60,000 nt of DNA from Tubulanus polymorphus (Eukaryota; Nemertea; Palaeonemertea; Tubulaniformes; Tubulanidae), in NCBI RefSeq assembly GCF_964204645.1, contig NC_134029.1:16512450-16572449 (forward strand). Direction: 5' to 3'. The translations under genes and the position numbers were made by a program. A model generated the notes under the pieces. That model made no database searches, was not told the origin of the DNA, and worked only from the letters and a program-made list of their open reading frames with translations. Below are positions 1 to 60,000 of the stretch, piece by piece (the stretch's first letter is position 1; the number at the start of each line of letters is the position of its first letter).

Positions 1-67
1 TTGAATACCCTTTTGTTAATTTCAAAAACTTAACGATTAAGGTCTATTGAATGGAATTGTCTTTTAC

Positions 68-2245
68 CTGAGAAGTTGTTTGAATCCTTCTTTAGCTGTT
101 GTTTTATTCATTGAAGCGGATATACTGGGAGGTGTAGGGGGCCTGGCAGGAAAATATGCAACTATCGTTAAAAACAGCATCCCTGCAATTGCTGCGTCTA
201 GAATGTTATGTAAAAATAAGAAAAAAAACATAGATTTTTGTACATGTATAAAATGTACCTGGGATAGTATCAGACTGTATCAATTATTTTTCAACTTATC
301 TAAGGACAATGAACCAGTTACCTTAGTCTCGATGACTAGATGACAGGGATTAATTTTGAAAAGTTTTATCCGAGTCTTTTTACACATTCAATATATATAC
401 TTACGAATTATTAGTTGCTCAACGATATCGTTGAATTCATTTTTCATGACCGTATCTGAAAGGTATTTATTCTGATCGAGTTTCATGCTCTGAGTATAGG
501 CCCATATGTTTCTAAAATTTCGAATTCGTACCTACCTGTTTCATTGCTCCAATTACTGAAATATTGGACTTTTTATCTAGAACGCCGTTATGATACATGT
601 ATTGATTGTTTGTTAATGACATTTCATTTCAGAGAAGAATGTCCTTCAACAAGTTGCAAATAAACTAACCTCGTGTTTGTGGTAATGTTCGGTTGATCCG
701 CAACGATGAAAGGACCTAATGAACAATAACAAAACATATAGCGGGTTACGCCAGCATGTACCCAATATTATTGGTACTGAATTGATAAATTGAGTCAGCT
801 CCCTGGTTTCAAGTTAATGAGTCTAGAAACGACCCAAAGCGTAGGGGACGGATTTGTTAATTAGCGTACCTATTATTGCCTGTAATCCAGCTCCGAGTGT
901 ATTTGATACGGCTGAAACAACTGTAGCTGTAGTTCGCTGATTCGGCGGAAACCAAATAGACGAAAATATAGGTGGTGCTAATTGGGTTAGACTCGCGGTT
1001 GACCCCACTAGGAATTGTCCTGTATGAATGAACCTAAAAATTCAAAAATTGACACTAACAGCGCTTTCGTGCGCCCCTCCCTGATCAGTGTCACCAATCA
1101 TTGGAATTTGGGGATAACTTACCAGCGCCGATATGAAGGGTCAACAACGAGAATGAGTAGTCTAACAGCGCCCCCTACGGCTAATAGACCAGTGGCTAAT
1201 ACGCAAACAAACCTCAATCCTGAACGACAATGAAATACATCGCAAAAAACTAACGTCAGTCTAATTCTAAGAGGTATATGAGATATCAGTGACGAAAATC
1301 TAAACAAGCTATAACTGCGATAACAAAATCAAAATGCCCTTCGTCAAGAAAGATTCACAAACATTCAAACCAACTTTGAAAACTTTATGTTTTATAGACA
1401 AAATTTCCAAGGAGGCTACACCAAATCCAATAAGCATACTATGAGTTTTGGATGGGGGTCAGGCTTCTGTGAATTAGGGTTGATTCATAGATTCCTTGAT
1501 ATCTGTCAATCAGTACGTAGTGCGTTTTAACATAGAATATAAAAGTTTCTGCCTTACCTCTTTGTTCTAATGCATAAGTGAATGGTACTATAAATGTAAT
1601 AAAACCAATAGGACCCCAGTTTGCGAGAAAGGCCACTTCACCATCGGATATGCCAAATACCACACTAGTGGAATGAGCTATCGCTGCCCATGTCGACCAC
1701 ATAGCTCCGAGCAATCCCAAAAACCACCCCATCAAGAATAACACATAACTAAAAATATTCAAATAAAACACGAATATGCAAATGAGGGCGACATTACGAC
1801 AAAACTAAAATAATGCGACAAAACAATTAAAACATCAGTCTTTATTACGTTATCAATTGGACTAATTATTGAAAAGCTAATAAAACGGGTGACAAAACCA
1901 AAAATGAATTGTCGCGTTATCTTAGTTTTGTCGTTATGTCGCCCTCATTTGCATATTCGTGTTTTTTCACGTATGGCCCTTCAGCCACCATAGATTTCAA
2001 CTTGGATTTAACAGAACTAGCCTGTTTACACTTTTTACTTACAATCTGCGTTTATACGGTTTTAAACCTAGTGTTTCAGCGGTAACATTGGTAATGCTTG
2101 ACGCATCGCTCAGTTGCCTCTTAAGTAATGGGGCCCGGTCTGTTCTCCCGACGTCCAGAACTGGGGCGCTGGATCTTCTCTGTAGGAATCTCGATTGCAC
2201 CGGTATGCGTTTTAGACCACTGACCGTATCCTCTGCTTCCTCCAT
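68..2245 (-). CDS. SLC49A4: SLC49A4 (DIRC2)-like lysosomal MFS transporter, seven exons, C-terminus off window
   Basis: Minus-strand exons are 2043-2245, 1558-1748, 1123-1219, 870-1033, 670-715, 405-511 and 68-197. All have AG acceptors and GT donors, and the phases join without a break (938 nt, about 312 codons). The ATG at 2245 has A at -3 and G at +4, and an in-frame TAG lies upstream. The basic N-tail contains DRAPLL, a DxxxLL-type dileucine sorting motif, as expected for a lysosomal protein. MFS-type membrane segments follow (YVLFLMGWFLGLLGAMWSTW, LANWGPIGF), then WFPPNQRTTAT, a GPFIVADQPN loop, and YFPARPPTPPS, which is typical of this family. Related human proteins are about 480 residues, so about a third is missing beyond position 1. 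The last exon seen ends in a proper donor at 67-66. Family identity is firm. The transported substrate cannot be read from the sequence. Confidence 0.9.
1765..1966. mobile_element. Foldback MITE in intron 1 of SLC49A4
   Basis: About 200 bp bounded by inverted arms of roughly 55 bp that begin AAAACACGAATATGCAAATG on each strand, with only a few mismatches and no coding capacity. One end lies only 14 bp from the splice acceptor of exon 2 (AG at 1750-1749), so the element edge supplies part of the T-rich and branch region of that intron. The transposase family is not identifiable. Confidence 0.8.
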
Positions 2246-4073
2246 TTTCCTACCTGTAATTAAGTACACTGTCTATCTCATGTGACCAGACAATTTCAAA
2301 CTGTCTTCAATTCCGGCAGATAAGATAGAAAATTACGACAGTGGATCGATATTTGATCTAGTTCGATAAGAAAGTTCGTGTACATTTTCAGATAGGCATA
2401 CGGGCTACATTGATATAAAGGGGTTGGAGCAAAACGTGGGGCAGTAGATTGGGGTCCGTTTTGGGGACACGTCTTAATACATAGATCTGATGAAGTGACA
2501 AAACTGATCATGGAAAGTAATCCTTCACGTGAGTTTCATTTTAAAAATGTAATTTCCACAACAAATACAAATTTGTACATATGGTTTATTTTTCGAAACT
2601 TGTCCTTCTCGACCCCGCCAAAACAATAATTAACCAAAAAACCCAAATATTTAGCGCGAGAAAATTATGTTCACTATATTTCTAAGTCATTCAGGATTCA
2701 AATTCAGGATTTCGATTTTTATATAGCAGTCTAGCTTTGGAGAATTGGTTATTATGTGTGCCCATAAAGTTTGAATCTCGGTTGTATGTGCTTAAAAAGC
2801 TCTTAGCATGCAAATGATACGAAATTAGATGGGTCCTCTCTAGCCTAAAAATCTGAGTGATTCAGTATGCCAATATATTCAGCGAGGAATCTATACCTCG
2901 AGGGGTTTATAGTTTAGTCGTAGTAAATGATAGTCTACACTTGGTTAGATATGATACGAAATTGATGTAGTTGAGGTATTTTCAATAGATTTTTTAATGT
3001 TATTTACGATTTTGTTGTAGATCATTCCGAACTTTTAAGATCTAGTTAATCGAATTAACGTTTAAAAAAATGTTCAAAAAAACATTGTGTCTAATATTAG
3101 AAATTGTGTATTCAGTATCGTTTCAGAAGGGAAATTTTTTTGAAGTTTTCAGAAAGATTTTTTTTCGTATTGATTAATTGTAATAGATTTAATCTTTTCA
3201 TTTCTTATTCGAAAGTTAAATAATTCGGATCGACTGGGATTCGAAACCACATACATTTTTTGGCGATTTCATCGTTTTGATTTGTTTTGTTTACATCCGG
3301 GATACCATCCTTCCAGGGGTACGTATTATTATCGCGCCTAGTCTACGGCAATACTGATGGTAATAAGTAAAATTAGAACTTAAAATCACACGAAATAGAA
3401 GATGATCTGGAACCAGTTCTGCCAATGAAATCATTGACTACTAGTAGTAATTAATTACTCTATTTGCCAAAGCAGTTACTATGAGTTGAGCTGAATGAGT
3501 ACATTTAGGATTAATTAAATACTTCACCTACAAAATCACTACGTTTTGACGTTTCATCAATTATGTTTGGGTTCAGACTAGAGCTACCTATTCGACACGG
3601 CGTCAATTCTTATTCCGCAGCAGAGCTTTTGACCTTGTCAGGATCGAAAACTTTAGCATGGCCAAAAAAATAAATGTTCAAAGTGATTTAAGAACCACGG
3701 ACGATCATTGCTAAATAACCACGGGTAAAAGTGCAGATCCGCACCTCTCGGCGTAATAAATGGTTCAATCAATTACATTAAACAATATGTAATAGATGAA
3801 ATCTAAGTGACGGACGCTTCGTCACTACAGCTTGATTTAATTTTTACGACTAAGATTAATAAGAAATCATAACGATTCGAAAACGACCTCGTTCACGTAT
3901 GGAGTGTAACAAAAACACTCAAAATAGTGTCAGTGACTAAAGGAACACCGAGAAAATTAATTGTTGTCAATGAAACTGGAAAGAAACTCTTACTAACTCT
4001 TAAAGTCTATCAATTTTATTTCGATGTTGAGATTGTTCTGTAGATTTGGGCCCCGAGCATTAAATTATTCGCT
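2246..4073. other. Intergenic stretch, no gene recognised
   Basis: AT-rich sequence upstream of SLC49A4. Just 5' of its ATG the minus strand reads TTAATTACAG followed by GTAGGAAA and the ATG, so a splice acceptor for a non-coding 5' exon is possible here. Short ORFs in this stretch show no recognisable family. Confidence 0.5.
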
Positions 4074-5071
4074 GTGGCTACTCGTACGGACCCGTCCGGA
4101 TTACTCTGGAGGCTATTCGTACGGTAATAGGATCTGTACGCTAATAACCGTCGCTGATTGGCCGATTAACGCCGCGCATGCGTACAGAGGTGCACGCCTT
4201 AGAAAATCCAAGGAAAGTGTGGAGAATAGAGTTAGAGAAAAATAGCGGATAGAGCGAGACTCGGCCAGTAAATTACTAGCGCAGCATCATACCACTAGAC
4301 CACCGAGCTCGCTGACAGTCGGTCGAATGTTTTAACTACATATAGCCTCACCTTACCCTAACCCTATCCCGGCGCTATTGCACTTTCGTACCCCCCTCCC
4401 AAAAATTTTTATTTCAGCATATTTATTATCAGGGAGGTCTAAGGATTCAAAATCAGTAACTTTTGGCCCAAAAAACTAACTTTTTCTGGGTTACAATCAT
4501 GTTATTTTGGGCCCTAAATCGCGTGTAAAATCGCCGATTCGCGACGTCAACAACGCCATACCTATTGGATGTCAATCAAAGTTTCTAACCCTCCACTGAA
4601 ATGTCATGACATTAAAACTTTGCAAAAAACCATGTTTTCAAACATAACCATCTCTGAAAATGACGCGTATGTTTGCATTATTTTCATACTTAGCTATTGA
4701 TTTAAAGATGTTCTGATGAAGAAAAGTTATATGCCCAAAAACGAAATTTTGTCAATTCAATTCAATTAAATTTATTGAGATATTTTTGACATGTTTTTAG
4801 GGGGTAATTAGTGCGGAAACATGGCCGACCCGTCGGTTTGAATCGAGGAAATCGGCCCCAAATCAGAATTTTGGCTTGGGAAAAATTATTATTTTTGGTC
4901 AAAAGTAATTTATTTTGACTCTACAGACCTCCCTGATTAATAATATACAGAAGGGTACGAAAGTGCAATAGCGCCCCCTATCCCTTCCCATACACATAAT
5001 TCCAGAGTTATCCGATGGGTGCGTACGAATAGCCTACGGAATTATTCGTACGGGTCCGTACAAGTAGCCAC
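4074..5071. mobile_element. DNA-transposon-like element with about 50-bp TIRs, interrupted by a second element
   Basis: The left arm starts GTGGCTACTCGTACGGACCC and the right arm, reverse complemented, starts GTGGCTACTTGTACGGACCC. Similarity runs on for about 50 bp to GGCTATTCGTACG. Without the nested element at 4371-4975 about 390 bp remain. It is non-coding, so it is probably a MITE. No clean target duplication was found at the outer ends (TTCGCT against TTCGTA). Confidence 0.7.
4371..4975. mobile_element. 605-bp TIR element nested in 4074-5071, 9-bp target duplication
   Basis: Both ends read GGCGCTATTGCACTTTCGTA inward, and the inverted repeat continues imperfectly into CAGGGAGGTC. The element is flanked by CCCTATCCC at 4362-4370 and again at 4976-4984. 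A 9-bp duplication is the size made by Mutator-like transposases, though assignment from size alone is weak. No ORF of note; non-autonomous. Confidence 0.8.
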
Positions 5072-6123
5072 TTCGTAAATTATTGAAGAAATTAAATCAA
5101 TTCTTATTGTTAAGCTTGGAAAAATGAAAATTAATGCCATATGGCATATAGTTAATTGGTGGGGGAAAGAAGATGAAACTTCAACTTAAAGGTTCGATTA
5201 ATTTCTGGTTATTTAAAATTTTGGCTTATATTTTGATTAGGAAAATTATGACGAACCTGTTCATTCCATCTGTAGATCAAATGAAATTCAATTTTCTATG
5301 AAAATAACTTGACCCATTTCTTAACTAAATATAAACTGGTCTTTGGCTACCCAGGGTAGGTCGGTTTACCACTGCTAAAAAGATTACTATTTCGATTTGT
5401 ATCAGGAATTTTTCAATGGCTTTATAAACCACTTTGTAAAACCCGAAATGTAAAAACCGACATTATGGTGAAACTGAGACGGTTTGCAAGATTGAAGAAT
5501 TTGACCTGGTGTTAATTTAGAAATTAGCTCCATTTGAAAAGTAAAGAAAGACAAGAAAAAATGAAAGATACAATGAAACGCTTCGATCGCATAATTTTTT
5601 TCTGCCAGAAAAATCGAATAAATTATCAGCAGTAAAATTTAAATGTCAATACAAAAATTGATTTCTTTTGCAAAAAATATTTATTTGTTTCTAATTCTCG
5701 GGGGGAATGTCGAGTACCGGGAATATACGGCTCAAAATTAATAGTGCACGTGGCTAGCGGTACCAAATTCCTTATTTGGTGAAAGAAGGGGCGGAGACTA
5801 ATGTTTTTGCTGACCGCGATGTCGCTGCTCCGCGAAGCGAGACCATGCCGCCAATCCGCCGCGCTGCCTTGAAATTTTAAGCAAATCGTACGACAACGCG
5901 ACTCATCGCAGTTTTAGGGTCATTAAACTTGATAAATGATTACATATTTCAGCGCTGCGGCTGGGGTTGACTGTCGCGCGCGAGAGCGTAATTCTCCGGG
6001 ATTCGAACCTGCGATGGCTGAACCGGGCGCACTGGCGCATGGTTTGTTTATTATGAATTCGCTCCCCGTTGCTAAGGGAATTTCAGCTTTTTTCGAACTC
6101 GTTCGATCAACGCGGTTCATTTT
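5072..6123. other. Intergenic stretch without a recognised gene
   Basis: Mostly AT-rich unique-looking sequence with a GC-richer island around 5810-6010. Near 5998-6012 the minus strand contains GGTTCGAATCC, a perfect RNA polymerase III B box, but no matching A box or tRNA fold was found around it. It may be a decayed SINE head. Confidence 0.4.
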
Positions 6124-7392
6124 TAGCCCACTTGGGACTTTAGTTCCAGCGGGCTATTGCGTTCACTTTTCGTCCATTCGTTCGTTGTAGCGTCCGTCCG
6201 TAGACGGAATCCAGTTATTTTGGGAAGTTTTGAAGACGCTTCAAGGTAACGTCTTGATATTTGGGTTACACATGTATCTACCCTAGACACATCTTCAGCC
6301 CAAAAACTGCCCCTATCAGAATCAAGATGGCCGACTGGCAGCCATTGTTGTTCGCCAAAATCAGCACTTTTTACACATTTTTGAACTTTTTGAAGGAAAT
6401 TTTGAAGACGCTTTGATCAATTACCTTGATCTTTCGGATATATGTGAATCCCCCCAGGGCCCATCAACATAACAAAAATTGGGTCGATCGGACTCAAGAT
6501 GGCCGTCCTATGACCTTTTTAGTGCCCAAAAATGTTAATTTTGGCCCAAATTCTGAGTCCTGTAGCTTCCTACTGGTTTATCATTTCTCATTGCAATTTA
6601 TGATGGGTATTCTTTGGAAAGTGATGTTTTATACCTGAGACAGGTATTTTTCATCAGCCAATTATGACGCAATTGGCGGCCATCTTGGTGTCACCAGTAC
6701 TCATTCGTAAGTGGGAAAAAGTTTTTCCACATAATATTGATACCTAAGCATATTTTGCTACCACAATCAATTAGAAAGTTGTAGCTCATAACGTGTTCTA
6801 TGATTGTGGTGAGTTTCATGGTAATTGGATTTTGTATATGGCCACCAGGGGGCGTTGAATAATACAATATCTTAGCATTTCTTTATTATATTCGTACCTA
6901 TGCATATTTTGTAACCACAATCAATTGCAAAGTTGTAGGTCATGACATCATCTATGATTGTTGCGAGTTTTAAGGACATAAGTTTATCTATATGGTCACC
7001 AGGGGGCGTTGAATAGTAGAATAACTTAGTATTTCCTTATTATATTGGTACCTAGGCATATTGTGTTACCATGATCAATTGCAAAGTTGTAGTTCATTAC
7101 ATGTTCTATGATTGTGGTGAGTTTCGAGGTCATTGGGTTTTGAATATGGTCACCAGGGGGCGTTGAATAGTAGAATGACTTAGTATTTCCATATTTAATT
7201 GGTAACGAGGCATATTTTGTTATCACAATCAATTACAAAATCGTAGCTGCTGACAGGTTCTATGATTGTGGTGAGTTTCAAGGTCATTGGTTTTTGTAAA
7301 TGGTCACCAGGGGGCGTTGAATGTTGAAATTGTTAGATTGTTGAGCATTTGAAACCACTTCCCAAGTGGGCATGGTTTCCCTGGACCCCTAG
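6124..7392. repeat. Full-length copy of a 1.27-kb interspersed repeat family
   Basis: Starts TAGCCCACTTGGGACTTTAG and ends CCCAAGTGGGCATGG...CCCCTAG, so the motif CCCACTTGGG occurs inverted near both ends. The internal part contains AGACGGAATCCAGTTATTTT, then AAGATGGCCG-type segments, then about four tandem subunits of roughly 120 bp, each ending CACCAGGGGGCGTTGAA. It is almost collinear with the copy at 51342-52609 (1,269 against 1,268 bp). There is no convincing coding frame. It is probably a non-autonomous transposon. Confidence 0.8.
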
Positions 7393-7443
7393 TTTCGTTT
7401 ACCGTGTCGACGGTGCGAGGGGCGTGTGGCTTCATGTTCCTAA

Positions 7444-8216
7444 AGGCTGGCTTATGTGGACAAGCAACGCGACGCCTACCGATGCAACTGGGTTTATCGC
7501 CGATTAGCGGCCTACGAGAGGCCGCCAGTTGCTCCTCAATCGGTTCGACATAAGCCGGCTTGCGAAGGCAACGCGACGCCTACCGACTCGTCGCAACCCG
7601 TATCCGGCTAGTTGCCCATGTTCTACTCCGGCCTACGGTAGGCAGGCAGTTGCTTTCGATCGCAGCCGACATAAGCTCATCTGCGATGCGACGGAACTGA
7701 GCGCAGGGGTTCCAGCCAATGAGAGACCGCATATACATAGTACAAATTATCACCACTAGTTAGCGTCATTCGTAATTAGTCATAAACTTCCAAATCCAAG
7801 TAGTTCAAAACGTAAACCAAACCTTCAGCACGGCAGAGGACTGGACCGAAGATCTAGAAACGAAATTGGTAGAATTATGGTGTGAGCGGCTATCTTTATA
7901 GATGTCGCTAGCACGTTGTATTCAAAACATTATCAGAAAGATCGAAGTCTTAAAGAAATAGCTTTTCTAATAGAAATATATTTCCTAATAATTCAAATTT
8001 ATTCTCAAAATGCTTATCACATGACCATTTGAGCCGTTGCAGTTGCTAGTAATCGCAACCGACATAAGCAGGGAAGCAACTGGGAGGATCTTGTATCCCG
8101 CTAGTCGGCCTCAGTTGCTGCGAATCGGAGCGCAGTCGACATAAGCTGGGCTGCGATCGTGGTTGCTTCCAGTTGCGTCGGTAGGCGTCGCGTTGCTTGT
8201 CGACATAAGCCAGCCT
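7444..8216. mobile_element. Foldback element with long TIRs and TAA target duplication
   Basis: The left end AGGCTGGCTTATGTGGACAA and the reverse complement of the right end AGGCTGGCTTATGTCGACAA stay nearly identical for about 48 bp (through GCGACGCCTACCG and GCAACTGG). TAA flanks both ends (7441-7443 and 8217-8219). The interior has further inverted copies of CGACATAAGC and GCAGTTGC modules and is much more GC-rich than its surroundings. The 3-bp TAA duplication fits PIF/Harbinger-type transposition. No transposase is encoded. Confidence 0.75.
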
Positions 8217-8928
8217 TAAGTGATAGCGGCTTATTCATCGCACGTGGCCGTTAATCGTTATTATTTCAGGTCATGTAGGCCATTAATTTTATCTCATCGA
8301 TCCCTATTAAAGTAACTCTAGGGGACTCGCACAAAGGGTGTTATTTTATGGGTAGAAGAGTTATTATTACAAGTAAGTAAATATCGTTGTAGATTATTAA
8401 TTTCAGATGTCCGAGGACAGAGAGGTTGTGCGGTGCGCTCTTTCCCCCTTTTTTTTGGGGGAAGGGGACTTGCACAAAATATGCTGTGCTTGCCGAAAGG
8501 CTGAGTGGGCACCAGCAGTGACCGCTCCGCTCCCTGCAGGGAATGCATGGAGTGGGGTTTTAAGCTCTTCGAATACTACATCAATTCACTAGCGGTGTTT
8601 CTCAGATCGTGAAGCATTTCAATTAGTGGACATGGTGTGTCTGCCTCTGGACCCCTAGTTCAAACAAGAAATTACACATGAAAAATAGGTCATTTCCTTG
8701 TCAACCAACGTTGGTTTGGAGGGTAACACTATTTGAGATTGCTGACTGTTATCTCTGATTGATGGTTGCTGACTTATCTACAATTTCATGCTTTCAAATC
8801 TTGTTACAGGCAAGCTAGTTCATCAAAGTTCATGTTTCAAAACTAGACTTCTTGAATCAGGAATAATCTCTCCGTGTGATGGGTACTGATGATACACTCA
8901 TATATTGAATAAACGCAACTAAGCCATA
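8217..8928. other. Region upstream of PHKA: hairpin, repeat end, probable 5' UTR
   Basis: Contains an inverted repeat TTTCCCCC-(T)n-GGGGGAA near 8448-8466, a fragment of the 3' end of the 1.27-kb repeat (about 8610-8655), and an acceptor-like TTGTTACAG at about 8801-8809 that could begin a 5' UTR exon leading into the PHKA ATG at 8929. No TATA box could be assigned with confidence. Confidence 0.4.
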
Positions 8929-11900
8929 ATGAGAAGTCGAAGTAATTCTGGAGTGCGTTTGGATTATTTTTACAGAATTGTAAATAAAACAATTCTGAAA
9001 CATCAGGTAGACCTTGCCTCAACTTTTTACTTCACTCTTACTCGGTACTTGTGTCCCTGGCAAATTTAGTACATTCCCGCTCCATTTATACTTCTTGCTC
9101 ATTTCAGCATCCAGTTACGGGATTACTGCCAGCTACGCCTGATCACCCTCATGCCTGGGTTAGAGATAATGTATACTCCATTCTGGCAGTTTGGGGCTTA
9201 GCTCTAGCGTATAAGAAGAATGCCGATTTGGACGAAGACCGAGCGAAGGCTTACGAATTGACTCAAAGTGTTGTGAAATTAATGAGAGGTTTACTATTGT
9301 CGATGATGAAACAAGTTGATAAATTAGAGAAATTCAAATACACGCAAAGTAAAGAGGACTGTTTGCATGCAAAGTTTAGTGTTTCCACTGGAGCGACTGT
9401 GGTCGGAGACACGGAATGGGGACATTTACAAATAGATGCAACTTCATTATATCTACTACAACTAGCTCAAATGACGGCATCCGGCCATCAGATTGTGTAT
9501 ACTTTAGATGAAGTTTCATTCATTCAGAATTTAGTCTTCTACATAGAATCTGCTTACAGAATTCCGGTAAAAAAATGGAGATTTTCGATTGCCTACTTAC
9601 TTTTCCTTTTAAAACGATCATACAATTCACTGAATGTTTGTAGGATTATGGAATCTGGGAACGCGGAGATAAAACAAACCATGGACTACCTGAATTAAAT
9701 GCAAGTTCAATCGGAATGGCGAAGGTACAGTAGATTATTTCTTTAGGGATGGTTTCATATTGTTGCAATCAAATGTCTCTTAACTATCGAATAGATTTAG
9801 TTTTCCTTAGTCATAGTATAAATTTATATATGAGGGGCTAATTTTACAATGCTTTCCATTGAGTTTATTGGGTTTATACATTTATCTAGATCAGTCCTTT
9901 ATCATTGATGGAAAATTGTTTTTGCGGTAAATATCAATACTTTTAGCCCACTTGGGACTTGGGCTCGCTCTTCGTTCGTCCGTACTGTTCATTTGTTGGT
10001 TCGTCCGTAGGTGAAATCCCGTTATATTTAAGTTTTGAATATGCATCATTGGATTGTCTTGATATTTGGTTTGCACATGTATCTGCAGATACCTTAGACA
10101 CACTTGCAGCAAAAAATTGGCCCATTCAGGATCAAGATAACCGATTGGCGGCCATTGTTGTTCACCTAAATCGGTTCTATGAGGCATTTTCAAAAATCAA
10201 TGTGCCCATGTTTATGTCATGTGATTAACCACAACTATCCTCGTTTTCACGAACATTCGATTTGATTGCAAAATCAAATTGTTTTACGAAAACAGTACAA
10301 TTTGATCATTGCGCCATCTTGGTTTAATCATGTACGTCGGGGTAGTTGCTGCTACATGGCAGCTCAATACGGCTTTATCGATTTCTAACAACGCACGTTG
10401 ATTTTATTGGGATGTTTCGTAAGAATTCCCTTGCGGTAATGCTACATCATTCAAGTCTGAATATCGATACAAAGCCGTTGTCTTCATTGCAGGTGGCAAC
10501 CACCGCGATATTAAACTATCGGTACACAGGTGGAATGAAAATAATTTTTGTAAATTGTCAAAAGAATTTCGATAGGGTTTCCCATCAACGGCAAAAATTG
10601 TGATATTTGTTAGGCACAGCTCCAATAGATCCTTGTGATCTCTCAGTGTAGTCCACATTTTCTTGTTACATTTTCATCACTGTATATTATATATCAATAA
10701 AATGCTATAATGTAACAACCAAATGAAAATAAATACTACAATACAATTAACCTACAGTCATTGAAATGTGAAATTGTCAGATTTTCAAGTATTTCTGAAA
10801 TACTTGAAATTGTATCCCTGGAGCCCTTGTTGAATTGAAGTTATGTGGAAAATTGATTCTGGGTTATGACAAATTAAGGGCACTATGGGGCTACATCCAA
10901 AGTCCACAGAATGTCACGAGTGTTGATCACTTTGTAGAGAATACCCACATGTGAATTAATCTAGACCAGGTGTTAGGTTAACCATTTTCAATTGCAGGAT
11001 ACATGCACTGAAATACCATTATTTTTCTTTACATAACTATAGGCGGCACTTGAGGCTATAAATGAATTAGATGTATTTAGTTCAAGAGGAGGTCCAAATT
11101 CAGTAATACACGTATTAGCTGATGAACCACAACAATGTCAGGTAATAGTCCATTCTAATCATTTGTGTATAACAATATTGTTCATTACTGAATGAATTCA
11201 TATTTTTGTTTTTTTCTGTTTGTTGTTATTGTTGTTTTTCTTCATTCACAATCTTGTACTTTGGATTTATGATGAATAAATTGAAATTGAAATTATTCTC
11301 ATATTTTAGGCTGTGTTACAATCAATGTTACCCCGAGAGTCATCCTCAAAGGTATAGATATATTATTACAGTAGACTCCGCCCAACACAAATTAATTGGG
11401 ACCAGAAAAGAATCAACGCGCTAAGCGAAATTCGAGTTGGGGTTATTGATAAAATTGGCCAAAAATTATTAAGAAATCAAACCTCAATAAACCATTCTAT
11501 ATCGATCCTACGTGGATTGTTTGACAATCAGATGCTAGATAGAAATGAATTCCGTTTAAGTAAGGAGACAGAAAAAGATTTCAACATATGCCGAATTTCG
11601 ACTCAATAGGATTCTAGTTGAGAGGAGTCAACTGTATTAACATTTTGGCCGGGAGGCATTATTTGACTACTGACGAGATAAATTACTTTCTTTCAGGAAG
11701 TAGATAGTGCATTATTGAGTATAATTAGTTTCCCAGCATTTGCAGTGGACGATGAGGGGTTAATAGAACTGACCAGAAAGACTATTGTTGAGAAATTACA
11801 GGTAATGCACCTACCCTGTATCAGGGTATGCAAAATCACTTGTGATGCTCCTACCTTGTATCAGGGAATGATAGATTCAGGGAATGATAGAGTTAGTGGT

Positions 11901-14900
11901 TGCCCCCTCCCCCAAGGCTACATTCAATTCATCGTTGTATACAATATTTCAGGGTCGTTATGGTTGCTGTCGATTTTTACGTGATGGTTATAAAACTGCT
12001 AAAGAGGTAAGTTTAGTGCTGGTATTCCAGACCATGTGGTTTTATAGTTGTGAGTCAAATTTTATTGTTATTTAGATGTAGACTACCTAGCTACCTATTG
12101 TTTATACATGTTGCCACCTGGCCGTCAGTAGACAGAATCTAGTGTTTAGCCCACTTGGGACTTTTTAGCCCACTTGTGTTCACTTTTCATCCGTCATCCG
12201 TCTGTCCGTCCATAGACGGAATCCAGTTATAATAAGATAAAAACCCACTACGTACAAATTGAAAGAATTTTAAAATCGAGAATTTATTCTATCATAAAAT
12301 CATTTTCAGCCCAAAAACTGGCCCGATCAGAATCAAGATGGCCAACTGGCAGCCATTGTTGTTTGCCAAAATCAGCTCTTTTCACACATTTTTGGCGAAC
12401 TGTAGGTTTGCCTATGCAAACGGTCTGATGAAGCAGTTTTCATTGAAAATGAATAGAGTACCGGTGTATCAACAAGGCACAAACATTGGCTATTGAACCA
12501 ATAGTGATTGATTTTTGGTGTCATGGTTTGGCTTGACGAGTTCTCAAGCCTACAAAAATGTCATAGTGATCGAGTTATTTTAAAGGGTCTTATTCTTGAA
12601 AAACACGCAAAAACCCTGCTTTTTTGCATTAAGATATGGCACGTTTTTACATATGACAATTTGCATGCTTGGAATTGAAATATATAAAGATTCAATCCTT
12701 CCTGGAAGTGTCGCCGTTTTTAGTTCGACTGATCTCGATGTACTTCTTGACCTACAGGCCTTCACTTTATAAACCTCCTAAAGTTCCTCGCTTCTATTTA
12801 TTTTATTCGACTAGGTATCGTAAGTTTGCTTATAATTTGTTCTTTGTCATGAATATAAGCGAGTAGGCTATTCAATTCAGTATCTGAAATAGCAAGTATG
12901 ACAATACCAATGGCAGGGTTCGTAGTGGGTCTACCAAGTCGTTATTTATTTTTATATTTAAGAAAAAAGTCATAGCCGGTATTTGTTTTGATTTCTAGAA
13001 AAAACGTCTGTATATCTTTGTATTTTTTTACATTTTGTGGATGGATGGATTCTGACTTGTAAAATTGCGGTCAATCTAATACTGCGTCGTGAGTATATTT
13101 GTATATACATGCGTCAGCAGTCGGCTGCGTGTGTGCGAATATAGGTTACGATATATGGCTGTGTGTGTTAGTAATCACCTGAGCGAGTCTATATATAGCA
13201 CAGTGACTCGGCAATGATAGTATACACAGCACTCTCACACATCCGCAGGCGCATATTGTCAGCCTCATACATCTTCAATCCAAATTTTAATTTATATTTA
13301 GTATAATATTTTTGACAATATATGCACTCAATGATTTAATGGTGAGCCACAGGGCCATTGGACCTTTATTGAAGTTTTCAAGGGAAATTTTGAAAACGTT
13401 TTGATCAATATCATGATCTTTTGCACGTTTGTATCTCTCCATGGTGCATCAGCCTAATGAACAATGGATCGATCGGACGCAAAATGGCTGTCATTTTTTG
13501 TAATGTCTATTTCAACCTGACATTCCAGGTGGCCTAGTTCAGTCAGTTTTAGTAGTACACACCTGATAAAAGTCTTATTAGGACCAGAAGGGACAGGCAG
13601 CTGATCTAAAATATCATTTTTTAATCCGACTTTAAACTGTATTGAAGGATATCCTGCATTGATATCTGCATTGAGAGGGGTTCCTGAGAGAAAAGAGACT
13701 CCATGGGCTCAAGTATAAAATATGGAAAAGTAGTCCAATGGCCTTTTACCTGATGTATCAATATGCACAATGCTGACCAAATATCTGCCAATCTTACTCC
13801 CGAAATATACCGATACTCCCGATATACCGACACTCCCGACATACGGGCATTCCCGACACACTGGCACTCCAGACATACCGACATACCAGCACTCCCGATA
13901 TACCGGCAATCCGACACACCGGCACTCCCGACATACTGACACTCCCGACATACCGGCACTCTGGCAATGCTGCAAACCTACATATAGACATTCCAGTCAT
14001 TATTTAACCATGCCGGTTGTTTTGAGAATATATATTTGTAAGGCTGGGGCGTTCAGTTCCTAATAATCCCCTGTAGAGATGCTGGGATCATGGGGCGTTG
14101 GGTTCCTAATAATCCCCTGTAGAGAAATACCGAGATCGTGGGGCGTTTGGTTCCTAATATTCCCCTGTACAGAGGTGCTGGGATCGTGAGGTGTTTGATT
14201 CCTAATATTCCCCTGTACAGAGGTGCTGGGATCGTGGGGTGTTTGGTTCCTAATATTCCCCTGTACAGAGGTGTTTGGACCGTGGGGTGTTTGGTTCCTA
14301 ATATTCCCCTAGGATCGTGGGGCGTTCGGTTCTTGATATTCTCCTGTACAGAGGTGCTGGGATCGTGGGGTGTTTGGTTCCTAATATTCCCCTGTACAGA
14401 GGTGCTTGGACAGGTTGAAATAGACATTACCCAAAAATTTGCCCATTTTACCCATTTTTGCCCTGAATTCCAAGACCTGTAGCTTCTGAGTGGTTGGCCA
14501 TTTTTCTTTGAAATTCATGTTGGTTATACTTTGAGAAGGGCTCTTAAACATATCAAACATATTCTATGATCAGTCAAGCAGCCATCTTCAGCAGTTATCT
14601 AAGTGTCATCACTCCTCATTTATAGATATAAAAAGGTTGTTGGTGGAAAATATAGACAAGTTTTAACTTATAGTCTTGATATTTGACAAATAGCATCACT
14701 GTGGTAGTATTCATCTCCTAACGTGGAATTGGGGTTACCCAGGTTTTTGTTCTTGCCACCAGGGGGAGTTGAATATTGAATAATATGCAAATTGCTTATT
14801 TATATTCGTACCTATGGATATTTATTCAGTAACTACAATCAATTGCAAAGTTGTAGCTTATGACATGTTCTATGATTGTGGCTAGTTTCAACGTGATTGA

Positions 14901-17900
14901 TATCTGAATAATAGGCCTATTTGCTCACCGGGGGGGAATTTTGAATTGTCAGATTGTGGAGCATTTCAGACCTCTTTCCGAGTGGGCATGGCGGCCCTAG
15001 ACACCTAGTTTCTATTATGTCTTTATTTTATAGGATGCTAATAGATTATACTATGAGCCATGGGAGTTGAAAGTATTTGAGAATATTGAATGTCAGTGGC
15101 CTGTTTTCTTTGCTTATTTCATCCTTGATGGTTTGTTCTTTGGAAATAAAGAACAAGTAAGTTCAGTCGTATAGATTCAGATTCTAGGTTTTATTTGTTG
15201 CTAGATACTTCTAAAAAGTGCAAAAATTATAACCAAACTATTTCCTTTTTCATGAATTTGGCAGTTGCTATTTACAGAGGTGATTATACTATGAGCCCGC
15301 TTCATTCAAATCAGTTTGGACCAAGGAAATTAATGCAGTTATGAAAAATCCGGCCCAAATATCATATTTTACATATGCCCTACGCCTATGTATAGATGGA
15401 CTGTGAATCTGGATTAAACTGATCTGAATTAAGTGGGCTTGATAGTAAAATCAAATAGTAAAATGTTCTCCACTTTTTGAATTTTAGGTGCAGTCATATA
15501 AAGATTTACTGGATAAAGTTTTGATCCGTATAGAGGGAAGTGGAATGACTTTCATGCCTGAACTTTATTCAGTCCCTGCTGAGAAGGTAAGTTTACTGTT
15601 AGTTTAAATATCAGAATTGGTTACTTTTGAGTGCAAGTCACATGAGACAGAACTGAGCACTCAGTTCTATCAAATTTCAGAAGCCAATTCGCAAGCTATT
15701 TTTCTAAGATTTTCAAGAAGATTATCTCTTAAGATGCAAAATAGCTCTGGAACAAGTTTGTTGTTAGCTATGTTAAGGATGAGCTGAAAAATATAACTTC
15801 CTTGCCACAGACAATATTTTGGAAGTAACCTTTCAAGTAGGTCAGGATAAATTGAATTTCAGGGGTCAAAAGGTCATGATTTTAGTGGCCCACCTCATCA
15901 AATCTGTGTGTTTACTACAAGATAACAGTGAGCGGTGTGGGTGAGTGGTTAGACTCTGGGAAGCCAGGTCATGGATTCAAATCCCATAGATTCCTGTAGT
16001 GTCCCCAGGCAAGATACCTATCCTCATTGCCTCCAGGGTAAATGGCTACCTTGTCTGATGATAGATGACTCCTGAGCGCCCAACAGCTCCCTGATGTTGC
16101 TTCTCTCCCGGGAGAGATGACTGATGAATGGTTAGAGTTATATGTTGGGGGTAATAATAACAATTTAATGGAAAGCGCTGTTGAACATTGTATCACAGTG
16201 AAAATGGTGCTATAGAAGTAAATAGATATTGATATATTAATTGAATTGATGTTAATAACACAAACTTGAAATACATAAAAATCAGCTGAAATGAGCTATT
16301 TTGTATCACAATAAATGAGGATTTTCCCCTGTATTTTCTGAGTAATAGATAATACATAGTGAAGTTTGTAATGATAAATGGAAAGTTTCATACTGGTTTA
16401 CAAATATAATATGCATTATTTTATTTGCAGGTAAATGATGAGTATAATAAACCGCGCTCGCAGGAGAGGAAGGCTATTGGTAAAGTACCCCATATGTGGG
16501 GTCAGTCTTTATATGTTCTGGGCCGACTGGTTATTGAGGTAAGTTTCTGCGGGAATGCTTTCAGTTATCATCAATTTTAGCCCCCTAGAGGCATAGCCTA
16601 TCAGGCTGTTGCATTCACTTTTCATCTATCAGGGTATCCATTCTTTGGCATTTACTTATTTTCCTTGAAAAATACAGCTTCTACTTTTTGGACGTTTAAT
16701 AATTCTCGAAAATACAGGAAAATCATCGAAAATACTTACAATTTTGGTTTGTGCTACTTAAAGAATTTTTTTTGGGGGGGGGAGGGGAGTTGGCACCGCT
16801 CATCTAAATATTTTGGTTTATGTAAGTCTACCCTAGATACTACATCAGCAGCCTATAAAATTGACCTGATCAGAAACGAGATGGCTAATGAATTGCTAGT
16901 TTGTAAGACGAAATCGATACTTTCTACGCCACTTGGATCGAGTTGGTTGAACAGCTTGCAGAGCTGTTACGCTTGCAGCAACCACGGCCAAATTTATCAG
17001 GTTGACGGCAAACAAGTAGGCCTCGTTGCTAGCTAAGGAACACTAAGCATATCCTACAGCTGATCTGTCAGCGTTTATTAAAATATACCATTTATGACCC
17101 TTCAGACCCATCAAAGATACTTATAATTCTAAAATTATCATTACTTATTGCAGTTTATGATAGAATATGACTTACTCAATGGGGTATTAAAATAGGTGAA
17201 TTATGGTATTGGATTGTCTTCCACCAATTTTGAACCATGCCTTGAGACACATTTATCATCATCTGATCTTGGTTGTTCTTTGTCCTAACGGAGACTGGGT
17301 ACTTCAAACCTCAAATACCGTACACTGATCAAAAGGACAAATATATACACCTTGTATTTTGCTTACTATGCATACTTCGTAACCACAATCGATTGCAAAT
17401 TTGAAGCTTATGATATTTTCTATGATTTCGGCGAGTTTCAAGGTCTCTGGTTTCTGTAAAAGTTCCCAGGGGAAGTTAAAAAGTTAAATGAAGTAGTATA
17501 TGTTATTCCATAGTATAGGTTCTTAGGATAGTTTCATTAGAATGATTTGGCCTATGGCATGTTCTATGGTCGTGGAGGGTTCCATTGGGTTCTGTATATT
17601 CTTTAGGGGAGTTGAATAAGGATTTCGAACATTACAACTTCCCAAGTGGGCGAAGGCCCATGTCCTTATACCTCCTGGGGAATGGTAAACTGTCAATTCA
17701 CAGTGTTTGGAGGCCGGTGGTTGATGGGTCCATATCGAATAATGTTGCGCTATGAGCCTAGCCTAAAAAAGTCAAGTTTCTGTACTGAATAATGCATTTG
17801 TTAATTTTAGGGGTTCCTGTCGCCAGGGGAGTTAGATCCGTTGAACAGACGTCTAGTTACCGAACCTAAACCAGATTTAGTTGTTCAAGGTAAAATGCAC

Positions 17901-20900
17901 AGTATAATCAAGTACCAGGGCGGCAATGGCAACATGCTCAAGTGCCTACTTAAGATAGCACCAATAGAATTGATTTCTCCCGGGGTGACTTTTTGTCTGG
18001 AGATTTTGTTTTGCCTTTTATTTTTAAAACAACTACACTGACTCTTAGAGGTTCAAAAGTTGGAGCAGAAGATCAAAATATTTAGCTTTTTACCCTTTTT
18101 AGCCCACTTGGGACTTCAGCATTCACTTTTCATCTGTTTTCTGTCGGTTTGTTCGTTATAGTAATAATAATTAATGACGATAATTTATTCAGCCTAAAAT
18201 CCATATTAAATATGCTCATTGGCTTTACATCATATATAAAAAGCGAACATAAAACAGAGAACAAAAATGGTTTGATTAAAAGCTTTGATGAACAAATGGG
18301 TTTTGAGATTAGATTTAAAAACATCGATTGAAGGACTAGATTTAATTGGACTATGTTAATTATTCCAGAGTACTGGAGCAGAGTACGCATAGGCTCTATG
18401 CCCGGCTGAGACAAGATCAACGTGGGAAATGACTAGCAGGGATTGATTGTTAGATCTTAAAAACTCTAGCGGATGATTTGTATTGCACAAGTGACTGTAG
18501 ATATTGTGATGCAAGAAAGTTTAGGGATTTGAATGTTATGATTTTAAACTGGATACGAGATTTGATTGGGAGCCAGTGAAGGTCATGAATAATTGGTGAT
18601 ATATGACAGAATTTTGAGTTTTGAGTAACAACACGAGCTGCAGAATTTTGAACACGCTGTAGGTTAGTTATAATATTGTCTGGGAGACCAAATAGTAAAG
18701 AATTACAGTAATCTAGACGAGTGGTAACAAAAGCATGAAAAAGTGTTCAGTAGTCACTTGGTCTAAAAATTGTCTAATTTTACTAATATTCTGTAAGTGG
18801 TATTATGCTGTAGAGCATAACTTATTAATATGTTTAGACATAGTCATGCTGTCGTAAAAAAAAACACGTAGGTTTCTGACCAAATGAACAGGGGTGATAA
18901 CAGAAATCGTCTAGATCTAAAACAAAATCGGAGAGTTTAGTGAGCTGTGATGGATTACCGACAAGTGAAAACTCGGTTTGTCTCCATTCACCTGCAAAAA
19001 ATTTAAATCCATCCAACGCTTTAGATCAACATAGCAAAGCTGGAGAGTATTTTTAGCGGAAGTTACGTCAACTTTAGGTTTAATCTTGATATACAACTGA
19101 GAATCATCAGCATAAAAATTGGTAGAACGTAGATGGTGTACAATAGGGTTCCTAGGACAGACCCCTGTGATACACCATATTTTGGTAAACATGGGTCAGA
19201 AGAATACAAATCGCCGATACAAATAATTAGATTACAATTGGTAAGGTAGGATTTTATCCATTCGTAACAAGACCATAGGGTAGATAGAATCCAGTTATTT
19301 TGGGAAGTTTTGAAGATGCTCCTCCAGGAAAATTTTGAAATAGGAAACCCCTGGAGAAACCATTTCCAAAGATAAAGATTGTTTCAACCTTAGAAAAAAA
19401 CATTAGGAGCCTTTAGACAAATTTTTTATGGGAAAGATTTTTGGGGGCCAACTGAAGATCTAGAGCGAGGGTTGCGTGTGCCCCAGGTGCTACCAGATGG
19501 ATCCGGTGAGGTCGTTGGAAAATGCCAAATTCGACACATGTTCAAACTTCACACTTGCATCAACTGTATATTTTTCAAAAGTCCATAGTACCGTGGTTAT
19601 CATGTGTCGGCCTATGTATGTTTCGAATACTGTTCATAATTACGTTCAAAAATGTCATTTACACTACTATAAAATTCTAACATCACTCCAGACAGGTCGT
19701 CTTTTCAATGGCAATTTATTCAGACAAACATTCGCTATCCTGCCCTAGTTCGCAATGCTAGACATTCGACATTGTAACGACGCATCCTTGCACTTGTTAT
19801 AGACAGGCTTTCGCCATCCTAACAAAAACAGATCGTCAAGACATCGACAAGGTCGACGTCGATTGTCTGTGGGGGGTAGGTACAGACAGCAGATTGACAG
19901 CTGCATAAGGCAGGGTTTCTGTGATGGTAAAAAAGATGTCTATTAGTCATTATTGGGGGAAAATTGTACAAGCTTGTATCTATGCCAAGAGGAACACCGC
20001 AGGTATGAAGCCCAAAGGGCGAGTTTTGAGGATTTTCAGAGCCATTTTAAGTACGTTTTAATGTTATCATGTGGACTATGCTGTTATTAAAACTACCACC
20101 GAGTAGTGCCTGTCACGTGAACTTATGCATTCATTGAAGTACATTGTATCTCTCACAGAGAGAACAGTGCTTATGCACAGTGTCATTGGCTAAAGTGTAT
20201 GGACTACCATTATGAAAAATAGGGTGGGTAGGAATATTATTGACGCACTGTCGGGGCAACTACACTATGCTTTGTAGATATGGCCTTTGCGCTATTACTA
20301 CTACATCGTCAGCCACGCACTTTATTATTAAAACTGATAGTTACTTTGAAATAACTTAGAATAAGAACATTATAAAGTCTGAAGAGAAGAAATAATCAAT
20401 TCCTTTTCACAATTCCTCTCAGCAGTATTTCTGGGGAAGATAGGACGACTTTTGGCTGGGGGGGGAAATGTCCGTTCATTGCTATGTTTACCAGGGGGTG
20501 TTGAATATATAGCATGTTGTTGATAACTTTTGGGCCAACAAAGTAGACATAAATAATTTGGATATAAGTGAACTTGAGGTCAAGGTCACATACTCCAAGA
20601 TGGCCACCATGAAAAAAATTCACGAAAAAGTCTCAGATAAACTGCTCTGTCTCCCAGGAAAATGCACTGATCTATTCAATTTCAACTGAAATTATATGCC
20701 ATATATCCTTACTTTATGTTGTAAAAATTTCAAAGGAATAGAACAACTAAAAAATTTATTTTTCCACTCATTTACCCACTTTTCTACCAATACGTCGGAA
20801 GGCCTGATGTAAGGGGAGTGATTGGGGTATAATTTCAGGCCTCGGAAAATTTCTTACCTAAGTATTTAACACTGATATATTATATATCATGGTGTTGATA

Positions 20901-23900
20901 ACCTTTGGGCTAACAAATAAGACAAATAATTTGGATATATGTGACCTTAAGGATGGACAGTTTCTGGTTCTTCATTATTGTCATTGGTGTCCATTGCCAT
21001 GACAATAGGATCAACAAGGTCTAAACAAATTGTCACTGATTTCATTTTCATCATCAAAATCATTGCCGACACTAAACCTATTTTCTGACTAAGTCTCATC
21101 ATCTGAACTGCACTGCCATATTCATTGTCACTCTCAATTTGTTCACTACCAAATTCCAAGTCCCCAGCATCACTTTTTTTTAACACCCTCTACCCGCTAA
21201 GCGCCACGCAGGGCATTATAAGCGGGTTCAATGTTTCTTTTGCGCGATGGGGGAGAGACCAGAGAAGAACCTTCGACCAAGAAACTCTATCGCCACCAGG
21301 GTTTGAACCATAAACCCTGGATTGACGAGACCAATGACCGGCGGCCACTGCTCCTCTCTAACTCGACAGGCATACGACAAGGATTCACAGACAGGTCCAG
21401 CACTGTCAGCATCATATACCAGCTGCTGACACGTTTCATCCAGCCAAATTGTTTTTTCCTGGCTGCTGCCATCTTGGATTTTATGCAGATGGCAGCACCG
21501 GCTGATACTGATAGATATGCCCTTCTAGAAGAAGGGTTAAGCGATACCGTATCACATACGGTGCGCAGTGCTTCATCTAGCATTAAAAAAGGGCAGGGTG
21601 CTGATTTCAAATAAGGGCATTTTTGTGCGTGATTCCATCGGAGGAAGGGCACATAATAACGCGCTCTCGTCTGTTTTAGGGGCAAACTGCAATGTTCCCT
21701 ATTGCATAGAATCGAGGTACCCTCTACTACGATTTAGGACTAGAAACTATGTTTAACTCTGATTTTGCCATGAGTGACACACTTGACCACAGTACATCCT
21801 TACACCTATGCCTGTCAATGAACAAAAGTTAATCTAGATAGGGCTTTCAAATGATTTGGAAAACCAGTTGCAGACAAAAAAATTGCAGAAAAAAGCAGAA
21901 ACTATGTTTAACTCTGATTTTGCCATGAGTGACACACTTGACCACAGTACATCCTTACACCTATGCCTGTCAATGAACAAAAGTTAATCTAGATAGGGCT
22001 TTCAAAATGATTTGGAAAACCAGTTGCAGACAAAAAAATTGCAGAAAAAAGCAATCTCAAGTAGCAAATACAGCGAAAAAGAGCCAGCAATAGTGTATAG
22101 GCCTACATGAAATTGCATATTTTTAATCTTAGAAATATCAAATTAATTGATTTAAATTGATAGTGTGAGTGATTGGCAAGTAACTGTTGATAATTGGTAA
22201 GTAGCCAGCTTTTAGGCTACTCAAACTAATTGTCTGTGCGAGTCTCTCTGTGAGTTCACCGAACAAAGTTTTTCACCTTGTATATATAAAATTTGTCTAA
22301 TAGTCTAGATAAAAGGATCCAGAGCATCACGATGTGTTCAAAACGAAACAATCCATCGAATGTACACTACCAGCTTTACAACGGCAGTTGCTAGAATGAT
22401 TGGCAGTAGTTTGAAGTCAGCCAATTTCCTGGAAACTTAAACTAGGCCACGCGTCTGAGGCACGTTTTCACACGATGCATACTGACTGCAGTACATTTGA
22501 ATATAACTACTGATCACATGAGCTACTATCGTTGATATCATAGGAGATATTTCATAGCCGTCGAAGGAAACTTACTAACAGTCGGATGCCTCGGCTTACT
22601 TTGAAAGCTCTGACTCATTACTCGTGACTGACAAGTGCAGGATGGCGGACCTACGGCAAAAGATGAGGGCACAAGGGCGTGCATGGGACACATCTGAAGG
22701 GCACAAGGGCGGCTATTTTCGTGGGTGGGGCGGACCGCCCTTCCATTTTTGGCTAGATGAAGCACTGGGTGCGGGTATGCTAGCTTGTCAATTTGTACCG
22801 TATGCTATATGGTAGCGGTATTGTAAGGGTTAAGCATTTCAAACCACTTCCCATATAGGTGTGGTGTGCCTGGAACCCTAGTTACCATTACTTGCATCCC
22901 GCAAACTAACATTGCTCAGAAAATAATCAATGACAGACCTACTCCTGATTTGTCTAAAAGGTCAAGTAAAGGGGTAGTTAGTCACGTGTTAAGCTTTTAT
23001 AATCTGATAGATGGCGTATACTCAAAAGAATATCCTATTGTGAAAGTATCAAAAACCACACATTTAGTGATACTCCACTGAAGGGATTTGGCAGTAATAA
23101 CCTGCCCCGTTTGGTTTGTACTGTCTTAACGTTTGAACAAGTAGGCCTATCGTTTGTACTGGGTCATGAAATGTCAGCTGTATCTGCTAGTTCAAAATTC
23201 TCAAATGTAATCATCTTTCCAAGATGTCATTTATGCAGGTGTCAATGAATGACCTGAACCCCCCACCCCGGATGAGGCATTCGATTATTTCTATTTTCAA
23301 TACAACAGGCATACGGTAAGGATTCGCGGACAGGGCTTACTGGTCAGACAGGTGTACTATCACAATAAGACTTTGGTTAGTTTTTGTGTAACGAGATATT
23401 CAACTTCTATACAACAACTGCCAACATGGAGATATAAGGCATTCGATGTTCTCACAGTCAGTCACGGTACGAACTGAATCGCCATCGACGGGTCACACCA
23501 ATTAGCGTCAATAAGCGTCAAAGGGTCCGTTGCATCAAAAAGTGGCACTTCATATAAGCAGTTTAGATTACAGATTTTAAGAATAAAGATTTGGCAATGT
23601 CCACGGGTTACGATTCATGCACCGATAATTCAATTCCATAAAACTTTTTATTATACGGTTGTATCCAAGACTGGTTACCGGTCTCTATCTTCCATAAGCT
23701 TATTGAATGAGACAGACAACCAGTCTAATACACATACAGATTGAGATATGACGTCATCATTCATCCGATTGAACCCTAGCAATGGAATATGGGTTCGTTG
23801 AGTCCAACATTTATTCGACGTTTGTTCATTTCATTAATATTCCGTCAGTAAAGACATACAACATTGATACAGAAGTTAAAAAATCCGTTACGTTAGGCAG

Positions 23901-26900
23901 TCTATTAAAATACGATAATGAATCGATTCATGTACGGCAGGCAAATAGCATTGTATGGACATCGTATTGATTGTATGCCTGTGGAATGCCTCACCCGTGG
24001 GGTTCAGGTCATTCATTGACACCTGCATTAAGAACTCTTAACAGGGATGATAATTTTCGGCCGTGCGGTGGATTTCCGCCTTTTCAATCAATTTTTATCA
24101 TTTCTCAGATCGATGCAAATCCGTTGAAAATGACTGGTTTACCAGCATCCTAAACAGGGTTCCTACAGCCCCTCAAATCCCTCAAAAACCCCTCAAATTC
24201 CAAAATCCATTTTTGAGGGTTAAAAATCCCTCAAATTCTGAGTTTTAGCCCTTGGCTCCTCAAAATCCCTTTTTTCATTGCCTGTGGTAGCAACTCTTAT
24301 GTAATGCAAACAGTTTTCTTTATTTCAGTTGTTATATTAGCTGAAGATGCAAGTATTCAAGAAATGTTAATGGCACATGGATTACATGTACAGACATTTG
24401 CCGAAGTTTCTCCTATCCAGGTTCATCCTGCCAGAGTACTTAGTTATTTGTATTCACATTTAGGTATACATCTCTTGAAAGTTCTTTTAATTCAATTCAT
24501 AATCTATTTTAGGGATATTCAATTTAATCAAATTTAGAACTCTCCCCCAAGTTAGTATCATGCCCTGTATTAATTAACCTTTATATTGCGGGATTAATTT
24601 TCTCAAAAGTCATCCCATCGCATACTGTAATTGCACAATCCAATTGCATACTGTAACTTCTAGATGATTTTTTTTCTCGAAACTCTTGGACTTCCTTGCC
24701 ACCTATACTAAGGAATCAGAACTAAGTAATTGGAACAGTATTGATTTAGAATGGGACTAGAATGTGTAGCAGATGATAAGTGGCATTCCTTATATCTATG
24801 ATTCCACATGTCTTTGTCGGTGCTGCAGGGCGTAGTTAGTTAAGATGATGAAAAGATAAATTGGTTTTTCTTTTCAGGTAAAAACGAGAAGCTGGGTTTA
24901 ACAGGTCGAGCCTCACATGATGTAGGCTTACTGTCTACTAGTAAATTATACATGATTGGAAATCAGATCTATGCGTTTTTACCTCAGGTATGTAGAAATT
25001 GGATTTATCTGTAGCGATGGAGTGCCTCAAAGAATTTTAAGTGCAATTCAGTTAAAATCATGAGTTTCACTATTTGATTGATTGATTATTTCAAAGAATT
25101 TATCACATCTGTAGTTAAAATAGAGATTCAATATTACTTTAGATGCAATCTTAACATACCAGTTTTACTCAAATTGTTCAAACTCTGGCCCCAGTTAAAT
25201 TTTGCTTCGAATTCATTCATTACAATCATTGAACTGATAGCATCAAATTGTAACCTATTACTGTGGAACTGAATTTAAATTAAAAAGATTGTGTTACCAT
25301 TAGAACCAAAATTGTTGTAAAACTGGGTGTCTTGTCAATTTTTAGTTTAATTTCTTGAAATGTTTAGTAGAATATTTTATTATATTCAGATGTTAGATTC
25401 GAAACAGTTTTTCCTGTCAATGGATAGTGATATTACAGCAGAATTATTTAAAACTGACGTCGCATATTTAAGAAACAACTGGAAAGTTCTTGGACGTCCT
25501 ACCATTATATTTCCTCTTACTACTGCTATTCTAGGTATAAAACCTAACATAGCTTTTTTACGTCATGTGTTGTGTTTTGCTTATCGCGCACTAGCACTCT
25601 TAGTGCTGACACTATCGTTAGCTGCATATGTTAGCACCCCTAGTAACAGTTCGTAGAGGCATGTATTAAAGCTTAATTGATTTATATCATCTACATGTGC
25701 TTTAGTTTGGTAATATAATATGCGGATAAACCCAGAGATCTTAGAACCATTAATTTGTGGAATCCAAAAAAAAACTCGGAAAACTTTATTTGACATGTAA
25801 GTTTTCTCTTGAAATAGTTGGGAAAGGGTAAAGGGAGTACATATAACATGCTAACTACTATACAGTGTATATAGTAACCAGGGTTTTGCATGTATGCTAA
25901 ATCCTGGTTACTGTACCCATAGTGGTAGATGCCATAAGCGCTCAATACTGTGTTAATCCGCATGACATTTTTATGAAAAGAATGAAGGGCACACTTTTCA
26001 GCCCACTTGGCCACTGCCGGCTATTGCATTCACTTTTCATTCATTGGTTTGTGGGTTTGTTCCATTGACGGAATCCAGTTATTGTGAGAAGTTTTGAAAA
26101 TGTTTCGATGGATACTCTTGATTCTTGGTTACAACATGTATGTATCTACGGTACTGCTTAGATTAAATTGACATCGTTCATGTTTATTTTCCGTTTCATT
26201 TACGTTAAAAAAAAAAAATCGATTGGCTTTTAGGAAAGAAATTAAATGCGTACCGTATATCGTTGTATCGATTTTAAAACGCATTCCAATTGCATGTATG
26301 ATGCACAGTTTTCATTAAGTTAATTCTAAGCAATACCGTACCCTTAACACATCTACAGCCAAAAACTGGCACAATGGAGAAGTTTTCAAGGGAAATTTTG
26401 AAGAGTCTTCTATCAACCGTCCTGATATTTCATATATGTATAGGCCTATATGTATCCTCTAAGGTCCATCATCATAGGAAAAAAATGGGTTGATCGGACG
26501 CAAGATGGCCATCTTGTGACCCTTTTGTGCAAATGATGGTTATTTTGGTCTCAATTCTGAGGCTTGTAGCTTCTTCATATGCCATTAATCATTGAAATTT
26601 GCATCAGATGGGTTTTTTAAACATACATTTCTTATGCATTAATTAGGCAACCTCATAGGCTCATCAGCCTTCATTTGATTTTTGACTTGCAGTCTTGCTA
26701 TTCATTTAGCACTGTCAGGACTTATCTCCCCACTTGGAATTGAGATTACCAAGTGTCTAGTTCTCAATGTATTGAATTGGAGTTAAAATTGAAATATAGC
26801 TGCAAAGCAGCGATAATGGGTTTTCTGCCGTGCAATATGCAAACCTTTTTAGGTAAGGGAACTGGCCAATACAAAGAATAATATTTTGATCACAACTGTA

Positions 26901-29900
26901 TTCGTTCTCCAGAGGCTGATATTGGATACTTTTCCACAAAGCTATGTCATGTGACAATTATCGGTTTACTTTATACACTGATAAGAATGCTGACGAACTT
27001 CTATACAAACCTGTTTCAATTCATTCTGCCTTGACCATACAACAACACTCAGTCTGTAGGCCTTATCCAAACTGGTTTTTATTCAAGCTCCTTTTGACAC
27101 ATATTCTATACAAGAAGCGATTGATAGAAACTGAGTAGGTATCAATGCAATATTTGTTAAGCATATACAGGCCTATACAAATCTCTTTAGACCACTGGGG
27201 TATGAACAAAGGGGTCGATCAAAAGCAAGATACTTGAGACCTGTTGGTATTGGGTTAGGCCTAAAGTAAAATCTGAGAAAATATGGTAGAAATCTGTTTA
27301 GTAGTTAAGGAGCTTTAGGCTTTTGGTGACTTTTGGGGCTAATCTCCTTGGAAAGGAGAAAAAAAGATGATATTTATTCAGAGGAAAGCAATAGGGTTGT
27401 CTGTGAAAACACAAAAAAATCTTTATTAAGCAAAATTTGTTGATGTATATGGTAATAATGCATATTTTATAACCACAGTTAATTGCACATTTGTAGTTAA
27501 TGACATGTGTTCTATGATAGTGGTGAGTTTTGAGGTCATTGGTGTTTGTATTTTTTGACAGGGGGCATTAAATATTGAAATCATGAGATGTTCAAGCATT
27601 TCACCAAGTGGGCATGTTGCGCTTATCCCTTGTATATAGAGAGTTTAAAATTTACATTAAGTTAACTATGATTCAGTCTAGCTTTATTGCTACCATTTTG
27701 AATTAATCAACATATTTTTATGTTCAGTTTCTCGATCCAGAGATCTATTACTTGAGTTTGGATATAGATTTTCTGATAGACCTTTTTCGCACGGATGTCG
27801 CTTCATTAAAACGTGATTGGAACATGCTAGGTAGACCTTTACTTATCATACCAGTCATGAGTTGGTACTTCGATTTTAAAGGTGAGGTAAACATTTTCAT
27901 TTCACGTAAACATTAAACTCTCTTAGATAGATACTAATTTGGCTAAAAATCTTTCAGCACTTTGTGAGATTCCATTATTAGCTCTGCTAACCAACTTGCT
28001 AGGCAACCATTTGTTTTCAGTGCCAGTGTTCTTCTCTGAAGCAAGCTATTGTGTTGATATTTCTACGGTTTATTGGGGCATCCATTCAAGGCATCCATCA
28101 CTGTCTACACATAGATGAAATCCAGTTTTTAGCTCACTTGGGACTTAATTCCCAGCAAGCTATCGCGTTCACTTATCATCCGTTCGTCCATCCATAGACA
28201 GAATCCAGTTATTTTGGGAAGTTTTAAAGACGCTTTTATTGATTGTCTTGATATTTGGTTTACACATATGCATCTACCCTAGATACATCGTCTGCCCCAA
28301 AACTGGCCTGATCACAATCAAGGTGGCTGACTGGAAGCCATTGTTGTTCATTTTTTTTGTACACATTTTTGAAGTTTTCAAGGGAAATTTTGAAGACACT
28401 TTCTTAATTATGTTGATCTTTCAGATTTAGTCGTATCTCCCAAGGTTCCATCTGCATGAGAAAAATTAGGTCGATCGGACTCAAAATGGCTGACCTGTGC
28501 CCAAAAAGGCCTAAATTCCGAGACCTATAACTTCCTAATGGTTTGCCATTTTTCATTGAAATTTGTGATGGGTATTGTTTGGGAAGGCATCTTAAGCATT
28601 TTAGATGGATTTTGCGATCAGTCAATTGATCATAAGTGGAAAAAGATGTCTTGAAGGAAATATCAACAGGTTTTCAGTTATAGTTTTGGCAATTAATTAT
28701 TATTAGCACTGTCATAGGATACATCTCTTCACATGGAATTGGGATCACCGAATTTATATTGGTACCTAGGCATATTTTGTTACCACGATTAAATTACAAA
28801 ATTGTAGCTCATCACATGTTCTATGATTTTGATGAGTTTCAAACTTAAGCGTTTAGGGTTTTCTGTTTCTTCACAGAAAACCCTATTGAGATTTGCCTGA
28901 TTATTAGGGTTTTCTGACTTTCGTCGAAAACCCTGTTGTAATTCTGTTGATTATTATTATTATTTGCATATTTTCCACTTTTTTTCATCACATACAATTC
29001 ATCTCTCGCATTCGACAACTAACAGCTACTTAGCGGAATGTAGAATTCTGATAGAAATATCACGCTCCGAATCTGCACGTGGATTCTATGTATATATTGT
29101 ACATCATACTTTAAAATTGAAATTGCTTACTGTCAGGCAACACCGGTGGAAATCCACTATAGGCGATCGACAATCGGCATTCCCGCACAACCGAGAAAAA
29201 AAACATATCTGGACTAGCAATTGATTCACGAAAAAACATACTCGGACTAAATATGGAATGCCAGTTATTAAGAATGGTATGTACGCACGCACGCGACTGA
29301 AAAACGCTAGATACATGCAGTTCAAATAGCTTCAGTTCGTTGTTTTGTTCGCGGATATTGATATTACAAATATTCAATAGGTTTTATCTATCTTGTATGC
29401 ATTTTTATATTGAATTGAATTGGTCTGGTCCATTAGGCCGTAGATGTTCCGCTTATGTTCTGCATTTGCGGTCTTACTGATTAGCGTCAGAAAATGTTAA
29501 ATTTTAGAAAATGAATAATTATTTATATAATTTGAGCCACGAATCAAGTATTTGGAAGTAATTTGACATGATAATTGAATTTCTGATACCCTATTTAGAA
29601 TTACAAAGTATTTCCTGTTCCTATCATTTGCGCAATATCACAAATTAAGCCTGTGCTCTTCAACGGATTCAATATGGTGTCTCTATGGGCAACAATCCCC
29701 GCCAAAAAGATGATGTTTTGTTTCATGTAGCGAAAAAGACAATTCCATGCCTCAAAGACATTTTCGTACCACGGCTCATGCACCCAAATGTCAGTAGATG
29801 TTGCCACTTATGTTTAAATTATGTCATCCTGGTTACCCAGAAATAATTCTTTCAGCGTTATTATTTTAGCTGTTTCGCCCGCAGTTTCAGCGTTACGATT

Positions 29901-32900
29901 AGCAGTTTGTGCGATCTTCTTAAAATGACGGATATTTGGGAAACCCGGAAATAGTTTGCCTGTTAACTGCTGGGAGATCCTTGTTTTCTTTCGGCCACAG
30001 CAGATCTCACAGCGCACCCATAGCGGAAGTAAACAAACACACGTGTCTGCTGTGGTGGATAAAAAACATTAGGTGTTGTCGATTTTCTATCCACCTGAGC
30101 AGGATCGTTCAATGTTGTGATGGATAGAAATTAGATTTCCTTTTGATTATTTAACCGTCCAGAGCAGGATCTAATGCAGAGTCGGTTGGTTTTTGTTCCA
30201 CAAACATATTCCAATTATTTCAAAAGTATTTTTTGTGCGTATTAGCAGGCAAACTCATTTCTTTCCTTTTGAGGGATTTTAAGCCGTCCGTTCGTTCGTC
30301 CATCCGTAGACGAAATCCAGTTATTTTGGGAAGTTTTAAAGACGCTTCAATGTAATGTCTTGATATTTGGGTTACACATGTCGATCGACATAACACTGGA
30401 ATAGGTTTGCAGTGATTAACAGTTCATTTCATTTACTCCTATGTGCTTGAAACTCTGGAACTGTTAACGAAAGACAAGTAACACAAGTGGAAAAAACATG
30501 CTTGAGTTATGCTTGATTCTCATATTCAAATTTAATTTAAATTCAAATTTATTTTATTACATCATATTTACAAAGCATATCATTGGTTCATACAGTAATA
30601 AAGATTAGGACAGAACTAATATTATTATAGAATTTTCAAAAAGGTAATTAATTTCTATAACTAAATGGACATTATTTTTCTAATAACTAAGTTCAAGAGT
30701 GACTCTCCCGTTTATTAAGAAACACACGGAACTAGTGGAATAGATTGATATTTACACACATGTTGCAGGCATAAATTGTTTATCAGTATAGAATTTGTAA
30801 TCCATAAAAGCCGAAATCAACATCGGCTCGAAACCCAGACAAAATCAACTCATAATTTATTGATTAAATCTACACTACAATATATGTATTTATTCAACTA
30901 TTTCAATAAAAAGATTAATTTCTTAAATCTATTCCAAATCATAATACGTTCTTATCTGTAAATTTACTAGATCTATCGACTCAGCAGGTGCTTAAGATGA
31001 GTTCTTAATAGGACAGATCCATTTTTTAAGCGTGGTGATAATACAGTATCATGATGATCCGTCTGTCCGTCCATCAACTTTTGCTTCAATTTACTACTAG
31101 TGCTACAGTTCTTTTCGAATCTTGACCAAACTTGGTATGAAGCTAATATGGGCCAAGGGCTAAAAAGTTATAGAGCCGTTTGTCAAATTTGATCTCAAGG
31201 GGGTGCTGTACGGGTGGCGCATGTAAAATCTTTAGATCGTTACTTGTCCTACAATTATTGTCCGATGTTGATGAAACTTAGTATGTAGATACTACAAGCC
31301 AAGGGCTAAAAAGTTATAGAGCTGTTTTCCCAATTTGATCTCTAGGGGGTGCCGTACGGGTGGTGCTTGTGTGACAGGTCGTAAATTCCTGCTTGAGGTT
31401 TCCCTGTGTCAGTTAATTGAGGTCCTGGAGATTAGAGAAGCGTACAAAACAGCTCGTCAAACATGCAGAGCAAAGAAGGACCTGTGACAACAGATATACT
31501 TGAATAAATAATCACGTTTAATTACTACAATTTCACTCCAGAGATGTCATCAGACCGATGACCAGTCTCAAACTGGATCTGTTGCCGCCAAAAATCATAA
31601 TACAAAACCGCACTGTAGATGGCAGCACCTAACAGCAAAACTTCCGGCCACACTTGTAAAATCTTTAAATCGCTTCTTTGTCCTACAATTATAATCCAAC
31701 CTAACGAGATTTGGTTTATAGATACTACAGGCCAAGGGAAAAATGTTATAGAGCCGTTTGCCCAATTTGACCTTTAGGGGGCGCTGTACAGGTCATGCTT
31801 GTAAAATCTTTAACCCTTTCAGTGCGTCTACACTGCAGTGCGGTGTATAAATCAGTGATAGATTTTGCGAGTACACCGCGGTGTATTGATGTAATTAGTA
31901 ATTGTCTCTCTTGAAAAATGGCAGCACCTGTCAAACATAGTGAAATACTAGTAACTAACGATACACAGCGCCGCGGTGTAGACGCACTATAGTGGTATTG
32001 TCGTTATTAAACACAGTAGGGTGGAATTTTTTTTAAATTTCAAATTATCTCTAGCACTATAGGGTATTAACTAGTCAGCACTGAAAGGGTTAAATCGCTA
32101 TTTGTCCTACAATTGTAGTCCGATGTTGACAAAACTTGGTATGTAGATACTATGGGCCAAGGGCTAAACTAGAGCGGTTATCAAACTTTAATCTCTAGGG
32201 GGCGCTGTACGGTGGCGCTTAGAAAATCTTTAAATTGCTACTTGTCCTACAATTATTATCCAATCTTGACAAAATTTGGTATGTCAATATTTTTGGCCAT
32301 GGGCTAAATGTTGCTGAGCCATTTTTCCCAATCTGATATCTAGTGGGCGCTGTACAGGTCACACTTGTAAAATCAAAATTGTAGCTCATGACATTTTCTA
32401 TCATTGTGGTGATTTTCAAGGTCATTGGTTTCAGTATACGTTCACCAGGGGGTGTTGAATATTGAGATTTTCTGATTGTTGAGCATTTCAAATGACTTCC
32501 CAAGTGGGCATGGTGTCCCTAGCAGGATTCGAATTTCAGAATTTTTCATCCACAGCAAGTTGCTTTCAGAAATGCTGTGGATGGTGGAAGCGATCCACAG
32601 CAAGTTAAGCTCTCACCACAGAAAGTGCCTATCTTGAAAACAATACCTGGTTGATTATGTATTCCATAAACATTGAAAACTAATCCTATTTGAGAGTTAT
32701 TTGGTTACTTGACTTAAACATTTAAATGTATATCAAATCAATTATAATATTGTCAACAATATTTGTAAAAATTTAACACTAAAAATGAAATCATTAGAGT
32801 TGGGTCGGTTCATAATGATATGTGATTGAAATTGAATATTGAATTGATTACTAAATTATTGAAAGAACTTATAACATAGTAATATTCTAATAATCTATAA

Positions 32901-35900
32901 TTTCTCAAAGATAGAATATGGCATTGTGTATAACTATTAAATTAAACTACTGAAGGAATGAATATTGGGCCTCCATGGGAGTTTTAAAAATTCAGATAAA
33001 AATTCTGTTACGGATGAAACTCCAGGGCCGAAATACCCAATTCTTTTTCGGATCCAAGCTCCAGGGTCGAACTAAAACCCATAAAACTAACGACGACACC
33101 AGACGTATAATATTACAAAGCACGTACATTTATTAAAGTACTGTGGCTGGGACTCACTGTGGTCAGTAAACAGATATTTATATAGGTACAGTTTATAGGG
33201 GTAAGTCAAGTATAAACACTGAATGATTCACACTTATAACAGACTGAAGTCGGTATACCGTATAAACACTATACATACCATAACTATTCAATAACTGGGT
33301 AACACAACTGGGTAACAATTCATGTTAATAGCAGTTGTTTTTGCATGGTGGCAGCACCGTATGGCATACAGTTTAGGCATCAGCCGCTGTAACTTTCAAT
33401 TTCATGTCAAACTTTTCAGAATTTTTACAGAATTTTGATTACAAAATCTGGTGTCAGTGATTGAAATTGTCAACGGCATTTTAAAGAATTTTGATAGACG
33501 GCATTTTTGAAGCCATCGGTACAAAGATACGTCAACGGCTATGTACTAATACATCGTCGACAAAAGCCGTCGATTGCCGTCGTGAAATTTGAACCCTGCC
33601 TAGACCCCTAGTTTCAGAAATATTGAGCACATGTCAATTGATTGTTTGGATATTTGCTTTGTACATGAGAGATTTTTCCATAAAAAGATCTGCAGTGTAT
33701 AAACTGGCCCAAACAAGGTTGTTTGATAGTTGATGTTCAGAACATGTCTTAGACATACGACAATAGATTTATGAAGTTTTCATGGGAAAAGTTTGAAAGT
33801 TTTTTCAATGCATTAGTCAATTGGTTGAAGTTTTAGTATGTACGTGTACACTCCTAGGGGGTAGCATCGCATGTTCGATGGATAAAATCAGAATCTTTGT
33901 GCAAAAATTGTAATTTTTAGTCTTAATTTGTAAGAATTTCCATCCAAATCAGTCTTATCCGTATTAAGATGTACTGGCAATTGTTTACTGTGTCTCCTAG
34001 CGGTAATATCATGTACTGAAAACATAGGTCAGTCTATGTCTCAAAGACTGCTATGATCTCATAATTGGGCTTCTAACAGGCAGTTGTCAATTGACATCTG
34101 TATGTAGCTTTCTGCTATTGCTTAATTTTGCTTTGCTTCTTTGCATGAAAGTATGAGTGAAATAACAAAAAATAACATACGATTATAAAACATGCATTAA
34201 ATTGATTTGATATACTGGTGCTTTATATACAGTTGATCCTGCTTGCCTAGTCCTCATGGGAAAGCAAACTCTGAAATGGTCAGAGTGACAATCATTCATC
34301 ATCACATGAATTGGAATAAGAAAATTCTACATCTTATCTTGTCTGAGACAAAGCGATAAGCAATTGGTACTGGCAAGCCGGGTCTTCTGATATAATCCAA
34401 ATGAAGCAATTCATCATTATGATTGTGATAAATGTATGTTTCAGATACAAATAAAGAATTACAACCTGCATTGGTAGCAACGATACAGAAACTACGGTCT
34501 GGATACATCAATGGTACAAGGTATCAAATCCTGATTATTGTTAAACTACAGGGGTCAGTTTTATAGACTTGTTTTATCTTTAACCTGTGGTTGATATAAT
34601 TGAAAATGAATTGACTTAATCTCAGAGGTTAAGATAATACCCGTTTATATTACTGGTCCTTGAGCTATAGATCAGATTGTTGTAGACACATCTCTAGAAG
34701 GCAGTTACATTATATTCTAGGGTGCAGTTAGGTAATTTGATGGAGTTTATAAGTACATCCTGTGTCACCAAGCTTACATTTTTGCCAGGTTTAGACTCAG
34801 TCGAAGGTAAATATTTCAAATTTCAATTTATTCAAATACATAAATACTGGTACCGTAACTCATGCAGAAAACTTCGTTTAAAGGTCTGATAAATACAGAA
34901 AACCCCTATAAAACTGTCAGTGAAACATTAGAGAATGAAAAGTAGATATATGTTTATACATATATATTGTTTTTGGAACCCTTTTTGGTGGAAAACTGCC
35001 CTTTCAATTGATACTATGATCGTAAGTCACTCCTGGATCCACCCCTGCCCTTATTCAAGTTAAAACCTTTTCAGTGTGGATTCTGCAAATAAATGTCTAC
35101 TGATTTGAATTTGTTATCATCTAAACAATGTTTAAACTACTATATCAAATATTTTAGCATGCTTCACTTTCCTTTCTTATCTATCTTGATATTACTACAG
35201 ATCATGAAGCAGGTAAATCTATGTAACTCTGTGTAGGTGGATGGATTTCACTGTTTTCAGTAACATAGTTGGGAGGGCCCCCCACCCCCCTCCCCCGTGT
35301 ATAAGTAATGCCTAGGGGGGCTATGATCAAGCAAAGCAGCACTTCATATAGTGCATACGATAAGAGGGTGGAAACAATCAAGATACCAGTATGAAATGTG
35401 TGGCCCTATGAATTCCTATTCGATTTTTGAAAAGATGAATTTTGACAAATATAACCCACAGAATGCATCCATTTGCCACATCCGATAGTGCCCCTTTGGG
35501 GCTCTTGTTACATTTTTTTGGTCGTTTTTTACATGTAAATAGTCCGAAAGTTTATTGTAGTTTGTATTGTTATGTATTTTTAATTTCCGGGCTCTTAATT
35601 CATAAATGGTTTAAGATAACTTTTCGGAAATTTTTCGGATTGGTTACCCTAGACACCATGAGTGACTGATTAGACTTCAGCGGTTTTTTTTGTATTTTCA
35701 CTTCTGGGCTCTAACTCATAAACGGTTTAAGTTAACTAGGTGAAATTTGATGGATGAGACTATGGGTAACTGCTCAGATTTCAGGTCCTCTAGGTCATGG
35801 TCACCGGAAGCTGTTTTTGTGATTTTCATTTCCTGCCTTCATAAACGGGTTGACATACGCTTGGTGTGTATTTTACACTCAGGTGTTTCACCTGATTTTG

Positions 35901-38900
35901 GGGCATCAGTGGTCTTCAGCGACATTCTATTTCTAATTGCTATAAATCGTTTTATCTCAAATATGCAGAAAACTGTTATTGCTATATTTGCTACTTACAT
36001 TTATAATATCAAATGTAGGTATCGGTACGGTAGCATCACCAAACAATATTCGACGTTCTGACATAGGAGCGCTCTGTCTGTTGGCATCTCCAGCAACCTT
36101 TCATAACTAGTTATTTTCGGAGGATTGCTTAATGCGTGTAGTGGTGCTAGTCATGTTTAACAATGAAAGTTTGGTATTCTTGTGCGAAAATTAGTGCCAT
36201 CCAAAAAATTATATTATTGCTGTTTTTGATCTTAAAATAGGGATTGACCCTGTTTTTTATTTGGTTGGTAAATTTCGTTTAAATTTTTTGATTGAGTGTC
36301 CCCTACAAACCCACCACACCTGCCGGGAGCGAAACAGGGGGTTTGATTTTGAAATCGGAAATCGAAGTACAGCTATAGTTGTGTGATCGGCGGTTGAGTT
36401 TACATAATTTTTGGTTTACCTTTGTCAGCAGTATGAGGTTGGCATTGGGCCAATTCATGTAACATAGCGGTATGTTTTTTTATGTGAGAATTTTTTTCAT
36501 TGGTTCTCGGGTTAAACGATGTATAATCGATGCAATTGAAGACATGACGAACCTCCGTCGATGACATGGTCAACTTTATTTAAATTCGGCGAAAAACTGT
36601 TTTTGGCGGGAAAATTCTTAGCTCTTGTGTATAAAATTGCAATGACCTCGATTTGGGGCGTCGTCTCTACGAGCAAATGTGATTGGCTGTTTTTGGGATA
36701 TACGGGGAATTCCGGTGCTTCTAAAATAATTATGGGAAAGCCATTTATGGCGAACGTTTCATTGGACTAGGTGCCGTATATGTGCGAATTTTAAATGCTC
36801 ATTGTTGGTGATAATGTAATTATTTCACATTTCGCCATAGGTATTGATTCATTCTAATACCTATTGTAATTTCTTGTGACCTGAAAATACTAAGCAGCTA
36901 ACCATAGGTATAGGTCGAGGTCTGAATATTGTAATGGTAAATTCCAGGATTTAAAACGATCTAATACTACGCCCTGGTTTTAGCTTCCGCGGCCATACAT
37001 TGGAAGAGGTTTCGTTTCCAAGACTCAATATTCAGCCACCCTCTTGATATGTGACATCATATGAATTTTATTTGAATATATTTTCATATTGTGAAAAATA
37101 TTTTTTTTAAAATATGAAATAGTTTCCAACGCCGCACCTACCTGTACCCTACAAAATTTTGGAGGTAGACCATAAACAAATGTTTATCTTTCGTCTTATT
37201 TGACTACAAAATAATTCTTTAAGAAAGATAAAATACAATATAAACTTCTAGAACTTTGAAGTCACGAATTAAAAAGATTTTTCAAGCAATGCTCTTACTC
37301 CAAACAACCTCTAGCTTTCAAGGTAAACCACACTTTGCCCATGGGCAATTTATTTGTTTTAATTGAAGTACATAATTGGGAAATTCGGTTCCGGTTCATT
37401 CAAACAATCTTCCAACCAGTTTGAACGGGCAAGCGACTGATTGAGGTTATTTTTTGGCTGCCTAATCAAATACATCGAAATTTTGGAAGTAACTATATTA
37501 CAAGGTTGAAGATCATTTTGTCCATTTTTATTTCTTTTTTAATCGTTTTCTATGCGTAAATAGTCCGATAGTTTAATGTAGTTTTTTTTTCGGGTAGATG
37601 TTGATGTAGTCCTCTAAGTTGATTGTCCCGCGTGTTGACTAGATAGAAAGGAAGCACATTTCAAAACGCAAATTATCCAGATGAGAGTATGGTCCTGAGG
37701 TATCCGAAGTGTAGTTGTATGACATCGACAGTGCAGCTCCGATGAGGATGGGTTTCTCCATCAAGGGGTGCGCAGTTGGTACTTCACATCTGGTACTGAG
37801 TTTGCCTAAAAGTAAAAGTTGCACATGGGGAGCAGTTTTGTGTTGCTTATATACAGTGCATAGTTAGGTCCGTGGATACCTCGCAATTGAACTGACAGTG
37901 CTATGCGCATTGATAGACCATCAGTAAGAAAGCGGCACAGGCACGTGAATATTACATATATGTTTGTACGTTTACGTATATACAGTCTTGCTCGGGTTTT
38001 ATTTACAGTGTCACATTTGGTTTTTTGGTATTTTTTAATGAGACTGGTGTCAAGAGGCAACCTTCCATTCACCGCTGCGTGCAAACAGACTGAGTTTGCT
38101 ATCCTGAAGCCAAAAAAGGAGGCACCAGCTATCACGGCAATGAGAATGACTTTACAGTCAAAACTTCAGAAACATTAACCAATGTGTATGTGATGATATA
38201 AAGCAAAAGTGGTCAGACAGTTCTATGCGTGTTGATAGACCGTCAACCCTGTTTGATCTAAATCAGAACATACCTCAAGTGTCAAAGTCAGGATATGTAG
38301 GTGTAACTGATAAATTGCTGTTACTGTTATTGTACGCATAAGGAATCTGGGTGAAGACATGGTTAGCTTATATGCCATTTTATATATTCATAGCCCTTCT
38401 ATAATACTATTATATATTATTCTATTGCCTTGCATTCACTTGAAGAAGTTTCATCTCAAGGCGCATATTCAGGCATGTGCTTTAGTTAACGTCGTGAGAT
38501 GTTTTCCTGGTGATTTTATAAAAATGGGCATGCACAGATAGCTCAACATCAACAATCACGTCTTTAAACTATTGACAACCATTTTACTTTTCAAAAAGAT
38601 CATCACGACTTCGGAAAAATTTTGGTGATTCTTCAACCTTTTGGTTGATTTACGAATGCTATCACTTTTGATTGACTTAGTCCGTCTTTTCGTGGCACAA
38701 AATATTATGCCAATACTGGTGCTGATTTTGGGCACAAATGGTTCAATGGAATATTCATGACTCGGCAAAGAACCTAATTTGTAGTTATTGATTCCTTGGA
38801 GATTTCTGCAAATTTGGTTCTTTGCATGCAGTTGATTTTGCCAATTCTTGGCTTTTATAGCTTAAATGTGTGATTATCTACAAATTTGAAATTTCGATGG

Positions 38901-41900
38901 AGATTCCTCATTAATGGTATCAGACCCTATGCATCATGATATCCAATCAGCGACTGTGTTTTTAGGCACACCTGCTGCAAGGGTCCTGTAGCTGTCGGGA
39001 ATTTATCATCAATTCCCCCAATTCACGTTACACTTGGATGGCGTGATACTCCGGTCCCAATGTTTGTGCACGCGCACTGACGACAGGTACTCCACCCCCT
39101 TTACCAAAAGAAAGGTTAAGGATGCTCCACCGTTTGCGGTTACAGGGATTGATTATCCTGGTCCGTTTGAGTTCCTAGCTGTTATAAATCCGGTATCATT
39201 GGTAAAGTCGTATATTATTCTGTTCACATGTGCAGTAAGCAGGTGTATTCATCTCGTGTTGGTTATTAATTTGTCATTACCGACATTTGTGTTAAGTAAA
39301 GTTTCCGTTGTTTCTACAGTCGCAGATCCTGTCCGTCGTGCTGTATTTCGGACATTTCAATCCGCTGAAAAGCATCTGAAAGAGTTGTTTACTTCGCCCG
39401 AGTTAGAGCGAAATTTAGCTGATAGAGGGTGTGAATGGAAATTCATTCCGCGTTGTGGTCCATGGTTTGGCAGATTTTACAAGAGACACATCGGACTTAC
39501 AAAACGTGCATTAAAGAAAACTCTCAATTGTTCAAAGTTGGGATTTACTGAACTGCAAACAGTCGTTACCGAAATAGAATGTACGTTAAATAATCTCCGT
39601 TAACTGCGTTATTTGACGGAGTTGCAGATCCAGTGCCGATTACACCGTCGCAGTTATTCATGGGTCGTTTTATCAGTGGACGATCCAGATTATGTTAAAC
39701 AGAGCGATGTTGTGATCTGTGTGAAAAAACGTGGTTGTTTATATGCCGATTTTCAAAAGCGTTGGCTTGAAGAGTATCTTACTGCGCTATGGGAGAGGCA
39801 TGGCATGCCGCAAAGTGCTTTCATGGGAGAATGCCCATGTAAGATCGGTGATGTTGTTTTGGTCCTCTCGGAAAAAGATTGTTTTCAGTGGAAACTTGAG
39901 GTGATAACCTAAGGGTCCGGATGGTTTGATTTGCGTTGCGGGAATTAAGACCAGTTACAGGTTTTCGAACAGACCCATCAATTGTCTTTATCCGTTGGTG
40001 ATATTGTGTTGTGATGTTAGGGAACTTTTAGAATCATCCAAAGAAATGGAAAATTTGGTTCCTGTTAGACCAGCTCCTCGGCTAGCTGCTATAAAGGCCT
40101 GCAGTTAATGAAGGAACAGTCAGAGTTCTTGTGATCAGTGATTTGTAAAAGACACTTTTATTTTAAACGTAACATTGATGTGGCTGGAGTTTGTCGGGAC
40201 TTCATCATTTATAATATAATTCCTCCAATTCCCGTAACCGTACACTTGGATGGCGTGATACTCCGGTCCCAATGTTTGCGCACGCGCACTGACGACAGGG
40301 CAGTGCATGTTAGTTGAGAAACAAGTTGTAATGGCGTCTAAAATAAAATGTGTCGGGTTCATGTGAACCGCTGCTGTTCTCGTTAATTTCTTGTGTCTAC
40401 CACAGTAGCAGTTGCACTTGACGCTACGAATGGTGGGCCTTGTGACGTCGCGTCACAAGTGGGGTGTAGATCAGTTGCTATGTAAATGTCAGTGATGGTG
40501 TGCAGCTACGGTAGTCTATTATTAGTGTTAAGAGCATGTGGGTCGATGCAATCCGCGATTCCGATTTCTGATTTCATGAAGCCTACGGAAAACACGATTT
40601 CTAAACTTGAACTCATTACCATTGTAGATTCGAATCCCTATATTTCTGGGAATATAACACACCTCACTGGTTGCATGAAGCACTCTGGAAATATTTATCC
40701 CTTTCATTTTTCATTTTTATTAGATGAAGTTGCTAATGTCAGTCGTAAGTTTAAAGAATGATCAATTTTCCTTATTTTGGAGCATTTTCATGAATTCTAC
40801 TAATACGCATTCTACGTGTTACATCTAAAAACTCACATAGACCACTAGGGTCTTCAAAATTGTTGTAATTTTTGGAGGTAGATGATTTAGCTGCTTTTTT
40901 AGCCCACACGGGGCAAAGTCTTTTTTGTGTTCACTCAAAGTTATTTCAGGAAGTTTTAAAAAAGCTTTGATGGATTTTCTTGATATTTGGTTACAAATAT
41001 ACAACCCAATCAGTATCAAGATGGCATGATCACAAATCAGGGATTTTTGCACGGATTTTGCTATCTTAGGGCAGATAGCTATGGCGCTCAGTTTTCGTTG
41101 TACTGTAATTCCGTCTGTCTATCGCAATTTCGGGGTTTTTTCAACATGCTTTGATGGAAGATCTTAGTTTTAACTTAGTAATCTTGATATTTGATATTGT
41201 AGTTAACTATAAGACATAGCTCATTTAGGATTTACTCTGTCTTAAGTTCTCTCCACCAGTCACAATGAATAATGAAATAACAGGGTATTTCTGTCATATC
41301 GGTACCTAGACATATTTTGTAACTACATTCATAATAATTGCTGCAAAGTTGTATCTTATGACATATTTTGTGATTGGTTATTCATTATGCCCCGGCTCAA
41401 CTTAAGTTGAGTTGGCCACCAGGGGGCCGACATAAAAAACGATGTTAACAGCCTTGAGGCCGCAATTGTAGGATATCACTTGGGCCAGAACCCTATTTTA
41501 TAATTGGGTTGATTCGATTCAAATTATGGCCACCAGGGGGCCAACATGAAAACGACATTAACCGCCTAGAGGCTGCAATTGGTGACGGATTCATTTCAAA
41601 CTTGGTAAACAAGTAGGATATCACTTCGGCCAGAACCCTATTTAAAATTGGGTTGATTCAATTCAAATTATTGCCACCAGGGGGCCGACATGAAGACCAA
41701 CGTTTACAGCCTAGAGGCCTCAATTGTTGACCGATTGTTTTCAAACTTGGTACACAAGTAGGGTATCACTTGGCCCCGAAATCCTATCTAAAGTTGGGTC
41801 AATTCGATTCAAATAATGGCCACCAGGGGGCCGATATGAAAAATTACGTTAATAGCCTAGAGGCCGCAATTGTTGACCGATTAATTTTAAACTTGGTGCA

Positions 41901-44900
41901 CAAGTAGGGTATCACTTGGGCCAGAACCCTATTTAAAATTGGGTCAATTCAATTCAAATTATTACTAGAGGCCGCAATTGTTGACTGATTCAAATTATGG
42001 CCATCAGGGGAAAACAGCCTAGAGGCTGCAACTGTTGATAAATTATTTATACTTTGTACACATGTTCTCTAATATCATTCTTATAGAAGTAATTGTGGCC
42101 ATGATATTTCTAACACATTTACCACAAACCCTGTAACTTCACGTGGCGGTGAATTTCAGGCCGGGGGCATTCGAGGCTTTGCCTCATTTTAGTTTCTGTA
42201 TGTGTTCACCAGATATGCACAGTGGTTGTAAATTTCATTGTTTATTTTCTGCCTTTAAAAAGGATATTATGAAGGTAAAATTCTGAGTGTATATGGTGAT
42301 AATCTTATTTCAATTCGGATTGTAGAATAATCACTTTGAAATTTGATGATTTTCTAGCCGCAGCAGCGATTTCACTTTTCATATGTCATGCAACAAGCCA
42401 TTCCTACTTTCCTTATGCATGGAAGTTAAAATCAGGTTTTTGAATATTTTTGGGTTGCCAGTTTAGTCAATGGTCTTAGAGTTGAACGTATATGTATGAT
42501 GTACGCAATGAGTAACAGAATTGATTTACTTACTACACGGAATCAATGGAGTTATCTGGAACACACGTTCATGTCTATTCAGTCTTACCCTACACATCCT
42601 TCCGCGGCAAGAATTCAAACCCGATGGAATTGTTTGACTGCCACTGCATGAACCCCAGCCCAAGTGCGCATGTACATGCACACCTTAGCCACATGAAAAC
42701 ATGGCATATTCATGGATAGCTATTGTTAGAATAACATGAAATGATACAACAAATTGGCTTATAGTGACGTCATGGCTAAGTGCGCAAATTTCTGCAATGT
42801 GGTGCTAATCAGGCAGGGGTTCGTGCTGTGGCTGAGGTTCACAATGCCATCGGGTTCAAATACCTGCTGAGGGAGGGTGACTCCTAAGCACCGAAAGAAA
42901 ACCATTCTGTTGTTAATCCACTCCAACAGAAAGAATACCATTCTGTTGTCAATCCACTTCCGGAGAAAGTACCAGGAAATTAAAACCACCGGCTGAAATA
43001 AGACGAAACCTTCATACAGGATCTACACATTTAGACAGATTGCTATGTATTTTTTACAGCTTTGGCAATGCGTTTTGGACACACAGTAGTCGATTTTGAT
43101 AGGAAACATGATTCGACATGTCAAAAAATTGAAAAAATGATAATAACCATGACGATAACAATAAATCCTCATGATAAATGTAATAATCAATTCCTACCAA
43201 ACTTAGTTGATGCACTTACTGTAAATGTTTACAGTGTTAGGTTGGATAAGGAATGACCTGATTGCAGTTCACTCGGAGATTGGATCTAATGACCAGGAGG
43301 CCGGTTTATAGTTTGATTAGTCGATAATATGAAACTGTAGAAGCGGGTCCTCGATTTCACATGAATGGGCGATCAGCTTGCATTATAAGCTGGATAATTT
43401 GCTAGCTTCAATTAAGTTAGTTTAAATTTTGTGCAGGTTTAGTGGTATGACCCACAATGCACAATGAAGTGGAAAATGAAGATGAAAGGGTTGAATTGGC
43501 CTCGGTTTTAGAATCTACCACATACATAGTAAAACCAAGGACGTTTAATAGAGCCAAGATCTGTTATATTTCCATGAAACTGATAATCACCTTAATTTCC
43601 AGTAAGGCCTCTTACACGCATTGTAAAAGGGGTGTCACTAAACCTAAGACCCCCTAGTGACACCCATTGTAAAAGACTAATTCCGAAACACACATTCCAC
43701 GCACATGCGCAACCGAGCTCGGTATCCCCTCTGTACCGTCAATTTTTTCTAACCCCAAAAAGCCCAAGTCCACATATCTAACAATCTCATCTATCTTTCT
43801 TTTTAACGGAGCAGAACGCTTTTCCACTGAAGAATTACAAGTCGTAACTTTCTAACGGAGTAGAACACTTTTCTACTGAAGAATTACAAAAATTGATAAG
43901 TCATGGCTTATCTATTTACATGGCATCAACAATGTTTATAGCGTCCACTGAATAGTTCCAGACTCCAAAGCCTGCAACAGACCCGCAGCTGACGCACCTT
44001 TTTGGTTTACCTTTGTTAGCGATATGAAGTTGGCATTGAGCCAATTTCATGTAAAATCACGGTACGTTTTTTTATGTGAGCATTTGTTTCATTGGTTCTT
44101 GGGTTAAACGACGTATAATCGATGCGCTTGAAGACATGACGAACCTCCGTCGATGTACATGGTCAACTTTGTTAAAATTCTACGATAAACTGTTTTTGAC
44201 GGGAAAATTCTTAGCTCTCGCGTATAAAATTGCAATGACCTCGATTGGGGGGCGTTGTCTCTACGAGCGAATGTGATTGGCTGTTTTTGGGATATACGGG
44301 GAATTCCGGCGCTACTAAAATAATTATGGGAAAGCCATAGAATGGCAAACGTTTCATTGGACTAGGTGCCGTATACGAGCAAATTTCAAATGCTCATTGC
44401 TGATGAGAATGTAATTATTATCCGCCATAGGTATTGTTTCATTTTAATAACCCGGTGATTGAGTTGATTGACACTGAAGTGCAAGCGAACATTCACTTAC
44501 ACAAGGCCTCCACGTGCGCGCGGAGTGCTATAATAGACTGTTGCATACACAAACACACGCTCGTATGGTATACACTACTAGACGCTGCTTGCTGGGGCGT
44601 CTGACATTTCATCAACAGAAGATGAGCGCTATGTTTTCGGTTTGATATAATTTATAATAAATTGTAATTTCTTGTGACCTGAAAATATTAAGCAGCAAAC
44701 TACAAGTATAGGTCGAGGTCTGAATATTGTATTAGTAAATTCCAGGATTTAAAACGATCTAATACGCCGATTTCTTACTGCGCCGGTTTAGATTCCGCGG
44801 CCATACGTTGGAAGAAGTTTCCAACACTCAATATTCAGCCACCCTCTGATATGTGACATCATATGAATTTTATTTGAATATTTTTTCATATTGTGAAAAA

Positions 44901-47900
44901 TATTTCTTTGAAAATATAAAATAGTTTCCCTGCCGCGCCTACCTGTACCCTACGAAATGTATATTTTTGGTCTTATTTGACTACAAAATAATTCTTTGCG
45001 AAAGATGAAATACAATATAGAACTTTTAAGTCACGAATTAAAAAGATTTTTCAAGCAATGCCCTTACCCCAAACAACCTCTAGCTTTCAAGGTAAACCAC
45101 GCTTTGCCCATGGGCAATTTATTTTGTAAGGCAATCAGCTAGTTGTTTATTCGAGTCGATCCAACGCAGCTCTTTCAGCGCACCATTTTCAATAACTTCT
45201 TTTATAGCAGCTATATCGATTCTGAAACGTTTCTCAGTAACTGCTTTGTTGGAAACGACTGCTTCACACAGCGATTTACTATCAGTGAGGCATATCACAT
45301 CAACTAAACCAAACTCCTTTCTGCCAAACATAAGCTCCGTGTACATCAAGCATAAAGGTAAGGCGGCATCACCGCATCCGCTAAAGCTAACGTCTCACCC
45401 GCAAGGGTACTTCGAACAACCCTACTTTGAGCTCCAACATATTGGTGACATATTTCCATCCTCACCCTCGAAACAAATAAAATAGCCACCTTGAGTATCG
45501 CCATCAGATAAATTCCCTTATGATGCATCACAATAAACCAACATTCTAGGATTCTTCAGATACTGAAATTGTATACTGACATTTTCAGCTTTAGCCCTTT
45601 TAATCACTTTATTCAATGCCAAAATATCCAACTTTTCCTTTCTTTATTGAGGATGCAAGCTGGCAGACATCGAATATTAAATCTAGTCTTGTTTGACGGC
45701 CAAGCCACAGAAGCTGACCTACTTTTTTTCTCATCGCTGTCTTCTCATTTTCAGTAAGACATTTTGGTTTTGTGCCCGGACACTACTAATTTTTACGAAT
45801 TCTAAATTTTGCTTATAGAAATCCTGATCGAGAGTCGTGTCATCTTGCGATATGTTTAAATGCATACCAACATATCTGAAAGCCTGTACATCTTCCCTTC
45901 CAACGATAAATTTCTCTCGAATCTTGCAGATAACAGTTTTTTCAAATGATTCATCACCTCCCCATAGAAAATCATCAACATGACATAATAGTATGCCAGT
46001 AAGTAGACCATTCTCATCAAGCCAGTAGAAAACAGCTGGGTCATATTGACATATCCTTGCTCCCATACCAGACAAGGTGGATTTTACCTTCTTGTACCAA
46101 CACAGAGAAGCATCACTGAGACCATAAACGCATTTTTTTAACTGCCATAAATAACCATTTTCGCAGGCTTCTTTAGGGGGTACCAAAAAGACTTGTCTGT
46201 CAAAGTTGTCTCCTTGGAGAAAAGCACTTTTAATGTCCATTGACTTGGGCAGCCATTTTTTTTTTAGCAAGGATAGTTAGCACTATTTTCTGCGACTCAC
46301 TGGAACATGTAGGTGAATCTCTTTCAGCGGACAGTTCTTTTTCTTCGAACCCTCTCGCTACCAGTCTAGCTTTAGGTACCAGAACACCCTCTTTTTCTTT
46401 CATATTACAGATCCATCTGTAGATACGGCACGCTGACCACTATCTTTGACTCTTTTGTACACTCCATGGTCTTTCCAGCTTTTTAGCTCTGCTTGTTTAG
46501 CTTGGTCAAAAATCCCATATTGCGCTACTAATACATCGGCATCGTCAATCGTTGGTTCAAGAACTTGAAGATTATCTAACTGATTTATATCCACTGAGCT
46601 CTGATATCTCTAGCCATCTGAATTTACTGTTGCAATATTGTACAGTCTTTATATTGTCCAGTTTTCTTTCCAGCTCTGCCTATGATGGTCCCTACCTGTG
46701 TGTTTCCATTTACTTCAAATTTAATCTGTTGACCCTTTTTTAAGGTTGGCTTCTCATTTTCAACCACTCCCTGATTCAAAGCGTCATCAGAACTGTTCAC
46801 ATTTCCGACCGTGTTGGGCAAAGTCTGGTTCTCAGATAACATATTATCAACATCGTTGTTGATTTTCTAGTCATCACTGTCATTATTTGACTGTACAACT
46901 GCCGGTTCGGTTTCATTTCTTACGGAAAACTTATCTTGTTGTTGATAACGTTTGTCATCATAAGGTTGATGATTAATCTCAGATACAGCTTTTTTTAACC
47001 GACATGTGTGCACTAATGAGCTGACCACCATGTCGAACAAATACCACAACTCCGTCCTGGCCAATAACTCAAGCAGGTCCTTTCCATGTTGACTAGTCAG
47101 GCCTTTTATAGAACACCTTGTCACCACTTCTATAAATTTCATCATTGTGAGTTCGAACCTGTTTTCTAAGGGCCCTTCTTATCTTCTCAGAACATTCAGC
47201 CTGAGTAAATGCCTGTCTTGCAGCAAACAGAGTCGTAATGTAATAGTGACCTGACGATGATCTCTAGGGTGAGATCGAAACGTCGTGTCTTTTAAATATT
47301 TTAGATTTAATAAATAAAATCTGGTTTTTAAATTCTTTTAATCTGTAAATAGTGGGATTTTATCTTATTATCCGTTCACCACGTTTGAGTGTGGTCATCG
47401 TTCTATAGAGTCGTAATGTGTTTTGCAATACCATTAGCTGTGGTACTTCCTTCTAATGCAGGCAGTTTGTCACATAAGACTGATGGTAAGTTGGGATTAC
47501 AGCCGAAAACTAGTTGATGTGCACTATACCCATGAATATTACTGAGTGTATTCTTCGCCATTAGAGCCCAAGCTAAAGCTGTCTCCCAGTCGCAATCTCT
47601 ATCGTCCTTGATTTTTGTAACAATTTCAGTTAGTGTCCTATTGTGCCTTTCACAAATTCCGTTACTCCACGGACTACAAGCTGCGGTAGTCAATATTTCG
47701 ATGCCAAACTGTCCTCCCATTTCAATCATTTCTTCATTCATAAACTCACCACCATTGTCACTGAACAATCTTTTTGGTGGGCCGAAAACGCTAATCCAGT
47801 GCTTAATGAATTCATCCATAACATCATGCGCTCTTTTAGTCTTTAAAATAGCACCTGCATTTAATCCAGTGCTTAATGAATTCATCCATAACATCATGCG

Positions 47901-50900
47901 CTCTTTTAGTCTTTAAAATAGCACCTGCACTGTATCGCGTGTAGAGCTCAATGATATGAAGATACCATAATGATTCTCCTAACTGATGTAGATCTACTGC
48001 AACTGTCTCATTCCAATCTGAGGCCATGGGTAGCGAGACAGTTGGACGACTTAATGTTCTCTTGTACTTTTCACATAAATGACACTGAGTAAGGACTCTT
48101 TCTAGAGCTTGTCGAGTTTCTGCATCACTGATTCCTGCTTTCTCTAGAAGATTTTTCAACTTTTCTAAAGAAGCATGTCCAAATTGACGATGGAGTTTTA
48201 ACATAGCCCTCTCTTTACTCTTCACATCGTCAGCAGTCTGAAGGATCAATACCGCTTCACTACAAAAATCATCGTTATAATATCTATCACTCCAGATATT
48301 AACACAGTAATGTCCCATAGAAGTTTGCTCCAATTTGATATTCCTCCCGAACATATGGACTTCATCATTACCTACATTTATTATGGCATCTGCTTCTTTT
48401 AATGACCCTTTGCTAAGGAGCAAAGGAAGATCTACATCAACGACGTCTGTAGATAAACGGCACGTATGACCATCAAAGTTTGCAGGGATGATAACATTCT
48501 CAGACGAAAGTACTTTCCTACCGTAACCAAAACAGAAAAACCTGTTAGAAGATGTGACGACAATCTTATCCCTTTCGGAAGGTGATAATGAGTCAACATA
48601 ATCATGGAGCCACTTCTTACCGCACACAGTTCTAGTACATCCAGTATCAATAACAGCGGCACCCAGAGCCTCTAGCATGAAAATTGTGTTGTCTTGTCCA
48701 GAGCTCTTGGCGAAAAGGACAACCTAATCACAAACCTCTTCGTGTTGCATAGCATGCATTTCATCTGCCTTATGCGGACAGTTCTTAGCCCAGTGAAAAG
48801 TACTGCCACAAACAGCACATCTAGTTCTTCGTACAGATCTATCTATGGGATTCGTGCCCCTCGGCCCATTCGCGCTAGTTACACTAGAGCGTCTAGTCTG
48901 AAAGCCTGCACGGCCTCGTGAGCCAAATCCAGATCTATGTTGAGCACCACGATTTTCCTGATTTGCATACAATGTATCATGTTCTTCACCTTTGACCTTC
49001 ACATCAGCGTCGAAATTCATCATAATTGTCATCAGTAGACTGTTTGACTTTTGCCTCTTCAAATATCCGCTTGAGAGCAGATTTCATACTTGCTAATGTG
49101 AGGGTAGGTGAAGCTGTGAGAGCAAGCTGCTTCTCTTTTTGTTGTAATCCAGCTCCATCCAAGATTTTAAATGCCAACACAGCTTCCGGTAACTGCATGT
49201 TGCGTTTAACACACCGGTTGTTGAGCCTTTCAAATTCGATTATATAATCATTAATTGACATACCTTCAGTCCGTTCAAATTTCTCAAAAGCTGTGTGTAT
49301 TGAGTATGCAATATCCGTGTCAGCAGTCTTAAAAACCGTATCCAATTTTGTAAGCAAAGATTTCATCCAGCATTAAACGATGCCGTTGACAGCTCAAGAG
49401 CAGCAGCCCTCGCTTGTCCTTGTAATGTCAACGTCACTGCTAAAGCCTGCTTTTTGGCATCTAAATCCGTAACTAGTTTCCATATCTCAATCTCATCTTT
49501 CCACGATTGGTAATCCGTCGCTTTATCCAACAGCAGTGGATTTTTGTAGGTGGACTGGCGGATTTTTTTTTTTTTTAACACAACGCGGCGCCACCGGACG
49601 GTAAAAATGATGGCCACGTGCAACAAATTTTATTTAAACGAACGAACCGATGCAAACCTCAGCTACTCACACAAAACATAGCAACGATCTTTCTTTCGTT
49701 TCCTTTTTGTTTTTTTAACAAAACGATGAATAAAGCCCTTATTCCACTTTCGCACATTGAAACAAACTCCGACGACTTCGACGAATTGCCATCCACAGCC
49801 GCTCGTCTCGATGTCAGCAGCCACAGTAACTCACCGCACTACCAATCAAATTTAGTTGTTTGCTCTGCTACCATTTTGATAATCACCTTAATTTCCTGTA
49901 AGGCCTCTTATACGCATTGTAAAAGACTAATTCCTAAACACACATTCCACGCACACACGCAACCGAGCTCGGTATCCCCTCGCTGTACCGTCAATTTTTT
50001 CTAACCCCAAAAAGCCCAAGTCCACATATCTAACAGAAACAGTCAGAAGTCTGCCAATGCTGCGTGTTTGCAAGGACCGTGTACAGAGTACTCCATTGAA
50101 GCAGCCCGATTCAATACTCATTAGTACATATGATGATAGGGTGATGTCTTCCGAAGGTCATTGATTGCATGTTGCACTTAATGCAATTTTTGATATACTT
50201 ATATCTTAGCTGGAATAAGATCATCTCAAAGTAGACCTGATAGCTTAATCAGTTTCTTAGTACATGCATTACACATGGACCCCTTTGATGTATGTACGCC
50301 CCGCTGGGCATGAATCATAGCACTTTCCCATTCAAGATAACTTGCCCTGCACCTCCTGCCTCCCCGGGTTTCTTTTTACATTTAAATCTGTGATTTGCAT
50401 GAGTTGAATATTTTTTGAATCCAAACTAATTTCATTGCTTTAGATTTTGATAATGTATGAATGTTAAACTGAAAGAAACTGATAGGTCTAACTGATGAAT
50501 TGAGTTTATTTTACAGGTATACGCATAATGCAGACAATAAATAGAATGGGCCCTTCAATATCGCGTGCACGGTTACCAACAAATTCTCCTAAAAGTCCCA
50601 CATCCAGCTGGCACCGGCTCTCAAACTCAATACGCAAACAGAGCATAGCAGGGATAGTTAAACGTACGCGTTCTATTGCTATAGATGGAGAGGAAGATTT
50701 CGGTAAATATAACTCTTTCCACCCTTACTTGTTTAATGGATCATTCCTTTATTCATTTATTATGTATGCACTAAGTCTCAGTAACTTTCTGTTAGCTCTT
50801 GGTGGCACAAATTGTAACAAATGGTTATAAACAGCTGGTATTTTGTCATAAGAAGAGAAATAGGTGTTGGAATTGATATGGCAAATTTTGTCCATCAGCT

Positions 50901-53900
50901 CTTGGCCGTTTGGAAGTGCTGGGAGAAAATGTCCAAAATTTCAATTAATTTTTCTCCATTCTACTAATTGATGCTTTACCTTGTTTCATGACATCACAGG
51001 GAAAGCATTTCAGAATGGCATCACTTGGAAATGCTTACTACACAGTGCATCATGATTTCATCTTCATTAGCTGTATATGTTATTGCAAATCCAAGAACAA
51101 ATTGATTTTTCTGCTCAAAAGAAAAATGTACTCAGTTGATCCTACTGGACCCATGGTCCTTAATTAAAATGTTCAGATGTGACATATTTAATCTAGTTCA
51201 ACATTTCATCCTGTATCCTACCCATACAGATATGTACACATTTGAACTGACCCCTTCGTGCATACGTAATAAGGAATGATTACCACGATGATCATCTCCT
51301 GGTTCTTTGGTAGCTGTTACTGTATTACCGTAAGCTGTTATTAGCCCACTTGGGACTTTAGTCCCAGCGGGCTATTGCGTTCACTTTTCGTCCGTCGTCG
51401 GTCCGTTCGTCCGTCCGTAGACGGAATCCAGTTATTTTGGGAAGTTTTGAAGACGCTTCAAGATAATGTCTTGATATTTGGGTTACACATGTATCTACCC
51501 TAGACACATCTTCAGCCCAAAAACTGGCCCTGTCAGATTCAAGATGGCCGACTGGCAGCCATTGTTGTTCGCCAAAATCAGCACTTTTTACACATTTTTG
51601 AACTTTTTGAGGGAAATTTTGAAGACGCTTTGATCAATTACCTTGATCTTTCGGATATATGTGAATTCCCCCAGGGCCCATCAGCATAACAAAAATTGGG
51701 TCGATCGGACTCAAGATGGCCGTCCTATGACCTTTTTAGTGCCCAAAAATGTTGATTTTGGCCCAAATTCTGAGTCCTGTAGCTTCCTACTGGTTTATCA
51801 TTTCTCATTGCAATTTGTGATGGGTATTCTTTGGAAAGGGATGTTTTATACCTGAGACAGGTATTTTTCATCAGCCAATTATGACGCAATTGGCGGCCAT
51901 CTTGGTGTCAGCAGTACTCATTCGTAAGTGGGAAAAAGTTTTTCCACATTATATTGATACCTAAGTGTATTTTGTTACCACAATCATTTTGGAAGTTGTA
52001 GCTCATAACGTGTTCTATGATTATGGTGAGTTTCAAGGTCATTGGTTTTTGTATATGGCCACCAGGGGGCGTTGAAAAATGCAATATCTTAGTATTTCTA
52101 TATTATATTCGTATCAATGCATATTTTGTAACCACAATCAATTGCAAAGTTGTAGCTCATGACATCATCTATGATTGTGGCAAGTTTTAAGGCCATTAGT
52201 TATTCTATATGGTCACCAGGGGGCGTTGAATAGTAGAATAACTTAGTATTTCCTTATTATATTGGTACCTAGGCATATTGTGTTACCATGATCAATTACA
52301 AAAATATAGTTCGTGACATGTTCTATGATTGTGATGAGTTTCAAGGTCATTGGGTTTTGAATATGGTCACCAGGGGGCGTTGAATAGTAGAATAACTTAG
52401 TATTTCCATATTAAAGTGGTAACGAGGCATATTTTGTTATCACAATCAATTACAAAATCGTAGCTGCTGACATGTTCTATGATTGTGGTGAGTTTCAAGG
52501 TCATTGGATTCTGTATATGGTCACCAGGGGGCGTTGAATATTGAAATTGTTAGATTGTTGAGCATTTGGAACCACTTCCCAAGTGGGCATGGTGTCCCTG
52601 GACCCCTAGTTTTTATACTTTTAACACTTTTCTTACTGCGAAGTGCTGCCTCATAACCTGGTCTTGCAAATTGGTTAGAACATGAAATGCAACTTTTTAT
52701 GGTTGCAGTAAAATCCTAAAATAGTTTTTCAATTTTAAATTTGCATTCAACCAAATTCTGGAAAGGCATCTAAACTACATATGTTTCCGATGCAATGGGT
52801 GTTGTTTCTCAAGAACACTATGAATATGACATGAAGCACATTTTTTAAATTATCGCTTCGATATTACTTATTTACATCAACTGATACAGTTACTTTTCAT
52901 ATATAATGAATTTTGTGAGCAGAACGCTTAGAAAAATGCTACAAGTAAATACAATGTTGATGATAAAAAATGTGGGATATGAATGACACAATTGATTTTA
53001 ATTAGGTAATATCAAGGGCTTCCGCATGATTTAGAAATTTAGAATTGATTTTATTTTGTTGTGGTGGATAAATTACATCTATCTATATGAAATACATTAT
53101 TTCAACAATTTCAGAGAATCCATTTACCCCTCGAGAGTTAGGTTTGTTTTAGAATTTATGTGTGTGATGTAGTGACTGTTTGTGCTTGAGTAGAATCTGA
53201 TACATAATGTAGAGTAAATTTATTATAACTTTCTAGTGTAGCTAATTTTTCCATCTACTCCTTAACCACAAGATCCCTCAAAATATTGTTTGATCCACCC
53301 CTCCTCTATTTTCACTCAATTATTGTTGTGAACTTCTTTTTCTGCAGCCACATTTATTCTAGACAGAATTCTAGAAGTGCAAAATTCTAGGGACATGGAT
53401 TGTGAGTAGGCTCATCACAAGGCTGGATCAAATTATACCACTGCTTCAGGCACTAATCAAAGAATTATTAATGGCAGAATGATTATGAGAGAAAACCGCA
53501 ATCAAAAGAAAAACTATGAGAGTTATCTTTATATTTCAATTATTCAGAGATGAGATTACCGCGGAAATCGGTATTGAAAAATTCAATTTTCCAAATAGTC
53601 CAATAATGATGTAAAAGTATAGGGGGGGGGTGATCATGATCTCACTCAACTGGACCGGTGCGATTGGTAATTGGGTTAACCGTAAAAGCGTTCAGCGCCT
53701 TTTTTACTTACCGTCGCGTATTGCATTTCAATGCATATTCATTCCAACACTGTTTTTGTATCTACTATGATGTATGTATTTCATCGATCGGTTACGGACA
53801 GAAGCGCGCGCGGCAACAGTAGTAATGTATGTAAGCCCAGGGTTCAAATTTCAGAAATTGTCATCCGCAGCAAGTTGCTTTCAGAAATACTGTGGATGGT

Positions 53901-56900
53901 GGAAGCGATCCACAGCAAGTCTAGCTCTCACCACAGCAAGTGCCTATCTTGAAAACAATACCTGGTTAATTACGTATTCCATGAACATTGAAAACTATTT
54001 CTATATGAGAGTCAATGTTATTTGGTTACTTGACTTAATTAACCCTTTCAGTGCTGACTAGTTAATACCCTATAGTGCTAGAGATAATTTGAAATTTAAA
54101 AACAATTCCACCCTAGTGTGTTTAATAACGATAATACCACTATAGTGTATCTACACCGCGGCGCGGTGTATCATTAGTTACTAGTATTTCACAATGTTTG
54201 ACAGGTGCTGCCATTTTTCAAGAGAGATAATTACTAATTACTAATTACATCAATACGCCGCAGTGCGGTGTACTAGCAAAATCTATCACTGATTTATACA
54301 CCGCACTGTGGTGAAGACACACTGAAAGGGTTAAACATTTAAATGTACATCAAATCAATTATAATATTGTCAACAATATTTGTAAAAATTAAACACTAAA
54401 AATGAAATCATTTGAGTTGGGTCAGTTCATAATGATATGTGATTGAAATTGAATCATTGATTACTAAATTATTGAAAGAAATTCTAATAATCTATAATTT
54501 CTCAAAAATAGAATATGGCATTGGGCATAACTATTAAATTAAACTACTGGAGGGATGAATATTGGGCGTACATGTGTTGGAAGTTTAAAAATTCAGATCA
54601 AAATTCATGTTAATGACAGTTGTTTTTGTTAGGTGGCAGCACTGTACAGAAATAGTTGTTGGTGCTAGCGCAGGAATTTTGCAAGGTGGCAGCACCGTAC
54701 GGCATACAGTTAAGGCATCAGCCGCTGTAACTTTCTATTTCATGTCAAACTTTTCAGACTTTTTACAGAATTTTGATTATAAAATCTAGTGTCAGTGATT
54801 GAAATTGTCAAAGGCATTTTAAAGAAATTTAATAGACGGCATTTTGAAGCTGTCAGTACAAAGATAGGTCAAAGGCTATGTACCAATACATCATCGGCAA
54901 AAGCTGTCAATTGCCGTTGTGAAATTCGAACCCTGAGGCCTACATACCGTTGCCACGCGCGTACGGGGCGAACTCCTTCAGATATTGTACACTGTGTTGA
55001 TTTTTTTGTGAGCATTCATCGGCGCATTTTAACTGCAATAATTCAGGGCTCAACCCGTAATGCATGAGATGCTGATTGTCATTTTATAGGTCCGCTTTCT
55101 CATATCTGATTATTGCTATGAGCCATTTTCAAAAAAGTTTTGAAAATGGTTTGTCACATACCAGGCAAGCCCTGAGCACAGGCTTTCACTTATACAGTAT
55201 AATGTTCATGCATTTGTGTATATATTTTAAATATTCCAATTCTATTTTTCCAAATTTCCATATGCCAAGAAATTTCTTTTTCCATTTAAACAGTCCCTGT
55301 AAGGTGTACATATTAAGAAACAACGTTTATAAAATGCTAAGATGGAATGTCTTTCAATTTTGGGTTTCTCTCTTGGGTCTATATGAAGATAGATTGTCCC
55401 TTGTTCTAGAAATTACTTATTTAGTTCTGTACTAGGCCATTTATTACATAGATTTTGTATGGCATGCTAATTTCACATTATGCATGCATATCATTAGTAT
55501 ATCAGAGAAATGTTGATTTTTGTGTTGACCTTGAGATTGAATTTATAATTGAATGTTCCTGCTCAAATGTCAGGAGCACTGATGATGGATATCATCATGT
55601 TAGGTATCACTAGTAGGTTCAACATTCACATTGTGCCATTGATAAAATAACAAGGGATTTCCGATAATGCGAAATCAGTGTATTATTATACAGTCCACCT
55701 TCGTAAATCCATCCTTGGTTAAAGCGTATAAGTGCTCAATATAATTCTGACAATTGGGTACCATGTTTAGCCTACTTAAGGAATAGTGCCTATTGCGTTC
55801 ACTTTTTATCTGTCATCCAACTATCCATCTGCCATTCACTCATTCGTTCAGCTGTCCCTCCTTTGTCCACAGAATACAGTTATTTTGGGTGTTTTTAATG
55901 TAGCCCAAAAACTGGTCTGATCAGAATGGCCGACTGGTGGCCATTATTGTTCACCAAAATCAGCGCTTTTATCAATTGCATTGTTGACATCATCGTCTTG
56001 CATGAAGTCATCCTTATGGTCCTGGAGGCCTGACTGGAAATAAGTTGCTCACAAAATGCTGTATATCTATACTCGTCTTTTGTACCATAGACTTTCATTG
56101 TGTCATTTAAAACTGTACCAATACAAGATGGAACATTGAGAAATGATTTCTGTAAAATATTCCAGTTACATATAGGCCCCCAAGTGATAAAACTTTTAAG
56201 TTCACCATTTTTTTGCAAAAATTGCTGGTCTCTACTTAGGGCCGGCATCAAGATCCTGGTGCCCTATAAAGATCTCCTTGCACATCCAATTTCGTTTTGG
56301 TTTTGTCTCCGGATGATGAAAAAAAGATATTTTCAGCATATTTTATGAATGAAAGAGATTTGTCAATGAAAATGTATGGCAAAAATATTCCCCAAAGAGG
56401 ATGCAACCCTTTTTCACAAGGTTCAGACTTAAAAATTTAATCGTGTGACCAGCAGGGACACTGAATAAATGAAAATGTCATTTTCAGGTTAGCATCTAAA
56501 CAAAGCAGATTTGACAATGAACAGGTATTGCAAAAAAGAGAACATACAGCATTTGGCCTGAAATAAGGGAATTGGTGAACTGAATCCGTTTCTATTTTAT
56601 TTCCTGAGGATCAGCAATCATAACATGTCTGCAGATAACGAGAGAAATCCCACAATAAATTCAGCCAAAAATGAAAAGTTCAATATTGAAATGATTATAT
56701 TGAGCAACATTTCGGCTAAATGCTATTAGCCATCATCTGTATGTCTGATGATGGCTAATAGCAATGTCAATGCAGGACCTCGGTTTAAAAGGTTATTCTG
56801 TGGATTTCTGGGGATATACGTGTACCGCGAGCCCAGCACAAAACTAGTTGTTTATAAACTATATCAAATGTATTGAGATTTTTCGAATGAAATATCACAG

Positions 56901-57151
56901 AGCTTTAACAGTTATATAATCTTATTTGTAGCTACACATTACTTGAAAGGAAGTTTGAATCCTGCAGTGAGTGGAGCAGTACCAGTCAGTACTAACAGCC
57001 CTACTATACGTCGCCACACCTCATCTACATCAGATAAAGACGACCGCAGTAAATATGATGGAATTGATTGTCAAGAACTTGTAGACTCGTTAAAAACAAC
57101 TGAAGATTTACAAGAACAGGCGGATATTATATATTACCTTTTCATAACAAA
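8929..57151 (+). CDS. PHKA: Phosphorylase b kinase regulatory subunit alpha, about 762 codons seen, C-terminus off window
   Basis: Exons: 8929-9006, 9108-9566, 9644-9724, 11043-11141, 11310-11351, 11697-11801, 11953-12006, 15034-15156, 15488-15586, 16431-16538, 17811-17889, 24329-24463, 24878-24987, 25390-25534 or 27728-27881, 34445-34520, 34721-34806, (35201-35212), 50517-50702 and 56932-57151. Phases join throughout with GT-AG introns. The product starts [12 protein letters not shown], as in vertebrate alpha subunits. It has [14 protein letters not shown] (residues 43-47), [21 protein letters not shown] (184-191), [39 protein letters not shown] and LDPLNRR. The alpha subunit carries a GH15-like (glucoamylase-like) domain and, with beta, gamma and calmodulin, regulates activation of glycogen phosphorylase in the cytosol. 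Introns grow from about 100 bp at the 5' end to more than 15 kb through transposon load. Alpha rather than beta is indicated by the N-terminus and the WERGDKTN region. Confidence 0.95.
9944..10205. repeat. 5' fragment of the 1.27-kb repeat in PHKA intron 3
   Basis: Begins TTAGCCCACTTGGGACTTGG and follows the family through the Cxx-AGAC/GAAATCC segment, TTGATATTTGG and GCGGCCATTGTTGTTC. A matching 3' end module lies at about 10790-10840 (CCTGGAGCCCTTGTT), so this may be one copy with the middle replaced. Confidence 0.6.
13003..13369. repeat. Interspersed repeat of about 365 bp, copy 1
   Basis: Closely matches 58795-59168. Both copies share the same end (GGCCATTGGACCTTTATT) but differ in what lies before their starts, the pattern of 5'-truncated non-LTR retroelement or SINE copies. 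Contains a small hairpin with CGAGTC / GACTCG arms. No coding frame recognised. Confidence 0.65.
13795..13975. repeat. Minisatellite, unit about 17 bp
   Basis: Roughly ten imperfect units of the type CACTCCCGACATACCGG, with variants such as CATACCGACATACCAG. The apparent long ORFs on both strands here come from the repeat and are not genes. Confidence 0.9.
14055..14410. repeat. Minisatellite, unit about 49 bp
   Basis: About seven units, each with GGTTCCTAATATTCCCCTGT, ACAGAGGTGCTGGGATCGTG and GGGTGTTT. Some units are shortened (near 14310). ORFs on both strands are repeat artefacts. Confidence 0.9.
15928..16245 (+). repeat. tRNA-derived SINE with a Deu-like central domain
   Basis: The head contains an A-box-like GTGAGTGGTTAGACTCTGG and a B-box-like GGATTCAAATCCC. 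The next part, CAGGCAAGATACCTATCCTC and ATTGCCTCCAGGG, resembles the conserved core of Deu/V-type SINEs. The tail GGAAAGCGCTGTTGAA and AT-rich end resemble LINE-derived SINE tails. Lies in PHKA intron 9. Confidence 0.7.
16576..17675. repeat. Degenerate 1.27-kb repeat copy in PHKA intron 10
   Basis: Starts TTTTAGCCCCCTAGAGG...GTTGCATTCACTTTTCATC and ends CTTCCCAAGTGGGCGAAGG with CCTCCTGG. The middle is diverged and contains a G-run near 16773-16786. Confidence 0.5.
18158..19268 (-). pseudogene. LINE reverse transcriptase relic (L2/CR1-like), inserted in a 1.27-kb repeat
   Basis: On the minus strand, translated pieces read [14 protein letters not shown] (RT motif F/YADD, near 19080-19125), then [14 protein letters not shown], then [27 protein letters not shown] and [15 protein letters not shown], and finally [10 protein letters not shown] near 18370. 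These are the standard C-terminal RT landmarks of L2/CR1-type non-LTR elements. The pieces lie in different frames with stops, so the copy is dead. The 3' end is at about 18158 with an ATT-rich tail. Repeat-family sequence flanks it (18098-18157 and 19269-19330), showing insertion into an existing copy. Confidence 0.85.
19335..21180. other. Intron 11 sequence, no gene recognised
   Basis: Holds an imperfect direct repeat of about 60 bp (GTTGATAAC...GGCCAACAAA...AATTTGGATATA) at about 20519-20580 and 20892-20950, and scattered TTACCAGGGGGTGTTGAAT-type fragments of the 1.27-kb family. No exon with PHKA or other similarity was found. Confidence 0.4.
21185..21365 (-). repeat. Probable tRNA-derived SINE
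   Basis: The minus strand carries AGCAGTGGCCGCCGGTCA (A-box-like) and a B box GGTTCAAACCC about 40 bp later, followed by GGTGGCGATAGAGTTTCTTG. The spacing and order fit a tRNA head. The 3' limit is uncertain. Confidence 0.5.
21532..22835. repeat. Imperfect long inverted repeat, possible DNA element
   Basis: CAGTGCTTCATCTAGC near 21567-21582 recurs inverted near 22750-22765. On the outer side of each arm lie related segments with ATACCG, CATACGGT and AAGGGTTAA. Either two inverted copies of one repeat or the ends of one 1.3-kb element. Confidence 0.4.
21742..22051. repeat. Recent 155-bp tandem duplication
   Basis: Two adjacent units starting AGAAACTATGTTTAACTCTG (21742 and 21897) are identical apart from one extra A in TTCAAAATGATTTGG of the second unit. 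Such low divergence means a recent event. Confidence 0.9.
22890..24328. other. Intron 11, 3' part; no gene recognised
   Basis: Contains ACAGGCATACGxxAAGGATTC (about 23307), shared with about 21367, and an end-like CAGGGTTCCTACAG (24155) followed by CCCCTCAAA-rich sequence that looks like one end of a hAT-type MITE. No coding exon found before exon 12 at 24329. Confidence 0.35.
25390..25534 (+). CDS. PHKA: PHKA alternative exon 14a (first of a mutually exclusive pair)
   Basis: The acceptor TTATATTCAG precedes phase 0 and the donor GTATAA follows one base of the next codon (145 nt, 48 codons plus 1). It encodes [12 protein letters not shown], then LFKTDVAYL and LGRPTIIFP, at residues 525-572. 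This is the FIDQQQFYLALD region of vertebrate alpha subunits. It splices in frame from exon 13 (ending FLPQ) to exon 15 (starting with AT, completing GAT). It is related to exon 14b, about 20 of 42 aligned residues being identical. Use of both exons, or of neither, shifts the frame. Confidence 0.9.
25873..25912 (+). promoter_or_regulatory. Intronic hairpin with TGCATG in the loop, between exons 14a and 14b
   Basis: AGTAACCAGG (25873-25882) pairs perfectly with CCTGGTTACT (25903-25912), and part of the 20-nt interval can extend the stem. The interval contains TGCATG at 25887-25892, the binding motif of Rbfox splicing factors. GCATG also occurs at 25659, 25960 and 26292. A splicing role is an inference from position. 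Confidence 0.4.
25998..27645. repeat. 1.27-kb repeat copy filling most of the intron between exons 14a and 14b
   Basis: Begins TTCAGCCCACTTGGCCACTG and ends CACCAAGTGGGCATGTTGCG. It includes AACTGGCACAATGG, CAAGATGGCCATC and one CAGGGGGCATTAAAT subunit, with additional sequence around 26150-26340 and 26750-27400. It accounts for much of the 2.2-kb separation of the alternative exons. Confidence 0.6.
27728..27881 (+). CDS. PHKA: PHKA alternative exon 14b (second of a mutually exclusive pair)
   Basis: The acceptor TATGTTCAG precedes phase 0 and the donor is GTGAGG (154 nt, 51 codons plus 1). It encodes [25 protein letters not shown] and LGRPLLIIP, ending WYFDFK. It keeps the same landmarks as exon 14a (LSxD, LFxTDVAxL, W, LGRP, P) but is three residues longer, with a different C-terminal stretch. 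No stop or frameshift, and splice sites are sound, so it looks functional. It is nearer than 14a to vertebrate alpha at the first residues (FLD against FID). Confidence 0.9.
28128..28845. repeat. 5' half of a 1.27-kb repeat copy, continued at 32370-32520
   Basis: Starts TTAGCTCACTTGGGACTTAA and follows the family through CCATAGACAGAATCCAG and the GATGAGTTTCAAAC of a terminal subunit. Family sequence resumes at about 32370 (TTGTAGCTCATGACATTTTC) and ends at 32520 with TTCCCAAGTGGGCATGGTGT. The intervening 3.5 kb appears inserted. Confidence 0.55.
28850..28975. repeat. Two tandem hairpins built on AGGGTTTTC
   Basis: AGGGTTTTCTG-TTTCTTCA-CAGAAAACCCT is followed about 50 bp later by AGGGTTTTCTG-ACTTTCGT-CGAAAACCCT, then a short ATT repeat. 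The arms are near-perfect and the pair looks like a small foldback repeat. No known ncRNA family was recognised. Confidence 0.7.
30287..30385. repeat. Short fragment of the 1.27-kb repeat
   Basis: CGTCCATCCGTAGACGAAAT, CCAGTTATTTTGGGAAGTTT and TTGATATTTGGGTTACACAT match the first 250 bp of the family. Both ends are lost. Confidence 0.7.
31371..31651 (+). mobile_element. Retroelement 3' fragment (Penelope-like, tentative)
   Basis: Interrupts a tandem unit, with CTTGT repeated at both edges. The plus strand has a short open end, [16 protein letters not shown], then RAKKDL and a stop (about 31417-31490). It is followed by AT-rich sequence and CCGATGACCAGTCTCAAACTGG, a hairpin beside a GATGA, which resembles 3' ends of Penelope-like elements. 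The family assignment is uncertain. Confidence 0.4.
31814..32089. mobile_element. piggyBac-type MITE, copy 1, TTAA target duplication
   Basis: 276 bp with inverted ends CCCTTTCAGTGC / GCACTGAAAGGG, flanked by TTAA on both sides (31810-31813 and 32090-32093), at a TTAA present in the surrounding tandem unit (AAATCTTTAAATCGC). Internal palindromic CACCGC/GCGGTG segments. The CCC...GGG ends and TTAA duplication are diagnostic of piggyBac-type transposition. No ORF. Confidence 0.9.
32523..33598. mobile_element. hAT-like non-autonomous element, copy R1
   Basis: The ends read CAGGATTCGAATTTCA and, reverse complemented, CAGGGTTCAAATTTCA. CCTAG lies on both sides (5-bp duplication), and the element sits inside the terminal module of a 1.27-kb repeat. 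It matches 53838-54935 over its length (GCAAGTTGCTTTCAGAAAT, GAAAACAATACCTGGTT, AAATTGTCAACGGCATTTTA). It contains a solo LTR at 33006-33317 absent from the other copy. No transposase. Confidence 0.8.
33006..33317. mobile_element. Solo LTR, 312 bp, ATTC target duplication
   Basis: Begins TGTTACGGATG and ends GGGTAACA, i.e. 5'-TG...CA-3' within short inverted ends. ATTC flanks both sides (33002-33005 and 33318-33321). The paralogous site in 54600-54620 reads uninterrupted AAAATTCATGTTAATG, which proves the insertion. A 4-bp duplication suits Gypsy-type integrases. Confidence 0.8.
34445..34806 (+). CDS. PHKA: PHKA exons 15 (34445-34520) and 16 (34721-34806)
   Basis: Exon 15 (phase 1 to 2) encodes [20 protein letters not shown] ending INGTR. 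Exon 16 (phase 2 to 1) encodes [14 protein letters not shown], then [11 protein letters not shown]. They match the region of vertebrate alpha containing ALRKM-DGYFGG-RVQTGKLSEF. Exon 15 begins with AT, completing a GAT codon after the G supplied by either exon 14a or 14b. Confidence 0.9.
35201..35212 (+). CDS. PHKA: Candidate 12-nt PHKA microexon
   Basis: ATCATGAAGCAG lies between a pyrimidine-rich acceptor ending TTACTACAG and a GTAAAT donor. It is phase 1 to phase 1, so it would add DHEA in frame between exon 16 and exon 17 (SVE-DHEA-G). Exons 16 and 17 also join in frame without it. The support is splice-site quality and phase only. Confidence 0.35.
35530..35880. repeat. Degenerate tandem repeat, unit about 130 bp
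   Basis: Three units share GGGCTCTAACTCATAAACGG and TTTAAGTTAAC-type sequence (near 35590, 35704 and 35836), with interspersed TTTTTGTxxTTTTCA. No coding meaning seen. Confidence 0.6.
36412..37352. repeat. About 0.94-kb interspersed repeat, copy A
   Basis: From TGGTTTACCTTTGTCAGCAG to CATGGGCAATTTA, matching 44003-45121 closely except for about 200 bp extra in the latter. One end has GGTTTACCTTTG and, 30 bp from the other end, its inverse CAAGGTAAACC. The outer end is the palindrome TTGCCCATGGGCAA. Flanked by T-runs. Confidence 0.8.
39034..40106 (+). pseudogene. BEL/Pao retrotransposon integrase and C-terminal domain, decayed
   Basis: The first frame reads [58 protein letters not shown] and [10 protein letters not shown]. 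After a frame break, [14 protein letters not shown] and [15 protein letters not shown] follow. After another, [15 protein letters not shown] and RPINCLYPL. This is the order of a Pao/BEL integrase followed by its C-terminal domain. The SDN catalytic site is garbled and the usual WER glutamate is lysine (YKR), so it is dead. About 80 bp at 39010-39090 recur at 40217-40300. Lies in the long PHKA intron before exon 17. Confidence 0.85.
40896..42180. repeat. Variant 1.27-kb-type repeat carrying a 145-bp tandem array
   Basis: Starts TTTTTAGCCCACACGGGGCA with AAGATGGC-type segments. From about 41395 to 42040 it has four to five units of about 145 bp (GCCACCAGGGGGCCGACATG, CTAGAGGCCGCAATTGTTGA, ACAAGTAGGGTATCACTTGG). 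It ends near GGCTTTGCCTCATTTTAGTTT. Confidence 0.65.
43581..43783 (-). repeat. Copia 3' LTR (203 bp, with micro-element insertion)
   Basis: Pairs with 49877-50035. Without the 46 bp added by the micro-element and its target duplication it is about 157 bp. Bounded by 5'-TG and CA-3' and by the GAAAC duplication on the left. A purine-rich tract (AAAAAGAAAGATAGATGAGA on the minus strand) lies just inside it and is the likely plus-strand primer. Confidence 0.9.
43630..43665. mobile_element. 36-bp micro-element with 11-bp TIRs and 10-bp target duplication
   Basis: GGGTGTCACTA, a 14-nt spacer, then TAGTGACACCC, flanked by ATTGTAAAAG at 43620-43629 and again at 43666-43675. The sister LTR has a single ATTGTAAAAG and no insert, so the empty site is known. 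Confidence 0.85.
43936..45531 (-). pseudogene. Copia RNase H, split by a 1.1-kb repeat
   Basis: Minus-strand frames contain [18 protein letters not shown], then [30 protein letters not shown]. The reading breaks at 45121 where repeat copy B begins. Beyond the insertion the tail resumes as [20 protein letters not shown] and a stop at 43938-43936, exactly what follows CLTK in Copia RNase H. Confidence 0.85.
44003..45121. mobile_element. About 1.12-kb interspersed repeat, copy B, inserted in Copia RNase H
   Basis: Same family as 36412-37352, with about 200 bp extra at about 44458-44660. TTTT lies on both sides (43999-44002 and 45122-45125), and removing the insert restores the RNase H reading frame. 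Confidence 0.85.
45731..47145 (-). pseudogene. Copia reverse transcriptase and upstream linker
   Basis: The minus strand reads [43 protein letters not shown] and [12 protein letters not shown], the Copia RT palm landmarks with HVDD at the catalytic position. Upstream pieces at 46400-47145 ([38 protein letters not shown]) belong to the integrase-RT linker and RT start, in separate frames. Confidence 0.85.
47242..47406 (+). mobile_element. Penelope-like 3' fragment with hammerhead-like core, 13-bp target duplication
   Basis: 165 bp inserted in the Copia integrase region, with AGAGTCGTAATGT at 47229-47241 and 47407-47419. It contains CTGACGA (47251-47257), a 6-bp stem GATCTC/GAGATC and GAAA (47277-47280), the order seen in hammerhead ribozymes. 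Such motifs are known from Penelope-like elements. The first stem is offset by one base, so activity is doubtful. Confidence 0.5.
47420..48678 (-). pseudogene. Copia protease and integrase, with 70-bp tandem duplication
   Basis: [14 protein letters not shown] is the aspartic protease site. [16 protein letters not shown] with CHLCEKYK forms the integrase zinc-binding region. [16 protein letters not shown] and GICERHNR supply the D, D and E of the catalytic core. Units at 47793-47862 and 47863-47932 are near-identical 70-bp repeats (starting AATCCAGTGCTTAATG); 70 is not a multiple of three, so integrase is frameshifted between the first and second D. Confidence 0.9.
48724..49626 (-). pseudogene. 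Copia gag with CCHC zinc knuckle
   Basis: Three overlapping frames: [20 protein letters not shown] and the rest of the first gag part; then [16 protein letters not shown] with [14 protein letters not shown]; then a basic [17 protein letters not shown] stretch and [14 protein letters not shown] (C-X2-C-X4-H-X4-C). Frame breaks near 49365 and 49015. A run of A residues (minus strand) precedes the first part. Confidence 0.88.
49855..49873 (-). other. Copia primer-binding site for initiator Met tRNA
   Basis: On the minus strand, three bases after the LTR end, TGGTAGCAGAG matches the complement of the 3' end of eukaryotic initiator Met tRNA, as in many Copia-like elements. Confidence 0.85.
49877..50035 (-). 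repeat. Copia 5' LTR (159 bp)
   Basis: Coding-strand sequence runs from TGTTAGATATGTGGACTTGG to GGTGATTATCA, ending beside the primer site. Flanked on the right by the GAAAC duplication at 50036-50040. Confidence 0.9.
50517..50702 (+). CDS. PHKA: PHKA exon 17, Ser/Arg-rich linker
   Basis: The acceptor ATTTTACAG begins phase 1 and the donor GTAAAT ends phase 1 (186 nt). It encodes [12 protein letters not shown], then [22 protein letters not shown] and EEDF. It is strongly basic and serine-rich, with R-x-x-S sites (RKQS, RTRS) of the kind phosphorylated by basophilic kinases. Vertebrate alpha subunits have a regulatory phosphorylated loop, but position-by-position homology is not evident. The exon is assigned to PHKA by phase and position. 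Confidence 0.75.
51342..52609. repeat. Second full-length copy of the 1.27-kb repeat
   Basis: TAGCCCACTTGGGACTTTAG start and GACCCCTAG end. Highly similar to 6124-7392 throughout, with the same four subunits ending CCAGGGGGCGTTGAA. The high similarity suggests recent spread of this subfamily. Confidence 0.8.
52610..53837. other. Intron 17 sequence without recognised feature
   Basis: AT-rich. A G-run at about 53622-53631. No exon, RNA gene or repeat end could be supported. Confidence 0.4.
53838..54935. mobile_element. hAT-like non-autonomous element, copy R2
   Basis: The ends CAGGGTTCAAATTTCAG and (reverse complement) CAGGGTTCGAATTTCACA are inverted repeats. Flanks AAGCC and AGGCC are a likely mutated 5-bp duplication. 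Contains a TTAA-flanked MITE (54043-54330) where copy R1 has a bare TTAA at 32714-32717. Confidence 0.8.
54043..54330. mobile_element. piggyBac-type MITE, copy 2
   Basis: 288 bp, opposite in orientation to 31814-32089 and clearly homologous (CTATAGTG, CACCGC/GCGGTG, TTGACAGGTGCTGCCATTTT). The ends are CCCTTTCAGTGC and a mutated CACACTGAAAGGG, with TTAA on both sides (54039-54042 and 54331-54334). Confidence 0.9.
55770..55985. repeat. Diverged 5' fragment of the 1.27-kb repeat
   Basis: TAGCCTACTTAAGGAATAGT, then CTATTGCGTTCACTTTTTAT, GAATACAGTTATTTTGGG and GGCCGACTGGTGGCCATTAT correspond to the family start. The remainder is lost. Confidence 0.6.
56722..56762. repeat. Perfect 16-bp hairpin, Penelope-like terminal motif
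   Basis: GCTATTAGCCATCATC and GATGATGGCTAATAGC pair perfectly across a 9-nt loop. On the minus strand the following TAGCCGAAATGTTGCTCAAT adds a GAAA after a second GGCTAA...TTAGCC stem, similar to hammerhead-bearing 3' ends of Penelope-like elements, but the CTGATGA box is CAGATGA on that strand. Confidence 0.5.
56932..57151 (+). CDS. PHKA: PHKA exon 18
   Basis: The acceptor TTATTTGTAG precedes CT (completing GCT after exon 17) and the exon ends ATAACAAA before the donor GTAGGT, phase 2. Encodes [13 protein letters not shown], a Ser/Thr stretch with RRHTSS, then [20 protein letters not shown] and IIYYLFITK. The last part aligns with the LKETSSLQEQADILYML segment of vertebrate alpha. The next exon should begin with G and encode a GPDW-like motif, but none was found before 60000. 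Confidence 0.9.
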
Positions 57152-57229
57152 GTAGGTGCTCTTCATAGATCAAGATTGACTTAAACTCCCAAGGCTGGGA
57201 CTAAGACCGTCTCCAAGGAACCTGGCTCA

Positions 57230-57540
57230 TTTTGTGTACAGTCTGCAAATCTTTAAACTTGGTATGAGGAATGGGGTATTTGAGATGTCCATCACCACAA
57301 TTGAAAATGGAGGCCGTCAAACTACTGGCCAGGGTGGCCATCTTGAATTCCATGTGAGCCCAATACAGCCTAGAGTTTTTGATGGATTTTGACAAAACTT
57401 AGGGTAAGATCCCTTTTTCATGCGAATAGTCCCTCCCTATTGAAAATGGAGGTCATCAGCCATCAAATCTGGTGGCCAGGACAGCCATCTTGAATTTCAT
57501 GTTAGCGCAATACAGCCTGCAATATTTGATGGATATCCAT
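57230..57540. repeat. Two-unit tandem repeat, about 165 bp
   Basis: TTGAAAATGGAGGxxxTCA, GCCATCTTGAATTxCATGT and CAATACAGCCTxxAxTxTTTGATGGAT occur twice in the same order (from about 57300 and 57440). Confidence 0.7.
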
Positions 57541-58794
57541 GAACATTGATGCGAAAGTAAAGACAGGTTTATCTATTCAAGACATGAACTAACACTCGAC
57601 GAACAATAAAGTAAATTCTGCTTTTTTCTATGAAGAGCAATATGTTAGGCCTACCAGTCTTCAATTACTTGCCCTTTTACTGTTTGCTTACCCTGGGGAT
57701 AGATGCATGGCATTGCAAAATTGTAGTTCCCTTCACTATTGTAATTTATAAATGATATGATTGCGTTACGGTAGAACTCAAACCGTAAACCGCACTTTTT
57801 TACAGGACGAGGTCGATAATTTTAAACAAACAGCACATAATTCTTCAAGATTTTGTCTTTATTACCTGGAAGCTACATCTCAATGCAGTTAATTTGCTAG
57901 AAAGCACATCACATTAATTGCTTGGAACTCACTGCAAAAAGCAGATTTTCAAAATTTCAGAATGCCCTTTTTATTTCAAAATGCCCTTTTTAGCATTGGT
58001 TGACGTCTATGACGTCATGCCAATGCTAGTAAAATGGATCAAAAGTCGTCGACTCTTCTCATTTTCATAGTAACTTCAAATTGTAACTCCGTTCTCGTCA
58101 AACAGTAGACACAGCTGAAAATGACTCAAAATAATGTTTCAATTATACACTACAAGATAGCGTCGCCAGATTTCTGATTTAAAGGCCCAAAAAAATATTC
58201 TATCGCATTTTTCTCGTTAGTTATCTGGTGGATTAGAGGGGGTTAAGCAATCACGTAGTGATATGTCCGCATTGACATTGGCAGTAAACAATGGGGAACG
58301 GCCTCTTCTGCATAGAAAAACAACAAATTATGTACCTCCGATATATGAATATCATAGTGTTTGAATATCACTGTTAATTCCAACTATCAGTAGCCATGGG
58401 ATTAATTGAGATTAATTCTCAGCGTCAGAATAGGTATTTCTAGAGCTGTGGTACGGCAGGCCGACTCGTAACTGAAGTCCGTACAGTTAAGTTATGTGAT
58501 CGGGCGCGAACGCCGTTACTAAAGTTAAAACCATTTCATGATGTCACGAAACATTAAACGGTAAACGGTAGGCTACCACCATGATACAATTTCACCAATA
58601 AGACGAATTATTTTATTCAATTTTACCAGAGTTGTTTATTGGAGGAATATCATTTTTAAGTACGCCGAGAACAACCATGTTGTATCATCAGTTGCCTGAC
58701 AGTTTATTGTGAAATTCCATCTATAAGTTTGTTTATATTCTACAATAAGTTTTCACTTCAAGACGCTCTGCCCGCTTCCTGCACACTCACTCAC
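57541..58794. other. Intron sequence downstream of exon 18, nothing recognised
   Basis: Contains AATGCCCTTTTTATTTCAAA repeated once (57960-57995). No PHKA exon could be identified. Confidence 0.4.
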
Positions 58795-59168
58795 GAAAAA
58801 GTCTGTATATGTTTTTATTTTTTTACCTTTTGTGGATGGATGGATTCTGACTTTTGAAATTGCGGTCAATCTAATACTGCGTCGCTAGTACATTTGTATA
58901 AAATACACGCGCATCAGCAGTCAGCTGCATGTGTGCGAATATAGGTTAGAGTATATGGCGGTGTGTGTTAGTAATCACCTGAGCGAGTCTATATATAGCA
59001 CAGTGACTCGGCAATGATAGTATACACAGCACTCTCACACATCCACAGGCGCATATTGTCAGCCTCATACATCTTAAATCGAAATTTTTATTTATAATTA
59101 GTATAATATTTTTGACAATATATACACTCATTGATTTAATGGTGAGCCACAGGGCCATTGGACCTTTA
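58795..59168. repeat. Interspersed repeat of about 370 bp, copy 2
   Basis: Matches 13003-13369 closely (GTGGATGGATGGATTCTGAC, CACCTGAGCGAGTCTATATA, GGGCCATTGGACCTTTATT). The shared 3' limit and different upstream flanks indicate retroposed copies. Confidence 0.7.
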
Positions 59169-59171
59169 TTT

Positions 59172-59345
59172 GGAATTGAATCGAGCGGCCTCGATGGCTC
59201 AGTGAAATAAGGCGTGATGCTGTTGCATCCACTATCAGTGCTGAGTGACAAGTTGGTTCGAGTCCTGCTGACTGCTTACAGTGTGCGGGCAACACTTCAA
59301 AGGCTGTCCCGTCGTGAGGTTAAGTGAACAATCCAATAGGGTTAA
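59172..59345 (+). repeat. tRNA-derived SINE
   Basis: The head GCGGCCTCGATGGCTCAGTG contains an A-box-like TGGCTCAGTGAAATAAGG. About 60 bp later GTTCGAGTCC gives a B box (GGTTCGAGTCC). The body GTCCCGTCGTGAGGTTAAGT follows. No proper tRNA acceptor closure is possible, so it is a SINE and not a tRNA gene. Confidence 0.65.
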
Positions 59346-60000
59346 AAACCAAGGTCCGAACGACGTAGACAAACAAAAAGACAAACAAGCAATCATCAGC
59401 CTGTCTCAGTAGTGACACCAACGCTGGCATCGCTCTCGCGACGTTTTGATATGTAGGTTTGTCCGGTTGATCTACCTAACAGTTCATTCAAGGAAAACCA
59501 CAGTCAGTCGAGATTACCCTACGTCAAATACGAATCTTGTGTAGGCGAAAGTGCCGAAATCGTTGTATTAAATGGGTTTTTGTATACAAATTTCGATTGA
59601 TATAAATCTCTTGGCTGGGACATGTTGTACATACTATCGAGGACTCCAAAGAATTCCCTAGGTCCGAGAGAAACGACTACGAACGACGAGACTTCCTTAT
59701 CGTTGAAAGATCTATAACAGCACTGATTTATTCTGCCCATACGTTCATATAAATGATATTGAGATTACATTGTGTCAAATCTGTACAACTATTGGATAGA
59801 ATCTAGTAAACAACCTGTACAGTACTGAAAAGGGATTATCACATGAATTATATGGATTGATATGATACAGCAACCATGAATGAAAACTACAACATAAATA
59901 CAACCATATACGCCGAATGATATATTCGCGACACTCCGGCCACAACAAAATAACTATGTACTATTACTTTCTCTATCTGAAATTATAAAGTTGTTCACAA
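59346..60000. other. Right edge, no supported gene
   Basis: A 73-codon minus-strand frame at 59519-59740 has a plausible amino-acid composition but no recognised family and no clear splice context. Left unassigned. Confidence 0.3.

Follow-up and report, generated by a model that had tools for sequence, protein, structure and literature searches.

Tandem and probably mutually exclusive exons in the phosphorylase kinase alpha gene of the ribbon worm Tubulanus polymorphus

Among signalling enzymes, phosphorylase kinase is a classic. Vertebrates have two PHKA genes, separate for muscle and liver, and exons 26 and 27 of vertebrate PHKB are a mutually exclusive homologous pair with tissue-dependent choice. 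Exons 14a and 14b of the PHKA gene of the palaeonemertean Tubulanus polymorphus resemble the PHKB exons in that both are homologous exon pairs in a phosphorylase kinase regulatory subunit, but the vertebrate pair belongs to the beta subunit and lies in its C-terminal part. The muscle myosin heavy chain and Dscam genes also contain homologous neighbouring exons of equal phase and similar length from which one is chosen, whereas 14a and 14b belong to a metabolic kinase subunit. In public annotation, PHKA isoforms of Drosophila and oysters share the slot occupied by 14a and 14b, and each isoform carries one version of it between constant flanks. These isoforms, known here as database entries, differ from the Tubulanus pair in their sequence versions, of which oysters have four.

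The literature search turned up no paper on the PHKB exons 26 and 27, and the literature found, to the extent available, included no description of the Drosophila and oyster slot isoforms and did not address tissue-adapted forms from a single invertebrate PHKA gene. The available text of PMC3228551 names the gene of the gamma subunit of phosphorylase kinase, on the X chromosome of the fly, and CG7766 is absent from its main text. CG7766 is mentioned in PMC12452063, where 'splic' and 'exon' are absent from the text available. CG7766 and phosphorylase do not occur in PMC3303723, nor do PHKA, PHKB or phosphorylase in PMC9741552, PMC5740500 and PMC9013439. The sequence-only reading of this DNA had known of no description of the pair. 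That part stood, as none was found in the literature, mostly titles and abstract starts from the best-ranked part of the matches; the suggestion of novelty did not extend to the slot, variants of which are already in the public annotation of other protostomes. As a form of alternative splicing the pair is nothing unusual, but its location was not expected, and no description of it was found in that literature.

The window, the whole stretch of 60,000 nucleotides analysed, contains the PHKA (phosphorylase kinase alpha) gene, exons 1 to 16 of which were modelled on the forward strand at 8929-34806. Exon 1 (8929-9006) contains the start codon, and PF00723, the glucoamylase-like N-terminal domain, was matched in exon 2. 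The public protein model P0003, 'putative phosphorylase b kinase regulatory subunit alpha isoform X3 [Tubulanus polymorphus]', represents a cluster of 7 sequences and is the one member examined. It contains PF00723 and PF19292, the C-terminal PHKA/B domain, and uses an upstream acceptor for exon 12 (24329-24463), which moves the exon start to 24314 and adds 15 nt. Two more stretches of P0003 match beyond exon 16, one at 50516-50710 and the other at 56931-57152. For the remainder of the protein the window has no listed match above 85% identity, and most of its C-terminal part is outside the window. The stretch around exon 14 matches PHKA1 with an E value of 4e-42, against 8e-18 for PHKB. On these similarities, the gene is assigned to PHKA, being nearer to PHKA1 than to PHKB and predicting both the N-terminal and the C-terminal domain.

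Exon 14a (25390-25534; 145 nt, 48 residues) and exon 14b (27728-27881; 154 nt, 51 residues) occupy one slot between exon 13 (24878-24987), which ends in phase 0 (...AFLPQ), and exon 15 (34445-34520). Exon 15 and exon 16 (34721-34806), like exon 13, were modelled as constitutive. Both exons of the pair are open, bounded by AG and GT, and run from phase 0 to phase 1, and a 2193 nt intron (25535-27727) separates them. When a splice-site matrix built from the 15 other modelled exons of the gene was applied to 24988-34444, the donors of 14a and 14b ranked 4th and 5th of 549 GT dinucleotides and the acceptors 20th and 12th of 491 AG dinucleotides, which bears out the earlier judgement that both have good splice sites. 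The coordinates, lengths and phases given by the sequence-only reading were reproduced, as were the end of exon 13, the start of exon 15 and its count of 20 identical residues among the 42 aligned between the two predicted peptides. Exon 14b is included in P0003, with 100% identity over 51/51 residues, and exon 14a is absent from P0003, the sole Tubulanus record examined.

The homology of the two exons is clear. Their local alignment score of 116 compares with a mean of 21.4 for shuffled sequences (sd 4.2, maximum 48; 2000 shuffles), and each aligns, in context, to residues 466-619 of human PHKA1, 14a being the nearer of the two. Against a profile of 46 rows of relatives from which both Tubulanus exons were left out, 14a scores 68.2 bits and 14b 67.9 bits. 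No third copy was found on either strand of the window, where the next six-frame stretch scores 9.3 bits (8.9 bits in another scan). When 14b was searched in six frames against the 267.8-Mb genome, it matched only itself and 14a (E 5.3e-8) at E up to 10. The same kind of search with exons 12 to 16 matched the window at six places and a PHKB-like gene at one. No copies in other parts of the genome, spliced retrocopies included, came up in these searches at E up to 10, and the gene looks like the sole PHKA gene of this species.

Joining exons 1 to 13, a single exon 14 and exons 15 and 16 leaves the frame open for 626 codons with 14a or 629 codons with 14b. Inclusion of both exons in either order, or of neither, shifts the frame and leads to stops, so the frame logic by which exactly one exon is required holds, and the two forms of the regulatory subunit differ by a swap of about 50 residues, as had been claimed. 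The pair is therefore neighbouring, homologous, similar in length and equal in phase, and the frame is broken by both or neither. We regard it as likely that 14a and 14b are tandem mutually exclusive exons, exactly one of which would be spliced between exons 13 and 15, with the swap probably tuning the coupling of the subunit to the kinase. Products of double or zero inclusion would be expected to be frameshifted and removed as nonsense RNA, and the two exons may be used differently by tissue or state. With one PHKA gene and two exon choices, there would therefore be two kinds of holoenzyme.

Several ways in which exclusion might be enforced were considered. Steric hindrance between 14a and 14b was ruled out, as the intron of 2193 nt is too long for it. 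Incompatibility of U2 and U12 sites does not apply, since the splice sites of exons 13, 14a, 14b and 15, donors and acceptors alike, look U2-type when set against the criterion for U12-type sites. For docking and selector pairing, the best duplexes between intron 13 and three other intron stretches (3 of the 5 planned pairs, 8 shuffles each) were within the range of shuffled sequences. The Rbfox-type motif TGCATG is not enriched in the window, with 39 matches against 41.8 expected. Removal of wrong products through the reading frame is the only enforcing step that the sequence appears to support, and splicing factors are assumed to make a regulated choice between the two exons.

The sequence-only reading had proposed a search of other invertebrate PHKA loci for the same duplicated exon, and the slot was found to alternate in fly, oyster, mussel and snail isoforms. 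Relatives were taken from the best 120 of 7993 proteins for P0003, 7 of which lack the anchor pattern and were read separately, and from the best 120 of 7930 for Drosophila PHKA. Both lists are redundant and ordered by best score, so the counts given here are not frequencies. In the Drosophila list, 102 of the 120 proteins have one version (FADLSRFY... or FVDLSRFY...) and the other 18 have a very different version (HIDYEEYY...), the flanks being the same. The 18 proteins come from 15 Drosophila species, every one of which also lists the first version, and both listed rows of D. melanogaster have the first version. Among the listed oyster isoforms, version V1 is found in 10 of 13 in Crassostrea angulata and 9 of 12 in Magallana gigas, with V2, V3 and V4 in one each in both species. 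Two slot versions are present in the listed isoforms of Biomphalaria (6/7 and 1/7) and in the listed proteins of Mytilus edulis (P0011 and P0012). Ten proteins of the 'lgn' source, from contigs of 3.6-4.4 kb, carry oyster V2 (8) or V4 (2); these contigs are short yet hold a frame of 1,200 residues, and are therefore probably assembled transcripts. Of 33 candidates in a protein search with 14b alone, only P0003 itself passed at E up to 10 and no other relative was found, so 14b lacks a close counterpart at this level of sensitivity. Judged by the annotated proteins, 14a and 14b belong to a pattern seen across nemerteans, molluscs and arthropods and are not peculiar to the Tubulanus genome. Because slot variants also occur in fruit flies, oysters, mussels and snails, swapping of this slot looks like an old animal means of tuning phosphorylase kinase.

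The DNA sequences of 14a and 14b are identical at 73 of 144 positions and their 200-base flanks show no mutual similarity above that of shuffled sequences, which indicates that the duplication is old and not recent. A tree of the exon was built from 48 hand-picked rows, including one human row, and 48 columns. It is weakly resolved, with 24 of 45 inner branches open and the bootstrap not settled. Exon 14a groups with an exon of Lineus (95/87) and 14b with an exon of Capitella (91/84, not starred), with which it has 25 of 47 residues in common and a similar odd end (PVSRWNLDF in Capitella). By raw pairwise score, 14a is nearest to the Owenia exon and 14b to a scallop exon, and Capitella is not within the best eight for 14b. 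The second Drosophila version groups with spider and horseshoe-crab versions (99/98), and the tree contains a version common to bivalves and gastropods (94/91). An arthropod 'F' group of 3 rows is weak (76/0 without Priapulus).

An old origin of the pair is favoured by these sequence comparisons over a separate, lineage-specific one. In its fullest form, which we put forward tentatively, a mutually exclusive pair would have been present in the protostome ancestor, or would have arisen at least once before the split of nemerteans and annelids and once before that of insects and chelicerates. It would have been kept for more than 500 million years and expanded to at least 4 versions in oysters. 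The exchangeable piece would serve as a coupling element of D2-alpha that sets the release of the kinase by beta-bound ADP and Ca2+/calmodulin, splicing thereby doing the job of the vertebrate muscle and liver PHKA genes. That the pair instead arose when the exon was duplicated independently within nemerteans or on the line to Tubulanus, the fly and mollusc pairs having arisen separately in a slot prone to duplication, is a serious possibility, though we would not expect it. A tree forced to unite 14a and 14b is not rejected (p-AU 0.217), and molluscs show several versions of their own. However, the groupings of 14a with Lineus and 14b with Capitella in the best tree, and the divergence of the two exons and their flanks, do not agree with it. 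A long-standing hotspot of exon duplication in a metabolic gene would help the study of how exclusive splicing arises and persists.

Exon 14a might alternatively be a decaying or unused copy, a relic of the duplication, with transcripts using 14b only, as the presence of 14b in P0003 would allow. This is improbable, as 14a is open, its splice sites are comparable to those of 14b, and it matches the profile of relatives equally well. It is also closer than 14b to the human PHKA1, Owenia and Ptychodera exons (the order is reversed for Capitella), and the Lineus exon with which it groups is used by a listed isoform. Use of 14a and 14b as a cassette, or together through a shifted splice site to give a longer D2 domain, is very improbable: plain double inclusion leads to stops in Tubulanus, and although an exon profile scan found two slot copies in 2 of the 240 listed proteins (P0033 and P0046, models from a Nephila spider and the sea slug Elysia crispata) and a single copy in 238, the second Nephila copy is truncated and lacks its start and about 95 unrelated residues separate the two Elysia copies, so that both look like prediction errors fusing neighbouring exons. 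These two models suggest that alternative slot exons adjoin in the Nephila and Elysia crispata genomes too.

For mutually exclusive use of 14a and 14b, the position of the slot in the protein suggests what the swap might do. By alignment the slot corresponds to residues 524-571 of human PHKA1, directly before a Lys and a Tyr in exon 15 that match human Lys588 and Tyr593. It lies between D1 and these residues and is on that account probably part of D2-alpha. In the available text on the human cryo-EM structure (PMC10978961), Tyr593 in D2-alpha docks into the N-lobe of the kinase, Lys588 is reported to form an ion pair with it, and D2-alpha also touches D2-beta; it is proposed there that ADP on the beta subunit loosens the kinase via D2-beta and D2-alpha. 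Neither the Lys nor the Tyr varies in 32 aligned relatives, while the slot is the least conserved of the 16 exons (mean pairwise identity 0.42 in 31 rows, the next exon having 0.51), a low value that is partly due to the mixing of different versions in the alignment. With the Lys and Tyr invariant in exon 15 and the slot variable, the swap keeps the docking residues and alters the piece before them.

The swapped piece would then lie within D2-alpha, between D2 of the beta subunit and the kinase N-lobe, and the exon 15 Lys and Tyr that grip the kinase would be unchanged while the scaffold just upstream is altered. As this scaffold precedes the constant Lys and Tyr, its alteration probably shifts how tightly the alpha subunit holds the kinase and how the kinase is released by ADP or Ca2+. 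That the swap tunes the Ca2+ or ADP response in particular is conceivable, and we hold it with somewhat less than even confidence. A swap beside the D2-alpha residues that grip the kinase offers a natural experiment on the proposed relay from beta D2 through alpha D2 to the kinase, which the two Drosophila and four oyster versions make directly testable.

In the PHKB-like gene of Tubulanus, a distant counterpart of the slot was detected by the exon profile only (27.9 bits). Within the 30 kb fetched from that locus, no exon duplication like that in PHKA was found. The counterpart is present there once and in two pieces, and is therefore probably split by an intron.

The position between exons 13 and 15 of PHKA, referred to here as the slot, was compared with its counterparts in relatives. 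The PHKA protein of the sea slug Elysia crispata (P0046) includes two versions of the slot in a single gene model, with filler between them (residues 525-715), an arrangement suggesting that tandem slot exons are present in the sea slug genome. In the protein of the nemertean Lineus longissimus (P0004), 23 residues (VSNSATPWLRRRY...) lie between the slot core and ALVATIQKL, whereas there are 8 in Tubulanus; Lineus may have gained an exon here or use a displaced donor site. The PHKB-like gene found elsewhere in the Tubulanus polymorphus genome (L014, G000:C3:6805000-6814999, minus strand) contains the counterpart of the PHKA slot once in the 30 kb of the locus covered, in two pieces that are probably split by an intron.

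Exon 12 of PHKA could begin at either 24314 or 24329, a difference of 15 nt. The upstream start (24314), which adds five residues (VFFIS), is used by the public protein model P0003.

Related translated stretches recur at 6417-6635, 28149-28427, 30273-30401 and 51345-51852, and they point to a putative interspersed repeat in and before PHKA introns. Open stretches at 39000-39900, within the intron preceding the 50.5-kb exon, resemble a retroelement integrase. When the window is divided into 3-kb bins, GC skew falls to -0.18 and -0.14 over 45001-51000, with -0.02 to +0.11 in the remaining bins, and the skewed segment could represent either an insertion or a gene encoded on the opposite strand.
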